This document shows positions 1-64,000 of a DNA stretch of 64,000 nt, piece by piece. The stretch's first letter is position 1. Every line of letters begins with the position of its first letter. The stretch spans positions 3,844,001 to 3,908,000 of the forward strand of contig CP014771.1 of assembly GCA_001596155.1 (NCBI GenBank), given 5' to 3'. The notes under the pieces are model-generated. The model had not been told where the DNA came from and did not search any database. It was given only the letters and a program-made list of their open reading frames with translations. The position numbers were made by a program, and so were the translations under genes. The DNA comes from Hymenobacter psoromatis (lineage in GTDB: Bacteria; Bacteroidota; Bacteroidia; Cytophagales; Hymenobacteraceae).

Positions 1-357
1 GAAGTAGTTCATGCGGCGGTCGAGCTCGCTACCCACCTGCGCGTCAGTTACGGTTACGGAGTCCACATCGGCGCGGGCTATCATCAACTTATTGAGCACC
101 AGGCTTTGCAATATTTTGCAGCGCAGGTCGGGGGGTAGGGGCTTGCCCTGGGCGCGGGCCTGCTCCTGGGCCATAATGCCCTCAATCTCGGAGCGCAGAA
201 TAATCTGGTTGTCCACCTTCACCACGATGCCGTCCAGAATCTGCTGGCCGCGCGGGCGGCTCATGCCCAACTGGGCAAAGCTGGCGTGGGGCAGGGCCAG
301 GGCGGCCGTTAGGGCGATTAGAGAAAGGGCGGAAAGCCGCCGAAAAATACGTTGCAT
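1..357 (-). CDS. SurA-like periplasmic peptidyl-prolyl isomerase, N-terminal part
   Basis: Partial gene: the reading frame stays open to the window edge, giving the first 119 residues. It begins with a signal peptide (MQRIFRRLSALSLIALTAAL, then a cleavage site near HASFAQ). The mature part, around IVVKVDNQIILRSEIEG, matches the start of the SurA/PpiC N-terminal chaperone domain; no catalytic parvulin domain is reached. SurA proteins escort unfolded outer-membrane proteins across the periplasm. The ATG lies downstream of another PpiC-type isomerase gene on the same strand, with a hairpin-forming spacer of about 155 bp between them, so the two are probably co-transcribed. The family call is good; naming it surA itself would need the missing C-terminus. 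Confidence 0.8.
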   Translation of the reverse strand, partial: MQRIFRRLSALSLIALTAALALPHASFAQLGMSRPRGQQILDGIVVKVDNQIILRSEIEGIMAQEQARAQGKPLPPDLRCKILQSLVLNKLMIARADVDSVTVTDAQVGSELDRRMNYF

Positions 358-430
358 AAAATACGGAGTCACAAAACGGCCCAGAGGTTGCCGCCGCTAT
401 AAAAGGTTTTTTCCAGTTCCTGGTTCCTTA

Positions 431-509
431 TTGGGGCTTGGGGCTTGGATATTGGTATTTGGGTCGTTCAAAAATCTTCAAGCACTAAGCCGCAATACCC
501 AAGCCCCAA
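431..509. repeat. Imperfect inverted repeat between two isomerase genes
   Basis: The left arm is built from repeated TTGGGGC/TTGGG words, and the right arm AATACCCAAGCCCC pairs with it across a loop of about 30 bases. It fills the spacer between the two same-strand PPIase genes, so it could form a hairpin in the shared transcript. A similar word structure (TTGGGTGTTGGTGC) recurs near 51.6 kb. Function is not known; attenuation or a REP-like element are both possible. Confidence 0.55.
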
Positions 510-512
510 AAA

Positions 513-2888
513 CTATTTTGTCACCAGCTTCGTCACCTCTTCCTCGTTCACCTTCACCGGATATTGCTGGCGTAGCTGCTCAATCCACTGTTTTTCGAGG
601 TAATTCTGGTAGTCGCTCGTGGCCTGGCCGCGGGCATCGCCCAGGGCTTTAGGGCCGGCCGGCAGGCTTTGGTTAACAATGATGGCGTAGTAGCGGCCGT
701 CGTGCTGGGTGGTGTAGGTGCCGGCCGGGCGGGTAAGGTAGTCGTCCATTACCTTATTGTCGCCCTTCTGAAAGGTACGCTGCTGAATCTGCACCGCCAG
801 CGGATTTTGTTGGTTGAGGTTGGTTTCGAGTGCGGTAGGTAAGTTGCTGAAAAATGCCACGCGGGTATCACCAGTGGCCGTGGCGGCTGGGCTGCCGGGT
901 GCGACCGCGAGGCGGCGGCGAGCAATTTTACCCGTCTTGGCTAGGTATTCGATAGCCGCCGTTGTGCGCTGGCGGGCCAGCGTGGCGCTCTCGCCCTTGC
1001 GGATATGACCGGCCACGGTCACGGTCAGGGCCGTGTCCTGGCCCAGGCGGCGGGCCACGTCATCGAGTACGGTCGAGCCGTTGCTGGTGGCGGGGGTAGC
1101 AGTGCCCAGCTTGAAATGCACCAGCGCTGAGCCGGTTTTGCCAGCTACGGCGTAGCGCCCGGCCGGCATTTCGCGCTGCGCGCGGGCCAGCAGCTGCGGT
1201 GAGGCGGCCGAAACGACCGTGCCCCGTGCCCGCTGCCCAAACTGGTAGTTGGCTTGGTTGGCCATGAAGAATTTCTTCAGGCCCGCCGTGTCTTCAATAG
1301 CCTTGCTCCACACCTTATTATCCATCAATTGAAAGAGCAGAATGCCGTCGCGGTATTCCTGCACCAGCATGCGGTAGTCTTCATACTTGGTGGGCAGGCT
1401 GGCTTTCTCAAAGTCGGTCAGGCTCTGGTCCACGTACTGGTCGTAGAGCTGCTGCATGGCAAACTGCGGCGTGGCCGTGGGGCGCGGGCGCTGGTTTTGC
1501 TGCGCAAAAGCCAGGAAGTCGGTCACCGGGTAGGGCTTATTCATAATGGTGAACAGCGGCAGCTTGTCGCCGCCCGCCTTCACGGTTTTTTTCGAGGCTT
1601 TGGCACCGCTGGCCGTCATGGTAGCGGGGTTGAACTTGTAGCGGCCCTTCACCAGCGCCGTGTCGGCCTGGGCAAACGCCAGCTCCTTGGCCGCCGGAAT
1701 CTCCCGGAACTGGTCCTCCTGCCGGATGCGCTTGAGGAACGCCGCCCGGTTCAGCTCCGAGCGCGAGTCCTTGGCTACCTTGCTCTTAAGCGTCGGCTCC
1801 AGGGTAGCGAAGGGGGGTAGGGGCTGCTTTTCGATGAGCTTGATGATGTGCCAGCCGTAGGGCGTTTGCACCGGCGGGGCAATGTCGCCGGGCTTTTGCA
1901 GCTTAAACGCGACTTCCTCAAACGACGGAATCATGCGGCCCGTGCCGAAAGGCGGCAGCTCGCCGCCGTTAGGTGCCGAGCCGGCATCTTCCGAAAACTG
2001 CGCTACCAGCTTGTTCCAGTTCTCGCCTTTGCGCAGGCGGGCATACAGCTCATTAATTTTCTTGTGGGCCGCCGCCGAGTCGGCCTTGGGCGCCTGGGGC
2101 GTCACGCGCACCATCAGGTGAGCTACTTTGATTTCGCCCTGCGCCGCGCGGCGGTCATTCACCTTAATAATATGGTAGCCGAAGCGCGTGCGAATGGGTT
2201 GGCTCACCTGCCCCACCGGCGTGCGGTAGGCCGCCGACTCAAACGGATACACCATCTGCATGGCAGTGAAATAGCCGAGCTTGCCGCCATTCTCCTTGGC
2301 CGAGGGGTCTTCGCTACTGGCGCTGGCCACGGTGCCAAAATCCTCGCCGCTCGTCACGCGCTGGCGCAGGGCCATTATTTTCTGGTAAGCGGCCAGCGTG
2401 TCGGCCGGCGTCGCGTCGGGGGCCACGCGGATGAGAATGTGCGAGGCATTCACCTCCTGGCTCATGCGGTCGTAGGCCTCATGCACGAGCTGGTCGGTCA
2501 CGCCCTTCTCGGTGAGGTAGGGCTGGGCCAGCTGCTGCTTATAGCCATCGAGCTCGCGCCGAAACGCCTGGGTAGTGTCGAGGCCATGCTTCTCAGCATC
2601 CAGCACTTTTAGCCGGAAGTTGGTATAGAGCGTAAGGTAGTCCGTCACGCTCGGGCGGGTGCCGTAGTCGGCGGCCGTGCCATTATTCTTCTTATAGACG
2701 TAGGCAAACTCGCGGGCCGGCACCGGGTAGGTGCCCAGCGTTTCGATGGCGGGCCCGGCAGCTACCGGCAGGGCCATTGCCGCGCCGGTGGGCAGAGTGG
2801 TGGCAGTGGTAGGCTTGCTGGTTTGGCAGGCAGCCAGCTGGAGCAGCGTGGCGGCAGCGGCCCCAGCCAACGGAAGGCGGGAATGCAT
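513..2888 (-). CDS. Tandem PpiC-domain peptidyl-prolyl isomerase lipoprotein
   Basis: Predicted protein of 791 residues. I chose the ATG at 2888 (MHSRLPLAGAAAATLL) rather than the longer open frame because it gives a clean lipoprotein signal with lipobox LAAC; the extra upstream residues look non-native. Two parvulin (rotamase) domains follow in tandem at about residues 145-260 and 260-365, each with the family pattern: HILIR or HLMVR strand, FGTVASASSEDPSA or WNKLVAQFSEDAGS, and the closing GYHIIK or GWHIIK. The remaining half has no domain I recognise beyond a SurA-like C-terminal helical stretch. It probably acts as a membrane-anchored periplasmic foldase for outer-membrane proteins, together with the SurA-like protein encoded just downstream. 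Confidence in the family is high, in the exact client role low. Confidence 0.88.
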   Translation of the reverse strand: MHSRLPLAGAAAATLLQLAACQTSKPTTATTLPTGAAMALPVAAGPAIETLGTYPVPAREFAYVYKKNNGTAADYGTRPSVTDYLTLYTNFRLKVLDAEKHGLDTTQAFRRELDGYKQQLAQPYLTEKGVTDQLVHEAYDRMSQEVNASHILIRVAPDATPADTLAAYQKIMALRQRVTSGEDFGTVASASSEDPSAKENGGKLGYFTAMQMVYPFESAAYRTPVGQVSQPIRTRFGYHIIKVNDRRAAQGEIKVAHLMVRVTPQAPKADSAAAHKKINELYARLRKGENWNKLVAQFSEDAGSAPNGGELPPFGTGRMIPSFEEVAFKLQKPGDIAPPVQTPYGWHIIKLIEKQPLPPFATLEPTLKSKVAKDSRSELNRAAFLKRIRQEDQFREIPAAKELAFAQADTALVKGRYKFNPATMTASGAKASKKTVKAGGDKLPLFTIMNKPYPVTDFLAFAQQNQRPRPTATPQFAMQQLYDQYVDQSLTDFEKASLPTKYEDYRMLVQEYRDGILLFQLMDNKVWSKAIEDTAGLKKFFMANQANYQFGQRARGTVVSAASPQLLARAQREMPAGRYAVAGKTGSALVHFKLGTATPATSNGSTVLDDVARRLGQDTALTVTVAGHIRKGESATLARQRTTAAIEYLAKTGKIARRRLAVAPGSPAATATGDTRVAFFSNLPTALETNLNQQNPLAVQIQQRTFQKGDNKVMDDYLTRPAGTYTTQHDGRYYAIIVNQSLPAGPKALGDARGQATSDYQNYLEKQWIEQLRQQYPVKVNEEEVTKLVTK

Positions 2889-3000
2889 AGACAAATGGAA
2901 ACTACTGGCCGAGGTAAAGCGGGCGGTAAAACGCAACGCTTCGGACACAATGCTGGTACAATTTTACGAACAAATTAGCGCTCCGTGCGCCGGGCGTACT

Positions 3001-3090
3001 GAGTTAAGAGTTAAAAGTTAAAAGTGAAGAGGTCAGGACTTGCGCAAAAGACGTTTGTCGTTGCGTAAGTCCTGACCTCTTCACTCTTAA
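3001..3090. repeat. Long inverted repeat, AGTTAAGAGTTAAAAG family
   Basis: Positions 3018-3047 and 3061-3090 are reverse complements at about 28 of 30 positions (core GAAGAGGTCAGGACTT). The left arm is preceded by GAGTTAAGAGTTAAAAG. The same words occur inside hrpB at 13012-13123, so this is one member of a dispersed repeat family. It lies about 110 bp upstream of the first isomerase ATG and just beyond the end of the RsbW-like gene, where a hairpin could end the upstream transcript. Confidence 0.7.
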
Positions 3091-3195
3091 CCCTCAATCA
3101 ACTGCCGGTGCGGAGGCCCCTCTGGACGCACCACGGGCAGCCGGCTCTACTTGCCGGCTGCCCGCTGCGGATGTGGCTCGGAAAAAGTGAGTACG

Positions 3196-3612
3196 CTACA
3201 GCAATTCCTTGCTTAAATGACAGACGGTGTGCGAGTTGCGCTCAAAAAACTCTACCCGGTCCATAATGCGCGACACCAGGGCCATGCCCATGCCCCCTCG
3301 GCGGCCTTGCTGAATGTAGGCCCGCAAGTCGGGGGTAGGGACTTTGCCAGGCGGCAAAAACAGCGTGGTGCCGTTGTCCTCAATCTCGATGTCGAGTCGC
3401 TGGTCGGCCAGCACCAGCAGCAAATCCAAGAACTGAGTCGTGTCTTCGCCGTTGGCGTGAATGATGAAATTGGCCACTACCTCGTCCACCGCTAATACTA
3501 CCTGATTCACTATCAACTCACTACGATTAGTCGCCAGCAAAAAGCCGCGCACGAAGTCACGCACCTGCTGGAGGTTGTGGCGTGAGCAGGTAATGCGAAT
3601 GCGGTCTTGCAT
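3196..3612 (-). CDS. RsbW-like anti-sigma factor / ATP-binding kinase
   Basis: Protein of 138 residues with the GHKL ATPase fold of the RsbW/SpoIIAB class. The N box is VVLAVDEVVANFIIHA (residues 38-53, with E44 and N48), the G1 box is EDNGTTL (78-84), and the glycine-rich lid is GRRGGMGMALV (103-113). In the known systems such kinases bind a target, classically a sigma factor, and phosphorylate a STAS-domain antagonist. Here the STAS protein and a PP2C phosphatase are encoded immediately upstream in the same direction, so this is the third gene of a partner-switching operon. Bacteroidota lack the classical sigma-B, so the target is not obvious. An inverted repeat separates it from the STAS gene. 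Confidence 0.88.
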   Translation of the reverse strand: MQDRIRITCSRHNLQQVRDFVRGFLLATNRSELIVNQVVLAVDEVVANFIIHANGEDTTQFLDLLLVLADQRLDIEIEDNGTTLFLPPGKVPTPDLRAYIQQGRRGGMGMALVSRIMDRVEFFERNSHTVCHLSKELL

Positions 3613-3621
3613 AACAAGTAG

Positions 3622-3698
3622 TGGTTGAGCGATTTAGTGAGATGGTGAATTGTCGTTAGACATAAACTCGCCATTTCACTAAATCACGACCTCACCGA
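3622..3698. repeat. Inverted repeat between STAS and kinase genes
   Basis: Left-arm words GCGATTTAGTGAGATGG pair with the right arm CCATTTCACTAAATCACG across a loop of about 25 bases. It fills the whole 86-bp spacer inside the partner-switching operon and could lower expression of the kinase relative to its antagonist by attenuation or processing; that is inference. Confidence 0.55.
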
Positions 3699-4028
3699 TT
3701 AGGCGGCTTTGGCCTCCTGCTCGGTCGATACGATGGTCATCAGGGAATCAAGACCTAATATTTCGAAGACGTTAAATACTTTCTCCTGCATATTGTAGAA
3801 CACCAGCTTCACGTTGGAATCCTGCAAGCGCTGCAAGTGCGAGATAAACACTCCCAGGCCCGCCGACGAGATGTAGCTAAGGCGCTGGCAATCAATGAGC
3901 ACTTTCTTGTATTTGAGCAGCTCGGGCTTATTCAGCTCCGTGTCGAGCACTACGGCCGAAGAAGCGTCCAGCTCGCCGTCCAGGATAAGCGTGAGGGTAG
4001 TGTCGGTGGGTTGCGTGGTTACTTTCAT
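3699..4028 (-). CDS. STAS-domain anti-anti-sigma factor (RsbV-like)
   Basis: Protein of 109 residues. The ATG at 4028 (MKVTTQPTD) is preferred over one four codons upstream because GGAG sits at a proper spacing before it, one of the few Shine-Dalgarno-like sites in the window, and because family members start this way. The single STAS domain contains LILDGELDASSA, the VLIDCQRLSYISSAGLGVF segment that holds the usual phosphorylated serine, and a C-terminal helix. In partner switching the dephosphorylated form sequesters the RsbW-like kinase. Its neighbours are a PP2C phosphatase (9-21 bp upstream) and the kinase (downstream), giving the full module. Confidence 0.9.
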   Translation of the reverse strand: MKVTTQPTDTTLTLILDGELDASSAVVLDTELNKPELLKYKKVLIDCQRLSYISSAGLGVFISHLQRLQDSNVKLVFYNMQEKVFNVFEILGLDSLMTIVSTEQEAKAA

Positions 4029-4049
4029 AATAGGCTCCATACGGGGGAG

Positions 4050-6149
4050 CTACGGTTGGGGTTGAGCCGACTTAAACTTGATAACGAGCAGCGTTTGGTC
4101 ATCGTGGAGGGGTAGGCCCTTGCTAAATTCCTGCACGTCCTGACGGATATACTGGTTTATCTCTTCAGCGGATTGATAGAAGCATTGCTCCAGCATCAAA
4201 GCCAGGCGCGCCTCGCCATACTCGTCGCCCTCGCCGTTGCGCGCCTCCGGAATGCCGTCGGTGTAAATCACCATCACGTCGCCGGGGTTGTAGTCCCAGA
4301 ATTGGGTTTTGACGTGGCGGCCGTAGCTGGCGTCGCGTAAAATCCCCAGGCCCAGGCCTTCGCTCTGAAAATAGCTAACCTCCTCTTTGATAGAGTGATA
4401 ATACAGCGTGTGGCAATGTCCGGCGCGGGCAAAGCTAAAGCCACCCGCCTCGTAGTCAATCAGGTAAAAGGAGGCCGTGATGAACGACGAGCGTTCGAGG
4501 CAATGGGTGAGGGCCTCGTTGGCCAGCACCATGAAGCGGTGCGGGTCGGGGTAGCGGTCGCGGTCCTTTTTGGCCAGCGGGTTGGGCTGCATCAGGGCGT
4601 GGAAGATGCCCTTCATCTGGGCCGTGTGGAAGGCGGCCGTCACGCCCTTGCCCGACACGTCGCCGATGAGCACGGCTAGGCGCTGACCCGGCAGGTGCAG
4701 AAAATCATAAAAATCACCGCCGACCTCCTTTGCCGCCTGAGCGTAGGTGCTGATTTCAAACCAGTTGTCGGTGGGCAGGTGCTTCGGAATCAGCCGTTCC
4801 TGCACCAGCGCCGCGATGCGCAGCTCGTCCTGGGCGCGCTGGCTCACGCGGGCTTCCTGGGCCAGCTGCAGGTTTTCGAGGCTGAGAACGGTTTGCGTCG
4901 TGAAGGTGTGCAGAATACTCAGGTCTTCGGGGTCGAAGCCGCTCAACTCTTCTTTTAGCAACACCAGCACGCCATAATCGTGGGTGGGGCTGCGCAACGG
5001 CAGCACGGCCGCCGAGCAGTAGCGCTTGCTCAGGCCCGTGAAGCGCTGCGAACGGTTTAGGTCATTGTCAATCAGCTCGTTTTGCCCGGCGGCGAGCAAA
5101 GAAGGAAGTTGAGTGCGCAGCGTGTCGAGGTCAGTCGGCGTTAGTTCGTGGGCGAGGGGAGGGGGGGTAGGGCCGGCCAGCTCAGCGGGCTGCGGCTGGG
5201 CATCGAGCCAGGCCGCATCGGCCCGGATGGTTTGCACCGCCGAAGTAAACAGCGCCTGGTAAATTTCCGGGGCCGTCTGGCCGCGCTGGATAATCTGGCT
5301 CAGCTGCTGCAGGCTGAGAATTTCGGCTCGCCGCTGCTCATATACATCGGCGATGGGCAGGTTGAAAAATGACACCAGCAGCCCAGCTACGGCATAAAAC
5401 ACCGCGAAAAAAGCCGCCAGCACCAGAAAAGCCTGTTGCGTGGGCGGGGCCAGCAGCGCGGGGGTGGCCTGCGCCCCGCGCAGGTAGAGCAGGAAAAGCA
5501 CCAGAAAGCTCAGCATCCCCAGCTGGAGCATAATGGCCTGGAGCTTCTGCCCCTGGCTGAGATAGGCAATCCAGCGCTGATGGCCGCTCAAATACACGCC
5601 AAACAGGCCCAAACCCAGGATGGTCCCCACGTAGAGGAAAGCCGGAATCTGCCACACGAATAGCAGCAGCGCCGCGCCCAGCAGCAGCTCAAATGCCAGC
5701 CACTCGCGCCGGAGCTTGGCCGAACTCCTGAACTGCACCAGTGAGCGCCAGGTATAAAACGTTTGCGCCAGGAGTAGCGTAAATAACGCCAGGTTGAGGG
5801 TATAGCCCACGGCCATCATCAGGCTGCCGGGCAGGGGTAGGGAATGGGACGCCGTGAGCCGCTCAAGGGTCCAGACGGCCACCAGCCCCGCCGTGAGCAC
5901 CAGCCCGCGCCAGAACAGGCGGCGCAGGACCGCAATAAACCCGTGGCCCCGCAGCGCATCGGGCTGCAGGCGGACATACATAAAAATGCTGGCGGCAAAG
6001 CTGCCCTGCGCCAGCAGCAACAGCCAGCGCGGCCAGCTGGCCGGCAGGCCCAGCACCGGACGCCCCTGGCTAATCGTGCCGAATAGCAGCAGCAGCCAGC
6101 ACACGGCGGCTACTACCAATAGCCAAGCAGGGCGGCGAAATTTTAGCAT
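4050..6149 (-). CDS. Membrane PP2C-type phosphatase with GAF domain (RsbU-like)
   Basis: Protein of 699 residues. About eight hydrophobic segments fill residues 1-265, followed by a short coiled stretch (EQRRAEILSLQQL), a GAF-like domain at about 280-425, and a SpoIIE/PP2C serine phosphatase domain at about 440-690. Metal-binding motifs are visible: EVGGDFYDF, IGDVSGKG, YTDGIPEARN and DDQTLLVIK. Such proteins dephosphorylate a STAS antagonist when the sensor region is stimulated. Here the sensor is an uncharacterised multi-span membrane domain. It is the first gene of the three-gene operon, and the STAS gene begins about 20 bp downstream. A TAnnTTTG box lies about 80 bp upstream. The signal sensed is unknown. 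Confidence 0.9.
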   Translation of the reverse strand: MLKFRRPAWLLVVAAVCWLLLLFGTISQGRPVLGLPASWPRWLLLLAQGSFAASIFMYVRLQPDALRGHGFIAVLRRLFWRGLVLTAGLVAVWTLERLTASHSLPLPGSLMMAVGYTLNLALFTLLLAQTFYTWRSLVQFRSSAKLRREWLAFELLLGAALLLFVWQIPAFLYVGTILGLGLFGVYLSGHQRWIAYLSQGQKLQAIMLQLGMLSFLVLFLLYLRGAQATPALLAPPTQQAFLVLAAFFAVFYAVAGLLVSFFNLPIADVYEQRRAEILSLQQLSQIIQRGQTAPEIYQALFTSAVQTIRADAAWLDAQPQPAELAGPTPPPLAHELTPTDLDTLRTQLPSLLAAGQNELIDNDLNRSQRFTGLSKRYCSAAVLPLRSPTHDYGVLVLLKEELSGFDPEDLSILHTFTTQTVLSLENLQLAQEARVSQRAQDELRIAALVQERLIPKHLPTDNWFEISTYAQAAKEVGGDFYDFLHLPGQRLAVLIGDVSGKGVTAAFHTAQMKGIFHALMQPNPLAKKDRDRYPDPHRFMVLANEALTHCLERSSFITASFYLIDYEAGGFSFARAGHCHTLYYHSIKEEVSYFQSEGLGLGILRDASYGRHVKTQFWDYNPGDVMVIYTDGIPEARNGEGDEYGEARLALMLEQCFYQSAEEINQYIRQDVQEFSKGLPLHDDQTLLVIKFKSAQPQP

Positions 6150-6227
6150 AGACTACCAAAGCGAGAACAAAGCAAAACAACTTCCCTACCCCATGCCCTC
6201 CGTTATCTAGCCAGCGAAGGCAAAACG

Positions 6228-6235
6228 CAAAACTA
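6228..6235 (-). promoter_or_regulatory. Possible Bacteroidota -7 box upstream of the partner-switching operon
   Basis: On the minus strand the bases read TAGTTTTG, a match to the TAnnTTTG consensus for the primary sigma factor of Bacteroidota. It is 79 bp before the phosphatase ATG. No convincing -33 TTTG was found at the right spacing. Confidence 0.4.
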
Positions 6236-6248
6236 CGCGTCGGGCGTC

Positions 6249-6282
6249 AAGTGTAGGGCAAGCTTCAGCTTGCCTTACACTT
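6249..6282 (-). terminator. Palindrome directly after guaB
   Basis: A near-perfect 16-bp stem (AAGTGTAGGGCAAGCT with AGCTTGCCTTACACTT) and a 2-base loop lies directly against the guaB stop codon. There is no T-run, so it may be a processing or REP-like hairpin rather than a classical terminator. The core CAAGCTTCAGCTTG resembles the palindrome words at 16838-16899. Confidence 0.5.
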
Positions 6283-6283
6283 G

Positions 6284-7762
6284 TTACCGGCTCGAATAAT
6301 TCGGGGCCTCGCGGGTAATCTGCACGTCGTGCGGGTGGCTTTCGCGCAGGCCGGCCCCGGTGATGCGCACGAACTGCGCGGCCTGCAGGGCCGCCATGTC
6401 GGGCGCGCCCACGTAGCCCATGCCGGCGCGCAGGCCGCCCGCCATCTGGTACAGCACTTCGCCTACCCCCCCTTTGAAGGGCACGCGGCCCACGATGCCC
6501 TCGGGCACCAGCTTCTTCACGTCGTCTTCGGCATCCTGGAAATAGCGGTCCTTCGAGCCGTCTTCCATCGCCTCCACCGAGCCCATGCCGCGGTAGGTCT
6601 TATACTTGCGGCCTTCGTAAATAATCAAATCGCCGGGAGCTTCCTCGGTGCCGGCCAGCAGCGAGCCTACCATCACGGCGGCGGCCCCGCCGGCCAGCGC
6701 CTTCACGATATCGCCCGAAAACTTAATGCCGCCGTCGGCCACGATGGTCGCGCCGGTGCCGGCCACGCCGCGCGCCGCCTCCAGCACCGCCGACAGCTGC
6801 GGCACGCCAATGCCGGCAATGATGCGCGTGGTGCAGATGGAGCCCGGCCCTACCCCCACCTTCACCACCTCCGCGCCGGCATCGGCCAGGGCGCGGGCGC
6901 CGGCGGCCGTGGCCACATTGCCCGCCATAATATCGAGGGTAGGATATTCTTGCTTGAGCATCCGCACGGCGTCGAGCACGCCCTTGCTGTGGCCGTGGGC
7001 CGTGTCGATGCTGATAATATCGACGCCCGCCTCCACGAGGGCGGCCACGCGCTGGAGCAGGTCGGCCGTGACGCCCACGGCGGCCCCCACGCGCAGGCGA
7101 CCCTGGCCGTCTTTGCTAGCCTGGGGCGAGCGGCGGCGCTTGCGAATATCCTTGTACGTCATCAGGCCGGTGAGGCGGCCGTCGGCATCCACCAGCGGCA
7201 GCTTGTCCACCTTGCTGTCTTGCAGCATGTTTTCGGCGGCCGTTTGGTCGATGCCGGCGGGAGCCGTCACGAGGCGGGCCAGCGGCACCATCACCGTGGT
7301 CACGGGCGCTTCAAAATCTTTCTCGAAGCGCAGGTCGCGGCTGGTGAGAATGCCCACCAGGCGGCGGTCGGCTTCCACCACCGGAATGCCGCCGATGTTG
7401 TGCTTGCGCATCAGCTGGCGGGCGTCGGCCAGCGTGGCGGAGGGGGGTAGGGTGAACGGGTCCTGAATCAGGGCCGACTCACTGCGCTTCACGCGCCGCA
7501 CCTGTTCGGCCTGTTTGTGGATGCTCATATTCTTGTGCACGATGCCCAGGCCGCCGGCCTGCGCCAGCGCAATGGCCATGTCGGCTTCCGTCACGGTGTC
7601 CATCGCGGCCGAAATGAGCGGCAGGTGCAGCCGAATGCTGGGGGTGAGTTGGGTGCCGGGGTCGCAGTCGCGGGGTAGGACCTCCGAGTAAGCGGGCAGC
7701 AGCAGAACGTCGTCGTAGGTGAGGGCCTCGAAGGCGATTTTGGGGGTGGCGTGGTCGGCCAT
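6284..7762 (-). CDS. guaB: Inosine-5'-monophosphate dehydrogenase
   Basis: Full-length protein of 492 residues, the usual size. It oxidises IMP to XMP with NAD+, the committed step of guanine nucleotide synthesis in the cytoplasm. The TIM barrel starts with [17 protein letters not shown], is interrupted by two CBS domains (about residues 95-205, e.g. [10 protein letters not shown] and [18 protein letters not shown]), and carries the active-site loop GPGSICTTR with catalytic Cys310. The flap motif [10 protein letters not shown] and the monovalent-cation loop are also present. It stands alone: the operon upstream of it on the minus strand is separated by a promoter-containing gap, and a palindrome follows its stop. 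A -7 box is placed 37 bp before the ATG. Confidence 0.97.
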
Positions 7763-7798
7763 AGCAACAGGGGTTTAGCAGAAAACCTTATTGCCAGA

Positions 7799-7806
7799 CA
7801 AATATA
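7799..7806 (-). promoter_or_regulatory. -7 promoter box of guaB
   Basis: The minus strand reads TATATTTG, an exact TAnnTTTG match, 37 bp upstream of the guaB ATG, which would give a short leader. The expected -33 element is not evident. Confidence 0.55.
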
Positions 7807-7928
7807 CGGCGGATTATGGCGACGGACGCCTATTATTTATCGATAAGGCATTTAACTATGCTCCTTCACCTGTCGTTTAAGAAGCAAGCGTTTCACGCTG
7901 AATAATCACTCCTTAAAAACCTTCTGCA

Positions 7929-8078
7929 ATGGGTAAGACCCTTCTTCGGCACATTCTGCCCCTCGTCGTGCTCGGCACGCTCACCCTTTCTGCGTGCGTA
8001 GTGCACGAACATGACCGGGGCCATCGTGACCGCGGCTACCACGACCGTGGCTACCGCGACCGAGGTCACAACTATTAA
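7929..8078 (+). CDS. Small lipoprotein with RDRGY repeats
   Basis: A 49-residue open frame: MGKTLLRHILPLVVLGTLTL, lipobox LSAC at residues 20-23, then a short tail in which HRDRG, YHDRG and YRDRG units alternate before HNY and the stop. The charged, His/Arg/Asp/Tyr/Gly-rich tail and signal sequence argue that it is a real secreted lipoprotein, not a chance frame. I know no function for it; small glycine/arginine-rich lipoproteins of this kind are common in Bacteroidota. It stands alone, with a strong terminator about 160 bp downstream. Confidence 0.7.
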   Translation: MGKTLLRHILPLVVLGTLTLSACVVHEHDRGHRDRGYHDRGYRDRGHNY

Positions 8079-8097
8079 ATAAGCCAGCGAAAGGACC

Positions 8098-8122
8098 AAA
8101 AAAAAGACCCGCCCCAAGCGGG
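8098..8122 (-). terminator. Weak minus-strand terminator-like hairpin
   Basis: On the minus strand CCCGC-TTGGG-GCGGG is followed by TC and a run of eight T. The stem is only 5 bp. It could end transcripts from the FRG gene 260 bp upstream. Confidence 0.3.
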
Positions 8123-8238
8123 ACGAGCCTTTCCAACAGGTTCCTTTTCCACAAGAAAACCAAAATCGTTTACCAGTTAACCAATGCAATACTTATGCCA
8201 GAAGTGCGGAACATGATGCCGCCGCCTGGCCTGTCAGC

Positions 8239-8270
8239 GCGCGTGGGGCAACTGCTCCACGCGCTTTTTT
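8239..8270 (+). terminator. Intrinsic terminator downstream of the small lipoprotein
   Basis: An 11-bp stem (GCGCGTGGGGC with GCTCCACGCGC, one G-U pair) with loop AACT is followed by six T: a textbook rho-independent terminator on the plus strand. The only plus-strand gene before it is the 49-residue lipoprotein. Confidence 0.8.
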
Positions 8271-8386
8271 GGCAGTTGATAGGACAAAGCTAAGCCAGCG
8301 ACTGGATAAAAACCTATTAAGAGTCGCTCAGTTCTCTTTTATTCTCGCTGAACGCTAGGTGCGGTTAACTGAACAGGGGTAAGGGG

Positions 8387-9238
8387 TTAGCCCGGCAATT
8401 CGGCACCTTCGCCGGTGGCGGGGCGGCCCTGCGCCGCCGAATAGTGGCGGTGCAGCCAGCTGCTGAGGCCACCGAGGCCCGGCATCAGCACGCGCTCCGT
8501 GATGTTGGCTTGGTCGAGTTTATCGCGCACTTCCCACTTCAGGCGGGCAGGCAGGCGAATGCGAAAATATAATTCGGGGTGCTGGGCCAGCCAGGTGTGT
8601 AGCATGGATTCGGGCGTGCTCATCAGCGAAAAAAGGGCGTACTGATGCACGATGCGCGCATCGAGCGACGGCGGCTCCAGGAATAATACAAACGGCTCGG
8701 CTTGCAGGTTGGCCAAGTCGCGCAGGCCGGGCAGGGTAGGGGCCAGTAGCTCGGTGGTAAACACGTTGGAACCCTCGCTGGCCAGGGCTTCGCGCAAGCG
8801 GGGGGGGAGGTGCTCGGCCGCCTTCACGTAGTTCAGGGCCCAGATAATGCCGTCCTGGTGATAGGCGTTCAGGTCGTCGGTGGCAAAGTGCAGCGCTACG
8901 TAGGGCGAGTACGTCCAGTCAAGCAGGCGGGTAGGCAGGCCGTGGTGCTGAGCCAGAGCCAGCCAGTCCCAGGTGGTGGCGCTGGGCGGGGTAGTGGTGT
9001 CGCGGGCGTACTTGCGGAAGTTGCGCAGCAGGTGATGTTCCAGCTCCTGATAACTACCGCCGAGACGTTGCAGACTGGTGCTCAGCGAGTAACCAAAGCT
9101 GCGCATCCCGCGGTACACGAACGGCGAGCGGTAGCGCCCCAGCCGCGCATCCCAGGTTTCGTGAAACAGCAGGTCTTGCAGCTGCTGCCAGCTCTCGGCT
9201 TCAAAATCGTTGGGGGCAGGCGGGGTAGCAGTGGGCAT
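8387..9238 (-). CDS. FRG-domain protein
   Basis: Protein of 283 residues carrying an FRG domain at about residues 12-140: the FVYRGMRSFGYSLSTSLQR segment with the conserved Arg-Gly, and AQHHGLPTRLLDWTYSPYVALHFAT. FRG domains are found in many phage-defence and toxin-like proteins as well as in housekeeping contexts, and their biochemical activity is not settled. The C-terminal half (about 145-283) has no domain I recognise. No signal peptide is present, so it is probably cytoplasmic. It is a single gene; a REP-like inverted repeat lies immediately upstream (9289-9390). Confidence 0.85.
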   Translation of the reverse strand: MPTATPPAPNDFEAESWQQLQDLLFHETWDARLGRYRSPFVYRGMRSFGYSLSTSLQRLGGSYQELEHHLLRNFRKYARDTTTPPSATTWDWLALAQHHGLPTRLLDWTYSPYVALHFATDDLNAYHQDGIIWALNYVKAAEHLPPRLREALASEGSNVFTTELLAPTLPGLRDLANLQAEPFVLFLEPPSLDARIVHQYALFSLMSTPESMLHTWLAQHPELYFRIRLPARLKWEVRDKLDQANITERVLMPGLGGLSSWLHRHYSAAQGRPATGEGAELPG

Positions 9239-9288
9239 AGGGTGAAGGTACGGCTGGGGGTAGTGTGGCTTAGGCTGTTCGGATTAAA

Positions 9289-9390
9289 AAGAACGTCATG
9301 CTGACGACAGGAAGCATCTCGCTCGCATCATTGGAATTACTATCCCAATGGCGTGAGCGAAATGCCTCCTATCGTCAGCATGACGTTCTT
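9289..9390. repeat. REP-like inverted repeat, AAGAACGTCATGCTGACG family
   Basis: The outer arms AAGAACGTCATGCTGACGA and TCGTCAGCATGACGTTCTT are perfect reverse complements; inner parts (GGAAGCATCTCGCTCGC against GCGTGAGCGAAATGCC) pair imperfectly. A second copy of the family is at 15193-15299 with the same outer arms. It lies between the FRG gene start and the SDR gene stop, both on the minus strand. Confidence 0.8.
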
Positions 9391-9415
9391 ACTTATCCTA
9401 AAATCAACTGCTTAA

Positions 9416-10249
9416 TTAATTAGGAAAATCTGCGCCGTTGCCGATGTGGGCGTACTGCTCGATTTCCTGCTTTATCTGGGTGAATTTATCCAGCGCGCCC
9501 TTCACGGCCGCTTTGCCGAGGGGTAGGTGCACGGGCGGATTATCCATGCGCACGAGGTCGAACATGGCCTGAGCAGCGCGCTCGGGGTCGCCGGGCTGCT
9601 GGCCGCTGGCTTTCTGAATGTTGGCCAGGTTCTGGCCGGCCGTAGCTTTATAATCAGCGATTTTGGGCTCGATATAGGTAGCCGAGCGGCCGGCCCAGTC
9701 GGTGCGGAAGCCGCTGGGCTCCACGTTGGTCACCTTGATTCCGAGCGGCCCTATCTGCTGCGCCAGGCTCTCGCCAATGCCTTCGAGCGCAAACTTAGAG
9801 GCGTTGTAAATCCCTACCCCCGGAAAAGTTTTCAACCCGCCAATGCTGGTGACGTTGATAATGTGGCCGCTCCGGCGCTCGCGCAGGTGTGGCAGCACCG
9901 CCCGTAGCACCCGCAGCGGGCCAAACACATTTACATCGAACTGCCGCTGCACTTCCTCATCGGGCACTTCTTCGATGGGGCCTAGCGAGCCGTAGCCCGC
10001 GTTATTTACAATAACGTCGAGGTGGCCCAAGGCCTTGATGGCGTCGGCCACGGCCTTTTTTACGGCGGCCTCATCGGCCACGTCGGCCACCAGGCCGATG
10101 CCATTTTTACCGGCCTGGCTGGTAAACGCATCAGCCTGCTGCTGGTGGCGGAAGGTGGCGGCTACTTTATCGCCCTGGGCGAGGGCCAGTGTGGCCAGGT
10201 GCTTGCCGAAACCGGTGCTAACGCCGGTAATAAACCAATGCTTGGTCAT
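9416..10249 (-). CDS. SDR-family oxidoreductase
   Basis: Protein of 277 residues, a classical short-chain dehydrogenase/reductase. The Rossmann motif TGVSTGFGKH (residues 8-17), the NNAG motif (in VIVNNAGYGSLGP), the catalytic serine in NVTSIGG, and the YNASK catalytic Tyr/Lys pair are all present. The sequence AATFRHQQQ after the second strand suggests NADP(H) preference, since an Arg replaces the Asp typical of NAD enzymes. The substrate is not predictable. It is divergent from the lipoprotein esterase gene to its right, and is preceded on its own strand by no other gene. Confidence 0.92.
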   Translation of the reverse strand: MTKHWFITGVSTGFGKHLATLALAQGDKVAATFRHQQQADAFTSQAGKNGIGLVADVADEAAVKKAVADAIKALGHLDVIVNNAGYGSLGPIEEVPDEEVQRQFDVNVFGPLRVLRAVLPHLRERRSGHIINVTSIGGLKTFPGVGIYNASKFALEGIGESLAQQIGPLGIKVTNVEPSGFRTDWAGRSATYIEPKIADYKATAGQNLANIQKASGQQPGDPERAAQAMFDLVRMDNPPVHLPLGKAAVKGALDKFTQIKQEIEQYAHIGNGADFPN

Positions 10250-10370
10250 GAAATTACGAGAATTGAAAAACGAAAAATGCTATGCCGTAAGACGCGTCCA
10301 GCGGGACGATTGTTTGGCTGCCGCCGGGCACTTAGCCTTTTTCGCGGCCCACGGCTACCGGTGCGGGCGC

Positions 10371-10378
10371 TACATTTG
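10371..10378 (+). promoter_or_regulatory. -7 promoter box upstream of the esterase
   Basis: TACATTTG matches TAnnTTTG exactly and lies 56 bp before the chosen ATG of the SGNH hydrolase gene, in the divergent spacer. A -33 element is not clear. Confidence 0.45.
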
Positions 10379-10433
10379 GCGTGAGCCAGCTCAAAATAAG
10401 TTGGTCATGGTCAAGATAATCAGCTTGTTAAAA

Positions 10434-11537
10434 ATGAATCGCTTTCGTCCTCTCCTGCTGCTGGCCGCCTGCGGCGTGGCGCTGGGCTGCGCGCCCGCCC
10501 GCGTAGCCGCTCCCCCGACTGATACATTACCAGCAAAAGCTTTGCAGCCCGTGGGCCGCTTTCAAATCACCAGCGCGGGGCAGTTGGAGCTGATAAGCTC
10601 GGCAGTTCACTTCGGCTTCACTTTTGAGGGGAAGGAATGCCAGGTTTTCGCTTCCCTACCCGGCGGGCAGGGCCACAGCTACTTGCAATACGAGCTGGAC
10701 GGCGCGTACCAGAAGCGCCTGCGGGTGGAAGGCAATTCGGCCGCGCCGCTGACCATCACGGCCCCCACGGCGGGCCGGCATACGGTGTGGATTTATAAAG
10801 CCACCGAGGCCAGCACCGGCCCCCTCAACATTGAAAAAATAACCGGCGCGAAGCTCAAAGCCCTACCCGCGCCCACCGGCCCGCTCATCGAGTTTATCGG
10901 TAACAGCATCACCTGCGGGGCCGCTTCCGACCCCTCGCTAGTGCCCTGCGGCACCGGCGAATACCACGACCAAACCAACGCCTACCAAGCCTACGGCCCC
11001 CGCGTGGCCCGCGCCCTCAACGTCAACTACATCCTGAGCAGCGTGAGTGGCATCGGGGCCTACCGCACCTGGAGCCAAAGCGGCCCCACCATGCCGCAGG
11101 TGTACGAGAAGTTTGATTTCCGGGCAGATAATCCCAAGCTCTGGGATTTTACCAAATACAAGCCTGCTATAGTAAGTATTGCGCTGGGTACCAACGACTT
11201 GAGCAATGGCGACGGCAAAACGCCCCGCCTAGCCTTCGATAGCGCCTCCTTCGTGAATAACTACGCCATGTTCGTGCGCTTGGTAAAAAGCAAGTACCCA
11301 CAGGCGCGCATCGCGCTGCTGAACAGCCCGATGGTCACCGGCAACAACCGCGTAAAGCTGCAAAATTGCCTGACCGCGATAAAGACGGCTACCGATGCCT
11401 CCTACCCCACCGCCCCGCCCGTAGCGCTGTTTTTCTTCGAGCCCATGCAGACCCACGGCTGCGGCGGCCACCCCGACGTGTTGGACCACGCGGTGATGGC
11501 CAAAGAGCTAGAGCCGTTTTTCAAAAAGCTGCTTTAA
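10434..11537 (+). CDS. SGNH/GDSL hydrolase lipoprotein, carbohydrate esterase family 2-like
   Basis: Protein of 367 residues from the ATG at 10434; the open frame extends much further upstream but that part overlaps the SDR gene in antisense and has no lipoprotein signal. The N-terminus MNRFRPLLLLAACGVALGC holds the lipobox. An N-terminal beta-sandwich of about 110 residues (FGFTFEGKECQVFASLPG) precedes an SGNH hydrolase domain: block I is IEFIGNSITCG with the nucleophile serine, the GTND block is SIALGTNDLSNG, and the C-terminal GCGGHPDVLDH supplies the Asp/His pair. This two-domain layout is that of CE2 deacetylases acting on polysaccharides such as xylan or mannan. Exported to the outer membrane or periplasm. 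An ATG nine codons upstream (10407) is possible. Confidence 0.88.
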   Translation: MNRFRPLLLLAACGVALGCAPARVAAPPTDTLPAKALQPVGRFQITSAGQLELISSAVHFGFTFEGKECQVFASLPGGQGHSYLQYELDGAYQKRLRVEGNSAAPLTITAPTAGRHTVWIYKATEASTGPLNIEKITGAKLKALPAPTGPLIEFIGNSITCGAASDPSLVPCGTGEYHDQTNAYQAYGPRVARALNVNYILSSVSGIGAYRTWSQSGPTMPQVYEKFDFRADNPKLWDFTKYKPAIVSIALGTNDLSNGDGKTPRLAFDSASFVNNYAMFVRLVKSKYPQARIALLNSPMVTGNNRVKLQNCLTAIKTATDASYPTAPPVALFFFEPMQTHGCGGHPDVLDHAVMAKELEPFFKKLL

Positions 11538-11677
11538 TAAACAAGATTAAGGGTTTTTAAAAAAAAGATACTTGCTTATACGGCAGTGAGTTACGCAGTT
11601 GCCCAAGCCTATTATTTAATACCGTCACAACTTTTTTTGTACTGCTAAATGAACTCCTTGTACTAGCTTAGCAAATT

Positions 11678-14377
11678 CTAGGACGTTCCAAGGCGCTTTT
11701 TGGTGAGTTTGGTGGGGATGTGCTTCATCGGCTCGTCGGGCCATGGGTGGCGCGGGTAGCGGCCTTTCAGGTCCTTGCGCACCTCAAAATAACCCTTTTC
11801 CCAGAAACTGCGCAGGTCGCGGGTGACTTGCGCCGGCCTCCCACCCGGCGACAGCAGGTGTAACAGCAGCGGCACCCTACCCCCCGCCACGGTGGGCGTC
11901 TCGGTGAGGCCGAATAATTCTTGCAGCTTCACGGCCAGCACCGGCGCGGCGGGGTCGGCGTAGTCGAGGCTGACGTGTGAGCCGCTGGGCACTTCGAGGT
12001 GGGTAGGGGCTAGGCGGTCCAGCTCCTGGCGCTGGGCCCAGCCGCCGGGCAGCCGCGCCAGGAGCGGCTCCAGCAGGTCGAGGCGCTGCACCTGGTCGAG
12101 GCTCTTGAGGCCAGTCAAGTGCGGCCCGAGCCAGGCCGGCAAATCAGCCAGCAGAGTAGCTTCATCGAAAGCCAGCCACTCGGCAGACGCCTCCCCAAAA
12201 TGCCGCCGCAGAAACTCCAGCCGCTGCTGAAGCTGGCGGGCGGCGGGCGTCCAGCTCAGCTTATCCAGCCCTGCCTCCTGCAAATAGCTGAGTAGCGCCT
12301 GGGCCACCAACTCGGCATTAGGCTGGCCAATAACTTTTTCTTCGAGCAGCAGCGCGCCCAGGCGGCGCACGCGGCGGCCCGTCACGCGCTGGGTGGCGGG
12401 GTCGAAGCTAACTTCCTCGGTGGTAGTTATTTGCTCCGCAAAAGCCGTTTCCAATTCTTCGCGGTCGAGGGGTGCGGCCAGCGTGGCGCGGGGCGCGCCG
12501 GCCAGCCCGGCCAAGTGCGCCACCGCAAAAAACTCGGCCTGCGGGTCCACGTCCTCGGTGCGCAGACTCACGCGCTGGCCGGTGATGAGGCGCAGGCGGT
12601 CGGGAGCTTCGCGCTGGGCCAGGCGGTCGGGGTAGGCCAGCGCCGTGAGGAGGCCAATGGGTGAATGGGCGAAGGATTGAAGGAGTGAATGGCTTTTTGG
12701 GTGGCCCAGGCGGGCTTGCATGTGGCGGGCCACGTCGCGCACGCGCTGGAGCGTAGCGTGGTGCAGCGCCAGGCCGGCCATCGGTGCCCGGCCGCTGGCC
12801 AGCGCTTCGAGCCTGAGGCGCAGGTCGGGGGGTAGGGAGCGCGGGTCATGGGGCGTGGCCCAGCGCAGCAGGTCGCGCTCGGCCAGCAGGGCGGCCAGCG
12901 CGGCGGCGGCCGGGCCGTGGCCCAGCGCCGCGCCGCGCACCACGAGGTGGCCCAGGCGCGGGGGTAGGCCGAGCTTGGCTAATTGGCGGCCGTGGGCGGT
13001 AGGTTTTGAAAAGGAGTTAAGAGTTAAAAGTGAAGAGTTAAGAGTTAAAAACTCGGCCGCTCCCTCGCCTGTCAAATCCGCATTTTTAACTCTTAACTCT
13101 TCACTTTTAACTCTTAACTCTTCTTCCAGCGCCCCCAGCCTGACCAGCAGTTCCCGCGCCTGGGCCACGGCGGCGGCCGGCGGCGCGTCCAGCCAGCGCA
13201 AACTGCCGGGGTCCGGCGCGCCCCACAGGGCCAGCTCCAGCACCAGGCCGCTGAGGTCGGCGGTGTGAATTTCGGGCGGGCGGTGGGCGGGTAATTGGGG
13301 ATGCTCGGCCTCGGTCCAGAGGCGGTAGCAGGTGCCGGGCGCGAGACGGCCGGCGCGGCCCCGGCGCTGGTCGGCGGCGGCGCGGGCCACGGGCACGGTT
13401 TCGAGCGAGGTGAAGCCCGTACGCGGCGCAAAGCGCGGCACCCGCGCAAAGCCCCCGTCAATCACCACCCGCACGCCCTCGATGGTGAGGCTGGTTTCGG
13501 CGATGCTGGTGGCCAGAATGACCTTGCGCCGGCCGGCCGGGGCGGGCTTCAGAGCCGCGTCTTGCGCTTCCAAAGGCAGCTCGCCGTGCAGCAAGTGCAG
13601 GTCGGTGCCGGGGGGTAGGGAGCCGTCGAGCTTGCGGGCCACGCGCTGCAAATCGGCCACGCCGGGCAGGAACACCAGCACGTCGCCTTCGTGGGCGGCC
13701 AGCGCCGCCCGCACCTGGCCGGGCACGGTCTCGGCCAGCCGCTCGCTGGGCTTGTTGGGCAGCGCGGCGGCCCGGCGCGGGTCGAGGTAAAGGGTTTCAA
13801 TCGGAAACAAAAAGCCGGCGCTGCTCACCACCGGCGCGGGCAGCCACTGCCCCAGCCGCTGCGCCTCCAGCGTGGCCGACATCAGCACGATGCGCAGCTC
13901 GGGCCGCAGCACGGCCTGCGCATCGAGCGCCAGCGCCAAGCCCAGGTCGGCGTTCAGGCTGCGCTCGTGAAACTCATCAAACACCACGCAGGCCACGTCT
14001 TCCAGCGCCGGGTCGTCTTGTAGCATTCGGGTTAAGATACCTTCCGTAATAACTTCAATGCGCGTGGCGGCCGATACTTTACTGTCGAGGCGAACGCGGT
14101 AGCCCACGGTGCGGCCCACGGGCTCGCCCAGCAGCTGGGCTAGGCGGGCGGCGGCGGCGCGGGCGGCCAGCTGGCGCGGCTCCAACACCAGAATTTTCTG
14201 GTCGGCCGGCCGCCAGGTGGCGGCCAGCAGCGCCAGCGGTACCACCGTGGTTTTGCCCGCGCCGGGCGGCGCTTCCAGCACCGCCCGCGGGCTGGTTTCG
14301 AGGGCCGCCAGCAGCTCGGGCAGGGCAGCTACGACGGGTAAATCGGGTAGGGGGGGTAGGCGAAAGTCAGTGGACAC
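11678..14377 (-). CDS. hrpB: ATP-dependent helicase HrpB
   Basis: Protein of 899 residues starting at GTG 14377. DEAH-box helicase motifs are in order: Walker A APPGAGKTTVVPLAL, motif II VVFDEFHERSL, motif III MSATLE, and motif VI QRRGRAGR. The HrpB-specific C-terminal domain follows, ending near HPWPDEPMKHIPTKLTKKRLG. HrpB is a DExH RNA helicase homologue of unclear role in bacteria. Residues about 418-455 (EELRVKSEELRVKN, then FLTLNSSLLTLNSF) are encoded by a perfect 37-bp inverted repeat of a dispersed repeat family and interrupt the LGALE to TAHGR junction that is continuous in relatives I recall; the frame is kept. It is 9 bp downstream of the DUF2071 gene, probably one operon. Confidence 0.95.
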   Translation of the reverse strand: MSTDFRLPPLPDLPVVAALPELLAALETSPRAVLEAPPGAGKTTVVPLALLAATWRPADQKILVLEPRQLAARAAAARLAQLLGEPVGRTVGYRVRLDSKVSAATRIEVITEGILTRMLQDDPALEDVACVVFDEFHERSLNADLGLALALDAQAVLRPELRIVLMSATLEAQRLGQWLPAPVVSSAGFLFPIETLYLDPRRAAALPNKPSERLAETVPGQVRAALAAHEGDVLVFLPGVADLQRVARKLDGSLPPGTDLHLLHGELPLEAQDAALKPAPAGRRKVILATSIAETSLTIEGVRVVIDGGFARVPRFAPRTGFTSLETVPVARAAADQRRGRAGRLAPGTCYRLWTEAEHPQLPAHRPPEIHTADLSGLVLELALWGAPDPGSLRWLDAPPAAAVAQARELLVRLGALEEELRVKSEELRVKNADLTGEGAAEFLTLNSSLLTLNSFSKPTAHGRQLAKLGLPPRLGHLVVRGAALGHGPAAAALAALLAERDLLRWATPHDPRSLPPDLRLRLEALASGRAPMAGLALHHATLQRVRDVARHMQARLGHPKSHSLLQSFAHSPIGLLTALAYPDRLAQREAPDRLRLITGQRVSLRTEDVDPQAEFFAVAHLAGLAGAPRATLAAPLDREELETAFAEQITTTEEVSFDPATQRVTGRRVRRLGALLLEEKVIGQPNAELVAQALLSYLQEAGLDKLSWTPAARQLQQRLEFLRRHFGEASAEWLAFDEATLLADLPAWLGPHLTGLKSLDQVQRLDLLEPLLARLPGGWAQRQELDRLAPTHLEVPSGSHVSLDYADPAAPVLAVKLQELFGLTETPTVAGGRVPLLLHLLSPGGRPAQVTRDLRSFWEKGYFEVRKDLKGRYPRHPWPDEPMKHIPTKLTKKRLGTS
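13012..13123. repeat. In-frame inverted-repeat insertion within hrpB
   Basis: The left arm 13012-13050 and right arm 13085-13123 are perfect reverse complements over at least 37 bases, made of repeated AGTTAAGAGTTAAAAGTG words. They flank 34 unique bases. The same words occur in the intergenic repeat at 3001-3090. Reading through it adds about 38 residues to HrpB without a stop. Confidence 0.85.
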
Positions 14378-14386
14378 CCGCCAAAA

Positions 14387-15148
14387 TTACACCCGCCGCA
14401 AGCGCCACAAGTCCACGCTCACGTGGCCACCCGCGTGCAGCAGCGGTCGGCCCACGGGGGTAGGCAGGCCGTGGCCTTCCACCAAATCAGACTCATAGCT
14501 CAGCAGCTCGACCTCGTGCAACGGCCAGGAAGTATGCGCGATGCGGCCCCGGTAGAGCTTGTCGCCGCGCCCCGGCCCCATGCCACCGGCCGCGTACAGG
14601 CAGTAGCGCTCGGTAAGGAAAAACGGGAGGGAGCCGGGCTCGGCGGGGGGTAGGACGGCCCCTACCCGCCAGGTAGCGGCGAAGTGGCCCTCGGGCGCGC
14701 CGTTATGCACGCGGTGGCCGATGTAGTGCAGCTCGTCGGCGGCGGGCCGCTCCAGCTTGAGATGCGCGCGGAAGTAGGGCAAATGAAAAAACGTACGCGC
14801 CGCCCACACGGCCAGCGGGTTGCTGGCATCGAGCGAAAAAAACCATACGCCCGGCACGCCATCGAGGTGCACGTAGGTGCGCACGTTCAACTCCAGAAAC
14901 TCGCGCACGCCGGGCACGGGCGGCGTCACGCGACTATGCACATCCCACATCCGAAAGGGTACCACCGCCAGCCAGGCCATGCCGTCGTGCAGGTCCACTG
15001 CCAGGCGGGGGGGTAGGAGGGGCTGAATCAGCTCGGCCGGCACCGGCCAGTGCATAAAGAGCAGGTCGCCCCATTCCTGGTGCATCAGCGGCCGGCCGGC
15101 GGGGCGCTCGCGCAGGGCCAGGCGGTCGGCAAGGGTAGGGGAGGGCAT
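14387..15148 (-). CDS. DUF2071 / YqjF-family protein
   Basis: Protein of 253 residues of the DUF2071 (YqjF-like) family, recognised from WGDLLFMHWPVPAELIQPLLP near the N-terminus, then WLAVVPFRMWDV, FLELNVRTYVHLDGVPGVWFFSLDA, and FFLTERYCLYA with the closing HTSWPLHEVEL. Length fits the family. It is soluble with no signal peptide. The fold is related to acetoacetate-decarboxylase-like proteins; the reaction, if any, is unknown. It is the first gene of a likely two-gene operon with hrpB (9-bp gap). A REP-like inverted repeat precedes it. Confidence 0.88.
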   Translation of the reverse strand: MPSPTLADRLALRERPAGRPLMHQEWGDLLFMHWPVPAELIQPLLPPRLAVDLHDGMAWLAVVPFRMWDVHSRVTPPVPGVREFLELNVRTYVHLDGVPGVWFFSLDASNPLAVWAARTFFHLPYFRAHLKLERPAADELHYIGHRVHNGAPEGHFAATWRVGAVLPPAEPGSLPFFLTERYCLYAAGGMGPGRGDKLYRGRIAHTSWPLHEVELLSYESDLVEGHGLPTPVGRPLLHAGGHVSVDLWRLRRV

Positions 15149-15192
15149 GGGGTAATGACTAATGACGAGTGACTAATGCACTGACGAGTAAA

Positions 15193-15299
15193 AAGAACGT
15201 CATGCTGACGAAGGAAGCATCTCTACCGCGTCACTAACTTCTAACGTTAGGATTACTTACGCAGTAGAGATGCTTCGACAAGCTCAGCATGACGTTCTT
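15193..15299. repeat. REP-like inverted repeat, AAGAACGTCATGCTGACG family, copy 2
   Basis: The outer arms begin AAGAACGTCATGCTGA and end TCAGCATGACGTTCTT, as in the copy at 9289-9390. The inner arms GAAGCATCTCTAC and GTAGAGATGCTTC also pair. The right arm carries a small insertion (CAAGC) that breaks symmetry. It sits between the rhodanese stop and the DUF2071 start, both minus-strand genes. Confidence 0.8.
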
Positions 15300-15309
15300 A
15301 TTACTAATA

Positions 15310-15633
15310 TCAATAAACCGGCACCGTCGAATCCACTTCGCGGCTCCAGGCATCAATACCACCCCTTAAGTTAAGCAGATTTTCGCGGCCCAGGCGGTGC
15401 TGCAAATAACCCAGCGTCTGCGCCGAGCGCACGCCGTGGTGGCAGATGAGCACTACCGGCCCTTCGGCGCGGATTTCGGAGGCGCGGCGCGGCACCTCGC
15501 CCAGCGGAATGAGCACGCTGCCCGCGATGCGGCAGTAGTCAAATTCCATTTCCTCGCGCACGTCCACGAGCTGAATATTCTCGCCGGCAACGAGGCGGGC
15601 GTGCAGGGCGGCGGGGGTCAGGTCGGGTAGCAT
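15310..15633 (-). CDS. Rhodanese-like domain protein
   Basis: Single-domain rhodanese of 107 residues. The ATG at 15633 (MLPDLTPAALHARL) is chosen over a TTG three codons upstream. Motifs: VDVREEMEFDYCRIAGSVLIPL (CH2A-like start) and the active-site loop VLICHHGVRSAQ with the sulfur-accepting cysteine, followed by NLRGGIDAWSREVDSTVP. Such proteins carry or transfer persulfide sulfur in the cytoplasm. A TAnnTTTG box (15640-15647) ends only 7 bases before this ATG, which suggests a leaderless message. The gene is convergent with nothing and divergent from the PnuC-family gene. Confidence 0.92.
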   Translation of the reverse strand: MLPDLTPAALHARLVAGENIQLVDVREEMEFDYCRIAGSVLIPLGEVPRRASEIRAEGPVVLICHHGVRSAQTLGYLQHRLGRENLLNLRGGIDAWSREVDSTVPVY

Positions 15634-15639
15634 CGGGGG

Positions 15640-15647
15640 CAAAAGTA
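15640..15647 (-). promoter_or_regulatory. -7 box, possibly giving a leaderless rhodanese mRNA
   Basis: The minus strand reads TACTTTTG, an exact TAnnTTTG match. Its last base is 7 positions before the ATG at 15633, so transcription starting at the normal distance would begin at or next to the start codon. Confidence 0.4.
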
Positions 15648-15688
15648 CCGCGCCCGGCTACCTTGCGCGGCTTTTCTGCCTGTGCCCT

Positions 15689-16321
15689 ATGCTGCTATTT
15701 GCCTTCGCCAACCTGCCCGCCGACACTCTGGCCGCTGTGCGCGCCACCACCGGCTTGGAGTGGGCGGCCGTGCTCACGGGCTTCGTCTGCGTGTGGCTGG
15801 CGGCCCGCGAGTCGCTCTGGAACTTCCCGATTGCCATCGTCAGCTGCCTGCTCTACGTGCTGATTTACTACCGGCAGGGTCTGTATTCCGACAGCGGCTT
15901 GCAGGGGATTTTCATTGCCCTGAGCGCCTACGGCTGGTATGAGTGGCGCTTCGGTGGCCGGGGCCAGACGCCCCTGCCCGTGACCCACACGCCCCTGGCC
16001 GAGTGGGCGCTGGCCGCCGCCTTCGTGCTGGCCTACACCCTGGGCGCGGGCTACTACCTGGCCCACCACACCGACTCCACCTTCCCGCATTGGGATAGCT
16101 TCACCACCGGCACCAGCATTGCCGCGCAGTTTCTGCTCATGCGCAAGCGCCTGGAAAACTGGTGGCTCTGGCTGCTGGTAGATATTATCTACGTGCCCAT
16201 TCTCTGGGCCAAACACCTGTATCCCACCAGCTTATTGTACGCCCTGTATCTGGGCCTGGCCGCCTACGGCTACTGGGAATGGCGGCGCGATATGCGGGGT
16301 AGGGCCGCGGCGGCCCAGTAG
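15689..16321 (+). CDS. PnuC-family vitamin-precursor transporter
   Basis: Inner-membrane protein of 210 residues with about seven hydrophobic segments. The PnuC-family features are visible: WNFPIAIVSCLLYVLIYY, the GIFIALSAYGWYEW segment and the late LENWWLWLLVDIIYVPI motif. PnuC proteins carry nicotinamide riboside by facilitated diffusion; the close PnuT subfamily of Bacteroidota carries thiamin. The next gene is a NadR-like kinase (9-bp gap), which supports nicotinamide riboside trapping, but a TPP riboswitch-controlled TonB receptor 2 kb downstream makes thiamin a real alternative. The substrate is therefore left open. Confidence 0.85.
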   Translation: MLLFAFANLPADTLAAVRATTGLEWAAVLTGFVCVWLAARESLWNFPIAIVSCLLYVLIYYRQGLYSDSGLQGIFIALSAYGWYEWRFGGRGQTPLPVTHTPLAEWALAAAFVLAYTLGAGYYLAHHTDSTFPHWDSFTTGTSIAAQFLLMRKRLENWWLWLLVDIIYVPILWAKHLYPTSLLYALYLGLAAYGYWEWRRDMRGRAAAAQ

Positions 16322-16330
16322 TTTTTTGGT

Positions 16331-16843
16331 ATGCAACGCATTTCCCTCACCGGCCCCGAATCGGCGGGCAAGAGCACGCTGGCGGCGCAACTGGCTGCGC
16401 ACTACGGCACCGTGTTCGTGCCCGAGTTTGCCCGCACGTATCTGAAAAAAAACGGTCCCGCCTACGCCCTCCCCGACCTCGAAGCCATCGCCCGCGGCCA
16501 GCTCGCGGCCGAAGACGCGGCGGCCACCCAGGCTAACGGCCTGCTTTTCTGCGATACCGATTTGCTGGTCATTAAAATCTGGGCCGAGAATGCCTTCGGC
16601 CGCTGCCCGGCCTGGGTTTTGGCCGAATTAGTAAAGCCACGCTACGCCCTTACCCTACTGCTGGCCCCCGACCTGCCCTGGCAGCCCGACCCCCTGCGCG
16701 AGCACCCCGACCCGGCGCAACGCTGGCATTTTTATGCTTTATATAAGGCTGAATTGCAGCGGCTAAGCTGGCCTTTCATAGAAATAAATGGCCCGTCTGC
16801 GCAACGCCTGGCGCAAGCCGTGGCGGCCGTGGATGTAGCGTAA
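16331..16843 (+). CDS. NadR-like P-loop kinase (AAA_28 family)
   Basis: Protein of 170 residues with the P-loop GPESAGKST at positions 8-16, then FVPEFARTYL, and the LLFCDTDLLVIKIWAENAFG segment with Walker B. This matches the C-terminal kinase domain of NadR, which phosphorylates nicotinamide riboside to NMN. The nucleotidyltransferase and DNA-binding domains of full NadR are absent, as in other short homologues. It is co-directional and 9 bp after the PnuC-family gene, so transport and phosphorylation are probably coupled. The stop codon is inside an inverted repeat. If the transporter carries thiamin, this could instead act on that substrate; the sequence cannot decide. Confidence 0.85.
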   Translation: MQRISLTGPESAGKSTLAAQLAAHYGTVFVPEFARTYLKKNGPAYALPDLEAIARGQLAAEDAAATQANGLLFCDTDLLVIKIWAENAFGRCPAWVLAELVKPRYALTLLLAPDLPWQPDPLREHPDPAQRWHFYALYKAELQRLSWPFIEINGPSAQRLAQAVAAVDVA

Positions 16844-16899
16844 GCTTTAGCTTGTGCGTAGTAGCAACTCCAGCCCAATCGCGGCAAGCTAAAGCTTAC
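16838..16899. repeat. Palindromic hairpin overlapping the end of the NadR-like gene
   Basis: Arms GTAAGCTTTAGCTTG and CAAGCTAAAGCTTAC are perfect reverse complements, separated by about 30 bases. The left arm includes the TAA stop at 16841-16843. The right arm runs into CCCTACCCC just before the next ATG. A similar CAAGCTTCAGCTTG palindrome follows guaB. Confidence 0.7.
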
Positions 16900-16910
16900 C
16901 CTACCCCCTC

Positions 16911-17795
16911 ATGCCTACTCTGACTTCTGCCACCGCCCGCGTCGAAATTGCCCCGCACGGCGCGGAGCTGACCAGCTTCACCAGCCTTGCCACCGGCCTG
17001 GAATACATCTGGCAGGCCGACCCCGCGCAGTGGGGCCGCCACGCGCCGCTGCTGTTCCCCATCGTGGGCAAGCTGCCCGATGATACCTATTTGCTTGATG
17101 ACGAAGCGTATAAGCTGCCGCAGCACGGCTTTGCTCGCGACCAGGAGTTTCAGCTCATCTTGCAGGACGCGCACAGCCTCACATTTCAGCTCATGGCCAG
17201 CGAAGCCAGCAAAACGGCCTACCCCTTCGAATTTGAGTTGCGCGTGCGCTACGAGCTGCGCGGCAGCGTGCTCACCGTGGGCTGGCACGTGCGCAACCCG
17301 GCCGCCGCGCCGCAGGCGCTGCTGTTCAGCGTCGGGGCGCACCCGGCGTTTCGGTGCCCGCTGCGGCCCGAAGCGGGCGAGCAATTTGCGGACTACGCCT
17401 TTCACTTTGACCACCCCGTGAGCTTAGATAGGCAGCTGCTGCGCGGCGGCCTGCGCACCGGCGAAACGGCACCCGTGCCCGCGCCGAACGCGGCCCTACC
17501 CCTCACCTATGAGCTGTTTGCCGACGACGCGCTGGTGTTCAGCCACTTCGACTTTACGCGCCTGACGTTGCAGAGAGCCAACAAAACCGGCCCCTTCGTG
17601 CGGATGCAGTTCAACGGCTTTCCCTACCTCGGCCTTTGGACCAAAGGCCCCGGCGCGGCTTTCGTCTGCATCGAACCCTGGCAGGGCGTGGCCCGCCCCG
17701 CCGGCCCGCCGCAGGAGCTGCGCGACAAGGAAGGCATTCTGACGCTGGAGCCCAGCCAGGAATTTGAAGCCAGCTATTCAATTGAGATAGGGTAG
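16911..17795 (+). CDS. Aldose 1-epimerase family protein (LacX-like)
   Basis: Protein of 294 residues of the galactose-mutarotase-like fold. Typical positions: GAELTSF near the start, YIWQADPAQWGRHAPLLFPIVGKL, HGFARDQEF with the first conserved histidine, and SVGAHPAFRCPL with the second, then LGLWTKGPGAAFVCIEPWQG with the catalytic glutamate. The pattern is closer to the LacX-like branch than to GalM. It would interconvert alpha and beta anomers of a hexose or hexose phosphate in the cytoplasm; no signal peptide is seen. CCCTACCCC lies 5 bp before its ATG. It is followed by a REP-like inverted repeat. Confidence 0.9.
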   Translation: MPTLTSATARVEIAPHGAELTSFTSLATGLEYIWQADPAQWGRHAPLLFPIVGKLPDDTYLLDDEAYKLPQHGFARDQEFQLILQDAHSLTFQLMASEASKTAYPFEFELRVRYELRGSVLTVGWHVRNPAAAPQALLFSVGAHPAFRCPLRPEAGEQFADYAFHFDHPVSLDRQLLRGGLRTGETAPVPAPNAALPLTYELFADDALVFSHFDFTRLTLQRANKTGPFVRMQFNGFPYLGLWTKGPGAAFVCIEPWQGVARPAGPPQELRDKEGILTLEPSQEFEASYSIEIG

Positions 17796-17802
17796 AAGCC
17801 AG

Positions 17803-17894
17803 TTGTCATTGCGAGCGAAGCGCGGCAATCGCACCTGAACGACCGGCGCGGGTATCGTTCGGGTGCGATTGTCGCGCTTCGCTCGCAATGACAA
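17803..17894. repeat. REP-like inverted repeat, TCATTGCGAGC family
   Basis: Arms TTGTCATTGCGAGCGAAGCG and CGCTTCGCTCGCAATGACAA are perfect reverse complements, and pairing continues inward through GCAATCGCACC / GGTGCGATTG and TGAACGA / TCGTTCG. A diverged copy is at 21980-22090. It lies between two converging genes, an arrangement typical of REP elements and terminators. Confidence 0.85.
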
Positions 17895-17916
17895 ACGGTA
17901 TTATTTCTGACTCAAC

Positions 17917-18147
17917 TCACGCATCCACCGGGCGGCGGGGGCGGTTGTAGTCGGGCTCCCAATCGTTGATGGGGCGCGAGATACCGGGGGGTAGGTCGAG
18001 GTCGGGCAGGCCGGGCTCGTGGGGCTCGCCACCGCCGTCGTCATCGCCTGAGGAAGGGGGCGGCGGAGGCAGCGTCCGCCGCTTGGGCACGACCATAAAC
18101 AGCGTAAACACCGCCAGCATAACCAGCGCAAACAATAGCTGATGCAT
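17917..18147 (-). CDS. Small single-span membrane protein, proline-rich tail
   Basis: Protein of 76 residues. One hydrophobic N-terminal helix (MHQLLFALVMLAVFTLFMVV) is followed by a basic KRR, a proline run, an acidic glycine stretch (SGDDDGGGEP) and a tail ending PINDWEPDYNRPRRPVDA. The layout, with the anchor first and a disordered proline-rich cytoplasmic tail with a W-D-Y patch, looks like a genuine small protein rather than a chance frame. The overlapping frame in another phase is less convincing. Function unknown. It is divergent from the TPP-riboswitch receptor. Confidence 0.65.
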   Translation of the reverse strand: MHQLLFALVMLAVFTLFMVVPKRRTLPPPPPSSGDDDGGGEPHEPGLPDLDLPPGISRPINDWEPDYNRPRRPVDA

Positions 18148-18351
18148 AATACGGTAGAATAGAGCGACTAAGGGGCGGGAAAAAGCGTTGCGGCGGCCGG
18201 GCCGGGCGGGCTTACTGCCAACGCAAACGGTTGGCTTGGAGTTGCGCCGGCCCGGTCCGAAAGCTAAGTTAGCGGATGCCGGGGGAAAAGCAAAGGGCGG
18301 CGACCAGGCAAAAGATGAAAATCAGGCGAAGTGCGGGCGCGCCGTTAGGTG

Positions 18352-18359
18352 TATCTTTG
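18352..18359 (+). promoter_or_regulatory. -7 promoter box of the TPP-controlled receptor
   Basis: TATCTTTG matches TAnnTTTG exactly. It ends 6 bases before the 5' end of the TPP aptamer, so the transcript would begin with the aptamer P1 stem. Good agreement between two independent signals. Confidence 0.7.
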
Positions 18360-18364
18360 CGACC

Positions 18365-18455
18365 TGTTTAGGGGTGCTGGCTCGGAGATAATCCTGGCCG
18401 GCTGAGATTACACCCATTGAACCGGAACCGGATAATGCCGGCGTCGGGAAAAACA
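18365..18455 (+). promoter_or_regulatory. TPP riboswitch (THI element)
   Basis: The conserved thi-box blocks are all present in order: GGGGTGCTGG at 18371, a variable hairpin, GGCTGAGATTACACCC around 18400-18415, TTGAACCGGAACCGGATAATG, and GCCGGCGTCGGGAA. The outer GTTT and AAAC ends can close P1. This is the thiamin-pyrophosphate aptamer that usually shuts off downstream thiamin genes. Between it and the TTG start at 18529, GAACG...CGTTC and ACCCC...GGGGT can form a hairpin before TTTTAGTTTTTTATTT, a plausible terminator platform. It controls the TonB receptor directly downstream. Confidence 0.93.
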
Positions 18456-18528
18456 ATCCGCGAACGTTTCCGCCCTGGCCGCGACCCCTGTGGCCGGGGT
18501 GCGTTCTACCTTTTAGTTTTTTATTTAG

Positions 18529-20982
18529 TTGAAAACTACCCTTTTAGCGGGCGCGACGCTGCTGTCGCTGGCGGCCGCACCGGCGTGGGCGCAGGGCCCC
18601 GTGTCCGGCCTCATCTCCGATGCCCAAACCGGCGCGGCCCTGCCCGGTGCCACCGTGGTGCTGAGCGACGCCCCTACCCTGGGCGCGACCACCGATGCCG
18701 CCGGCCGCTTCCGGCTGCCCGCCGTGCCGGCCGGCCCGCACACGCTGCACGTGCGCTTCGTGGGCTACGAGGCTATCAGCCAGCCGCTTACTGGCCAGCC
18801 GGAAGCGCAGCAGCTTTCCCCGCTGGCGCTACAAGTGGCCCACAACCTCACGCCGGAGGCCGTGGTCACGGCCACCCGCGCCAACGAGCGCACCGCCACC
18901 ACCTACCAGAACGTGAGCGGCGAGCAGCTGCAAGCCCGCAACTTTGGCCAGGACCTGCCCTACCTGCTCGACCAGACGCCGAGCGTGGTGACGACCTCCG
19001 ACGCGGGCGCGGGGGTAGGGTACACGGCCCTGCGCATCCGGGGCACCGACGGCACCCGCATCAACGTGACCCTCAACGGGGTGCCGGTGAACGAGGCCGA
19101 GAGCCACGGCGTGTTTTTCGTGGATTTGCCCGATTTGGCTTCGTCCATTAAGAGCATTCAGGTGCAGCGCGGGGCGGGGCCCAGCACCAACGGCGCGGGC
19201 GCGTTCGGGGCCAGCCTGAACGTGGAAACCCTGGGTTTACGGTCCAAAGCCTACGCCGAAGTGAATAACTCGGCCGGCTCGTTCGGAACCTGGAAAAGCA
19301 CCGTGGCGGCCGGTACGGGCCTGATAAACGGCCACTTCACGGTGGATGCGCGGGCCTCGCGCATCCAGAGCGAGGGCTACATTGACCGGGGCTGGTCGCG
19401 GCTCAGGTCGCTGTATTTGGCCGGCACGTATTCGGATGAAAAAACGCTGCTGCGGGCGCTCATCATCACCGGCTACGAAACAACCTACCAGGCGTGGTAC
19501 GGGCTGGCCGACTCGTTATTAACCAAAAACCGGCGCTACAACGAGGCCGGCACCGACGCGGGCCAGCACCTGCCAGCGTATAAAAATCAGACGGATAATT
19601 ACCAGCAGGATTATTATCAGCTCTTGATTTCGAGGCAGTTAAACTCCAAATTTAACCTAAGCGTGACGCCCTTCTGGACGCGCGGCGGCGGCTACTACGA
19701 GGAGTATAAGGCTAATCAGAACTTTGCCATGTACGGCATTTCGGGGCCGGTGTATCAGCCGCGCACGGGCGGCGGCTTCGACACGCTGACGACGACCGAT
19801 GTTATCCGCCGCCGCTGGCTCAAGACTGACCTCTACGGCGCGACTTACGCGCTGCAAGGCACCTTCAATCAGTCATTTTTGCAAACTTTCACCGTGGGCG
19901 GCGCGGTGGTGGGCTACCGCGGCCAGCACTTCGATGAGCTGACCTGGGCGCAGCGCGGCAACAATATTCCCGAAACCGGCACGCCCTACTATTCGGAGCC
20001 TAACGCCCACAAGCTCGACGTGAATTCCTACGCCCGCGCTACCGTGACGCTGGCCGAAAACCTGTCGGCTTTCGGCGACGTGCAGTTTCGGCACGTGAGC
20101 TACGAGCTGTACGCGCCCGACGGCAGCCCCAACGGCGGCAAGAGCCAGCAAACCATCAACTTCAACTTCCTGAACCCCAAGGCGGGCCTGACTTACCAGG
20201 TGACGCCCGCCGTGGCCGCCTACGCCTCCTACGCCCTGGCCCAGCGCGAGCCTACCCGCACCGATTACACCGACACGCCCGCCAACCGCCGCCCGACCGC
20301 CGAAAAACTGCACAACGTGGAGCTGGGCCTGCGCCGCACCACCGGCGCGTTCCAGTGGTCGGCCAACTACTACCTGATGCTCTACCGCGACCAGCTCGTG
20401 CTGAGCGGCCACCTCGACGACGTGGGCAACCCCATCCACACCAACGTGCGCGACTCGTACCGCACCGGCATCGAGCTGCAAGCCGCCGCCCGCGTGGCGA
20501 AGGGCCTCACCTTTAGCCCCACGGCGACCATCAGCCGGAATAAAATCAATAATTACACCGACTACCTGACCGACTACGACACCAACGTCGAGCGTGGCAC
20601 CACGTTCAAGCAAACCGATATTTCGTTTTCGCCCGCCCTCACCTTCGCCTACACCCTGGAATACGAGCTGCTGCCCGGCCTGCGCCTGGCCACGCTGGCC
20701 CGCTACGCCGGCCGCCAGTACCTCGACAACACGGCCACCGATAGCCGCAGCATTCCGGCCTACTACGTGCAGGACGTGCGCGCCCGCTACCTCTGGCACC
20801 CCACGGCGCTGGGCTTCCGCGAAATCGAGCTGGCCGCCGTGCTCAACAACGTGCTGGGAGCCACATTCGTGAATAACGGCTATACCTACGGATATATCAG
20901 CAGCGGGCAGGCGCAATACTATAATTATTTCTACCCGCAGGCCCGCCAGAATTTCCTGGCTTCGATTAATTTGCGGTGGTAA
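18529..20982 (+). CDS. TPP-riboswitch-controlled TonB-dependent outer-membrane receptor
   Basis: Protein of 817 residues from a TTG start that gives a clear signal peptide (MKTTLLAGATLLSLAAAPAW then AQ). A carboxypeptidase-regulatory-like domain (about 24-105) precedes the plug (about 108-230: VVTATRANERTATT, LDQTPSVVTTSD, LRIRGTDGTRINVTLNGVPVN, IQVQRGAGPSTNGAGAFGASLNVET) and a 22-strand barrel ending in YFYPQARQNFLASINLRW with terminal aromatic. Such receptors import scarce nutrients across the outer membrane using TonB energy. The upstream TPP riboswitch points to thiamin or a thiamin precursor as ligand, equivalent to the thiamin-regulated receptor (OMR1) known in Bacteroidetes. A strong terminator follows. 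Confidence 0.92.
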   Translation: MKTTLLAGATLLSLAAAPAWAQGPVSGLISDAQTGAALPGATVVLSDAPTLGATTDAAGRFRLPAVPAGPHTLHVRFVGYEAISQPLTGQPEAQQLSPLALQVAHNLTPEAVVTATRANERTATTYQNVSGEQLQARNFGQDLPYLLDQTPSVVTTSDAGAGVGYTALRIRGTDGTRINVTLNGVPVNEAESHGVFFVDLPDLASSIKSIQVQRGAGPSTNGAGAFGASLNVETLGLRSKAYAEVNNSAGSFGTWKSTVAAGTGLINGHFTVDARASRIQSEGYIDRGWSRLRSLYLAGTYSDEKTLLRALIITGYETTYQAWYGLADSLLTKNRRYNEAGTDAGQHLPAYKNQTDNYQQDYYQLLISRQLNSKFNLSVTPFWTRGGGYYEEYKANQNFAMYGISGPVYQPRTGGGFDTLTTTDVIRRRWLKTDLYGATYALQGTFNQSFLQTFTVGGAVVGYRGQHFDELTWAQRGNNIPETGTPYYSEPNAHKLDVNSYARATVTLAENLSAFGDVQFRHVSYELYAPDGSPNGGKSQQTINFNFLNPKAGLTYQVTPAVAAYASYALAQREPTRTDYTDTPANRRPTAEKLHNVELGLRRTTGAFQWSANYYLMLYRDQLVLSGHLDDVGNPIHTNVRDSYRTGIELQAAARVAKGLTFSPTATISRNKINNYTDYLTDYDTNVERGTTFKQTDISFSPALTFAYTLEYELLPGLRLATLARYAGRQYLDNTATDSRSIPAYYVQDVRARYLWHPTALGFREIELAAVLNNVLGATFVNNGYTYGYISSGQAQYYNYFYPQARQNFLASINLRW

Positions 20983-21101
20983 TTTTCACGCCGCCGACCC
21001 GCTGCGTGACGAAATCCTGAGTTTGGAACTGCCCTTGGGTCTGGTATTCGCGTAGGGCGGGGGTAGGGAAGCCCGTTTCCCATAAGACTACAATACCAAC
21101 C

Positions 21102-21133
21102 AAGCCCGGCCGCCCAACGCGGCCGGGCTTTTT
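21102..21133 (+). terminator. Intrinsic terminator after the TonB receptor
   Basis: A 12-bp GC-rich stem (AAGCCCGGCCGC / GCGGCCGGGCTT, short loop) followed by TTT. It isolates the thiamin receptor from the molybdate operon. Confidence 0.8.
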
Positions 21134-21164
21134 GCGGCCCGAACCAGCCAGCTAAGCCGCGCTC

Positions 21165-21172
21165 TATCTTTG
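21165..21172 (+). promoter_or_regulatory. -7 promoter box of modABC
   Basis: TATCTTTG, an exact TAnnTTTG match, 41 bp before the modA ATG. No clear -33 TTTG. Confidence 0.55.
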
Positions 21173-21212
21173 CGGATATAACGGCGGCGCGCTGCGGCCG
21201 GCTTCGTGCCTG

Positions 21213-21974
21213 ATGTTGAGCTTACTTTTTGCCTGGTTGCTGGCTGGCTGGCTGCCCGCTACGTCTGCGCCTACCCCTCCCGCCGCGCCCGGCCTTACTA
21301 TCGCTGCCGCCGCCGATTTGAAATACGCCCTGGATTCGCTGGTGACGATTTTCAACCGCCAGCAGCCAGCGGCTAAAGTCACGGTCGTGTACGGCTCGTC
21401 GGGCAAATTTTACGAGCAGCTGCGCCACGATGCGCCGTTCGATATGTTCTTCTCGGCTGATAGCGACTACCCCCGGCGCTTGCAGCAAGCCGGGCTCACG
21501 GCCGGCGCGCCCCGGCCCTACGCCCTGGGCCGCCTCGTGCTGTGGAGCAAGAAGCTGAACCCTAGCGTAAAAGGAATGAATACGTTGCTCGACCCGCGGG
21601 TGCAACACGTCGCCATCGCCAACCCCGCCCACGCGCCCTACGGCCGCCTCGCTGAAGAAGTGCTGCGCCACTATAAACTCTTCGACCAAATAAAGCCTAA
21701 GCTGGTGCTGGGCGAAAATATCGGCCAGGCCGCCCAATACGCCGCCACCGGCGCGGCCGACGCGGGCCTGCTGGCCTACGCGCTGGCCCTCAGCCCTGAG
21801 CTGCGCCGGGCGGGCCGGTTCTACCTCATTCCGGCCAGCGCGCATTCGCCCTTGCAGCAAAGTTTCGTGGTGCTGAAGCGCGCCGGCGGCAACCCCACGG
21901 CCGCCGCGTTCGCGGCGTTTATGGCCACTCCGGCGGCCCGGCAGGCGCTGAAAAAGTACGGGTTTGGGCTGTGA
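21213..21974 (+). CDS. modA: Molybdate ABC transporter substrate-binding protein
   Basis: Protein of 253 residues with signal peptide (MLSLLFAWLLAGWLPATSA). The mature part shows the ModA pattern: LTIAAAADLKYALDSL, VTVVYGSSGKFYEQLRHDAPFDMFFSADSDYP, the YALGRLVLWSKK segment, VAIANPAHAPYGRLAEEVL, and VLGENIGQAAQYAATGAADAGLLAYALAL. It binds molybdate or tungstate in the periplasm for import. It is first in a modABC operon; a REP-like repeat lies between it and modB. No molybdoenzyme or cofactor gene is in this window. Confidence 0.93.
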   Translation: MLSLLFAWLLAGWLPATSAPTPPAAPGLTIAAAADLKYALDSLVTIFNRQQPAAKVTVVYGSSGKFYEQLRHDAPFDMFFSADSDYPRRLQQAGLTAGAPRPYALGRLVLWSKKLNPSVKGMNTLLDPRVQHVAIANPAHAPYGRLAEEVLRHYKLFDQIKPKLVLGENIGQAAQYAATGAADAGLLAYALALSPELRRAGRFYLIPASAHSPLQQSFVVLKRAGGNPTAAAFAAFMATPAARQALKKYGFGL

Positions 21975-21979
21975 AAAAA

Positions 21980-22090
21980 CCGTCTGTCATTGCGAGCCTG
22001 CGAAGCAATCTTTCCTGGTCGTTCGCATCGTCGAATTTGCTATCCCTAACGGAAGGAAAGATTGCTTCGCAAGCTCGCAATGACAGACGG
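21980..22090. repeat. REP-like inverted repeat between modA and modB
   Basis: Arms CCGTCTGTCATTGCGAGC and GCTCGCAATGACAGACGG are perfect reverse complements; the inner CGAAGCAATCTTTCC pairs with GGAAAGATTGCTTCG. It shares the TCATTGCGAGC word and the following GCAATC with the element at 17803-17894. The right arm overlaps the possible ATG start of modB at 22080. Confidence 0.85.
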
Positions 22091-22796
22091 CACTAATCCT
22101 CAACTCCTAATCCCTACCCCCTTGCCTTCCGACTACTGGCAAACCTTGCGCCTGACGCTGGCACTGGCGGCCTGCACCACGGTGCTGCTGCTGGGGCTGG
22201 GCCTGCCGCTGGCCTACGGGCTGGCGCGCAGCCGCTCGCGCCTCAAGCCGCTGCTGGAAGCGGTGGTGAGCCTGCCGCTGGTGCTGCCGCCCACAGTCAT
22301 TGGATTTTACTTGCTGCTGGCGTTCAGCGACGACACGGGGGTAGGGCGGTTTTTGATTAACCGGCTGGGGCTGAGTTTGAACTTCACGTTTGCCGGCATT
22401 TTGATGGGGTCACTGGTATATAGCTTGCCTTTTATGGTGCAGCCGTTGCAGGCGGGGTTTCAGCAGCTGCCGCGCGCGCTGGCCGAGGCGGCGGCCACGC
22501 TGGGCAAATCGCGCTTTACGACCCTTTGGCGGGTGCTGCTGCCCAATATGCGACCCGCGCTGCTCAGCGGCGCGGTGCTCACTTTTGCCCACACGCTGGG
22601 CGAATTTGGGGTGGTGCTGCTGATTGGCGGCAACCTGCCAGGCCGCACGCGCGTGGCTTCCATCGCTATTTATGATGAGGTCGAGAGCCAGCACTACGGC
22701 CAGGCCAACGCCTATGCGCTCACGCTGGTAGTGGTAGCTTTCAGCATTCTGGCGGCGCTCTACTGGTTTAGCCGGCGGGACGCCCGCCCGTCGTAA
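22080..22796 (+). CDS. modB: Molybdate ABC transporter permease
   Basis: About 239 residues, with five or six membrane spans and the ABC permease signature EAAATLGKSRFTTLWRVLLPNM (EAA loop). Other family marks: LPLVLPPTVIGFYLLLAF, and LGEFGVVLLIGGNLPGRTR near the C-terminus, typical of ModB/CysT-type permeases. The start is uncertain. The ATG at 22080 (MTDGTNP) lies in the right arm of a REP-like repeat; the in-frame TTG at 22122 (reading LPSDYWQTLRLT), preceded by CCCTACCCCC, is an attractive alternative and would leave the repeat wholly intergenic. It is 7 bp before modC. Confidence 0.88.
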   Translation: MTDGTNPQLLIPTPLPSDYWQTLRLTLALAACTTVLLLGLGLPLAYGLARSRSRLKPLLEAVVSLPLVLPPTVIGFYLLLAFSDDTGVGRFLINRLGLSLNFTFAGILMGSLVYSLPFMVQPLQAGFQQLPRALAEAAATLGKSRFTTLWRVLLPNMRPALLSGAVLTFAHTLGEFGVVLLIGGNLPGRTRVASIAIYDEVESQHYGQANAYALTLVVVAFSILAALYWFSRRDARPS

Positions 22797-22803
22797 TTCG
22801 CCC

Positions 22804-23625
22804 GTGCTCGATTTCCACCTGACCAAAGCGCTGCACACCGCCGCCGGCCCGCGCACCCTCGACGTGGCCCTGGCCCTACCCCCCGGCGAGCTGCTGGCCG
22901 TGACCGGCTCCTCGGGCGCGGGCAAAACCACGCTGCTGCGCCTGTTGGCCGGCCTCGACCGGCCCGACGCGGGCTTCGTGCGTTTTGGTAAGCAAACGTG
23001 GTTTGATGCCGCCGCTCGCCAGTGGCTACCGCCGCAGCGCCGCCCGCTGGGCTTCGTGTTTCAGGATTACGCGCTGTTCCCAAACATGACGGTGCGCGAA
23101 AACCTGGCTTTCGCCGCTGAAGGTCAGGCTGATAAAAAGAAAATTATCAGCGAATTATTGGAATTGCTGGAATTAACCGAGCTGGCCGACCGGCGGCCGG
23201 CCGTGCTCTCGGGCGGCCAGCAGCAGCGGGTGGCGCTGGCCCGCGCCCTGGCCCGCCGCCCGCGCCTGCTGCTGCTCGATGAGCCCCTTTCGGCCCTCGA
23301 CCTGCCTACCCGCCAGCGCCTGCGGCACGCCCTGGCCGAGGTGCACCGGCGCTTTGAGTTGACGACTATTCTCGTCAGCCACGACCCGGCCGAAATCGCG
23401 CAGCTCGCCCACCGCGTGCTGACCCTGGACCTGGGCCAGGTGCGGGGGGTAGGGCCGCCCGCCGCGCCGCCTACCCCCGCCACGGTGGCCGGCCGCGTGC
23501 TGGCCATGCTGCCCGGTGGTCGGCTACGGGTGCGGCTGCCAGGCGGCGCGGAAATTGAGATAAGTGGGGCGGCCGGGGTAGGCGAGGAAATTATCCTGGC
23601 AGTGGAGGTAGTGCGCCCGTCGTGA
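22804..23625 (+). CDS. modC: Molybdate ABC transporter ATP-binding protein
   Basis: Protein of 273 residues from a GTG start. Walker A GSSGAGKTTLLRLLAGL, Q-loop FVFQDYALFPNMTVREN, signature LSGGQQQRVALARAL, Walker B LLLLDEPLSALD and the H-loop VSHDP are all present. The C-terminal part after about residue 215 (VAGRVLAMLPGGRLRVRLPGG) is a short regulatory-domain-like stretch, smaller than the MOP domain of E. coli ModC. It energises molybdate import with ModB and ModA. Confidence 0.9.
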   Translation: MLDFHLTKALHTAAGPRTLDVALALPPGELLAVTGSSGAGKTTLLRLLAGLDRPDAGFVRFGKQTWFDAAARQWLPPQRRPLGFVFQDYALFPNMTVRENLAFAAEGQADKKKIISELLELLELTELADRRPAVLSGGQQQRVALARALARRPRLLLLDEPLSALDLPTRQRLRHALAEVHRRFELTTILVSHDPAEIAQLAHRVLTLDLGQVRGVGPPAAPPTPATVAGRVLAMLPGGRLRVRLPGGAEIEISGAAGVGEEIILAVEVVRPS

Positions 23626-23704
23626 GTCCGTCAGCGACGGAGCCAGGCGCGCGGGAATTATTTCGGGCGCGGGCTCGTAGCTCCGGTGCCTTCTTTTGGC
23701 GAAG

Positions 23705-23712
23705 TACCTTTG
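23705..23712 (+). promoter_or_regulatory. -7 promoter box of the acyl-CoA dehydrogenase
   Basis: TACCTTTG matches TAnnTTTG and lies 26 bp upstream of the ATG. CCCTACCCCC sits between box and start. Confidence 0.5.
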
Positions 23713-23738
23713 CCTGAATCCTATCCCTACCCCCGCCC

Positions 23739-24974
23739 ATGTCCTCCATCGCCGACGTTCTCAGTCCCGAAGCCAAAGCCCACACCGCCCAGAAAGGCAG
23801 TACCAACGCTAACGGTTTCACCGATTATTTTGACCTCGACGGTCTGCTGACCGAGGAAAACATCCTCGTGCGCCAGAGCATCCGCGATTTTGTCAAGAAG
23901 GAGATTTCGCCCAATATCGAGCAGTGGGCGCAGCAGGCGCATTTCCCGTCCGAAATCGTGCGCAAGTTTGGCGAGGTGGGCGCGTTTGGCCCCACCATCC
24001 CGGCCGAGTACGGCGGCGGCGGCCTGGACTACATCAGCTACGGCCTGATTATGCAGGAGATTGAGCGCGGCGACTCCGGGATGCGCTCCACGGCCTCGGT
24101 GCAGGGCTCGCTGGTGATGTTTCCAATTTATGCCTACGGCTCGGAGGCGCAGCGCCAGAAGTTTCTGCCCCGGCTGGCCAGCGGCGAGTGGCTCGGCTGC
24201 TTCGGCCTCACCGAGCCCGACCACGGCTCGAACCCCGGCGGCATGACCACCAATATCAAGGATATGGGCGACCATTATATCCTGAACGGTGCAAAGCTCT
24301 GGATATCGAATTCGCCCGAGTGCCAGGTGGCCGTGGTGTGGGCCAAAAACGAGCAGGGCCGCATCAAAGGCGTGCTCGTGGAGCGCGGCATGGCCGGCTT
24401 CACTACCCCCGAAATCCACAACAAATGGAGCCTGCGCGCCAGCATCACCGGCGAGCTGGTGTTCGATAACGTCATCATTCCGAAAAAGAATATTCTGCCC
24501 AATATCGAAGGCTTGAAAGGCCCACTAAGCTGCCTCGATTCGGCGCGTTTCGGCATCGCGTGGGGAGCCATCGGCGCGGCCATCGACTGCTACGAATCGG
24601 CCCTGAAGTACAGCCTGGAGCGCGAGCAGTTCGGCAAGCCCATTGCCGCTTTCCAACTCCAGCAAAAGAAGCTGGCCGAGATGATTACCGACATCACCAA
24701 GGCGCAGCTATTAGCTTGGCGCTTAGGGGTTTTGAAAAATGAAGGTAAAGCCACCAGCGCCCAAATTTCAATGGCCAAGCGCAACTCGGTCGAAATGGCC
24801 CTGCGCGTAGCCCGCGAGGCCCGCCAGATTCACGGCGGCATGGGCATCACCGGCGAGTACCCCATCATGCGCCACATGATGAACCTGGAATCGGTGATTA
24901 CCTACGAAGGCACGCACGATATTCACCTGCTCATTACGGGCGCGGATATTACGGGTATTCAGGCGTTTAAGTAA
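23739..24974 (+). CDS. Acyl-CoA dehydrogenase, glutaryl-CoA dehydrogenase-like
   Basis: Protein of 411 residues with the full acyl-CoA dehydrogenase fold. The FAD-contact segment GCFGLTEPDHGSNPGGM, the WISNSPECQVAVVWAK strand, the helical C-terminal domain with REQFGKPIAAFQLQQKKLA and RQIHGGMGITGEYPIMRHMMNLESV, and the catalytic glutamate in TYEGTHDIHLLI are seen. The overall pattern (EILVRQSIRDFVKKEI, AEYGGGGLDYISYGLIMQEIERGDSG) is closest to the glutaryl-CoA dehydrogenase branch, which works in lysine and tryptophan breakdown. It is a monocistronic gene; without neighbours the substrate stays inferred. Confidence 0.92.
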   Translation: MSSIADVLSPEAKAHTAQKGSTNANGFTDYFDLDGLLTEENILVRQSIRDFVKKEISPNIEQWAQQAHFPSEIVRKFGEVGAFGPTIPAEYGGGGLDYISYGLIMQEIERGDSGMRSTASVQGSLVMFPIYAYGSEAQRQKFLPRLASGEWLGCFGLTEPDHGSNPGGMTTNIKDMGDHYILNGAKLWISNSPECQVAVVWAKNEQGRIKGVLVERGMAGFTTPEIHNKWSLRASITGELVFDNVIIPKKNILPNIEGLKGPLSCLDSARFGIAWGAIGAAIDCYESALKYSLEREQFGKPIAAFQLQQKKLAEMITDITKAQLLAWRLGVLKNEGKATSAQISMAKRNSVEMALRVAREARQIHGGMGITGEYPIMRHMMNLESVITYEGTHDIHLLITGADITGIQAFK

Positions 24975-25011
24975 GCATTAGTCGTTTTATTCTTGAAAAA
25001 TAAGTCAAGCT

Positions 25012-25236
25012 ATGTCTGCCCCCGATTCCTTGCATTACCTCACTGACGCCAGCGGTAAGCCCGAAGCCGTGGTACTACCCATTGCCGATTGGCTGGAGCT
25101 GAAGCACTACTACCGCCAGCTGCAAGGCCGCGAGCTGGTGCTCAAAGGGCTAAGTGATGCGCTACGCGAAGTGCCGGAGATTATGGCCGGCCGCCAACCC
25201 CAAATCACGTTGACCGATTTTCTAGCTGATTACTGA
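25012..25236 (+). CDS. Antitoxin-like protein paired with a RelE-like toxin
   Basis: Protein of 74 residues. The sequence (LTDASGKPEAVVLPIADWLELKHYY) resembles the short N-terminal part of Phd/RelB-type antitoxins, in which a dimerising strand pattern is followed by a toxin-wrapping tail, here ending PQITLTDFLADY. The stop overlaps the ATG of the following frame as TGATG, the coupling typical of toxin-antitoxin operons. The toxin downstream is frameshifted, so this may be a remnant antitoxin. Confidence 0.6.
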   Translation: MSAPDSLHYLTDASGKPEAVVLPIADWLELKHYYRQLQGRELVLKGLSDALREVPEIMAGRQPQITLTDFLADY

Positions 25237-25587
25237 TGCCGTTGGTCCTGCTCGTTACCACCGCCAACTTTCGCCGCGAAGCCAAACCTTGTGCTTAAGA
25301 AGTACCACTCACTCAAGCCCGAATTGGACTGGTTGGTGAAGGTATTAGAAGAGGATTCTACCCACGGTGAACCGCTAGGACAGGACTGCTACAAGGTTCG
25401 CATCGCCATTGCCAGCAAAGGCCGCGGTAAAAGCGGCGGGGCGCGCATCATTACGTATTGCCGCGTGGTAGCTAGTGATACGCAGGTAGTGAAGCTATTC
25501 TTACTATCAATTTACGACAAGTCAGAAACTGCTTCGATTGGCCGGGACGAACTAGCGCGTTTGCGGTGGGAAACGGATGAAGAATAA
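25236..25587 (+). pseudogene. RelE/ParE-like toxin gene with a frameshift
   Basis: The ATG at 25236 opens MPLVLLVTTANFRREAKP and hits a stop at 25298. Shifting frame by removing one base at 25290 joins it to the open frame starting with the codon at 25291 (VLKKYHSLKPELDWL), giving about 117 residues with CYKVRIAIASKGRGKSGGARIITY, the core of the RelE-like toxin family. The join is natural (REAKP-VLKKY), so a single-base insertion has broken the gene, or a recoding event is used. An isolated GTG start at 25291 would lack the first strand and helix of the fold. Confidence 0.7.
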
Positions 25588-25614
25588 TCCTTTGGCCGCA
25601 CAACTTCGGCTCTA

Positions 25615-26434
25615 GAGCGTGAGGACAATTATCGAAGCCAATCTATGGCTGCTGCCATATGCCAAAAAGCCAGAAACGAAACAACGGTTTTTTCATAGCG
25701 CGTTGCCAGTCGTCGGTATTGCTTGAGGCGACCGAAAAACCGCTCTATTTTGTTGCGGTCGCGGTAGGTTTCTTCGTCTATCGAGGCTGGCTCCAGTCGG
25801 TTGGGACGGTTCGGAATGACCGCCTCGATGCCCTGTTGGGCGCAATAAGCGCGGGTTTCATCGCTATCATAAGCCGTGTCAGCCAGTACTTTACCCGGTG
25901 CCAAGTCCGCCAGTAGTGGCAGGGCCTGCGGGCTATCACCGGCCTGGCCTTCAGTGGCTATCAGGCGCACGGCGTTGCCTAAGGCGTCGACGCAGCCGTG
26001 GATTTTGGTGCCGATGCCGCCCCGGCTGCGGCCCAGGCACTCGGTAACGGGGTCGCTTTTTTTTGGCCAGCCGAATGCTGGTGGGCCCGCACGACTGTCG
26101 AATCGAGCATGACCCAGTCCAAATCCGGCGTTTTGACGGCCTCAAATAAGCGGAGCCAGACCCCTTTTTGGGCTAATCGGCGAAAGCGTTTGCAAACGGA
26201 ATTGGTCTTGCCAAAGCGTTCAGGCAAGTCGGCCCACGGACAGCCGGTACGCGCAATCCAGAGTACAGCGTTGAAAAACAAGCGATTATCTGTAGCCGTC
26301 ACGCCACAATCGGTGGCTTTGCCGGAAAGGTGAGGGGCGACCAAGGCCCAAGTGGCATCGGAAACTTCGTGACGGCGCATAAATCAGAAATTAACAACAA
26401 AGATATATTAACCGGCGTTATTGTCCTCACGCCC
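25615..26434 (-). mobile_element. IS5-family (IS427-type) insertion sequence, 820 bp
   Basis: Terminal inverted repeats GAGCGTGAGGACAAT (left) and, reverse complement of the right end, GGGCGTGAGGACAAT bound a single transposase gene in two frames. A TA dinucleotide flanks each end (25613-25614 and 26435-26436), the target duplication expected of the IS427 group. The element appears complete and inserted between the broken RelE-like toxin and an AT-rich segment. Confidence 0.88.
25629..26380 (-). CDS. IS5-family transposase made by -1 frameshift
   Basis: Two open frames: residues from ATG 26380 (MRRHEVSDATWALVAPHLSG, the DUF4096-like N-terminus) to a point near 26060, then the -1 frame to 25629. 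A run of eight A on the coding strand at 26064-26057, after GGCC, is the likely slippery site. The fused product continues SDPVTECLGRSRGGIGTKIH, which is the canonical IS5 transposase sequence. DDE residues fit: D in VMLDSTVVRAH, D in VLADTAYDSDE, and E in NKIERFFGRLKQYRRLATRYEK. Without frameshifting only a 133-residue protein lacking the second catalytic Asp and Glu is made. Confidence 0.88.
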
Positions 26435-27115
26435 TAATAATACAGTGTGGTTCTACTAATCTTTTTTATTAAAACTATCCAGCATAAAAAAACATAGTAA
26501 GAAAAGAACGTTAAGCATTATCAAAGCTATAGTACTTTCAAGTGCGAGAGCGGCTAAATTGAAAACTATCCAGAGTATAAAGTATTTCATAGGGCTAAGC
26601 ATAAGAAAATTCTTCCTTGATAGGCGAGGCTTTTATATTTTAGGAAAAGAATCCTCTGGTCGCTCTATTGACCCACCCTCATAATAAACTTCTTTAACTG
26701 AAACGGCTGTGTTACTGGTTGGTACGGGGAATTTAACTGCCTTTGTCTTTCCTGGTAAAATCGAAATTTTAATTTTATTCTCATAGCTACTTCCATAATC
26801 TTTTGGAAACACCTCAAATTGTAACCCTATAATTTTAGCGCGATTTTTGGGATTTATGATATTTGCTTCATATACATAATTTAGATTTTTATCTGTTCTT
26901 ACAGTTCCAAATCCATCGATGTGTGGTGTGTTTTTAAACCAAGCATCTTGACGTTTGTCTAAATCTTCTTTTGCTATAGAATCAGCTTGGATTTGTGCTC
27001 GATTCTGCTCAGTTTGTGCTTTACTACTATCAACTACCTCGGAGCTGCACCCAGTCATAATGAGTGTTGCTGTGTAAAACAGAAGCTTTTTCATAGTCTC
27101 AAACATACAAAAAAG
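26435..27115. other. AT-rich foreign segment
   Basis: Base composition drops sharply compared with the rest of the window, and GGGGTAGGG words are absent. The segment starts at the right end of the insertion sequence and stops inside a truncated DUF5615-like gene. The part 26437-26632 has no gene I can support; 26633-27094 holds one lipoprotein gene. It reads as a recent acquisition. Confidence 0.65.
26633..27094 (-). CDS. Hypothetical lipoprotein in the AT-rich segment
   Basis: Protein of 153 residues from the ATG at 27094 (MKKLLFYTATLIMTGCSSEV), a clean lipoprotein signal with lipobox MTGC. A short charged helix (EQNRAQIQADSIAKEDLDKRQDAW) is followed by a beta-rich region (VYEANIINPKNRAKIIGLQFEVFPKDYG, KIKISILPGKTKAVKFPVPT) that resembles immunoglobulin-like or FxLYD-type domains in outline, but I do not recognise a family. 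AT-rich codons set it apart from neighbours, so it is probably horizontally acquired. Its ATG lies 4 bp after the stop of the truncated DUF5615 frame. Confidence 0.7.
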   Translation of the reverse strand: MKKLLFYTATLIMTGCSSEVVDSSKAQTEQNRAQIQADSIAKEDLDKRQDAWFKNTPHIDGFGTVRTDKNLNYVYEANIINPKNRAKIIGLQFEVFPKDYGSSYENKIKISILPGKTKAVKFPVPTSNTAVSVKEVYYEGGSIERPEDSFPKI

Positions 27116-27236
27116 AGGCCGATAGCTCGCCGTTTTTCTTACCCAGCCAATATTGCTGCCGCACGGTGCTTACTTCATGCTGCGGCCCGAAGCGATAACG
27201 CAGCTTCACGTCCAGGTCTTCATCAAGCAGCCTCAT
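27099..27236 (-). pseudogene. Truncated DUF5615 (PIN-like) toxin
   Basis: From ATG 27236 the frame reads MRLLDEDLDVKLRYRFGPQH, then WLGKKNGELSA, and then SFLYV and a stop as the sequence turns AT-rich near 27115. The first 40 residues match the start of DUF5615/PIN-like proteins (catalytic Asp in LLDEDL; usual length roughly 110 residues). The ATG overlaps the end of the DUF433 antitoxin gene, the standard pairing. The missing C-terminus includes the later acidic active-site residues, so it should be inactive. Confidence 0.75.
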
Positions 27237-27495
27237 GGCGAGCCATTAACGCGGCGAAGTCAATTTGAGCCGGCTCTACGTGTAAGTAGTCGGGAATTAA
27301 AATTTTAGCAGCGAGTTGAATAACCCCCTCGGCCTGTGCGCGACTTACGCTGTGAAATCCCTCCAGAAACTCGGCCAACGAGTCGCCGCTTGCCAGGTAG
27401 TCGAACAAGGTTTGAATAGAAACCTGCGTACCCGTAAAAACCGGTGTGCCGCCCGTTATTTCCGGGTCGATGGTGATGAGGTCGGTGCGTAGCAT
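27223..27495 (-). CDS. DUF433 antitoxin-like protein
   Basis: Protein of 90 residues of the DUF433 family: ITIDPEITGGTPVFTGTQVSIQTLFDYLASGDSLAEFLEGFHSVSR, a winged-helix-like protein usually encoded directly before a DUF5615 PIN-like toxin. Here the toxin partner overlaps by 14 bp but is truncated by the AT-rich segment. The antitoxin itself looks intact. It would bind DNA and the toxin; with the toxin gone, it is probably an orphan. Confidence 0.85.
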   Translation of the reverse strand: MLRTDLITIDPEITGGTPVFTGTQVSIQTLFDYLASGDSLAEFLEGFHSVSRAQAEGVIQLAAKILIPDYLHVEPAQIDFAALMARHEAA

Positions 27496-27523
27496 ACGGC
27501 AAGATACAAAGGCCGCCGGGCAC

Positions 27524-27888
27524 TTAGCACCGCTCCAGCAGGTACACCGTTTCGGTGGTGGTGCCCACGCCCACCGTGCTTTGCGCCATGCTTACTACCC
27601 GCCAGCCATGCGCCCGGAACTTATTGATGGTCAGAATTCCGCCTGGTGCAGGGCTACGCCGGCGGCAGTGCTGTAGCGCTCGGCCCCAATCTTAATGGCC
27701 GGCAGGTGCTGCACCTGTTGCTGGCCGTCGGGTTGAATAATAGTAATTTTCGGGACGGAAGAAGTGGTGCCTGGCTGGCCGCTGCCCACTACCATCAGGT
27801 AGCCGTCGGGGTTCGCACTAGTAGGGTAAAAGGCCGAGGAGCCAGCCGCAACCAGGCTGAGGACACTAAATAAGAAGATTTTTTTCAT
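27524..27888 (-). pseudogene. Secreted protein gene with a frameshift
   Basis: From ATG 27888 the frame reads MKKIFLFSVLSLVAAGSSAF (signal peptide), DGYLMVVGSGQPG, VPKITIIQPDGQQQVQHLPA, and ends after VALHQAEF. In another frame directly after, ILTINKFRAHGWRVVSMAQS then GVGTTTETVYLLERC runs to a stop at 27524. The two join naturally as a roughly 120-residue protein with a GW-V-V-S segment as in small DUF4177-like proteins. One indel near 27645-27650 explains the break. Function unknown. Confidence 0.6.
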
Positions 27889-28090
27889 GCGCGTAAAAAT
27901 GAATTTATAATAAAAAAATATAACGTGAAAAGATTACTCACAGCCCGCCAACGCCTTGCTCGATTCTGCCGGGTGGCATAAGATACCCTTTTTTTTCCTC
28001 CACTTATGGCTGTTTAGCGCGATTCCCAGCTCAACGCAGCAGGTGGCAACCTGAAAGCATTAAAGCTCACCAAATTTCATCAAATCCCAA

Positions 28091-28133
28091 ACAAAAACGC
28101 CGCCCCACCAACTACCAGTCGGCGGGGCGGCGT
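28091..28133 (-). terminator. Terminator of the NRPS/PKS operon
   Basis: On the minus strand a 10-bp GC-rich stem (ACGCCGCCCC / GGGGCGGCGT, 17-base loop) is followed by TTTTGTTTG. It lies about 20 bp after the phosphopantetheinyl transferase stop, closing the biosynthetic operon. Confidence 0.7.
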
Positions 28134-28153
28134 TGCGTATAAGACGCACTGCA

Positions 28154-28870
28154 TCAGCCCATAAGGCGGGCGTCCAGGCTGCGAAACTGGATAACTGGCT
28201 GCCAGTCGGCAGGGTAGGCCAGCGCGCCGGGGTGGCCCGGAATCAGGCCAAAGTTTTGCACGGTCCACTGGGCAGCGGGGTAGCCATTGGCGGCGGGCCT
28301 AAGGTCCTCATCGCCGAGGCCGAGGCCGCTGGCTTTAGCCCGCGCTTCGAGCTGCGTCCAGATGTGGTAGAAGGCTAGCTGCGGTTCACGGCTCAGGGCC
28401 AGCAGGCGCCGCTCGGGGTCGCTGAAGCGCTGGGCGGCTACGTCGGCAAAGTCAAAATCGGGTATCAGCTGCTCCAGGTCGATGCCGATTTCGCGGGCGG
28501 CCAGCGCCACCACCACCCAGTTGCCCGAGTGCGCCACGTTGAAATGAACGCCGGCCGGCTCGGCCAGCCGGGGCTTGCCGTAGCTGCCAGTTTGCAGGGC
28601 AATGGTAGCCGGCGGCTGCCCCAGGCGCTGCCCCAGCAGGTAGCGCAGGCAGGCGCGCCCCACCCGGAAGCGCAGTTGGTCGGCGGGGCGGACATAGCGC
28701 GCCGCGTGCAGCTGCTCGGCGGGCGTCAGCAGGGCATTCAGGGTGTCCTCACGCTCGGCAAAATCGGCCACCGCGAGGCGATAAACCACCAGGGTATTAG
28801 CCAGCTGCGGGGCCAGGTAGCCAGCATGCACGCTGCTGGAAGAGAGGGGGGTAGGGGGTAGTGGTATCAT
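28154..28870 (-). CDS. Sfp-type 4'-phosphopantetheinyl transferase
   Basis: Protein of 238 residues from the ATG at 28870. It transfers phosphopantetheine from CoA to the conserved serine of carrier domains. Sfp-type motifs: SYGKPRLAEPAGVHFNVAHSG (P1/P2), the Mg-binding IGIDLEQL with Asp and Glu, and FYHIWTQLEARAKASGLGL (the W-T-x-x-E-A-x-x-K helix). It is the last gene of the NRPS/PKS operon, only 4 bp after the 1347-residue synthetase, so it very probably activates the three carrier domains encoded upstream. A terminator follows. Confidence 0.93.
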   Translation of the reverse strand: MIPLPPTPLSSSSVHAGYLAPQLANTLVVYRLAVADFAEREDTLNALLTPAEQLHAARYVRPADQLRFRVGRACLRYLLGQRLGQPPATIALQTGSYGKPRLAEPAGVHFNVAHSGNWVVVALAAREIGIDLEQLIPDFDFADVAAQRFSDPERRLLALSREPQLAFYHIWTQLEARAKASGLGLGDEDLRPAANGYPAAQWTVQNFGLIPGHPGALAYPADWQPVIQFRSLDARLMG

Positions 28871-28874
28871 CAAA

Positions 28875-31800
28875 TTAGCGAGCGGCGGCGTCTAAGCGGG
28901 CTTGTAAAACAATAGCAAATTCCTGGTCGTGGGGCGGGGCAAACATGTAGCTGTGCTCGCCGGGCATCTCGTGAATGGTGATGCCCTCTAGCGCGAGTGG
29001 CTGCCAGCCCAGGAACTCAAAATCAGGCATGTAGAAGGTGCGGTGGCTGGCCCGAAACAGCTCAATGGCCACGGGGGCCGGCACTAAAGAATAGCGGCGC
29101 CAGGCCAGCTCGTTCATCCAGTCGACCAGGGGGGGGTAGCCAAAATTGGGCTGCCACTTACCCTTCAATCCCCACCGGCCCAATAGCCCACCCAACTTAA
29201 ACCACATTTGCTCGCGCTGGTAGGCGATGGTGTGGCCGGGTTGTTTGGCCAGCCGCCCCAGCGTATATACAACTTTCTTAAGCGTTATTAAGCCATTACT
29301 AGCCAAGCGCTTCAGAGGTGGTAAATGATAGTTGGACTGATAAGCATAGGTGTCGAACATGGCCAGGAACCGCACTTCCTTGCCCATCGCCAGCAGCTGC
29401 CTGGCCATTTCGAAGGCAATGAGGCCGCCGAACGAGAAGCCGGCCAATGCATAAGGCCCATCAGGGTTTTGCGCCTGAATGGCCGCCAGGTAGTGCGCGG
29501 CCATGTCCTCGATGCGGTCCAGCGGCTTATCCAAGCCATTCAGGCCCCGCGCCTGCAAACCGTAGATGGGCTGCTCGGTGTCCATATTCCGAGCCAGCGC
29601 GTTGAATAGCAGCACGTTCATGCCCGCGCCGTGCACGATGTAGAGGGGTGTTTTGCTGCCCTTGGGCTTTATCGGCACCAGCGAGTCCCAGGTAATGGCC
29701 TTGCTATTGTCGCGCTGCATCAGCAGGGCCAGCGCGGCCACGGTGGGGTGGGTGAAAAGCGCCGCCAGGGGTAGGCGCTTGCCAGTCACTTTTTCGAGGC
29801 GCGCCATCACCTGCACGGCAATGAGCGAATGGCCGCCGAGGTCAAAAAAGTCGTCAAAAACGCCGACTTCGCTGATTTTCAAGGCCTCGCGCCAGCTGTC
29901 GGCCACCAGATGCTCCACGGTGGTGCGCGGCGCCACGAAGCCCACGGCGGCCGTAATGGTGGCCGCCGGCGCGGCGCGCAGCCGCAGGGCCGGGCGGTTG
30001 GTCTTGCCGTTGGGCAGCAGGGGTAGGGCGTCGAGCACGATAAACTCGCTCGGTACCAGGTGGGTAGGCAAATGCGCATGCAGTGCCAGCTGCCAGCTGG
30101 CGCGCCGGGCCGCCAGCGCCTCGGAAGCAGCCGGGCCATCGAGCACCAGGTACGCCACCAGGCGCTCGTCGCCGGCGGTGCGCTCCTGCGCCACCACCAC
30201 CGCCTGCCGGATGCCGTCGAGGCGGGTGAGGTGGGCCTCAATCTCGCCGGGCTCGATGCGGTGGCCGCGCAGCTTCAGCTGCTCGTCGAGGCGGCCTTGC
30301 AGCTGCACTTCACCGTTGGCGAGCAGCACGGCCGCGTCGCCGGTGCGGTACATGGTAGCCCCGGTAACGGAGGTAAAAGGGTCGGCCACAAAGCGTTCGG
30401 CCGTGAGAGTGGGCCGCTGCCAGTAGCCGCGCGCCACGCCCACACCGCCGATGTAGAGTTCGCCGGCCGTGCCGGGCGCCACGGGCTCGCCCTGCGCATC
30501 CAGCACGTAAAGCTGCGTGTTGGCAATGGGCCGGCCCACGGTAATAACCGCCGCACCGGGCTCGATACGCTGCACCGCCGACCAGATGGTAGTTTCCGTG
30601 GGGCCATACATGTTCCACAGCGCCAGGCACTTGGCCTGAAGACTGCGGGCCAGGGCGAGGGGTAGGGGCTCGCCGCCGCACAGAGCCACCAGCGGCAGGG
30701 GCTTTTCCCAGCCGGCGGCCAGCAGCAGCTGCCAGGTCGAGGGCGTGGCCTGCAACATCGTAATCTGCTCGGCTTCGAGCAGGTGCAGCAAGGCGCGCCC
30801 GTCGCGGGCCGAGTAGGCATCGGCCAGCACCACGGTAGCGCCACTTACCAACGGCAGAAATAATTCCAGCCCGGCAATATCAAACGAAATAGTCGTGATG
30901 GCCAGTAGCTTATCGGCTGCCGTAATACCGGGCGCTTGCTGCATGCTGGTCAGGAAATTGACCACGTTGCGGTGCGTGATGGCCACGCCCTTGGGCTGGC
31001 CCGTTGAGCCCGACGTGTAGAGCACGTAGCACAGGCTGTCGGGGCTGGCAAGGGGGGTAGGGGCCGCGCCCGCCCGCGTGGCGGCTTCGGCGAGCGCCTC
31101 GTCCAGCAGCAGCCGGGGCGGGCCACCGGCCAGGGAAGGCAGGCCGCCCGCCGAAGTCAGCAGCAGGCGGGCTTCCGAGTCGCTTAGCATAAATTCCAGG
31201 CGCTCCGACGGATATGCCGGGTCGAGAGGCAGGTAGGCCGCGCCGCACTTGAGCACCGCCAGCAGCGCCACGAGCAGGCTGGGCACGCGCTCCAGCGCCA
31301 CGGCCACGATGTCGCCGGGCTGTAGCCGGGGCTGCAAATAGGCGGCCAGCTGGTCAGCCTGGCGGTCCAGTTCGGCATACGACAGCTCGGCCTCCCCAAG
31401 CTTGATGGCGGTTTTGGCAGGAGTGGCCAGCGCCTGGGCCGTGAGGAGGGCCGGCAGCGTGGCCGTGGCGGGGTAGGGCGCTTGGGTGGCGTTCAGCCGC
31501 TGGTAGGCTTCGGGCAGGGTAGGCGCGGCCAGGCGCAGGTCGGCGAGCGGCGTGGCCGGCTTGGCGATAATCTGCTCGGCCAGGCGCGTGAAGCCGGCCA
31601 GCAGCCGCTCGATGCGCTCGGGCCGGAACAGGGCCACGTTGTACGAGCATTCCAGCACCAGGTGGTTGCCTGTTCCGCTGGCATTCAGCGACAATTCAAA
31701 ATTCTCGAAAGCCCGCGGGTTGCTGACCAGCTCGTGCGTGAGACCCGCAAACGCTACCCCCTCATCGAAGCCCAGGTCCACGTTGAACAGCACGGCCACC

Positions 31801-32918
31801 AGCGGCAGGTGCCCGGCCTCGCGCCGCAGCGGCAGCTGGGTCAGCAGGTGGCCAAAGGTGAGTTGCTGGTGCTCCAGGGCATCAAACAACTCCGTTTTGC
31901 GGGTGCGCAGGTAATCGTCGAAGTGGCTGGGGCCGCTGGGCCGGCTGCGCAGGGGCAGCAGGTTCACGCAGTGGCCCACCACCGTGCCCAGGCCGGTGGC
32001 CGACTGCCCGGCCGCCGGCAGGCCCACCACCAGGTCGTCTTGCCCGGTCAGCTTGTGCAGCAGCACTTCAAACACCGCCAGCAGCGTGGTCACGAAGCTG
32101 GTGCCCGCCCGCCGGCCCACCGTGCGCAGGCCCGCCACCAGGGCCGGGTCGAGGGAGTAGTCGAGGCGCTGACTTTGGTAGGTGCGCTCGGCAGTGCGCT
32201 CAAAATCAGTGGGTAAGCGCAGCGTCGGGGCACCGTCGCGGAACACCGCCTGCCAGTATTGCTCGGTCTGGCGGTAGGCGGCGCTGGCCTGAAAATCGAT
32301 TTCCTGCTCGGCATACTGGCTGAAGGGCGTGGCAGCCGGCATCCCCGGCTCCCTACCCCCCACCGCCGCCGAGTACAGCTGCCCCAGGTCTTGCAGCAGC
32401 ACGCCCAGCGACCACCCATCGCAGATAATGTGGTGGGCCGTGAGGGTAAAATGAAATTCGCCATCGGCTAATTTCAGCAGGCTAGCCTGCCACAGCGGCC
32501 CCCGCACCAGGTCAAACACGTGCTGCGCCTGCTGGGCCGCGTAGTAGCTCAGCGCCCGCGCCCTCCAGTCAGTGCCGGGCTTGGCGGTGGCCGCGAGGTC
32601 CACGTGTGCCAGGTCCACGGCCAGCTCTTTCGCCACGCACAGCACCGCGCCATCGGCGTTGCACGTGGCGCGCAGGGCCTCGTGGCGCTGGGGCAGCGCC
32701 GCCAGTGCCGCCCGCAGCGCCGCTACCTCCAGTGCGCCGCGCAGGCGCAGCGATACCGATTCGTTATAGGCCCGGCTGGCGTCGTCGCCCCCGAGCTGGC
32801 AGGCCAGCCATATTTCAGCCTGCGATGCCGTGAGCGGCACCAGCAAGGCAATTTCGGCTTGGGCAAAAGGGTCAAAGTCAACCGCCTGAACAGGCGGCGA
32901 AAGAACAGTGGCAGCCAT
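28875..32918 (-). CDS. NRPS module C-A-PCP-TE, predicted glycine-activating
   Basis: Protein of 1347 residues. Condensation domain about 22-460 with HHIICDG at 162-168 (second His and Asp intact); adenylation domain about 480-980 with YTSGSTGQPKG, YGPTET, YRTGD and NGKTNR; peptidyl carrier domain about 1000-1065 with DLGGHSL (Ser1031); thioesterase about 1085-1340 with GFSFGG (Ser1162), Asp1189 and His1322. Reading the substrate pocket by alignment to PheA gives D-I-L-Q-L-G-M-I-W, close to glycine codes I recall. It should accept the intermediate from the 2222-residue protein, add one residue, and release the product. It begins 6 bp after that protein's stop. Confidence 0.93.
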   Translation of the reverse strand: MAATVLSPPVQAVDFDPFAQAEIALLVPLTASQAEIWLACQLGGDDASRAYNESVSLRLRGALEVAALRAALAALPQRHEALRATCNADGAVLCVAKELAVDLAHVDLAATAKPGTDWRARALSYYAAQQAQHVFDLVRGPLWQASLLKLADGEFHFTLTAHHIICDGWSLGVLLQDLGQLYSAAVGGREPGMPAATPFSQYAEQEIDFQASAAYRQTEQYWQAVFRDGAPTLRLPTDFERTAERTYQSQRLDYSLDPALVAGLRTVGRRAGTSFVTTLLAVFEVLLHKLTGQDDLVVGLPAAGQSATGLGTVVGHCVNLLPLRSRPSGPSHFDDYLRTRKTELFDALEHQQLTFGHLLTQLPLRREAGHLPLVAVLFNVDLGFDEGVAFAGLTHELVSNPRAFENFELSLNASGTGNHLVLECSYNVALFRPERIERLLAGFTRLAEQIIAKPATPLADLRLAAPTLPEAYQRLNATQAPYPATATLPALLTAQALATPAKTAIKLGEAELSYAELDRQADQLAAYLQPRLQPGDIVAVALERVPSLLVALLAVLKCGAAYLPLDPAYPSERLEFMLSDSEARLLLTSAGGLPSLAGGPPRLLLDEALAEAATRAGAAPTPLASPDSLCYVLYTSGSTGQPKGVAITHRNVVNFLTSMQQAPGITAADKLLAITTISFDIAGLELFLPLVSGATVVLADAYSARDGRALLHLLEAEQITMLQATPSTWQLLLAAGWEKPLPLVALCGGEPLPLALARSLQAKCLALWNMYGPTETTIWSAVQRIEPGAAVITVGRPIANTQLYVLDAQGEPVAPGTAGELYIGGVGVARGYWQRPTLTAERFVADPFTSVTGATMYRTGDAAVLLANGEVQLQGRLDEQLKLRGHRIEPGEIEAHLTRLDGIRQAVVVAQERTAGDERLVAYLVLDGPAASEALAARRASWQLALHAHLPTHLVPSEFIVLDALPLLPNGKTNRPALRLRAAPAATITAAVGFVAPRTTVEHLVADSWREALKISEVGVFDDFFDLGGHSLIAVQVMARLEKVTGKRLPLAALFTHPTVAALALLMQRDNSKAITWDSLVPIKPKGSKTPLYIVHGAGMNVLLFNALARNMDTEQPIYGLQARGLNGLDKPLDRIEDMAAHYLAAIQAQNPDGPYALAGFSFGGLIAFEMARQLLAMGKEVRFLAMFDTYAYQSNYHLPPLKRLASNGLITLKKVVYTLGRLAKQPGHTIAYQREQMWFKLGGLLGRWGLKGKWQPNFGYPPLVDWMNELAWRRYSLVPAPVAIELFRASHRTFYMPDFEFLGWQPLALEGITIHEMPGEHSYMFAPPHDQEFAIVLQARLDAAAR

Positions 32919-32924
32919 ACTAAA

Positions 32925-35900
32925 TCAGGCTTGAGAAAGTTGCACGTACCGCCCCGGCCGCACGGGGTCGCTCATAAACCAGGCGGGGTTGCCGGCGGCA
33001 TCGCGGCCCAGCCGCGCGCCCGGCGCGGGCGGGCGGTTCAAGGACTGGAGGGCCGTTGGGGATTCCTCAGTGGGCTTGGGCGGGGTGGTGGGGGGTAGGA
33101 AGTCGTCGGCCAGCTCGGCCAGGCTATCCGCAAAGGCCGTCACTATCAGCTGCACGTCGGCCGCCGAGTGGGCTTCGGTGAGAAAACACGGGAAATTGTC
33201 CCAGATATGCACGCCCTTCTCGCGCATCAGCGTGAATAATAAGGTACTATACGGTAATTCGGCAGTAAACCTGATTTTCCAAAGTGAGCCAAAGTACACG
33301 ACTTCCAATGGCACCTGGCGCTGCCGGGCGGCCGAGTTTAAGTCAGCGGCCAGGCGCGCCGTCTGGGCGTTCAGCTGCTCCTGCAAGGCGGGACCCACCG
33401 TTTTCAGGTGGCGCAACGAGGCGTGGGCCGCCGCCAGCGCCAGCGGGTGGCGCACAAACGTGCCCGCGAAATACGTCACGCCCACCTCGGGCACCGAGCG
33501 GTCGCCGTACTGCCAGAAGCCGCCGTCGAGCGCATCCATAAAGGCACTGCTGCCCGTGATGGCCCCAATGGGCAGCCCGCCACCAATGACTTTGCCGTAG
33601 GTGGCCAGGTCGGCGCGCACGCCGAACGCGGCCTGCGCGCCACCCTGGTGCAGCCGGAAGCCGGTAATAATCTCGTCAAAAATGAGGGCCGTGCCCGCGG
33701 CGGCCGTCACGCGGCGCAGCTCACGCAGGAACGCGACGGGCTGAAAATCGGGTCGGCGGCTCTGCACCGGCTCCACCAACACGGCGGCCAGCTCGTGGGC
33801 CCGCTCCGCGATAATGCGCAGACTCTCGTCGGTGCCATAGTCCAGGATGAGCATGTTTTGCACCGCCTCGGGCATAATGCCGGATGCCGCTGGTCGGGTC
33901 TGCAACTGCTTGGTGCCCCGCACAATGCCCTCGTCATTAATGCCGTGGTACGAACCCGTGAAGGCCACCACCAGCGAGCGGCCCGTGACGGTGCGCGCCA
34001 CGCGCAGCGCCCCCAGCACGGCCTCCGAGCCCGTGTTGCAGAGGGCCGCCCGCTGGTGGCCCGTCAGCTCACAAAGCAGCCGGCACACCTCGCCGGCCAG
34101 CGCGTGCTGCGGGCCCACTTCGTAGCCGCGCTCAATCTGCGCGTGCAGGGCAGTTTTAATAAATTCGGGCTGGTGGCCAAACATCGACGAGCCGAAGCCA
34201 TTGAGCGCGTCCACGTACTCGTTGCCATCTAAATCCCAAAGCCGGCTGCCCGCCGAGCGGTCCACCACCAGCGGGTAAGTCAGCTCCTTGAGCAGCGGCG
34301 TGAAGCCCGACACCACGCGCGGGTCGGCCATATGCGGCCGGTGCTCCTGGGCGTAGGCCTTGCTGGCGGCCGTTTTCTGGGTGTAGCGCCGGGTAAATTG
34401 GTTGAGAAATTCCTGCTGCCGGGGCGTGAGCAGGGCCGCCACCTGCCGCTCGATGCGCGCCGTGGCCCCAAAAGGCTTGGCGTGCTCCACGGCCTCGGCC
34501 GCCGTCAGGGCCGGCTTCGGCGCAGCGGGGGGGGGTAGGGCCGGGGCGGCGGGCGGCAGCACCGCGCTGCTTGGGGTCATGCTACCCGTGCCTTGCAATA
34601 GAGCCACTTGCCGCGTCAGCAACTGCAGCTGCGCGGCCAGCAGGCCCAGCGCCGAGTCGGCGGCCGGCTCGGCGAAGGGGGGTAGGGCGGCGGCTGGTGG
34701 AGCAGTGGCGGGCGCGGCCGAATGCGTCGGTTGCGGGGCGGCCTCGGCGGGCAATTGCGCGTCGAGGTAGGCGGCCAGGGCGGCGGGCGTGGCCAGCGTT
34801 TCGTTTAGCTGCCGGAAGGTGATGGGCACGTTGAACGCCTTCTTGAGCGTGAGCGCCAGCTGCGTAAGCAGCAGCGAATCGAGGCCCAATTCCAGGAAGC
34901 TCTGACTGGCCTGCTCGGCCGTCACGTCCACATCAGCAGCATTAGCCAGGACGGCCAGTATTTTTTGTAGCAGTAAAGTTTGACGCATAGGATGGACAGG
35001 TAGAAGCGGAGGAGGCAGAGGAGGAGTAATTTCAGCCGGAGCCGGGGCAGCCGTGGCAGTAGTTACCGGAGTAGTAATGGCCGGCTGCGCCGGCTCTAGC
35101 CAGCAGCGCTGGCGGTCGAAGCAGTAGCCCGGCAGCCGCAGCTTCTGCCGCGGCTGGCCCGCGTAAAAAGCGTGCCAATCGGGTTCCAGGCCACGCAGCC
35201 AGACCTGGCCGAGGGTATTTAAAATGGCTTGATAATCAGTCTGCCCGCTATTGGCCACCGGCAAGCTGGCCAGCGCGCTGTGCGCCGCGCCGCCGGCCGG
35301 CCGGGCCAGCGCCGTGAGCGTGGTGCCCGGCCCCACCTCCAGCAGCAGCGGGCTGGGCTCGGCCAGCAGGGTAGCCAGCGCCGCCGCGAACTGCACGGGC
35401 TGCCGCAGCTGCGCGGCCCAGTAGGCCGGGTCAGTGGCCTGCGCGGCCGTCAGCCAGGTGCCCGTCACGGTCGAAACGATGGGCACTTGCGGGGCCGCCA
35501 GCGGCACCTGCGCCACCACTTCCGCAAAGGCAGCCACCGCCGGCTCCAGCTGCCGCGAGTGAAAAGCGTGGCTGGTGGCTAGCACGCGGCAAGGAATATT
35601 TTGCGCCGCCAGCACGTCGGCAAAGGCGGCGATGTCTGCGGCGGTGCCCGCCACCACTACGGCCTTGGGACCATTCACGGCGGCCACGTCCAGGTTGGGG
35701 GGTAGCAAGTCGGCCACTTGAGCAGCGCTGGCGCGCACGGCCAGCATCTGGCCCGCGGGCAGCTCGCTCACCAGCCGGCCGCGCGCGGCCACCAGCCGCA
35801 GGGCATCGGGCAGGGTGAACACGCCCGCCAGGCAGGCCGCCACCAGCTCGCCGATGCTGTGCCCGCACAGGGCGGTGGGCCGCACGCCCCAGCTTTGCCA

Positions 35901-38900
35901 CAGCCGGGCCAGCGCGTATTCGGTCACGAACAGCGCCGGTTGGGCGTAGCGCGTGTTTTGTAAGAGAATGGCAGCCTGCGCGGCGACTTCCGGCGTCGCA
36001 TCGGGGTAAATAAGTTGGCGAATATCCACATCCAGCCATTCGCCCAGCAGCTCGGCGCACTCGGCCACAGCCGCCCGAAAAGCCGGCTCGTGCTCATGCA
36101 GCTCCCGGCCCATGCCCACGTATTGCGCGCCCTGGCCCGGAAATAGAAAGGCCACGGTAGCCGGCACTTCCGTCACCGTGCGGGCGGCAATGGCCGCCGG
36201 AGTTGGCCCGGCTTGCAGCAGCGCCGCCCGCAGCTCGGGCGCCGAAGCGGCCACCACAAAGCGCCGCTCGGCCAGCGGGGCGCGGGTCGTGTGCAGGGTG
36301 AAAGCCACATCGGCCAGCGCCGGGGTCGGCGCATCGGCCAGCCAGCCAGCCAGGCGCTGGGCATAGGCCGCGCTGCTGCTGGCCGTGCGCGCCGACCACG
36401 CCGCGAGTTGCACGGGGCGGCCCAGCGCCGGGCCAGCTTGGGCGTTTTCGCGGGGGGTAGGGGCTTCCTCCACCACCACGTGCACATTGGTGCCGCCCAC
36501 GCCAAACGAGCTGATGCCCGCCCGGCGCGGTGCCCCGCCAGCCGCCGGCCAGTCGCGCAGCGTCGTATTCACGAAAAATGGACTGTTCGCCAGGTCGAGC
36601 AGCGGGTTGGGCTGGGTGTAGTGCAGTGAGGGCGGCAGCTGCCGGTGCTGCATAGCCAGCACCGTTTTAATAAGGCCCGCCACGCCGGCCGCCGCCGTGA
36701 GGTGGCCCAGGTTGCTCTTAATGGAGCCCAGCGCGCAGGTGCCGCGCCCGGCCGCCGCCCCGAAGGCCAGTCGCAGGCCATCGACCTCAATGGGGTCGCC
36801 GAGGGGGGTAGCGGTGCCGTGCGCTTCCACGTAGCTGATGGTGGCGGGGGCCACCCGCCCATCGGCCAGCGCCTGGCCGATGGCGGCCGCCTGCCCCGCG
36901 GCGCTCGGTGCCGAAAAGCTGCCCTTGTTGCGCCCGTCGTTCGAAATCCCTACCCCCTTGATAACGCCGTAAACTACGTCGCCGTCGCGCTGGGCGGCGG
37001 CCAGGCTCTTGAGCAGCACCGCGCCCGCGCCATCGCTAAACACCGTGCCCCGCGCCTGCGCGTCAAACGGCCGGCAGTGGCCGTCGGGGCTCAGCATGGA
37101 GCCCTCCTGATACAGATAGCCGCTGCGCACGGGGGCCGTGACGCTTACCCCACCCGCCAAGGCTACCTCGCACTGCCCGGTCCGCAGGCTTTGCACGGCC
37201 TGCGCCACGGCCAGCAGCGAGGTCGAGCAGGCCGAATAGACGCTCACCGCCGGGCCACGCAAATCCAGGGTGTAGGCCACGCGCGAAGCCACGTAGTCCT
37301 TCTCGTTTACCGTAATTGCCTGAAAATCACCCAGCTGGTTCACGGCAGCCTGGTTGGGCAGCACATTCTGGATGAAGTAGGAGTTGTTGCCGGTGCCCGC
37401 GAACACGCCCACCCGGCCCGCGAAGTGTGCCGGCAGGTAGCCCGCCTGCTCCAGCGTTTCCCAGGCCACTTCCAAAAATACGCGCTGCTGCGGGTCCATT
37501 GCCGCCGCCAGCTTGGGGTTCAGCCCAAAAAAGGCCGGGTCAAACTCCTCAGCGTGGTCGATGATGCCCCGCGCCCGCACGTAGAGCGGGTCGCGGCGCG
37601 CGGCGGCCGGAAGGCTGGCGTCTAGCTCGTCGTCCGTGAAAAAGCGGGTCGTTTCGCGGCCTTCGCGCAGCACCTCCCACAGCTCATCCACCGAGTTAGC
37701 CCCCGGAAAGCGGCCCGCCATGCCAATAATGGCGATGTCGTTGTTAGTAATAACTTCTTGTTTAACAGGAAGTTCTTGGGTTAAGGGCGCTTGTTTCGCC
37801 AGCACGGGGGTAGGGACCAGCGCGGCCTGTTGGTCCAGGTACGCCGCCGCGCCCGCCACGGTCGGGTGCTGGTAAAGCTTGGTAACGGGCAGCCGGTGGC
37901 CAAAATTCGCCTGGAGTTGGGCCACGCACTTTTGCGCCAGCAGTGAGGTGCCGCCTAGCTCAAAAAAATTATCGGTTGCGCCTACCTTGTCCAGGCGCAG
38001 CAGCGGGGCCCAGGCCGCTGCCAGGTGGCGCTCGGTGGGCGTGCGCGGGGCCTGGTAGGGAGTGCCCAGCGCCGCGCGCGCCTGCGTGGTCGGCGCGGGC
38101 AGCGCCAGCCGGTCAATCTTGCCGCTGCTCGTTTTTGGGAACGCACTGAGCAGCACGAAGGTGGTGGGCAACATATAATCGGGCAGCACCTGGGCCGCCG
38201 CCCGGCGCAGCGCGGCGGGCGTGGCCAGGGCCGCGTTGGTCGATATCAGGTAAGCTACCAGCTCTTTGAGTCCGTTCTCTTCCTGCCACACCGTCACTGC
38301 CACCTGGCTCACGCCGGGCAGGGTAGCCAGCAGGGCTTCCACTTCGCCCAGCTCCACGCGGTGGCCCCGGATTTTCACCTGCCCGTCTTCCCGGCCCAGA
38401 AATTCCAGGTTGCCATCGGGCAGCCAGCGCGCCAGGTCGCCACTACGATACAGCCGCAGCGGTGGTCCGGTGGGCGGAGTCCAGCGAATAAAGTTTTCGG
38501 CGGTGCGGGCCGGCTGGTTCAGATAGCCTTCGGCCAGCGACACCCCGCTAACGCACAACTCGCCCACCTCGCCGGGCGCGGCGAGCTGCTGGTCAGGTGT
38601 GAGCAAGTGAATGACGATATTATCAATGGCCTGGCCGATGGAGGGTAGCCGGGGCCAGCCGGCCGGGTCGCCGCTCAGCACCAGCTGGCTCACCATCACG
38701 CACGTTTCAGTGGGGCCGTATTGGTTGTAGAGCGTACAGCCGGGTAGGGCCGTGAAGAAAGCCACCAGTTGGGGCGTTACTTTCAACTGCTCGCCGCCGG
38801 CCATTATTTCCGTTATGCACTTCGGAAACCGCCCCCGGCTCACGGCCATTTCGGCCAGGTGCTGCAAGGCTACGAAGGGGATGAACAGGCGGTTAACCTG

Positions 38901-39593
38901 CTCCTGCTCAATAAAATCAAGCAGCGCGCCCAGGTCCTGGCGCTGCGCCTCGGTGAGTAGCACCAGCGTGCCGCCCGTGCTGAAAGTAGTCGCCAACTCC
39001 AGAAATGAAGCGTCAAAGCTCAGCGTCGCAAACTGAAGGGTGCGGGTGCCCGGCCCGGCCGCCGACTGCTTGTTCTGCCAGCGCACCAGATTGGTGAGCG
39101 CGGCATGGCCCATCGCCACGCCCTTGGGCTCGCCCGTCGAGCCCGAGGTGTAGAGCACATAAGCCAGCGGGCCGGTTTCAGCCGGGGCCGGAACCGCGGG
39201 GCCGGCGGCAGCCTCGTCGGCGGCCACTAGTTGCAGGCCCAGGCCAGTAAAAAGGTCAGTTTCAGCGGTCGGGGCCAGGCAGCTGGTCAGGCCCGCGTTG
39301 GCAACCATCCGGGCTAGGCGGGCGGGGGGGTAGGCGGGGTCCAGGGGCACGTAGCCCTTGCCGGCCCGCAGAGTAGCCAGCACCCCGACTATCATCTCCA
39401 CGCTGCGCGTGGTGCTGATGCCAATTAATTCTGTATCAGTAAGTTGAGTTAACAGGTAGGATGTCAGCCGGCTTATTTTTTCCTCCAGCTCCCCATAAGT
39501 AATAGTGCGGGAGCCCGCTTTGATGGCAATAGCACCGGGAAATAATCTGCTTTGCTCAAGTAGGTGCTGAACGGTGCGTAGGTTGTTCGACAT
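32925..39593 (-). CDS. Hybrid NRPS/PKS A-PCP-KS-AT-ACP-aminotransferase
   Basis: Protein of 2222 residues, first gene of the operon. Adenylation about 10-500 (YTSGSTGEPKG; pocket D-A-L-F-M-G-Q-V-M, substrate uncertain, hydrophobic likely); carrier Ser550 (ELGGTS); ketosynthase about 616-1042 with Cys789 (YSACSTS), His925 (EAHGT), His964; acyltransferase about 1145-1440 with GHSIGE Ser1246 and HAFH 1342-1345, indicating malonyl-CoA; acyl carrier Ser1573 (LGLDSL); Ala/Pro linker; class III PLP aminotransferase about 1755-2165 with Lys2001 (TYGKVIGGG). No ketoreductase, dehydratase or methyltransferase is present. The aminotransferase is of the type in MycA/ItuA and McyE, which aminate a beta-keto thioester. 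The tail LGRDAAGNPAWF normally leads into a condensation domain, here on the next protein. A 290-bp spacer without a clear promoter match lies upstream. Confidence 0.93.
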   Translation of the reverse strand: MSNNLRTVQHLLEQSRLFPGAIAIKAGSRTITYGELEEKISRLTSYLLTQLTDTELIGISTTRSVEMIVGVLATLRAGKGYVPLDPAYPPARLARMVANAGLTSCLAPTAETDLFTGLGLQLVAADEAAAGPAVPAPAETGPLAYVLYTSGSTGEPKGVAMGHAALTNLVRWQNKQSAAGPGTRTLQFATLSFDASFLELATTFSTGGTLVLLTEAQRQDLGALLDFIEQEQVNRLFIPFVALQHLAEMAVSRGRFPKCITEIMAGGEQLKVTPQLVAFFTALPGCTLYNQYGPTETCVMVSQLVLSGDPAGWPRLPSIGQAIDNIVIHLLTPDQQLAAPGEVGELCVSGVSLAEGYLNQPARTAENFIRWTPPTGPPLRLYRSGDLARWLPDGNLEFLGREDGQVKIRGHRVELGEVEALLATLPGVSQVAVTVWQEENGLKELVAYLISTNAALATPAALRRAAAQVLPDYMLPTTFVLLSAFPKTSSGKIDRLALPAPTTQARAALGTPYQAPRTPTERHLAAAWAPLLRLDKVGATDNFFELGGTSLLAQKCVAQLQANFGHRLPVTKLYQHPTVAGAAAYLDQQAALVPTPVLAKQAPLTQELPVKQEVITNNDIAIIGMAGRFPGANSVDELWEVLREGRETTRFFTDDELDASLPAAARRDPLYVRARGIIDHAEEFDPAFFGLNPKLAAAMDPQQRVFLEVAWETLEQAGYLPAHFAGRVGVFAGTGNNSYFIQNVLPNQAAVNQLGDFQAITVNEKDYVASRVAYTLDLRGPAVSVYSACSTSLLAVAQAVQSLRTGQCEVALAGGVSVTAPVRSGYLYQEGSMLSPDGHCRPFDAQARGTVFSDGAGAVLLKSLAAAQRDGDVVYGVIKGVGISNDGRNKGSFSAPSAAGQAAAIGQALADGRVAPATISYVEAHGTATPLGDPIEVDGLRLAFGAAAGRGTCALGSIKSNLGHLTAAAGVAGLIKTVLAMQHRQLPPSLHYTQPNPLLDLANSPFFVNTTLRDWPAAGGAPRRAGISSFGVGGTNVHVVVEEAPTPRENAQAGPALGRPVQLAAWSARTASSSAAYAQRLAGWLADAPTPALADVAFTLHTTRAPLAERRFVVAASAPELRAALLQAGPTPAAIAARTVTEVPATVAFLFPGQGAQYVGMGRELHEHEPAFRAAVAECAELLGEWLDVDIRQLIYPDATPEVAAQAAILLQNTRYAQPALFVTEYALARLWQSWGVRPTALCGHSIGELVAACLAGVFTLPDALRLVAARGRLVSELPAGQMLAVRASAAQVADLLPPNLDVAAVNGPKAVVVAGTAADIAAFADVLAAQNIPCRVLATSHAFHSRQLEPAVAAFAEVVAQVPLAAPQVPIVSTVTGTWLTAAQATDPAYWAAQLRQPVQFAAALATLLAEPSPLLLEVGPGTTLTALARPAGGAAHSALASLPVANSGQTDYQAILNTLGQVWLRGLEPDWHAFYAGQPRQKLRLPGYCFDRQRCWLEPAQPAITTPVTTATAAPAPAEITPPLPPPLLPVHPMRQTLLLQKILAVLANAADVDVTAEQASQSFLELGLDSLLLTQLALTLKKAFNVPITFRQLNETLATPAALAAYLDAQLPAEAAPQPTHSAAPATAPPAAALPPFAEPAADSALGLLAAQLQLLTRQVALLQGTGSMTPSSAVLPPAAPALPPPAAPKPALTAAEAVEHAKPFGATARIERQVAALLTPRQQEFLNQFTRRYTQKTAASKAYAQEHRPHMADPRVVSGFTPLLKELTYPLVVDRSAGSRLWDLDGNEYVDALNGFGSSMFGHQPEFIKTALHAQIERGYEVGPQHALAGEVCRLLCELTGHQRAALCNTGSEAVLGALRVARTVTGRSLVVAFTGSYHGINDEGIVRGTKQLQTRPAASGIMPEAVQNMLILDYGTDESLRIIAERAHELAAVLVEPVQSRRPDFQPVAFLRELRRVTAAAGTALIFDEIITGFRLHQGGAQAAFGVRADLATYGKVIGGGLPIGAITGSSAFMDALDGGFWQYGDRSVPEVGVTYFAGTFVRHPLALAAAHASLRHLKTVGPALQEQLNAQTARLAADLNSAARQRQVPLEVVYFGSLWKIRFTAELPYSTLLFTLMREKGVHIWDNFPCFLTEAHSAADVQLIVTAFADSLAELADDFLPPTTPPKPTEESPTALQSLNRPPAPGARLGRDAAGNPAWFMSDPVRPGRYVQLSQA

Positions 39594-39883
39594 GACTCAG
39601 ATGGAGTTAGGCCAGGTTTTAATAGCTCGTAAGACAGGAGAGAAGCGGCGGCCAGCGAAATTAAGAGACTTTTCAACACGCGCTCTTTAAGTGAAGAAAA
39701 TAGCTGGTAACTATACATCAGCCAAGCGCGTTACGGGCCATAAGCTTCAGGCCTAGCAAACTTCACGCCGATAAGCCCGCCCCGCGAGTGTAAGCCGAAA
39801 TCTACCTTACTCCCTTTGCTGTGTCCCACTCCGCCCCTGACCCCGCCGGCGCGAACCTGCCGTCCACACCGTAATTTGGCCGT

Positions 39884-40246
39884 ATGAAGAACCCTGCCGC
39901 CGCTGCCGTGGACGCTGCCGCCCCGCCCCTCGTGTTACTGGAATGCCTCGTAGCAGGCACTTCGCACCGCCCCGAGCTGCCCGCCCAGGAGAAAAAACTG
40001 AAAGTGGGCCAGGCCCTGCGCCTGGAGCGCGAGGCCGATAGCAAATACGACGACTGGGCCGTGAAGGTGCACTCGGGCGCGGCCGACGACAAAGCCAGCT
40101 ACTGGCTCGGCTACCTGCCCGAAACCCGCAACGAAACCGTGGCCCGCCTGCTCGACGCGGGCTACCCCCTCACTGCCCGCCTAGCCCACAAAGCCTGGGA
40201 AGATGAGTGGCTGCACCTCGAAATTGAAGTGCTGCTGCCCCGCTAA
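39884..40246 (+). CDS. HIRAN-domain protein
   Basis: Protein of 120 residues made up almost entirely of a HIRAN domain: CLVAGTSHRPELPAQ, LKVGQALRLEREADSKYDDWAVKV, WLGYLPETRNETVARLLDAGYPL. HIRAN domains bind DNA ends, notably 3'-OH ends, and in eukaryotic HLTF guide fork remodelling; stand-alone bacterial copies are poorly studied. It is followed 110 bp later by ruvB in the same direction, which would fit a role near DNA recombination, but proximity is the only support. Divergent from the NRPS/PKS operon. Confidence 0.85.
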   Translation: MKNPAAAAVDAAAPPLVLLECLVAGTSHRPELPAQEKKLKVGQALRLEREADSKYDDWAVKVHSGAADDKASYWLGYLPETRNETVARLLDAGYPLTARLAHKAWEDEWLHLEIEVLLPR

Positions 40247-40355
40247 TAAAGTTGCCGATAACCGGCCGGCCGGGAGCTTTTTGCTAACTAAATTGGTTAG
40301 CCACTAGCCCGTTGCCCACGGGCAGCTGACAACGAGCAATTAACAACCACTTACC

Positions 40356-41408
40356 ATGCGTGAAGCCTATCTCACCGGCGGCACCGACCAGTTCGACGCC
40401 ACCGACAAGGACATTGACAAGGCGCTGCGGCCGCTGAGTTTCAGCGACTTCACGGGCCAGGATAAGATTCTGGAAAACCTCAAGGTTTTCGTGGCCGCCG
40501 CCAAGCAGCGCGGCGACGCCCTCGACCACGTGCTGCTGCACGGGCCCCCCGGCCTGGGTAAAACCACGCTCTCGCACATCATCGCCAACGAGCTGGGTGC
40601 GGGCATTAAGATGACTAGTGGCCCGGTGCTCGACAAGCCCAGCGACCTCGCCGGCCTGCTCACCAACCTGGAGCCGCACGACGTGCTCTTCATTGACGAG
40701 ATTCACCGCCTCAACCCGGTGGTGGAAGAATATCTCTACTCCGCGATGGAGGACTACCGCATTGATATTATGCTCGACTCGGGTCCCAACGCCCGCTCGG
40801 TGCAGATTTCGCTATCGCCCTTCACGCTCATCGGGGCTACCACGCGCTCGGGCATGCTCACGGCACCGTTGCGGGCGCGCTTCGGCATCGCGGCCCGGCT
40901 GGAGTATTATGACTCTAAGCTGCTGACAACCATCGTGCTGCGCTCGGCGGAGATATTACAGACGCCTATCCACGACGATGCAGCCTACGAGATTGCGCGG
41001 CGCTCGCGGGGCACGCCTCGCATCGCCAACAACCTGCTGCGCCGCACCCGCGACTTTGCCCAGATTAAAGGCGATGGCACCATCACAGTGGACATCGCGC
41101 AGTTTGCCCTGAACGCGCTCGACGTGGACGCCCGCGGCCTCGATGACATGGATAAGCGCATCCTCACCACCATTATTGACAAGTTCAAAGGTGGTCCGGT
41201 GGGCATCAGCACCATCGCTACGGCCTGCGGCGAGGAGGGCGAAACCATTGAGGAAGTCTATGAGCCCTTCCTCATCCAGGAAGGCTACATCAAGCGCACG
41301 GCGCGGGGTAGGGAAGCCACTGAGGCGGCTTATCAACATCTGGGCCGCCTGCTGCCCAATCACTTACGCGGCAACAATGGCGACTTGTTCGGCGAGATTA
41401 CGTCGTAG
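40356..41408 (+). CDS. ruvB: Holliday junction DNA helicase RuvB
   Basis: Full-length RuvB of 350 residues. It is the AAA+ motor that drives branch migration with RuvA. Walker [11 protein letters not shown], Walker [12 protein letters not shown], sensor 1 [11 protein letters not shown], the arginine-finger segment APLRARFGI, sensor 2 [15 protein letters not shown] and the C-terminal winged helix [27 protein letters not shown] are all present. No ruvA or ruvC is nearby, as is common in this phylum. A strong intrinsic terminator follows. Confidence 0.97.
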
Positions 41409-41443
41409 CGTTATTCTTTGGCTTAGCTAGAAAATAGGAAAAG

Positions 41444-41478
41444 AAACGCGCCGCGACCAGCGGCGCGTTTTTGTTTTT
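41444..41478 (+). terminator. Intrinsic terminator of ruvB
   Basis: Perfect 11-bp stem (AAACGCGCCGC / GCGGCGCGTTT, loop GACCA) followed by TTGTTTTT. Confidence 0.85.
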
Positions 41479-41495
41479 AAACGTACCTTTCACTA

Positions 41496-41762
41496 ATGGA
41501 AACCTTGCAGCTTGTTAAAGAAATAGAAGCCTTGCCGGAGCAAGCTCGCATGGCCGTAGAGCGGCTGGTGTTGCTGCTGAAAACGCAGGGTTTTAAGCGA
41601 AGCGGTAAGACTCCTCCTATTCTATATCCCGCCGACCTGGAGCAGGCCGGCCAGCCTTTTAATGACCCAGAGTTTTTTGGGGCTTGGGCCGACCGCACGG
41701 ACATTACCAGCGGGGCTGACTACATTCATGAAGTGCGGCGCGGGCTGCGTTCGGCTCGATAA
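41496..41762 (+). CDS. VapB-like antitoxin (DUF2281-like)
   Basis: Protein of 88 residues. The N-terminal helix pair METLQLVKEIEALPEQARMAVERLVLLLKT resembles DUF2281-type antitoxins, and the acidic tail with FFGAWADRTDI is typical of the region that occupies the PIN toxin. The PIN-domain gene follows 6 bp later. Antitoxin role is inferred from this pairing; the DNA-binding part is not obvious. Confidence 0.7.
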   Translation: METLQLVKEIEALPEQARMAVERLVLLLKTQGFKRSGKTPPILYPADLEQAGQPFNDPEFFGAWADRTDITSGADYIHEVRRGLRSAR

Positions 41763-41768
41763 TACAGC

Positions 41769-42161
41769 ATGATTTTAGTTGATTCGGACGTATTAATTGA
41801 CGTGTTGCGGAAAGATGTTGTAGCGGAAACCTTGCTTACCAGCCTGAGTAGCGTGGGGCCACTGGGAATCAGCGTGATGTCGCGGATGGAAACCGTTCGC
41901 GGCTGCCTGAATCGAGAGATACAGCAGCGAGCCGAGAAGCTACTGCGCCGCTTCCAGGTGCTAACGCTGGATGCCGCCATCTCACGCCGGGCCGACGAGC
42001 TGGTAACGCGCTATTACCTGAGCCATAATATGGGCGTTGCGGACGCGCTCATTGCCGCTACCGCGCTCGAATATGTTTTGCCGTTAATGAGCAAGAACCA
42101 GCGTGACTATCAATTTCTGCAAACGGAGGGCCTCCAGTTGCTGCCCTACCCCACCGCCTGA
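41769..42161 (+). CDS. PIN-domain toxin (VapC-like)
   Basis: Protein of 130 residues with a PIN ribonuclease fold. Conserved acidic residues: [14 protein letters not shown] (first Asp), SRMETVRG (Glu), [14 protein letters not shown] (Asp), and a C-terminal [10 protein letters not shown] segment with the last Asp. VapC toxins cleave tRNA or rRNA; the target is unknown. Its stop overlaps the ATG of queG as TGATG, so this toxin-antitoxin pair and queG are translationally coupled. Confidence 0.85.
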
Positions 42162-43126
42162 TGCTGCCGCACGCCGAATGGACGCCCTACATCAAGCGCC
42201 GCGCCGCCGAGCTGGGCTTTATGGCCTGCGGCATTTCCCGAGCCGGGTTTTTGGAGGAGGAAGCGCCGCGCCTCGAAAACTGGCTTAAGAAGGGGATGCA
42301 CGGGCAAATGAGCTGGATGGAAAACCACTTCGACAAGCGCCTCGACCCGCGTTTGCTCGTGGATGGCGCCAGGTCGGTGATTTCGCTGCTGCTCAATTAC
42401 TACCCCCCCGCCGAGGCGCAGCAGCCCGCTGACACGCTGCAAATCAGCAAGTACGCCTACGGACGCGACTACCACTTCGTCATCAAAGACAAGCTCAAAA
42501 CGCTGCTGGCCGACATGCAGACCCACATCGGCGAGGTGGGCGGGCGCTGCTTTGTCGATTCGGCCCCGGTGCTCGACAAGGCCTGGGCCAAAAAGAGCGG
42601 CCTGGGGTGGGTAGGGAAAAACAGCAACCTCATCACGCCGGGCGCGGGCTCGTTCTACTTCATTGCCGAGCTGATTGTGGACGTGGAGCTGGACTACGAC
42701 GGGGCCATTCGCGACTACTGCGGCACCTGCACCAAGTGCCTTGACGCCTGCCCCACGCAAGCCATCACCGAGCCCTATGTGGTCGATGGCAGCAAGTGCA
42801 TCAGCTACTTCACCATTGAGCTGAAGGACCAGCTGATTCCACAAAGTGTGGCCGGGCAGTTCGGCAGCTGGATATTTGGCTGCGACATTTGCCAGGACGT
42901 ATGCCCTTGGAACCGCTTTTCCAAGCCCACGCAGGAGACACAGTTTCAGCCCCATGCGGGGCTGAAAGAGCTATCGGCCAGCGATTGGCAGGAGATTACC
43001 CACGAAGTTTTTCAGGCGTTGTTCAAGCAGTCGGCGCTCAAGCGCACCGGCTATGAGAGGCTCAAGCGCAATATCCGGTTCGTGACCGGGCAGCGCCAGA
43101 CCGATTCAGGCGGCCAGGCGGGGTAG
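42161..43126 (+). CDS. queG: tRNA epoxyqueuosine reductase QueG
   Basis: Protein of 321 residues. It reduces epoxyqueuosine to queuosine at the wobble position of tRNA with cobalamin and two [4Fe-4S] clusters. The cysteine sets [16 protein letters not shown] and [11 protein letters not shown] are complete, and the N-terminal cobalamin-binding region ([43 protein letters not shown], with the catalytic Asp) is intact. It lacks the C-terminal HEAT-like extension of longer homologues, as is common in Bacteroidota. It starts on the stop codon of the PIN toxin. Its 3' end overlaps a small convergent gene by 21 bp. Confidence 0.96.
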
Positions 43127-43315
43127 GGAGCTGTATTGGACAAAAACCCGTTTCAGCACCCGGCGATATAGCCGGGCAAACTGCTGGTAGCACCATGTTT
43201 TGAATTCGGGTAGTTCGGCAGGCTTAATCAGCTGCAAGGCTTTGCGTAACTCTTTCTCAAAGAGCTTTTTACTGAAGCTCACCTTCAGTAAAATTAATTT
43301 CACGTAGTCTAACAT
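43106..43315 (-). CDS. Small basic hypothetical protein
   Basis: Protein of 69 residues from the ATG at 43315 ([20 protein letters not shown]). It is helical and basic, with [24 protein letters not shown]. The layout matches short uncharacterised proteins that I recall in Hymenobacter-type genomes, hence the call of a real gene. It converges on queG, overlapping by 21 bp. Function unknown. Confidence 0.65.
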
Positions 43316-43657
43316 AGCGGGTGGGAGATTGAAAGGAGCGTAGGGAAAAAACAACCAACGTTCTTATACGCGAAAAAGGTATTTTGGGTAGGCTTTTAGT
43401 GGTGCCATGCGGCTAGCTGAGTTGCGCCCGCTCCCCACTAAAGGGAGTAACCAAATGACTTTCTGCGCGCTAAGTAACTACTAAAAATTCCGCAAACGTT
43501 GCCGGCCGAGTGGTCTAGGAACGTACCCATCGCCCGCCAAAGGGAGAATGTTGGCTTCTAGGTTCGTAGAGCACCGTTTTAACTCAACGTGCTCTTGAAA
43601 AGCGCGTATCAGACGCCAAAATCTTGTACGCAGCAAAGATTGCCTGCGCCCTGACTG
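43316..43657. other. Intergenic region without a recognised feature
   Basis: About 340 bases between the small basic gene and the last ferritin-like gene. I see no convincing open frame, RNA gene, terminator or inverted repeat on either strand. Confidence 0.5.
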
Positions 43658-44584
43658 CTACAAAAAAAGCATTTTGGGATTGCCAGCCGCCACGAAGTTG
43701 AGGGCAATGACTTTAACGCTGGCGGCATCGAGGGGCTCATCGAAAGCCTCGCTGGCAGCGGCGGGGAGAGCTGGGCTGCCGGTGGGCGCGATGGAATTAG
43801 TCTGCACGTTGAGCTTGACCTGCACCAGGTTGTCCTCGGCGGGGCTATTGACGGTGGTGCCGGCGGCGTAGATGGCGGTGGTGAGCGCCGGGAGCGGGCC
43901 GTTGCTTTCGCGCAGCGACACCCAGCTTTTGGGCAGGCTGTCGTTGGGGCCGCCGCCGTCGGCCCCGGCCACGCCTACCCCCCCCCGACGTAGCGTGCGC
44001 ACGTGCGAGGCGTGCCGCGCCTCCACCGAGTGAATATTAAGCGCCATTTTTAGCACGTCCTTGCTGGGTAGCAGCGTGGCCAGACTGTCTTTGTAAGCGC
44101 GCACTCCCAGGTCTTCGAAGGCTTGTGCTATCGCCAGAAAGCTAGCCAAGCTGGCCGTGGGCGCTGGGCTGACCACGCCGCCCGCCGTGAAGTCGAAGGC
44201 AGCCAGCGTAGGGTCGGCAATGGCGGCGCTGCCCAGCGTGGCCCTGAGGGCAGCGATGTGGCCCTGCTCATCCTGGAGGATGGTTGTAAAAGCGGGCTTG
44301 TCAGCCGTGCTTAAAATGTTGGCGCTCAGGGAGGTCTGGTAGTAGTAATACTCCAGGTATTCCAGGCTCAGCGCCAGGTTCAGGGCGGCAATGATGTCGC
44401 CCGATAAGCCCGTCTGGCCGTAGGCTTTTTGGAAAAGGCCGCTGAGCAGGCCCGGCAACAGGGCGCTCGTAACTGCCTTGCCAGCGGTGCCGAAGTGGCG
44501 AAAAACCCGCCGCCGCGAGTCGAACCGCCCATACACCTCCGAGTCCACCCGTTCCAGGTCCGCGAATAAGTTGAAGAGATTCAT
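43658..44584 (-). CDS. Exported ferritin-like protein, type A (copy 1)
   Basis: Protein of 308 residues of the Ferritin_2 / desiccation-related protein type. The N-terminal part has a twin-arginine-like motif SRRRVFRHFG followed by a hydrophobic stretch and KAYGQ, like a Tat signal set 25 residues in. The four-helix di-iron pattern is complete: LEYLEYYYY, DEQGHIAAL (ExxH), FEDLGVRAY, and VEARHASHVR (ExRH). The C-terminal third has the SEAFDEPLDAASV segment shared with its paralogues. It is the second gene of a B-A pair, 27 bp after its type B partner. Iron or oxidative-stress handling outside the cytoplasm is inferred from the fold. Confidence 0.85.
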   Translation of the reverse strand: MNLFNLFADLERVDSEVYGRFDSRRRVFRHFGTAGKAVTSALLPGLLSGLFQKAYGQTGLSGDIIAALNLALSLEYLEYYYYQTSLSANILSTADKPAFTTILQDEQGHIAALRATLGSAAIADPTLAAFDFTAGGVVSPAPTASLASFLAIAQAFEDLGVRAYKDSLATLLPSKDVLKMALNIHSVEARHASHVRTLRRGGVGVAGADGGGPNDSLPKSWVSLRESNGPLPALTTAIYAAGTTVNSPAEDNLVQVKLNVQTNSIAPTGSPALPAAASEAFDEPLDAASVKVIALNFVAAGNPKMLFL

Positions 44585-44611
44585 AAAGCAGTGATAAGCA
44601 GCCGGATAGAG

Positions 44612-45334
44612 CTAAATTAGCTTGGTGGCGGTGAGCTGGGAGTCGGCGGCTAGATAGGTGTTTAGCTCAACGAGCGCGGCGGTGGGCGTAAGGCTGATTT
44701 CCTGGTGCGAGGTGGCATCAACCACATCAGGACCTGCAAAGTCGTTGGCCAGCAGCAGGTCGCGGATGAGAGCCGCGTGCCGGGCCTCCACCGACACTAT
44801 TTTGCCGACTATGGTGAGGTAGTCGGCCGAGAGCAGGAAGGGGGCCGCGCCGTTGTAGAGATGCACGCCCAGGTCTTCGAGCTGGCGGGCGGCGTTTAGC
44901 ACGCCCAGCTTGCCGGAGCCAGTGGTTGTGGTGCGGTCGTCGAAGCTGATTTTGTCGCTCAGCGTCAGGTTCAGCTGCTTAATAGCGTTGGTGGAAAGGA
45001 TGGTGCGGAAGAAATTGACGTGTATCTGCTCGTGCCGGGCCAGGTCGCTCAGCATCTGATATTCGGCAGAGGTAGGGACCAGGTCAGTATAGTACTTACC
45101 AGTCAGCACGTTGGCATAAAAAGCAGCCTCGACTTGCTCCAGGGCGTAGGCCAGATTCAGCACCCCAATGTTGCCGCTGCCAACGTCGGTTGGGCCGGGG
45201 GTAGCGTTATTTTTGTGGCAGCCCGCCAGCACCAGGGTAGTAGCTCCGACATAAGCCAGAAAGGAGCGCCGCCTGATGGGGGCCAGCAACGGTGACCCGC
45301 CAGGGCCTGCCGTGAGCGGACGAGAAAAAAGCAT
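44612..45334 (-). CDS. Ferritin-like Tat lipoprotein, type B (copy 1)
   Basis: Protein of 240 residues from ATG 45334; a TTG six codons upstream is less likely. The N-terminus holds PIRRRSFLAYVGATTLVLAGC, combining a twin-arginine motif with a lipobox, so the protein is probably exported folded by Tat and then lipidated. The ferritin-like core has ALEQVEAAFY, RHEQIHVNF (ExxH), LEDLGVHLY and VEARHAALI (ExRH), a full set of di-iron ligands. It is first of the third B-A pair in transcription order. Compared with the other two type B copies it has LAYVG where they have FMYAG. Confidence 0.85.
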   Translation of the reverse strand: MLFSRPLTAGPGGSPLLAPIRRRSFLAYVGATTLVLAGCHKNNATPGPTDVGSGNIGVLNLAYALEQVEAAFYANVLTGKYYTDLVPTSAEYQMLSDLARHEQIHVNFFRTILSTNAIKQLNLTLSDKISFDDRTTTTGSGKLGVLNAARQLEDLGVHLYNGAAPFLLSADYLTIVGKIVSVEARHAALIRDLLLANDFAGPDVVDATSHQEISLTPTAALVELNTYLAADSQLTATKLI

Positions 45335-45361
45335 ACTAATTAAATCAAACAATTAGCCAGA

Positions 45362-45456
45362 ATTAAGTAGCAAGTAGCAAGGCCGTAGTAGCTTGATAAT
45401 CAAGCAAATAATCTCAATCTTACTACTTATTACTTTTGTCTTACTACTTAAAACTA
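45362..45456. repeat. Imperfect inverted repeat upstream of ferritin pair 1
   Basis: Left-arm words TTAAGTAGCAAGTAGCAAG pair partly with right-arm CTTACTACTTATTACTT and CTTACTACTTAA. It lies in the 320-bp spacer between two ferritin pairs and could contribute to transcript separation; the rest of the spacer, up to the terminator, has no gene. Confidence 0.45.
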
Positions 45457-45602
45457 CCAACGCCTACGGTCCTATTTCCGGCATGCGCTGGCTACAAAGT
45501 TGGCACTGAAACCACCTGTGGGCATTTGGCCAGCTCATCTTTGCCAAAGAAAATGGGCGATGTGCTCCCTACCCCCACCTTACAGACCAACCTGCCCGGA
45601 AC

Positions 45603-45634
45603 AAAAAAAGGGCAGCCCGGTGAGGCTGCCCTTT
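45603..45634 (-). terminator. Terminator of ferritin pair 2
   Basis: On the minus strand AAAGGGCAGCC / GGCTGCCCTTT (11-bp stem, 6-base loop) is followed by TTTTGTT, 22 bp after the type A stop at 45656. Confidence 0.8.
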
Positions 45635-45655
45635 CAGAATTCTTATTCGCAACAA

Positions 45656-46651
45656 CTAGCCGAAATAGTTACCGGCAACCGAGAACATGTTCGCAATCTT
45701 GGCTACCGAAGTCACGTCCAAGCCTTCATCAAAGGCTTCGCTGAACGCACTGGTGGGGAAGCCGGTGAAGTTAGGGCTGGTCGAAACCGACAGCGCAACG
45801 CCACCCTGCATGGTGTTATCTTCAGCCGGGAAAGTTACGCCAGCAGCCATGCCGAGGGCTGCGCTGGCACCGTAGGTAGCCGTGCCGCTATCATTGCCTT
45901 TGGCGTAGATAGCATCGGTTTTGCCGGGAGCGGCACCGCCGCCATCAACACCCGAAATCCAGCTCTTGGGAGCCATGCTGTAGGGAGCAACCGGAATGCC
46001 CTGCGAAGGAGCGGGCGTGCCGGTGGTGGCCAGCGCACGGCGCATAGCCCGTAGCTGCGACGCATGGCGGGCTTCTACCGAGTGAATGTTCAGGGCCGCG
46101 GTCAGCACCGTTTTGTTGGCCATAACGGCCGTCAGCGGGGCGGCACCTTTGTAGGCCCGCACGCCGGTGTCTTCAAATGACTGGGCGAGCGCGAGGTACA
46201 CGTTCTGGTCGGTGAGCCAGGTAGGGAAGGCACCCTTGGCCGTGTAGTCGAAAGCCGCGGGGGTAGGGTCGGGAATTGGGGTGGCACCCAGCGCCGCAAT
46301 AGTCGTGCGCAGGAACTTGACGTGGTTCGACTCGTCGGTCGTAATCAGCGCCAGCGCGTTGGCGTTGTTCGTGTTGAATATGGCAGTGGGGCGCTGGTTA
46401 TAAAAATACGACTCCAGGTATTCCAGCTTCAAAGCGAAGTTGAGCACATCCGTTGCGGCCATGACAGCAGTGGCATTGGTTTGGGCATATGCCTTGTTGA
46501 AGATGGCACCAACGGCGAGCGGCAGCGCAGCAGCGCTTAACTTCTGGCCCATGCCAGCCATATTTTTGAAGATGGCACGGCGTGAGTCAAGACGGCCATA
46601 TACCTCTGGGTCAACTTTCTCTATCTCGGAAAGGATTTCGAAGAAATTCAT
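45656..46651 (-). CDS. Exported ferritin-like protein, type A (copy 2)
   Basis: Protein of 331 residues with SRRAIFKNMAGMGQKLSAAA as the Tat-like signal region and KAYAQ as the probable cleavage area. Ligand helices: LEYLESYFY, DESNHVKFL (ExxH), FEDTGVRAY and VEARHASQLR (ExRH). The most diverged of the three type A copies: the QG in the DEQGH motif is replaced, and a glycine/serine-rich loop (NDSGTATYGASAALGMAAGV) is inserted in the C-terminal third. The end SEAFDEGLDVTSVAKIA parallels the others. It follows its type B partner by 45 bp. Confidence 0.85.
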   Translation of the reverse strand: MNFFEILSEIEKVDPEVYGRLDSRRAIFKNMAGMGQKLSAAALPLAVGAIFNKAYAQTNATAVMAATDVLNFALKLEYLESYFYNQRPTAIFNTNNANALALITTDESNHVKFLRTTIAALGATPIPDPTPAAFDYTAKGAFPTWLTDQNVYLALAQSFEDTGVRAYKGAAPLTAVMANKTVLTAALNIHSVEARHASQLRAMRRALATTGTPAPSQGIPVAPYSMAPKSWISGVDGGGAAPGKTDAIYAKGNDSGTATYGASAALGMAAGVTFPAEDNTMQGGVALSVSTSPNFTGFPTSAFSEAFDEGLDVTSVAKIANMFSVAGNYFG

Positions 46652-46696
46652 AATAATTGCGAAAAAAAAATGGAGTAAAAGCCGAGATAGGCTTGT

Positions 46697-47470
46697 CTAT
46701 TTGATACCGGAAACGTCCAGCTTCGAACCAACGGCCAGGAAATTATTGGCCATCGCCACTACTTCCGACGGTGACATCGCGCGCTCCAGGCTGGCACCGG
46801 CCGGTGAGTTGTTGGTGGCCACGGCGCTCATGCCGGCGGTCGTCAGCGTCACCACATCGTTGCCCACGAAAGTGCCTTCCGATACGAGGTCACGCAGGAT
46901 GGCGGCGTGCCGGGCTTCTACTGACACAATTTTGCCGGCGATGTAGAGGTAGCCGGGCGAGGTAATGTACTGGCCCGCACCGTTATAAGCGGATACGCCG
47001 AGGTCTTCAAATGCCTTGGCAGTCCCCAGAACCGAGGTGCGGTCGTTGAAGTTAACGGCCGTAAAATCGGGCGTCAGCGCCATAATGGGGGTAGCACCAG
47101 CGGCCGTAATGGCAGCCTTCAAAAAATCGCGGTGAATAACCTCGTGGTAGTAGAGGTCGTCCAGGATGAGGCGCTCAGCGCTGGTGGCGCTCAGAGTGGT
47201 GTAGTAGGTGCCGGTGCGCAGGGCCGTGTAGAAACCGGCTTCGAGCTGCTCCAAGGCATAGGCGTAATTAAGTACGCCCGCATCACCGCTACCCACGCTT
47301 ACCATGCCGGGGGTTGAATCACTCTTGCTGCAGCCAGCCAGCACGAGGGCCGTGACGCCAGCCGTGGCACCAGCATACATGAAAAACGAGCGCCGCTTGA
47401 TGGGCGTGTACAGCGGCTTGTCTATATCAGACAATTGTGACTGCGAACTAGAGATGGTTTTAGTTGACAT
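46697..47470 (-). CDS. Ferritin-like Tat lipoprotein, type B (copy 2)
   Basis: Protein of 257 residues from ATG 47470 (MSTKTISSSQSQLSDIDKPL); upstream residues in the open frame lack sense as a signal. The KRRSFFMYAGATAGVTALVLAGC segment holds Tat motif and lipobox. Ferritin-like ligands: ALEQLEAGFY, YHEVIHRDF (ExxH), FEDLGVSAY and VEARHAAIL (ExRH). First gene of the middle B-A pair. The mature start CSKSDSTPG with the GSGDAGVLNYAYALEQ segment is nearly identical to copy 3, pointing to a relatively recent duplication. Confidence 0.85.
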   Translation of the reverse strand: MSTKTISSSQSQLSDIDKPLYTPIKRRSFFMYAGATAGVTALVLAGCSKSDSTPGMVSVGSGDAGVLNYAYALEQLEAGFYTALRTGTYYTTLSATSAERLILDDLYYHEVIHRDFLKAAITAAGATPIMALTPDFTAVNFNDRTSVLGTAKAFEDLGVSAYNGAGQYITSPGYLYIAGKIVSVEARHAAILRDLVSEGTFVGNDVVTLTTAGMSAVATNNSPAGASLERAMSPSEVVAMANNFLAVGSKLDVSGIK

Positions 47471-47638
47471 AAGTGAGTGAAAAAAGGAAAATTGAACTGT
47501 TAGCAGAGCTACCGGGCATCTTACGGCTATCAGCACCGTTCAGGTTACTTTGTAATTGAAGTTTTACCGATTTTTTCAATGGCAAATATTTTGCCACTTC
47601 TATTTCTGGAGGGGATAGGAGCCGGATTCCCGGTACGC

Positions 47639-47673
47639 AAAAGCGCCACTCCCCTATACGGAAAGTGGCGCTT
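47639..47673 (-). terminator. Probable terminator of ferritin pair 3
   Basis: On the minus strand AAGCGCCACT / AGTGGCGCTT forms a 10-bp stem and is followed by TTGCG, a weak T-tract. It is 25 bp after the type A stop at 47698, so it probably ends that unit. Confidence 0.55.
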
Positions 47674-47697
47674 GCCTGGATTTTGAGCTTGCTAAAA

Positions 47698-48705
47698 TTA
47701 ACTGAACAAACCCTTTGATACGCCCAGTGCCGTAATAAAATTACGGGCGATGGCCTTCACCGCGGCCGCGTCGAGCGGCTCGTCAAATGCTTCAGTGGCC
47801 GCAGCCATCGTGACTGTCGTGGCAGCCAGGCCCGTGGGGGGAGTAGTGTTGGTTAGCACGTTCACGGTGGCCTGCATCACGTTGTCGTCGGCGGGATATT
47901 TGGTAGCATCGGTGCCCGCCGCATATACGGCCGCCGTGAGGGGGCCACCCGCCGGCCCGCCGTTGTTGGCCACGGTCTTAGTCGGCTTTGGGCCGCCGCT
48001 TTCCTGCAGCGACAGCCAGCTTTTGGGCAGCGCGTCGCCGGCCCCACCGCCGACCAGGCCAGCAATAGTAGTGCCGTTGGTGTTAGCTACGCCAGTGCTG
48101 TAGCCCCGGCGCATGGTGCGCACGTGCGACGAGTGCCGCGCCTCTACCGAGTGGATGTTGAGCGCCGCCGTCAGTATGTCCTTGTTGCTGATGAGGTTGG
48201 CCGCACCTCCCTTATAAGCCCGCACGCCCGTATCGACAAACCCCTGCGAGGTGGCCAGGAACATGGCCGGGCTGGAAAAAGGGGCCAGGTTGCCGCCGGC
48301 GGTGTAGTCGTAAGAAGCAGCGGTGGGGTCGGCAATAGCTGCCGAGCCCAATACCATCCGCAGGGCGTTAATGTGGCCCTGCTCGTCGTCGCGGATAATA
48401 GTAATGGCATTCAGGTCATTACCTGAAAACAAGCCGCTGCTTATTCCCTGCTGGTAGTAGTAAAGCTCCAGATATTCGAGGCTCAGCGCCAGGTTCAGCG
48501 TATCGATGATAATCTGGGGCAGGGTAGTAGTAGTCTGCCCGTATGCCTTCGTGAACATAGTGCTGAGCATAGCGGGTAGGGTAGCGGCCGTAATCTTTTT
48601 GCCTAGGCCACCCATGTGCTTAAACACCCGGCGACGCGTGTCGAACCGGGCATACACGTCGGCATCTACTTTCTCAATGTCGGATAAAATCTGAAAGAAG
48701 TCCAT
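47698..48705 (-). CDS. Exported ferritin-like protein, type A (copy 3), altered ligand
   Basis: Protein of 335 residues with TRRRVFKHMGGLGKKITAAT as Tat-like signal region and KAYGQ. Ligand helices are LEYLELYYY, DEQGHINAL (ExxH), GFVDTGVRAY and VEARHSSHVR (ExRH). In the third helix the glutamate of FED, present in both other type A copies, is valine (FVD), so one expected di-iron ligand is missing. The C-terminal end TEAFDEPLDAAAVKAIARNF is close to copy 1. It is second in the first-transcribed B-A pair, 42 bp after its partner. Confidence 0.85.
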   Translation of the reverse strand: MDFFQILSDIEKVDADVYARFDTRRRVFKHMGGLGKKITAATLPAMLSTMFTKAYGQTTTTLPQIIIDTLNLALSLEYLELYYYQQGISSGLFSGNDLNAITIIRDDEQGHINALRMVLGSAAIADPTAASYDYTAGGNLAPFSSPAMFLATSQGFVDTGVRAYKGGAANLISNKDILTAALNIHSVEARHSSHVRTMRRGYSTGVANTNGTTIAGLVGGGAGDALPKSWLSLQESGGPKPTKTVANNGGPAGGPLTAAVYAAGTDATKYPADDNVMQATVNVLTNTTPPTGLAATTVTMAAATEAFDEPLDAAAVKAIARNFITALGVSKGLFS

Positions 48706-48747
48706 GTTAAAATCTAAAGCGTTGAGTTATAAAAAGAAACAGTGGAC

Positions 48748-49509
48748 TTACATGAAGCTGTTGGCCGAAATTTTCGAGCCAGGAGCCAGAAAATTATTGG
48801 CCGTCATGAGCACTACCGACGGGGCCTTGGACTGCTCCTGGCGCGCCGTGGCGGAGGTCAGGCTGGGGTCGATGACGGCATTGCTGGTCACGGACGTGCC
48901 GCTTACGGGGCCCACGAAAGAGTTGTAGGAAATCAGGTCGCGGATGAGCGCCGCGTGGCGGGCTTCTACCGATACTATTTTGCCGGCCAGCGTGAGATAA
49001 TCGACGCTGGTGATATAGCGCCCCGCGCCGTTATAAGCCTGCACCCCCAAATCTTCGAACGCCTGCGCGGCATTCAGCACGCTGGTGCGGTCGCTGAAAG
49101 TGATGGAGGAAAAGTCTGGAGTCAGCGCCTTGATGGCGTTGGTGCCCAGCGCCGTTTTCAGGAAATCGGCGTGAATTTTCTCGTGCAGCGCCAAATCCGT
49201 GAAGATTTGATTTTCGGCGCTACCGGCGGGCAAAGCGGTGAAATAGGAGCCGGCCAGCACCTGCGCGTAGAAAGCCGCCTCCAGCTGCTCTAGGGCATAA
49301 GCATAATTGAGAACGCCAAAATCACCCGAACCCACGTCAATGGTGCCTGGTGAGGAGTCGCTTTTGCTGCACCCGGCCAGCACCAGGGCCGTAGCCCCGG
49401 CCGTGGCTCCGGCATACATGAAAAACGAGCGTCGCTTGATGGGTGTCAGCAGCGGCTGGTCTGGAGCAGCTGGCCGCGACGAAGCATCCGAAGAGAAAGT
49501 GGTAGGCAT
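48748..49509 (-). CDS. Ferritin-like Tat lipoprotein, type B (copy 3)
   Basis: Protein of 253 residues from ATG 49509 (MPTTFSSDASSRPAAPDQPL). Tat and lipobox in KRRSFFMYAGATAGATALVLAGC. Ligand helices: ALEQLEAAFY, LHEKIHADF (ExxH), FEDLGVQAY and VEARHAALI (ExRH), so the di-iron set is complete even though its type A partner has lost one ligand. It is the most upstream gene of the six-gene ferritin cluster and should carry that unit's promoter, though no TAnnTTTG box was found in the spacer. Confidence 0.85.
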   Translation of the reverse strand: MPTTFSSDASSRPAAPDQPLLTPIKRRSFFMYAGATAGATALVLAGCSKSDSSPGTIDVGSGDFGVLNYAYALEQLEAAFYAQVLAGSYFTALPAGSAENQIFTDLALHEKIHADFLKTALGTNAIKALTPDFSSITFSDRTSVLNAAQAFEDLGVQAYNGAGRYITSVDYLTLAGKIVSVEARHAALIRDLISYNSFVGPVSGTSVTSNAVIDPSLTSATARQEQSKAPSVVLMTANNFLAPGSKISANSFM

Positions 49510-50063
49510 AAAAAAAGAAAAAGTGGAAAAGGGAGGGAAAACAAAGGCGAAAACCAGTAAACAAGTCATCAACTATAGCCTGCTTCTGGTGCGGCCGGCG
49601 GCTGCACCCACGCTCTACGCAACTAAACCGTGCGGGGTATAGCCCAAAAAAAGCTTCCAAGATGCCGAGGGACAAGGCTTTAGTGAATAAGGTGCTGAAT
49701 AGTAATAACCGCTTGTAGCAAAAAGCTGAGCTAATAATTCTCAAAAAATTATTAGTAAGCACGACTGTATTTGTTAGCGTTGAGCTTAGATAAAGCGTCA
49801 TCTGAGTGCGTCAAACCATGTCCTGAACGCTGGCGCGGCCGGACTCCAGGCCTGAGCCAACGAACTGGCTTTTTAGAAAAAGCCTCGCGAGCCTGCCCCA
49901 GCGCAGCTGGCCGCTTGCCGCGGCCGGCAACCGCCTCGCAGGGGGTAGGGACCGGCCTGACTACGCGGCCTTGGCAGTATCTTACCAGCGCGCCCGACCA
50001 CCCGCCAGCGCAAACAGAAAACAGCGCTACGCGATAGAGGCAGATGTCAAACCCAGTAAAAAA
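49510..50063. other. Long spacer between ferritin cluster and BatD-like gene
   Basis: About 550 bases between divergently transcribed genes. Several short open frames occur but none has a signal, domain or codon pattern I can support. An AT-rich patch around 49690-49790 may hold promoters. One GGGGTAGGG word lies near 49940. Confidence 0.5.
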
Positions 50064-51563
50064 GTGATAGTGGGACGCTTTCTGAAGCTAGTAGGCGGGG
50101 TGGGCTGGTTGCTGGTGGGCGGGCTGCTGAGCCTGCCGCTGGGGGGGCGCGGCCAGCCCGGCAGCCCGCCCGTTTCGGCCCCAGCCCCGGCGGGGGGGGT
50201 AGCCACGCTGGTGGTGCCACCGGCCACCGTGGCGCTGGCCGAGCCCTTCACGCTGGCCTTCCGGCTGCAGGGCGCGCCGCTGGCCAGCCACTCGGCGTTT
50301 CCGGAAATCGAGGGCTTTCGCAAGGGTAAGCTCCTCATCACTAAAACGACCCGCCTGCTGCCCGGCGGCATCCGCCGCACCGAGCTGACGGTGACGCAGC
50401 AATACCTGCCCTACACCGAGGGCGACTACCTGGTGCCGGCCTTCAGCCTGACCGTGAACGGGCAGGCGCTGCACAGCCCCGGCGGCCGGGTGCGGGTGGG
50501 GGCGGGGCCGCTCGACCTCACGGGCACGCCGCCCGGCGCGTCCGTGGGCTCGCTCGACCAACTGCTGGGCAAGCCCAAGCCCAAGTATTTCTACGAGCCG
50601 CCCGACGCGGCTTTTCTGGCGCTGGAAGCCGACCACCAGCAAGTGTACGTGGGCCAGGGCGTGCGCGTGAGCCTGTATTTTTACCTGAAGCCGGCCGACC
50701 AGGCAGTGCTCAATTTTTATGATTTCAACAACCAGCTGACCGAGCTGCTGCGCCAGCTGCGCCAGCCCACTACCTGGGAGGTGCATGCTCCCGACACCTC
50801 GGTCCTGCCCGATACCGTGCGCCAGGCGGGCGGGCAGGTGCTGCTGCGCTTCCGGTTGGCGGCCGGCACCTACTACCCCCTCACGCCGCAGGCCTTGCAG
50901 TTTCCGGCCCTGCGCCTGACCCTAATCAAGTTTAAGCTGCTCAAAAAGCCGGAGCCCGGCGATACTGAGCGCCTGGCCATGTACAAAACCTACGCGGCGG
51001 CTCCGTTGCGGGTGGCCGTGCGCCCGCTGCCCGCGCCGGGCGGCGGGCCGGTGGGCGACTACGTACTGCGCGAGGGCGTGAGTGGCACGCGCTTTCACAC
51101 GGGCGAGGCGTTCACCTACACGTTTGGGGTGGAGGGCGCCGGCAACCCGGCCACGCTGGCCCCGCCGCCCGCCCGGCCCCACGCCGGGCTGGAACTATTT
51201 GGCCCCGACATTCGCGACGAAACCTTGCCCGACGGGCGCTTCCGCAAGAGCTTTCGCTACCGGCTGGTGGCCCGCCGGCCCGGCCCGCTGGCGCTCGATA
51301 GCATCTGGCAGCTGCCGTTTTTCAACCCCCAAACGGCCCGCTACGACACCCTGCGCCCCCAGCTGCGGCTGGTGGTGAGCGGTGCCGACCGTCCTACCCC
51401 CCTCGCCAGCGCCAACGATGACCCGTTCTACGGCCCGGCGCTGGCCCGCGCCGATGCCCGCCTCCAACCGCTGGATGTGTATGCGCAGGTGGGCCGCTAC
51501 GCCGCCGTGCTGCTGGCTGCTTTGTTGGTGGTGGCCCTGGTGGGCTGGTGGCGGGCGGGGTAA
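50064..51563 (+). CDS. BatD-like protein
   Basis: About 499 residues from GTG 50064 (reading VIVGRFLKLVGGVGWLLVGGLL); a GTG two codons on is as likely. A signal anchor is followed by beta-sandwich domains (ATVALAEPFTLAFRLQGAPL, FPEIEGFRKGKLLITKTTR with the RTELTVTQQYLPYTEGDYLVPAF strand set), a middle region LEADHQQVYVGQGVRVSLYFYL, and a C-terminal transmembrane helix before WWRAG. This is the domain order of BatD, a membrane protein of the aerotolerance/moxR-bat gene sets. No moxR, batA, batB or batC is nearby, so this is an orphan. The upstream TTG at 49971 that extends the frame looks unlikely. Confidence 0.8.
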   Translation: MIVGRFLKLVGGVGWLLVGGLLSLPLGGRGQPGSPPVSAPAPAGGVATLVVPPATVALAEPFTLAFRLQGAPLASHSAFPEIEGFRKGKLLITKTTRLLPGGIRRTELTVTQQYLPYTEGDYLVPAFSLTVNGQALHSPGGRVRVGAGPLDLTGTPPGASVGSLDQLLGKPKPKYFYEPPDAAFLALEADHQQVYVGQGVRVSLYFYLKPADQAVLNFYDFNNQLTELLRQLRQPTTWEVHAPDTSVLPDTVRQAGGQVLLRFRLAAGTYYPLTPQALQFPALRLTLIKFKLLKKPEPGDTERLAMYKTYAAAPLRVAVRPLPAPGGGPVGDYVLREGVSGTRFHTGEAFTYTFGVEGAGNPATLAPPPARPHAGLELFGPDIRDETLPDGRFRKSFRYRLVARRPGPLALDSIWQLPFFNPQTARYDTLRPQLRLVVSGADRPTPLASANDDPFYGPALARADARLQPLDVYAQVGRYAAVLLAALLVVALVGWWRAG

Positions 51564-51572
51564 CTTTGTTTT

Positions 51573-51687
51573 TTGGTGCTTGGGTGTTGGTGCTTGGGTC
51601 GGTCAATTAGAACTTTCTAAGCACCAACACCCAAGCACCAACACCCAACACCCAAGCACCAACACCCAACACCCAAGCACCAACCCG
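51573..51687. repeat. Inverted and tandem repeat abutting aroC
   Basis: The left arm TTTGGTGCTTGGGTGTTGG is complementary to words in the right arm, where CAAGCACCAACACC recurs in a 21-bp tandem unit ending CCAACACC (about three copies, the first shortened). The last copy stops 3 bases before the TTG start of aroC. The same short words, in other arrangements, occur near 431-509. Confidence 0.75.
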
Positions 51688-51689
51688 CC

Positions 51690-52769
51690 TTGTCTAATTC
51701 TTTCGGAACACTTTTTCGCATCACCACCTTCGGCGAGTCGCATGGGGTAGGGATTGGGGTAATCATTGACGGCTGCCCGGCGGGGCTGGCCCTCGACCCG
51801 GCGGCCATTCAGGCGGCGCTGGACCGGCGGCGGCCGGGGCAGTCGGCGCTCACTACCCCCCGCCAGGAGGCTGACCGCGTGCAGGTGCAGTCAGGCACGT
51901 TTGAGGGCCTGACCACGGGCACGCCCATCAGCCTGTTTATCCCCAACGCCGACCAGCGTTCCGGCGACTATTCGCACATTGCCAGCGCCTACCGCCCCAG
52001 CCACGCCGACTACACCTACGACGCCAAGTATGGCCGCCGCGACCACCGCGGCGGCGGCCGCAGCTCGGCCCGCGAAACGGCCGCCCGCGTGGCCGCCGGG
52101 GCCGTGGCCGCCGCGCTGCTGGCGCATTTTGGCATCGAGGTGAAGGCCTACGTCTCGGCCGTGGGCGAAGTGGAAGTGGGCAAAACCTACGAAGCGCTCG
52201 ACCTGAGTCTCATCGACAGCAACCCCGTGCGCTGCCCCGACCCCGAAGCCGCCGCCCGCATGGAAGCCCGCATCCGCGCGGCCCAGGCCGCCCGCGACAC
52301 GGTGGGGGGGGTAGTGACGGGCGTGGCCACCGGCCTGCCGCCCGGCCTCGGCGAGCCCGTGTTCGATAAATTGCCCGCCGTGCTGGGCCACGCGCTGCTG
52401 AGCATCAATGCCGTGAAGGGCTTTGAGTTTGGCTCGGGTTTCGAGGGCACCAAGCTGCCCGGCTCGGCGCACAATGACCAGTTTTACACCGATGAGGCGG
52501 GCCGCGTGCGCACCCGCACCAACCACAGCGGCGGCAGCCAGGGCGGCATCAGCAACAGCCAGGACGTGTACTTCCGGGTAGCCTTCAAGCCGGTGGCCAC
52601 CATCCTGCAACCCCAGCAAACTATCAACCAGGCCGGCGAAGCGGTGGAGCTGGCCGGCGTGGGCCGCCACGATGCCTGCGTGCTGCCCCGCGCCGTGCCC
52701 ATCGTGGAGGCTATGACCCAGCTCGTGCTGGCCGATTTGCTGCTGCGGGCGCGCGCCAACCAGCTTTAG
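51690..52769 (+). CDS. aroC: Chorismate synthase
   Basis: Full-length AroC of 359 residues. It makes chorismate from EPSP with reduced FMN, the last common step of aromatic amino acid synthesis. Signature motifs: [60 protein letters not shown] and the C-terminal [16 protein letters not shown]. The start is TTG (MSNSFGTLF), supported by homologues that begin SNSFG. The tandem repeat just upstream leaves no normal ribosome site. Confidence 0.95.
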
Positions 52770-52877
52770 AACCTTGTTCGTAATTTCTTGTTGTAGTTTC
52801 TAGTTTAGAATGAATCCAGAATGCAAAACTAGATTAGCTTCTAACTACTTGCTGCGAAACACTTAAAAATCAACGAT

Positions 52878-53480
52878 ATGTCAACCATCTCCATCTACGC
52901 CGAGGCGTCGCCCAATCCTGAGAGCATGAAATTCGTGCTCAATTCCACGCTGCTGCCCGATGGCGTGAGCGTGGACTACCCTACCCTGGAGGCGGCGGCC
53001 AACTCGCCCATTGCCCAGGAGCTGTTCAACTTCGACTACGTGGGCCGGGTCTTCATCGCCCAAAACTTCATCACCGTTTCCAAAACGCAGCCCGAGCTGG
53101 GCTGGACCAGCATCATCCCCGAGCTGCGCCAGTTCATCAAGAGCTACGTAGAGGCTGGTGGTGAGCTGTTTATCGTGGACCCCGCCGCTGAGCAGAAGGC
53201 CGCCCAGGCCGCCAGCGCCGGCGACCCCACCCAGCAGGACGGCTTCACGAGCCAAAAAATCATCGACCTGCTCGACAACTACGTGCGCCCCGCCGTGGAG
53301 CAAGACGGCGGCAACATCACCTTCAAAAGCTACCGCGACGGCATCGTGACCGTGAACCTGCAAGGCTCATGCTCGGGCTGCCCCTCGGCCACGGTCACGC
53401 TCAAGTCGGGCATCGAAAACCTGCTCAAGCGCATGGTGCCCGAGGTGAAGGAAGTAGTTGCCGAAGGCATCACGGTGTGA
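52878..53480 (+). CDS. NifU-family iron-sulfur scaffold (Nfu)
   Basis: Protein of 200 residues with two domains: an N-terminal Nfu_N-type domain (about 1-95: EASPNPESMKFVLNSTLLPDG, FNFDYVGRVFIAQNFITVSK) and the NifU C-terminal domain with QGSCSGCPSATVTLKSGIENLL, where the CSGC pair binds or passes a [4Fe-4S] cluster. The NYVRPAVEQDGGNITF segment is the usual lead-in. It delivers clusters to target proteins in the cytoplasm. Monocistronic, converging on the SusD gene across a strong hairpin. Confidence 0.94.
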   Translation: MSTISIYAEASPNPESMKFVLNSTLLPDGVSVDYPTLEAAANSPIAQELFNFDYVGRVFIAQNFITVSKTQPELGWTSIIPELRQFIKSYVEAGGELFIVDPAAEQKAAQAASAGDPTQQDGFTSQKIIDLLDNYVRPAVEQDGGNITFKSYRDGIVTVNLQGSCSGCPSATVTLKSGIENLLKRMVPEVKEVVAEGITV

Positions 53481-53565
53481 TTTCAAAATAATAGCTGTTA
53501 GCGTTCTCGCAAAAACCTGTATTCTGAGTTTTAGCTACTATATTCCAGCTATTAACTAGCTACGC

Positions 53566-53609
53566 AAAGAGGCGGCCCGCTACCGAAGTAGCGGGCCGCC
53601 TCTTTGTTT
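53566..53609. terminator. Bidirectional terminator between nfu and susD
   Basis: An 18-bp perfect stem (AAAGAGGCGGCCCGCTAC and its complement, loop CGAA) followed by GTTT on the plus side and preceded by GC AAA on the other. It lies between converging genes and can serve both. Confidence 0.8.
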
Positions 53610-53644
53610 CGTTAAAATGAAAGCTATCAGCTAAGGACCAAAGC

Positions 53645-55261
53645 CTAATACCCCGGATTTTGCGTCAGGCCCCAGGTTTGGGCATCATTAAGCTCAATGG
53701 GCAGCAGCGGGAAGGGGTTCACGCTGGCTTCGGTGGTAACGTGGGTGAGGCAGCGTGCCCGCACGTTGTTGGCCGCGGTAGTAGGTAGCACGCCCAGGTA
53801 GCGGCCAGTGCGCACCAGGTCCCAGTAGCGCAGGGCTTCCTCCGCCAGCTCCACACGGCGCTCGTGCCAGATGGCGGTGAGCAGCGCCTGGCCCGTGAGG
53901 CCGGCGTTGAGGGGGGGTAGGGTGCCGGCTGGCGCGTTAGTCGAGTCGTAGCTCATGGCGCCCAAAACGGTGCCCGGCGGCTTGGTAGAGGCGCGGGCGC
54001 GGTCGCGCACCTGATTCACGAGGCCGATGGCTTCGCTGCTTTTGCCAAGCTGGGCGGCGGCCTCCGCCCTCATCAACAGCACGTCGGCGTAGCGCATCTT
54101 GCGGATATTCTGGCCGCTGGCCTTGTTCTGGGGCGGGGCAATGATGGCCACTTTGCGGCTCAGGTAGCCCGTGTCGTTCTCAGAAAGGTCAACTTTGTTC
54201 AGAATGCCCAGCACGACGTCCTGGTCCTTAATAAAAGTCACGAGCCGGCGCGGGTCGTTGGGCTCAAACTCGTTGTAGAGGTCCTGGGTCGGGTTGTTGA
54301 AGCCGTAGCCGAAAGTCTTGCGGTCGTTCTGGAACACGTTGTTGGTCGTGCCCGTCTTGATGGGGCCATAGTCCTGGGGCGACTCGACAAACTGAATCTC
54401 AAAAAGCGACTCACTGCTGTTTTCGGCCACTAGCTGATGAATAGCCGCGTAGTTGGGATAGAGGCTGTATTGCGTGGAGCTAATGATGGTGCCAGTCAGG
54501 TCATACACATCCTGCCAGGTGTGGTTGGCGGCGTTCACGGTGCCCAGCTCGTACATAATAACGCGGGCCAGGTAGGCATTGGCCGCGCCTTTGGTCACGC
54601 GGCCCAGGTCGGCGGCGGCGTAGGCGCTTTTTTCGGGCAGCAGGGCGGCGGCGGCCTTCAGGTCTTTTTCGATGAAAGCGTAGGTGTCGGCAATGCTGGA
54701 GCGCTTGACGTTGGCGGCATCGGTGGGCAGCACGGCCTGCTCAAACAGCGGCACGCCCCCGAACAGCCGCACCAGGTAGAAGTAGTTATAAGCCCGGAAA
54801 AACAGGGCCTCGCCCTTGAGCCGGCTCTTGAGAGCGGCATCAATGGTGCCGCCGTCCACGTTGTTAATTACCGAATTAGCCCGGCCAATACCCGTGAAGC
54901 TATGCGACCAGAGCGTGGCGATGATGCCGTTGGAGGGGGTAGCGTTCCATTGTTTCAGGTCCAGAATGGGCGTAAAGTCGCTGGGCGTGCTGCCCTTCTC
55001 GGCGTCGTCGCTCATCACGTCGCCAAACATCCACTCGTACATGTGCCCGAGGTAGTTTCCGTAGCCCCACTGCGGGCCTTCGTCCCAGGAGGCGGCATCG
55101 TAGATGGCGTTCACGGCCTGCACCGCGTTCACCGGGTCCGTGAAGAGGCTGGCTTGGGTCGTAACGCCCAAGGGTTCTTTATCCAGATAATTTTTGCAGC
55201 CTTGCGAGAGCCCGACCAGAACGGTCAGCGCCAGCAGGCGGGCGGGGTGGGTAAGTTTCAT
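53645..55261 (-). CDS. SusD/RagB-family outer-membrane lipoprotein
   Basis: Protein of 538 residues with lipoprotein signal (MKLTHPARLLALTVLVGLSQ then GC). It is the surface-exposed partner that hands a nutrient, often a glycan, to the SusC channel. Family marks: YLDKEPLGVTTQASLF, AVNAIYDAASW, GEALFFRAYNYFYLVRLFGGVPL, and RYADVLLMRAEAAAQLGKSSEAIGLVNQVRDRA, with the late WHERRVELAEEALRYWDLVRTGRY. Encoded about 105 bp after the SusC gene. No glycoside hydrolase or regulator is adjacent, so the substrate is unknown. Confidence 0.95.
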   Translation of the reverse strand: MKLTHPARLLALTVLVGLSQGCKNYLDKEPLGVTTQASLFTDPVNAVQAVNAIYDAASWDEGPQWGYGNYLGHMYEWMFGDVMSDDAEKGSTPSDFTPILDLKQWNATPSNGIIATLWSHSFTGIGRANSVINNVDGGTIDAALKSRLKGEALFFRAYNYFYLVRLFGGVPLFEQAVLPTDAANVKRSSIADTYAFIEKDLKAAAALLPEKSAYAAADLGRVTKGAANAYLARVIMYELGTVNAANHTWQDVYDLTGTIISSTQYSLYPNYAAIHQLVAENSSESLFEIQFVESPQDYGPIKTGTTNNVFQNDRKTFGYGFNNPTQDLYNEFEPNDPRRLVTFIKDQDVVLGILNKVDLSENDTGYLSRKVAIIAPPQNKASGQNIRKMRYADVLLMRAEAAAQLGKSSEAIGLVNQVRDRARASTKPPGTVLGAMSYDSTNAPAGTLPPLNAGLTGQALLTAIWHERRVELAEEALRYWDLVRTGRYLGVLPTTAANNVRARCLTHVTTEASVNPFPLLPIELNDAQTWGLTQNPGY

Positions 55262-55268
55262 GGGTATA

Positions 55269-55360
55269 AGAAGTTGCTGGTTGCTGGTTGCTGGTTCTTG
55301 GTTCTTGGTTGCTCATTTAAGAAGACAGCCAGGAATTAGCAACCAGAAACCAGCAACTTG
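55269..55360. repeat. Inverted repeat between susC and susD
   Basis: Left-arm AAGTTGCTGGTTGCTGGTT pairs with right-arm AACCAGAAACCAGCAACTT; the left arm is lengthened by repeated GGTTCTT and GGTTGCT words. It fills the spacer between the susC stop and the susD start, so it would form a hairpin in the shared message. Confidence 0.7.
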
Positions 55361-55366
55361 ATTGAA

Positions 55367-58300
55367 TTAAAAATTTACATTCACACCCAGACGGTAAGTG
55401 CGCGGCTGGGGGTAATTGCCGTAATCCACCCCGTAGGCCAGCGGATTGTTGTAGTAGCCGGAAGCCGAGATTTCCGGGTCGAGGCCCGTGTACTTGGTAA
55501 CGGTGAACAAGTTATCCACCGATACATACACCCGCAGGCCGCTAACCTGGTACTTGGAGAGGAAGCTGGTGGGCAGGGTGTAGCCCAGCTGCACGTTGCG
55601 GGCGCGCAGGTAGCTGTCGTTCTCCACGTAGCGGCTGCTGAACAAATAGTTGCCATTCAGGTCGTTCGAGGTCATGCGGGGCTGGTTCGAGCCGGGGTTG
55701 CTGGGAGTCCAGCGGTCGAGGCGCGAGGCATAAAAGTTGGACCAGGTGCCGGAAAAGTTGCTGGATTTGGAGAGGTTGAAGGCCGCGCCATTCACGGCCT
55801 TCGCGCCCTGCACGCCGTAGAATAGAATCTGGAAGTCGAAGTTGCTGTACGTCAGGTTCAGGGACGCGCCGTACGTGAAGCTTGGCGTGGCGCTGCCCAG
55901 GTAGGTGCGGTCGGTGGGGTCAATCTTGCCGTCGCCGTTAACATCCTGGTACTTCACGTCGCCGGGCTTGGCATTGGGCTGAATGAGCGTGCCGGCGGCA
56001 TTCTTATAGGAATCAACCTCGGCTTGGCTATGAAACACGCCCTCGGCCTGCAAGCCGTAGAAATAGGCCACTTCGTGGCCCGCGTCAGTGAGGGTGGTGT
56101 TGCCAATCTGCGAGAGCACGTTGCCGCTGGCAATGGGGCTGGCCCCGCCCAGGCTGGTAACGCGGTTGTTGATGGAGGTGAAATTGATGTTGGCCGTGTA
56201 ACCGAGTTTGCCAATCGCGTCGCGATAGGTCAGGGCCAGCTCCAGGCCGCGGTTGCGCAGCGAGGCCACGTTGGCCGGGGCCGGCCCCTGGCCCACATAA
56301 TCGGGCACCGGCAGCAGGGCAATCATGTTCTTGGTGCGCCGCTCAAAATAGTCGGCCGTAAACGAGAGCTTGCTGTTGAGCAGGTCCAGGTCCACGCCCA
56401 CGTCGCTGGTGACGGCCGTTTCCCACTTCAGGTTGGGATTGTTGAGCTGCGCCACGGCAATGCCGGGGGCCAGCGTGTTGTTAAACACGTAGTTCTGCTG
56501 GTTTATCGCCACCGACGCGAAGCCGTAGCTGGGGGCGGCATTCTGGTTGCCCACCCCCCCATAACTGGCCCGAAGCTTGAGCAGCGAGATGGCACTCACG
56601 TTCTTCAAAAACTCCTCGTTCGAGATGCGCCACGCGGCCCCGACCGACGGGAATACGCCCCGGCGCACGGCCGGCAGAAACTTGGAGGTTTCGTCCAGGC
56701 GCACGGTGCCGGTCAGCAGGTAGCGGTCCTTATAGGTATAGTTGGCCCTGGCAAAGTACGACATCAGCGAGTAGTCGTTGGGTAGCAACTGCCCAATCGT
56801 AGTCGAGGCGCTGCGGGCCGCCGTAATGTATTGTAGGTTGGGGTCAGCCGGCACGTCGTAGGCCGTAATCTGCGTGCCGTTGAAGGTGGTCTGCTGCACT
56901 TCCTGGCCCAGCGTGGCCGAGAACGAGCTGTTGTCGCCCAAGTCCAGGTTGTAGTTGAGGAAGTTCGACCACACGTAACCTACCGTCTCGGTGCGGGTGT
57001 CCTGGAGCGAGCTGAGGGAGCGCTGGTCATTGGCACCCAGGTAGTACTGGGGCAGGTAAATCCGCGGGTTGTTATTAGTGTAGCGAATACCGAAATTAGA
57101 GCGAAACGACAGCCCCTTGAGGAGTTTTGCGTCAATATATGCATTGGCAAACAAGTCGTTGGTGTTCGTCTTGTTGTACTGCTGCTCCTGGATAACGCGC
57201 GCCAGGTTGGGCGTGAAGCTCGTAATCTGGTCGTAGGCAAAGCTCCCGTCGGCATTGTAAGGGCTGGAAAGGGGGCTGGCCGTGATGGAGGAGTTGAAGA
57301 GCTGGTTGCCGCCCTGGCTGTTGGCCAGCAGCTGCGAGTGGGTGAAAGTGGCCGAAATGCCCGCCTTTACGCGTTCGGTCAGCACCAGGTCATCGTTGAG
57401 GCGCACGATATACTTCTTGAGGCCCGAGTTCTTCACGATGCCGTCCTGCTGGAAGTAGGCCCCGCTTATCAGGTAGCGATTCTGGTCGGTGCCGCCCGCT
57501 ACCGACAGGTCGTAGCTCTCAATCAGGCCGCGCTGGCTCACCAGGTCCTGCCAGTTGGTGCCCTGCGCGTTGGTGGCGATGGCATTGGGCAGCTGGGCGG
57601 CCAGGTCAGCGGGCAGCGGCTTGCCCTCGTTGGTGTAGGCTTCGGTTACCAGCGTCGAATACTGCGCAGCGTTGGTCAGGTCCAGCTTTTTGCGAATTTG
57701 CTGAAAGCCTACGTAGCTGCTCAGGTTAAACTGCGGCTTACCCGCCTTGCCGTGCTTGGTAGTAATTACGACTACCCCGTTGGCCCCGCGCGAGCCGTAG
57801 ATGGCCGTGGCCGAGGCATCTTTCAGAATCTCAGTAGATTCGATGTTCTCCGGCAGCAGAAAGCTGATGTCGGAGGTCAGGAAGCCGTCCACCACATACA
57901 GCGGGTCGCTGTTGTTGATGGTGCCTACCCCCCGCACCCGAATAACGGTGCCCGAGCCCGGCTGCCCGCTGTTGGAAGTCACCGTTACGCCGGCCACCCG
58001 CCCTTGCAGGGCCTGCACCGGGTCGGAGGTAGCCACCTGCGTCAACTGCTTGCCCGTCACGGAGGCTACCGAGCCCGTGAGGTCGCTCTTGCGGACCGTG
58101 CCGTAGCCAATTACCACTACGTCGTTGAGGCTCTGGGCGTTGGCGCTCAGCACTACGTTCAGAGTTGACTTGCCCTGGAGTGGTATCTCCTGGGTCGTCA
58201 TGCCCGTAAAGCTGACGATAAGCGTCGCGTTCGGGTTCGGTACGCTCAGCTGAAAATCGCCCTTGGCATCTACGGCCGTGCCAGCTGTGCCGCTCTTCAC

Positions 58301-58438
58301 GCGGACGGTAGCTCCAATCATGGGCTCGCCCTTGCTATCTTTTACTGTGCCTTGAATAAGTTGTTCTTGTGCTGCCGCGCCAAGGGGCCTGGCGAGCAGA
58401 GCGAACAACATGAGCACCGCGAGTAAAACGGATTTCAT
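55367..58438 (-). CDS. SusC/RagA-family TonB-linked outer-membrane protein
   Basis: Protein of 1023 residues. A signal peptide (MKSVLLAVLMLFALLARPLG then AAAQ) precedes a carboxypeptidase-regulatory-like domain (IQGTVKDSKGEPMIGATVRV), the SusC-specific region with DVVVIGYGTVRKSDLTGSVASV, the plug (VAGVTVTSNSGQPGSGTVIRVRGVGTINNSDPLYVVDG, STEILKDASATAIYGSRGANGVVVITTK) and a large barrel ending YRLGVNVNF. It pairs with the SusD protein to import a ligand across the outer membrane with TonB energy. This is the first gene of the pair. No sigma/anti-sigma or hybrid two-component regulator is next to it. Confidence 0.96.
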   Translation of the reverse strand: MKSVLLAVLMLFALLARPLGAAAQEQLIQGTVKDSKGEPMIGATVRVKSGTAGTAVDAKGDFQLSVPNPNATLIVSFTGMTTQEIPLQGKSTLNVVLSANAQSLNDVVVIGYGTVRKSDLTGSVASVTGKQLTQVATSDPVQALQGRVAGVTVTSNSGQPGSGTVIRVRGVGTINNSDPLYVVDGFLTSDISFLLPENIESTEILKDASATAIYGSRGANGVVVITTKHGKAGKPQFNLSSYVGFQQIRKKLDLTNAAQYSTLVTEAYTNEGKPLPADLAAQLPNAIATNAQGTNWQDLVSQRGLIESYDLSVAGGTDQNRYLISGAYFQQDGIVKNSGLKKYIVRLNDDLVLTERVKAGISATFTHSQLLANSQGGNQLFNSSITASPLSSPYNADGSFAYDQITSFTPNLARVIQEQQYNKTNTNDLFANAYIDAKLLKGLSFRSNFGIRYTNNNPRIYLPQYYLGANDQRSLSSLQDTRTETVGYVWSNFLNYNLDLGDNSSFSATLGQEVQQTTFNGTQITAYDVPADPNLQYITAARSASTTIGQLLPNDYSLMSYFARANYTYKDRYLLTGTVRLDETSKFLPAVRRGVFPSVGAAWRISNEEFLKNVSAISLLKLRASYGGVGNQNAAPSYGFASVAINQQNYVFNNTLAPGIAVAQLNNPNLKWETAVTSDVGVDLDLLNSKLSFTADYFERRTKNMIALLPVPDYVGQGPAPANVASLRNRGLELALTYRDAIGKLGYTANINFTSINNRVTSLGGASPIASGNVLSQIGNTTLTDAGHEVAYFYGLQAEGVFHSQAEVDSYKNAAGTLIQPNAKPGDVKYQDVNGDGKIDPTDRTYLGSATPSFTYGASLNLTYSNFDFQILFYGVQGAKAVNGAAFNLSKSSNFSGTWSNFYASRLDRWTPSNPGSNQPRMTSNDLNGNYLFSSRYVENDSYLRARNVQLGYTLPTSFLSKYQVSGLRVYVSVDNLFTVTKYTGLDPEISASGYYNNPLAYGVDYGNYPQPRTYRLGVNVNF

Positions 58439-58697
58439 AGTGCGTGTATGTGAAGTGGATGGGGAAAAAGGATGTCAGTAAAGGTACTTTTCTACTCAAT
58501 CCTTCATTAATACTATTCCCGCGTTTGCTATGCTCCATTTCTCCAAATAGGCACTATTATTTAAAGAAAAGGTAATAAAGTATCAATGAGCCGAAACGGG
58601 TGGTTAAAATCCGCCCATCCCAAAGCCATTTATGCATTGATGCTGGAGCGTTGGCAGCTCCGCTTGCCACCCACCCACTAGGCCATGTTAGCGCAAA

Positions 58698-58763
58698 GCC
58701 CCGCCGCCTGGTCGGCTACCCCGTCGGCCTGAGCAAACGGGGTAGCCGACCAGGCGGCGGGGC
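58698..58763. terminator. Perfect 25-bp hairpin after the DUF5777 gene
   Basis: Positions 58698-58722 and 58739-58763 are perfect reverse complements (GCCCCGCCGCCTGGTCGGCT, then ACCCC) with a 16-base loop. On the minus strand it is followed by TTTGCGC. It is 19 bp after the DUF5777 stop and probably terminates the DUF5777/YceI/cytochrome genes. The remaining spacer up to susC (58439-58697) should hold the susC promoter, but I found no clear TAnnTTTG box. Confidence 0.7.
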
Positions 58764-58781
58764 AATAACGAGCGGTTTTAC

Positions 58782-59699
58782 TTAACGGAGCCGCCGCTGC
58801 TTCACGGTGAAATTGCGGCTGATGTTGAAGCCGAAAAAGATGTTGCCCTTGAAAAAATTGCCCGAGGTTTCGGTCACGAACTGCTTCTCAATCATGCCCG
58901 GCGAGTTGGTGACGTGCATCTGGAAGATGTGGCCGCCCGTTTCAATATCCACGCCCAGCGCCAGCGAGTTGCGGAAGTGGTCGGCCGTGTAAGAGGGCAT
59001 TAGGTAATAGTATTCGGCGTTGAGCGAGAAGCGTTTGGTGAGCTTGTAGCGCCCGCCGCCGCCCAGGGCGTACACGTCGTTTTTCTCATCCTCATTCAGC
59101 ACCAGGTTGCGGTGAATGAGGGTGGGCATGAGCTGCAGCGACAAATCGGAGCTGAACTTGCGGGCAATCAGAGCCTGGTAGGTGTAGGCCGTGCGCCGGC
59201 CCAGGGTGTGGTCGATGGCATCGTTGTAGTTAATGGTGCTAACGGCCGCCGACGTAAACAGCGTAACCGTTACCGGCACGGCGTGCGCGCCAATGGTCTG
59301 CTGAATGGCCTTGTATTTCAAAAAGCCATCGAAAGTCTTGTCGATGGAGGAGCGGCCAACGCCCACTTCAAAGCGGTCCGTAACGGCATATTCGAAGCCC
59401 AGGCGCAGGGTAGCGGCATCGAGCCCGAAGAAATTATACGCGCCGCTGTTCAGCGCTCCGAAGCGGTGCGAAATTAGAAACACCATCGTGCCTTCGCCGG
59501 GCGTTTGCACGGTGTGGCCATTGATGAGGCGCGTGGCCTTGAACGTGGCATCGACCACCTGGGTAGGCGCGTCCTTCTTGTCGCTCTGTTCCAGCTGGCC
59601 CAGCAGGTCGGTTTGGGCGTGGGCCGCCGGGGCCGCGCACGCGGCCAGCACGAGTCCAACTAGCGCCGTGCGCGCGAAAAGGGTAAGCAACTGTTTCAT
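58782..59699 (-). CDS. DUF5777-family outer-membrane beta-barrel protein
   Basis: Protein of 305 residues with a signal peptide (MKQLLTLFARTALVGLVLAA then CAAPAAHAQ). The mature part begins TDLLGQLEQSDKKDAPTQVVDATFKATRLINGHTV, the DUF5777 start, and continues with alternating strands such as HRFGALNSGAYNFFGLDAATLRLGFEYAV and GGGGRYKLTKRFSLNAEYYYL, ending in NIFFGFNISRNFTVK. It is likely an outer-membrane barrel of unknown function. It follows the YceI gene by 30 bp, and the set YceI-DUF5777 with a cytochrome-like protein recurs in Bacteroidota as far as I recall. CCCTACCCC lies about 12 bp before its ATG. Confidence 0.85.
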   Translation of the reverse strand: MKQLLTLFARTALVGLVLAACAAPAAHAQTDLLGQLEQSDKKDAPTQVVDATFKATRLINGHTVQTPGEGTMVFLISHRFGALNSGAYNFFGLDAATLRLGFEYAVTDRFEVGVGRSSIDKTFDGFLKYKAIQQTIGAHAVPVTVTLFTSAAVSTINYNDAIDHTLGRRTAYTYQALIARKFSSDLSLQLMPTLIHRNLVLNEDEKNDVYALGGGGRYKLTKRFSLNAEYYYLMPSYTADHFRNSLALGVDIETGGHIFQMHVTNSPGMIEKQFVTETSGNFFKGNIFFGFNISRNFTVKQRRLR

Positions 59700-59729
59700 A
59701 AAACTATAGAGGGGGTAGGGATAAAAAAA

Positions 59730-60338
59730 TCAAGGCTGGGAAACCAGCGCCGGGCTAACCGCGTCGCAGGTAAGGTTGACGCGCACGCTGACCGATTTGG
59801 CAATGTGCTCGCGGACCAGCAGCGGAATATCAATGGAGTAGTCGGCCGGCGCGATGTTGAAGTAGGCAAACACCACCAGCTGGCCATCGCGCAGCTGCAG
59901 GGTGCCCGTCACGACAACCTTGTGCGTGACGCCGTGCAGGGTCAGGTTGCCCTCGGCCTCCACGTTCTGGCCGGCACCGGGCAACTGCTTAAGCACTTGC
60001 GCCGCGTTCAGAAGCTGGCCCGTGAAGGTGGCCCTGGGGTACTTGTCCGATTCCATGTAGTTCTCGTTGAAGTGCTCCTGCATCAGGGTGCGCTTGAACT
60101 GAAACTCGTGCACCGGCACCGAAAAGGCAATCTGGCCGGTAAGCGCGTCAAAAACCGCGGCCACCTTATCGTTGCGGGCCTCAATATCTTCCATGATGGA
60201 AGCCGAAAAAAACGAAATGTGGCCGCCCCTGGTCATAAACTTGCTCTGGGCCTGGGCCTGGCCGGAGCTGCCCAGGCCCAGCAGCAAACACACCAGCACC
60301 ATTCCCAGGTGCCTTCGCCCTGGTAGTAGTTTATTCAT
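59730..60338 (-). CDS. YceI-family periplasmic protein
   Basis: Protein of 202 residues from ATG 60338 (MNKLLPGRRHLGMVLVCLLL), with a signal peptide ending near GQAQAQ. The YceI lipocalin-like barrel shows GHISFFSASIMEDIEARNDKVAAVFD, FSVPVHEFQFKRTLMQEHFNENYMESDKYPRATF and LTLHGVTHKVVVTGTLQLRDGQLVV. YceI proteins bind isoprenoid-like amphiphiles in the periplasm; the ligand is unknown. It is the middle gene of a three-gene run: cytochrome-like (65 bp upstream), YceI, DUF5777. Confidence 0.92.
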   Translation of the reverse strand: MNKLLPGRRHLGMVLVCLLLGLGSSGQAQAQSKFMTRGGHISFFSASIMEDIEARNDKVAAVFDALTGQIAFSVPVHEFQFKRTLMQEHFNENYMESDKYPRATFTGQLLNAAQVLKQLPGAGQNVEAEGNLTLHGVTHKVVVTGTLQLRDGQLVVFAYFNIAPADYSIDIPLLVREHIAKSVSVRVNLTCDAVSPALVSQP

Positions 60339-60403
60339 CGCCAAGCAAGCAGGGGGAGTAAGAAAAACAGAACGGGCCGCGTGGCCCTGCGCACCCGGCA
60401 GCA

Positions 60404-60832
60404 CTAATTGTTGGGTGCCCCCGCATCGACCCAGGCTTTAATAAGAGCGATTTCGCAGGCGTCGGGTCCGCCTACCCCGTCGTAGGGCATGGGCTTGAAG
60501 CCGGGGTCGTGGCGCATGTTGCCGATGAGCCAGCTCTGGCCATTTATGCCGTTGGCGGGGGTAGCCCAGTAGCTCAGGTCGTTGAAATTCTCCATGTTGA
60601 GCGCGCCGATTGCCAGCGTTTTGTACGATTGCGCATTATGGCAGCGGTAGCAGTCATCTTTCAGGATGGGCAGCACGTTGTTTTGGTATGAAACCGCGGT
60701 CGGCAGCGGCGCGCAGTTCACTACGGGCTCAGCCAGCTGAGTATAGGAGCAGGCTGAAAATAGCATTGTGCCGGCTAGCATCAATCCCAATAAGAGGCGC
60801 GGCCTGAGTGGTAAAGAAGTAGATAATTTCAC
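60404..60832 (-). CDS. Cytochrome c-like heme lipoprotein
   Basis: Protein of 142 residues from a GTG start. A lipoprotein signal with lipobox FSAC (MKLSTSLPLRPRLLLGLMLA) is followed by VSYQNNVLPILKDDCYRCHN, a single CxxCH heme-binding site, and a C-terminal KPMPYDGVGGPDACEIALIKAWVDAGAPNN, whose methionine could be the second heme ligand. This is the cytochrome c domain often found in Bacteroidota lipoproteins. It is the first gene of the YceI/DUF5777 run; electron-transfer partner unknown. Confidence 0.88.
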   Translation of the reverse strand: MKLSTSLPLRPRLLLGLMLAGTMLFSACSYTQLAEPVVNCAPLPTAVSYQNNVLPILKDDCYRCHNAQSYKTLAIGALNMENFNDLSYWATPANGINGQSWLIGNMRHDPGFKPMPYDGVGGPDACEIALIKAWVDAGAPNN

Positions 60833-61252
60833 AGAAGCGAAGATTGGTAATGAAATGAATTTTAGTAGTTTACTCCGTCGGTAATCGCAAAATTCAGGCC
60901 GGTTAGCTACTTGATTATAAAAGTGTTACAGGAGGTTATTAAGCGTGAAAGGTACTCTTCTGCTATTTAGTTGAACTTTGCCCTAAAGCGTTCTGGTAAA
61001 TATGACTATCGAGGGGATGGTTCTAGGAAATCTCAAGGCGAAAGCAACCTACGCCAAAGCTCAAAAATAGGATTGAACTACCATGCTACTTCGAAATTTT
61101 GGCCCAGCAGTCACTTTCCCTCTTCGAATGACCGGCTGGTACTAGTGGCGGGCTGCCGCGTAGCTGGCCCAGGCAGCTCGCACGGCTTGCCGGGCCGCGT
61201 GGGCTACCACAGGCGAGGGGGTAGGGAAAGCCTGGCCTTGGTGGTAAGCGGC
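60833..61252. other. Spacer between secDF and the cytochrome-like gene
   Basis: About 420 bases without a gene I can support; the one longer open frame on the plus strand has no signal or domain and overlaps a terminator. It should hold the promoter of the cytochrome-like gene. No exact TAnnTTTG box found. Confidence 0.5.
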
Positions 61253-61290
61253 AAAAAAAAATCCCGGCCGCCAAGGCCGGGATTTTTTTT
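61253..61290. terminator. Bidirectional terminator after secDF
   Basis: An 8-base A-run, a perfect stem ATCCCGGCC / GGCCGGGAT with loop GCCAA, and an 8-base T-run. Works on both strands; it lies 25 bp after the secDF stop. Confidence 0.88.
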
Positions 61291-61314
61291 AAAAGAGGGG
61301 GGTAGGGCGAAGCG

Positions 61315-63999
61315 CTAAACTGCTGTGGTGCTCAGCTTGGGCGCGTTGCCGGGCAGGCTCGATACGTCTTCGCCAGCGGCTTTGCGCTCGCGCTCTTCCT
61401 TCTTGCCATAGGTGTCGAGGATAATGGGCGTGGCGATGAACAGCGACGAGTACGTGCCGAAAACGATGCCAATCATCATGGCAAACGAGAACGAGCGCAG
61501 CGTTTCGCCGCCGAAGATGTAGAGCACCAGCACCACCAGAAACACCGTGGTGAACGTAATCATGGTGCGCGAGAAGGTCGAGTTCAGGGCCGGGTTCACG
61601 ACCTGGGCGAAGGTCATGCCGGGGTTGTTGCGCAGGTATTCCCGAATCCGGTCGTAGATAACCACCGTGTCGTTCATCGAGAAGCCGATGATGCTGAGCA
61701 CGGCCGCCACGAAAATCTGGTCCATCTCATAGTTGGCCCCAAAGGCGCGGGCGATGGGGTAGGAGGCAATCACCAGCAGCGCATCGTGGAAGAGCGAGAT
61801 AACGGCGGCCATCGAATACTGCCACTTATCGAAGCGGAAGAGCACGTAGATGAAGATGCCGGCCAGCGTGAGCGCCAGGCTCAGAAACGACGTGCGCTTG
61901 ATGTCGTCGGCGATGGTCGCGCCCACTTTGGAGGTCGATTTGATGGTCGGCGCGTCGGCGGCGTACTTGCGCAGGCCTTGGTTGAGGGCGGCGGCCACGG
62001 TCTGGTCGGCGGTCTGGCTCTCATCCTCGGCCAGGTAGCCGGTGGTGATGCGCAGGCGGTCGGGGTTGCCGTACTGCTTCACTTCGAGGCCGGTGTTTTT
62101 GAAGTCGGGCTCCAGGGCGAGGCGCACATCGGAGGCCACCATCGGCTTGTTGAAATCCACCACGTAGGCGCGGCCGCCGCGGAAGTCCACGCCCAGGTTG
62201 GGGCCACCCTGCAGATACATCAGCACGAAGCCCGTCACGATGATAGTGGTCGAAAAAGCGTAGGCATATTTGCGCTTGCCCACGATGTCGAAATTCAGGT
62301 TCTGAAACAGGTTGCGCGAGAGGAACGTGGAGAACGTGATGGCGCTCGTCGTCTTGCCCTTAATCAGGAACTCGATGATGAGACGCGACACGTACACCGC
62401 CGACAGGAACGACGTCAACACGCCAATGCCCAGCGTAATGGCGAAGCTCTGCACCGGGCCCGTGCCAAAAAAGCCCAGGATGATGGCGATGAGCATGGTC
62501 GTCACGTTCGAGTCGAAGATGGCCGAGAAAGCCCGCGTGTAGCCCGCGTTCACGGCGTCGTGCAGCGAAAGGCCGTGGTCCAGCTCTTCCCGTATCCGCT
62601 CAAAAATCAACACGTTGGCATCTACCGACGAAGCAATTACCAGAATCAGGCCCGCGATGCCGGGTAGGGTGAGCGCGGTGCTGAACTGCGCCAGCACGCC
62701 CAGAATCAGGAACATGTTGAAGAGCAGCGCGGCATCGGCGACGAGGCCGGCGCGGCCGTAGTACATCGTCATAAAGACCATGATAATCAGCAGGCCGGCC
62801 AGCGACGAGTACAGGCCCTGGTTGATGGCTTCCTTGCCGAGCGAGGGGCCGACCACGGCTTCTTCCACGATGCGCGTGGGGGCGGGCAGCTTGCCGGCTT
62901 TCAGCACCTGCGCCAGGTCCTGGGCTTCGTCGATGGTGAAGTTGCCCGAAATGCTGGTGTTGCCACCCGTGATTTCGCTCTGCACCACGGGGTCCGAATA
63001 CACCACGTCGTCGAGCACCACGGCTACTTGCTTGCCAATGTTGGCACCGGTCATTTTGCCCCACTTGCGGGCGCCGGTCGGGTTCATGCTCATGCTCACC
63101 TCGGGGCGGCCGGTCTGGTCGTAGTCCTGGCGGGCGTCGCTCACCACCTCACCGCTGATGGGCGCGGCGATGGTGCCGGTGCGGTCCTTCTTCACGGCCA
63201 CGAGGCGCAGAAACTGCTGGCCGTTGGCATCAATTGGCTTGTTGAGGTAGAGCAGCGCCATGTTGGGGGGTAGGATGGCGCGGGCCTCCTCCGTGTGCAT
63301 CACGCGGTCGAACTGCGCCGTGTCGCGCAGGTTCACGCCCAGCGCACCGGGCATGGTGAGCAAGCGCGCCAACACGCCACCTCTCTGGGTAGCCGTCGAG
63401 TCGGTTTTGGCCTTGGCGGCCGGCGTTTTCTTGGCGAGCTGGGCGGCCAGCGAAGTCGTGTCGCCCTTGGTGCCGGCGGTGGCGGCGGCGGTCGAGTCGG
63501 CCTTGCTGACGGCGGCCGTCGGGCCAGTAGTCTTAGCTTTCTCCTTGGCCGTCAGCACCTGGTCAATCTGGCCCAGGTAGGGCGCTACTTCGTTCTGGGG
63601 CCACACCTCGTAAAATTCCAGCTTGGCCTGGCCTTGCAGCAGCTTGCGCACGCGCTCGGGGTTGTCCACGCCCGGCAATTCTACCTGAATGCGGCCGGTG
63701 CCCTTCACCCGCTGAATGCTGGGCTGGTTCACGCCAAACTTATCCACGCGCTTGCGCAGGATATCAAACGAGCGGTCAATAGCGTCTTCCTCTTCCTTAT
63801 TAATAGCCGACAGCACCTTGCTGTCTGAGGTGTTGAGGTCAATCTTGCGGTCCTTATTCACCGAATTGGTGAAGATGCGGTTCAGCGGCACGCCGGGCGC
63901 TGTTTCCTGGTAGGCCTGGTAGAAGAGGGTGGTAAAGGCCGTGCCCGAGTTGGTTTTCTGGCGCTCCTGAGCCAGCGCCAAGGCTTTGTTGAAGGCGGG
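61315..63999 (-). CDS. secDF: Protein translocase SecDF fusion, N-terminus cut by window
   Basis: Partial gene: the frame stays open to the window end (about 895 residues visible; Bacteroidota fusions are near 1000). SecD part: periplasmic P1 region with KRVDKFGVNQPSIQRVKGTGRIQVELPGVDNPERVRKLL, the long threonine/alanine-rich insertion about 170-200, and the membrane half with LVIASSVDANVLIFERIREELDHG. SecF part begins near FSTFLSRNLFQNLNFDIVGKRKYAYAFS, with LGVDFRGGRAYVVDF and the second RND-like segment GFSMNDTVVIYDRIREYL. SecDF uses proton motive force to complete Sec export. A bidirectional terminator follows. Confidence 0.96.
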   Translation of the reverse strand, partial: PAFNKALALAQERQKTNSGTAFTTLFYQAYQETAPGVPLNRIFTNSVNKDRKIDLNTSDSKVLSAINKEEEDAIDRSFDILRKRVDKFGVNQPSIQRVKGTGRIQVELPGVDNPERVRKLLQGQAKLEFYEVWPQNEVAPYLGQIDQVLTAKEKAKTTGPTAAVSKADSTAAATAGTKGDTTSLAAQLAKKTPAAKAKTDSTATQRGGVLARLLTMPGALGVNLRDTAQFDRVMHTEEARAILPPNMALLYLNKPIDANGQQFLRLVAVKKDRTGTIAAPISGEVVSDARQDYDQTGRPEVSMSMNPTGARKWGKMTGANIGKQVAVVLDDVVYSDPVVQSEITGGNTSISGNFTIDEAQDLAQVLKAGKLPAPTRIVEEAVVGPSLGKEAINQGLYSSLAGLLIIMVFMTMYYGRAGLVADAALLFNMFLILGVLAQFSTALTLPGIAGLILVIASSVDANVLIFERIREELDHGLSLHDAVNAGYTRAFSAIFDSNVTTMLIAIILGFFGTGPVQSFAITLGIGVLTSFLSAVYVSRLIIEFLIKGKTTSAITFSTFLSRNLFQNLNFDIVGKRKYAYAFSTTIIVTGFVLMYLQGGPNLGVDFRGGRAYVVDFNKPMVASDVRLALEPDFKNTGLEVKQYGNPDRLRITTGYLAEDESQTADQTVAAALNQGLRKYAADAPTIKSTSKVGATIADDIKRTSFLSLALTLAGIFIYVLFRFDKWQYSMAAVISLFHDALLVIASYPIARAFGANYEMDQIFVAAVLSIIGFSMNDTVVIYDRIREYLRNNPGMTFAQVVNPALNSTFSRTMITFTTVFLVVLVLYIFGGETLRSFSFAMMIGIVFGTYSSLFIATPIILDTYGKKEERERKAAGEDVSSLPGNAPKLSTTAV

Positions 64000-64000
64000 G

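Follow-up and report, generated by a model that had tools for sequence, protein, structure and literature searches.

What does a compact hybrid NRPS/PKS assembly line in Hymenobacter psoromatis make, and what might its product be for? The genes lie on the minus strand of the 64,000-nucleotide stretch of DNA that we analysed (the window, whose own positions are used throughout), where ORF calling and Pfam searches give a three-gene cassette: proteins of 2222 and 1347 amino acids, then a 4'-phosphopantetheinyl transferase (PPTase). The initial annotation, made from the letters, had read A-PCP-KS-AT-ACP-AMT on protein 1, C-A-PCP-TE on protein 2 and the PPTase last, an order that the ORFs and Pfam bear out.

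Gene order and catalytic sites

Protein 1 (32925..39593, minus strand like all features below) opens with an adenylation domain, A1 (38013..39593, residues 1-527; Pfam span 13-492), followed by a PCP (37836..38024, residues 524-586), a ketosynthase (KS) with a C-terminal extension (36255..37742, residues 618-1113), an acyltransferase (AT) with GHS and HAFH motifs (35217..36149, residues 1149-1459), an ACP recognised by Pfam as a second PP-binding stretch and by its LGLDSL motif (34794..34961, ends approximate), and a class III, PLP-dependent aminotransferase (AMT, PF00202; 33093..34430, residues 1773-2130). Protein 2 (28875..32918) comprises a condensation (C) domain (31527..32840), a second adenylation domain, A2 (30003..31442), a PCP (29727..29906) and a type I thioesterase (TE; 28884..29648), which Pfam matched over residues 1091-1195 and whose end was set by the end of the ORF. 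The Sfp/HetI-like PPTase (28154..28873) carries ACPS (PF01648) and AASDHPPT_N (PF22624) domains above cut-off, and the NCBIfam models HetI and AusB match it below their own cut-offs. The gap between proteins 1 and 2 is 6 bp, as annotated; the annotated 4 bp between protein 2 and the PPTase gene holds if the latter starts at ATG 28870, and becomes 1 bp with the start chosen by the ORF tool, TTG 28873. For the terminator that had also been claimed, a hairpin scan found a terminator-like hairpin 3' of the PPTase gene (28096..28134) with 18 pairs, 12 of them G-C, then TTTGTTT; this stretch holds two terminator-like sites against 0.7 expected in shuffles. Pfam reported no ketoreductase, dehydratase or methyltransferase family in protein 1 and no monooxygenase in either of the two proteins. 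A genome-wide condensation-family search returned the C domain of protein 2 as its sole match. The cassette's neighbours are ruvB-like, QueG, HIRAN, PIN and ferritin-like genes.

Every catalytic site that we checked is present: in protein 1, KS Cys789, His925 and His964, AT Ser1246 with HAFH, PCP Ser550, ACP Ser1573 and AMT Lys2001; in protein 2, the HHxxxDG motif of the C domain, PCP Ser1031, and TE Ser1162 and His1322. Conservation was read over 119 homologues of protein 1 (those longer than 2100 amino acids among the best 120 listed) and 65 of protein 2 (those of 1200-1420 amino acids among the best 120 listed). The KS Cys/His/His, AT Ser, ACP Ser, and AMT Lys and Asp are identical in 119/119, the PCP Ser in 118/119 (one gap), and the first His of HAFH is kept in 117/119, with R once and Q once. 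In protein 2 the C, PCP and TE Ser positions are identical in 65/65 and the TE His in 64/65, again with one gap. The intact catalytic residues claimed by the initial annotation are confirmed; an inactive domain, which would have told against its reading, was looked for, and no broken one was found. None of the three genes has a stop or frameshift, and each part measured gives a dN/dS of 0.09-0.27 in comparison with the UV11 copy. The cassette is under purifying selection.

Predicted chemistry and the exchanged first adenylation domain

The best PDB match of the AMT is mycosubtilin synthase A (MycA; 6kfu/6kfm, aligned over residues 1722-2167), at 411 bits against 172 at best for the next group of solved chains, the glutamate-1-semialdehyde aminomutases; the initial annotation had pointed to the aminotransferases of MycA/ItuA and McyE. 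BamA shares 46.7% identity with protein 1 over the AMT region. By Pfam, KS, AT, ACP and AMT follow one another in one chain, as in a MycA-type beta-aminating PKS module. The HAFH motif of an AT denotes a malonyl substrate, the type also claimed before. The AMT of MycA aminates a beta-ketothioester with Gln as amine donor, as described in a 2013 survey (PMC3870968). Given the domain order, the intact sites, the malonyl-type AT, the lack of a ketoreductase in the Pfam results and an AMT nearest to MycA, the module is best read as forming a beta-amino (3,4-diamino) acyl unit. A statine product is unlikely; the initial annotation had gone further and excluded one for want of a ketoreductase.

The second residue, previously left open, is probably glycine, because the A2 pocket is glycine-type here and likewise in 59 of the 65 close relatives. 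Its code, DILQLGMIWK, is one that we take to be of the glycine type, and the 59 read DILQLG[MLV][IV]WK; two more differ at one further place, two end in YK, one has an odd tail (DILQLGQYQK, register doubtful) and in one the tail is unread. Some relatives carry another A2, with Val-like codes in 6/6 fused proteins and proline-like codes in loci L039, L041 and L063. The glycine reading is in line with the survey, which prints a Gly prediction for Pedobacter heparinus (PMC3870968).

Taken together, we think it probable that this two-module line makes a 3,4-diaminoacyl-glycine dipeptide or a cyclised form of it; we infer each chemical step, the order of action and the mode of release. A1 would load an alpha-amino acid onto the first PCP, and KS and AT would add one malonyl-derived C2 unit to give a gamma-amino-beta-ketoacyl-ACP, whose beta-ketone the AMT would swap for an amine with PLP (glutamine being the donor for MycA). 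The C domain of protein 2 would then join the diaminoacyl chain to glycine loaded by A2, and the TE would release it as an acid or a ring, the PPTase having activated the carriers. The computed [M+H]+ of the expected product is 232.166 if the starter is leucine and 216.134 if it is proline, each 18.011 less if cyclised.

The starter is where the window departs from its family. A1 scores 365 bits against TIGR01733 (cut-off 317), as an A domain of the amino-acid type, and its code, DALFMGQVMK, contains D235, the residue expected of alpha-amino-acid pockets. This code occurs in 2/119 protein 1 homologues, window included, and we found no characterised domain that has it. The usual pocket, in 101/119 relatives, is DVQF[MI]AQV[VI]K (DVQFMAQVVK and near variants). 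The register of these codes was checked on an alignment with TycB1, which reads D-V-Q-S-I-A-H-V-V with K517 outside the stretch; the final K of the A1 and A2 codes was appended and not read from the alignment, and K517, read separately, is K throughout. TycB1, a proline-specific module, is the best solved match to the window's A1 pocket region. The family default agrees with TycB1 at six of the nine pocket places that were read and is probably proline-like. Proline was considered for the window as well, on account of the 101 relatives and the TycB1 match, and dropped, since the window shares only two of the nine places. Relative to DVQFMAQVVK, the window's pocket has V236A, Q239L, A301G and V331M and is more hydrophobic; the domain probably takes another residue than the family default, perhaps a bulkier hydrophobic one.

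This divergent pocket has a divergent history. The best single breakpoint falls after residue 527, with 400/490 informative sites in agreement, and the trees on either side conflict (AU p 6e-13 and 8e-31). Synonymous divergence (dS) is 0.864 in A1 (residues 1-527) against 0.31-0.36 in KS, AT and AMT; across the other domains it is 0.27-0.48 against 0.86 in A1. We conclude from the conflicting trees and this excess of synonymous divergence that the window's A1 was brought in by recombination, with its end close to the A/PCP boundary. The breakpoint lies near the PCP, with residue 527 as its best estimate, although dS is still raised, at 0.67, over residues 528-615.

A leucine starter, giving a true 3-amino-deoxystatine, is possible. 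That A1 takes leucine and that the product is 3-amino-deoxystatyl-glycine, acting as a protease inhibitor, seems doubtful to us; being a special case of the diaminoacyl-glycine reading, it shares part of that reading's probability. The loss of proline-like residues and the greater hydrophobicity of the pocket speak for leucine, and the window's code shares a D-A...G..V-M-K frame with what we take to be one published leucine code, but the pocket region's best solved match is still TycB1, and an inhibitor of aspartic proteases would be expected to be longer than a dipeptide that has glycine at its end. Of the amino-deoxystatine proposed initially, the beta-amination part is supported; the name itself would need a leucine starter, the family pocket resembling a proline one and the window's being an odd derivative of it. 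The accompanying suggestion of aspartic protease inhibition found no support here.

Distribution, organisation and genomic neighbourhood

The AMT region is found in 22/120 Hymenobacter genomes and in other Bacteroidota. Among 80 named loci, whose domains were identified by BLAST searches using those of the window, 56 have a complete protein 1; C-A-T-TE lies directly next in 31 of these, followed by the PPTase in 16, and in 24 of the other 25 some other NRPS protein adjoins. The cassette is widespread in Bacteroidota and is not a one-off. The rarity implied by the initial annotation does not hold, and the layout of protein 1 already stands in a table of the 2013 survey (PMC3870968).

It is unlikely, to our mind, that the chain releases itself before condensation through attack of the gamma-amine on the thioester, with protein 2 dispensable or serving a second product. 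Such release would yield a five-membered ring, namely a tetramic acid when it precedes the AMT step and a 4-amino-pyrrolidin-2-one when it follows that step. The geometry of a gamma-amino thioester would allow it, as a matter of general chemistry, and protein 1 stands apart from protein 2 in two places: in genome G058 the sole C domain is about 1.6 Mb away, and on the Spirosoma linguale plasmid pSLIN02 protein 1 is accompanied by a GNAT gene, a search that covered the plasmid and not the chromosome finding no C domain anywhere on it. Protein 1 may, given these two arrangements, sometimes act without protein 2. The adjoining C-A-T-TE or other NRPS proteins, the conservation of the C and TE residues over the 65 homologues and the existence of fused single-chain forms (P0086, L055) argue against self-release.

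The neighbourhood outside Hymenobacter may point to a role at the cell surface. We examined 29 non-Hymenobacter genomes, which are 29 of the 37 loci L036-L072; left out were L038, L047, L052 and L037 (Hymenobacter; L037 is genome G019) and L040, L043, L048 and L055 (short contigs). An initiating sugar transferase (Bac_transf, PF02397) lies within 50 kb in at least 14/29 against 2.43 expected, and none of a million simulations was as high; Poly_export (PF02563) is near the cassette in at least 6/29 against 1.97 expected (p 0.012). These observed counts are lower bounds because the match lists are incomplete (for PF02397 they cover 90 of the 126 matches in the 29 genomes), and the expected counts use all PF02397 and PF02563 matches. 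The control family PF00266 gave at least 3/29 against 2.8, an expectation drawn from 150 listed of 492 matches; a fourth PF00266 match lies 50.8 kb off by start coordinates. Among 20 hand-picked flanking proteins that were scanned, 11 belong to polysaccharide synthesis (glycosyltransferases, Wzx-type flippases, export and chain-length proteins, FdtA, a branching enzyme, a sugar transferase and a GDP-mannose dehydratase). Since the cassette lies near capsule or exopolysaccharide genes unusually often in these relatives, its product may there be part of, or a regulator of, a surface glycan.

As an account of the product, which would then be built into a surface polysaccharide, substitute it or regulate it, in the non-Hymenobacter Bacteroidota if not more widely, this is nevertheless rather unlikely. 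The other 9 of the 20 flanking proteins have no such function or no family, the six Poly_export genomes all fall among the 14 with PF02397 (matches listed), and the 14 are not independent, several sharing a genus (three Pedobacter and two each of Mucilaginibacter, Larkinella, Parapedobacter and Maribacter). Exopolysaccharide loci are, moreover, variable islands that gather unrelated genes. In Hymenobacter, represented by 18 of its 22 AMT-bearing genomes, the matches listed place PF02397 near the cassette in 0/18 (1.3 expected) and PF02563 in 1/18 (0.97 expected); the link was rejected for the window itself, where the cassette's neighbours are the genes named above. A broader picture, distinctly unlikely as a whole, is that the family is a glycan-associated, portable NRPS/PKS making cationic vicinal-diamino acyl-glycine units that attach to or control surface polysaccharides, its starter retuned in nature when A1 is exchanged at a point close to the A/PCP boundary, and that in Hymenobacter the line has left the glycan locus, its product serving as a free small molecule.

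A silent or decaying locus is highly improbable: 1.8 kb downstream there is an IS4/5-family transposase divided between two ORFs in different frames, and the AMT region was not found in 98/120 Hymenobacter genomes and is in two pieces in G118, but the genes are uninterrupted, their checked sites intact and their dN/dS low.

Relation to known assembly lines

The predicted 3,4-diaminoacyl-glycine line resembles several known systems in part. Statine and dolaproine/detoxin-type units arise from an amino acid and one malonyl unit, the ketone being reduced to a hydroxyl by a ketoreductase; the malonyl extension is alike, but here the ketone is predicted to become an amine, and Pfam reports no ketoreductase after the KS-AT of the window. 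McyE of microcystin sets a PKS module, an aminotransferase and then an NRPS module in a row, and lines of the McyE and PuwE types build on phenylpropanoid or fatty-acid chains, whereas the window's is predicted to build on an amino acid. MycA of mycosubtilin, like ItuA and BamA of the iturins, has the same KS-AT-ACP-AMT aminating a beta-ketoacyl-ACP, with a homologous AMT that hands the chain to a C domain; beta-amination is predicted here by likeness. Iturin-family synthetases start with a fatty-acyl ligase, as MycA does, and run through a seven-residue peptide line, while the window has an amino-acid A1, one further NRPS module and no other C domain in its genome. In MycA the chain passes in cis to a longer peptide line (PMC4219810), whereas here a single C-A-PCP-TE stands on the next protein. 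PuwE of puwainaphycin likewise joins a PKS module, an aminotransferase and an NRPS module, and also has a monooxygenase (as given in PMC4219810); Pfam finds none in the window's proteins, which therefore lack the monooxygenase beside the AMT that marks the 2-hydroxy-3-amino units of microginin and puwainaphycin.

The nearest layout is that of Pedobacter heparinus C6XWU5, listed in Table 2 of the 2013 survey as A-CP-KS-AT-CP-PLP1 with the prediction Nrp-Mal-Gly-Pk (PMC3870968). It matches the window in the layout of protein 1 and in the predicted second residue; the entry is a table row in which A1 is unpredicted and no product, mechanism or neighbourhood is given. The window fits this Bacteroidota family, with proteins of about 2200 and 1340 amino acids in order and a glycine-type A2. 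The same table has A-CP-KS-AT-CP-PLP1 opening a longer protein in Thiorhodococcus drewsii (PMC3870968). In the openly licensed literature we found no product for the A-PCP-KS-AT-ACP-AMT / C-A-PCP-TE layout, the finding that could have overturned the earlier proposal, and no characterised assembly line making a vicinal 3,4-diamino acid. A link was considered to a Flavobacterium/Chitinophaga NRPS-PKS cluster that is reportedly required for the suppression of fungi (as cited in PMC13211072).

If the prediction is true, this would be a line making a vicinal 3,4-diamino acid, small enough to be tested with a PPTase and two proteins, and common in a phylum that is still under-explored. The A1 swap is a natural experiment, in which relatives traded an A domain and the remainder of the line was retained unchanged under selection; a breakpoint close to where A meets PCP is what those who engineer such enzymes seek. 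The association with exopolysaccharide loci in other genera, in turn, gives a testable idea of what the product may do.

Cassette architecture and predicted product

The window comes from a 5.45-Mb genome in three contigs. Its cassette consists of three minus-strand genes encoding protein 1 (A-PCP-KS-AT-ACP-AMT), protein 2 (C-A-PCP-TE) and a PPTase, with gaps of 6 bp and then 1 or 4 bp between them and a terminator-like hairpin after the PPTase gene. This cassette is more than chance. The catalytic residues we checked are all present in the window proteins, nearly all of them invariant across the homologues (among the best 120 listed), and against the copy in Hymenobacter strain UV11 dN/dS is 0.09-0.27 in every part measured. 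At 25629-26380 (minus strand), 1.8 kb downstream of the PPTase gene, lies an IS4/5-family transposase that is split into two ORFs, each in its own frame (DUF4096 and DDE_Tnp).

Among solved chains, the AMT of mycosubtilin synthase A is nearest to that of the window, scoring 411 bits (next group, 172), and according to PMC3870968 the MycA AMT takes the amino group from glutamine and transfers it to a beta-ketothioester on the ACP. The cassette's module is MycA-like, but differs in its amino-acid start and its short, TE-ended line. No ketoreductase is reported among the Pfam domains of the window proteins. The AT carries an HAFH motif, which we take to signify malonate use. Because the AMT is MycA-like and no ketoreductase is reported, we infer, by homology at every step, a route in which A1 would supply an amino acid as starter, the AT would extend it with malonate, the AMT would add an amine with no ketoreductase step, and the A2 residue would be joined before release by the TE.

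That second residue is predicted from the A2 code of window protein 2, DILQLGMIWK, a type we presume to denote glycine. The pattern DILQLG[MLV][IV]WK occurs in 59 of 65 close protein 2 homologues (among the best 120 listed); the other six comprise two with one further difference, two ending in YK, one whose tail is doubtful and one whose tail was unread. The same code type follows the AMT in several, not all, Pseudomonadota loci, in one Myxococcota locus (L073) and not another (L079), and in Planctomycetota loci L111 and L113.

The architecture has already been published, as a row in a table and with no characterised product: a 2013 survey lists the protein 1 layout for Pedobacter heparinus C6XWU5; the predicted product given in that table, Nrp-Mal-Gly-Pk, also contains Gly (PMC3870968, in excerpt). 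In the excerpted text of the Pedobacter and Flavobacteriaceae cluster surveys, NRPS-PKS hybrids make up 6.7-17% of clusters and the cassette is not described (PMC12181424, PMC10734526). Among the openly licensed papers searched, a single one mentions aminodeoxystatine under any of five spellings, and there as the title of a 1988 synthesis among its references.

Exchange of the first adenylation domain

Most protein 1 homologues (101 of 119, among the best 120 listed) share the A1 code DVQF[MI]AQV[VI]K. For this family-default pocket region TycB1, a proline module, is the best solved match, with six of nine pocket places read in common; codes of the form DVQF[IV]AHVVK occur in A1 of loci L079, L109 and L112. 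The window A1 reads DALFMGQVMK, a code found in two of the 119 homologues, the window and P0008 (again among the best 120 listed), and it has two of nine pocket places in common with TycB1, which is nonetheless its best solved match.

The pocket was altered together with a domain swap. In trees of 18 rows, protein 1 residues 1-527 cluster with P0008 and residues 560-2160 with P0002-P0006, each with support 100/99. Forcing either part to the other's placement is rejected (AU p 6e-13 and 8e-31, 18 rows), with p values that are too favourable because the groups were named only after earlier comparisons. A single breakpoint after residue 527 agrees with 400 of 490 informative sites. The dS profile against the UV11 copy lends independent support beside the trees and argues for an A1 exchange: 0.864 in the first A domain and 0.67 over residues 528-615, against 0.32 in KS, 0.36 in AT and 0.31 in AMT, and in protein 2 0.27 in C, 0.39 in A2 and 0.48 in TE. 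As judged from these sequence comparisons, the window's first A domain is an exchanged one, with a probable breakpoint close to the border of A and PCP; since dS is still raised over residues 528-615, it may also lie further on, up to KS. Reading frame and selection remained intact in the cassette after the swap.

Genomic neighbourhood

The cassette lies near queG and a ruvB-like gene (likeness judged by eye) in the window and in Hymenobacter genomes G080, G058 and G094. Between these two genes the window encodes a VapC-like PIN-domain protein (41769-42161, plus strand), with relatives in loci L117 (in G058) and L124. Six tandem paralogous ORFs occupy 43658-49572 (minus strand; the stretch examined ended at 50000), with a Ferritin_2 domain in both of the two scanned; the cassette's surroundings include five relatives of these paralogues in L124 and one in L117, the latter at the cut end.

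In other Bacteroidota, polysaccharide synthesis accounts for 11 of 20 flanking proteins hand-picked for scanning; the rest include a response regulator, a methyltransferase, a cupin, an oxidoreductase and AAA_31, and four have no family. Cassette relatives sit amid exopolysaccharide or capsule genes in L036, L041, L046, L049, L053, L054, L056, L057 and L058. Family counts within 50 kb of the cassette, where neighbours were not hand-picked, covered 29 non-Hymenobacter Bacteroidota genomes: the initiating sugar transferase family PF02397 was present in at least 14 (2.43 expected), PF02563 (Poly_export) in at least 6 (1.97 expected, p 0.012) and the control family PF00266 in at least 3 (2.8 expected), and p values here are too small, as genomes from the same genus do not count as independent samples. 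In Hymenobacter, among the matches listed, the counts were 0 of 18 for PF02397 (1.3 expected) and 1 of 18 for PF02563 (0.97 expected).

Distribution of the family

At E <= 1e-80, and with the window's own genome counted throughout, 22 of 120 Hymenobacter genomes contain the AMT region; the other genera of the same taxonomic family gave no match (22 of 204 genomes overall, all Hymenobacter), and 18 of 395 evenly drawn Bacteroidota genomes match. Thirteen of these 18 matches have at least 59% identity (12 in frames of 2176-2269 aa, genome G352 in one of 3451 aa), and the other five have 42-52% identity in frames of 1804-4384 aa.

Within Hymenobacter, a C domain adjoins the AMT in 21 of the 22 genomes. 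In G058 the protein 2 gene (C-A-PCP-TE) is absent between the PPTase and protein 1, and the sole C domain lies 1.6 Mb off (C1:1641849, 1385-aa frame). In G118 the AMT region is in two pieces and two frames (C1:1636159-1637711; 1386 and 294 aa), and this copy looks broken or misassembled.

Plasmids carry relatives as well. On Spirosoma linguale pSLIN02 a lone protein 1 (9160-16533) lies beside a GNAT acetyltransferase gene, and no C domain was found on the plasmid; pSLIN02 is mobilizable, with copper-resistance genes about 7 kb from protein 1. A plasmid collection held AMT-containing NRPS/PKS relatives in 50 records (Agrobacterium 14, Rhizobium 11), including large plasmids of Rhizobium, Sinorhizobium and Agrobacterium; those of Rhizobium and Sinorhizobium are about 48% identical among the matches listed.

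A scan of named genomes confirmed at least 573 relatives, of which the best 80 loci were analysed. In Bacteroidota these belong to Hymenobacter, Spirosoma, Larkinella, Pedobacter, Mucilaginibacter, Parapedobacter, Maribacter, Winogradskyella, Gelidibacter and others, followed by Lysobacterales, Burkholderiales, Myxococcota, Nostoc and others. Among these best 80, 56 have a complete A-T-KS-AT-T-AMT frame, with C-A-T-TE directly next in 31 and then a PPTase in 16 of the 31; 24 of the other 25 adjoin another NRPS protein, and L094 adjoins none. In the other 24 of the 80 loci, the frame runs into a contig end, is split or fused, has its domains in another order or, in L091, was not recognised. Fused forms are seen in locus L055 and homologue P0086, and L044 has a methyltransferase within A2. 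The window cassette is one of many members.
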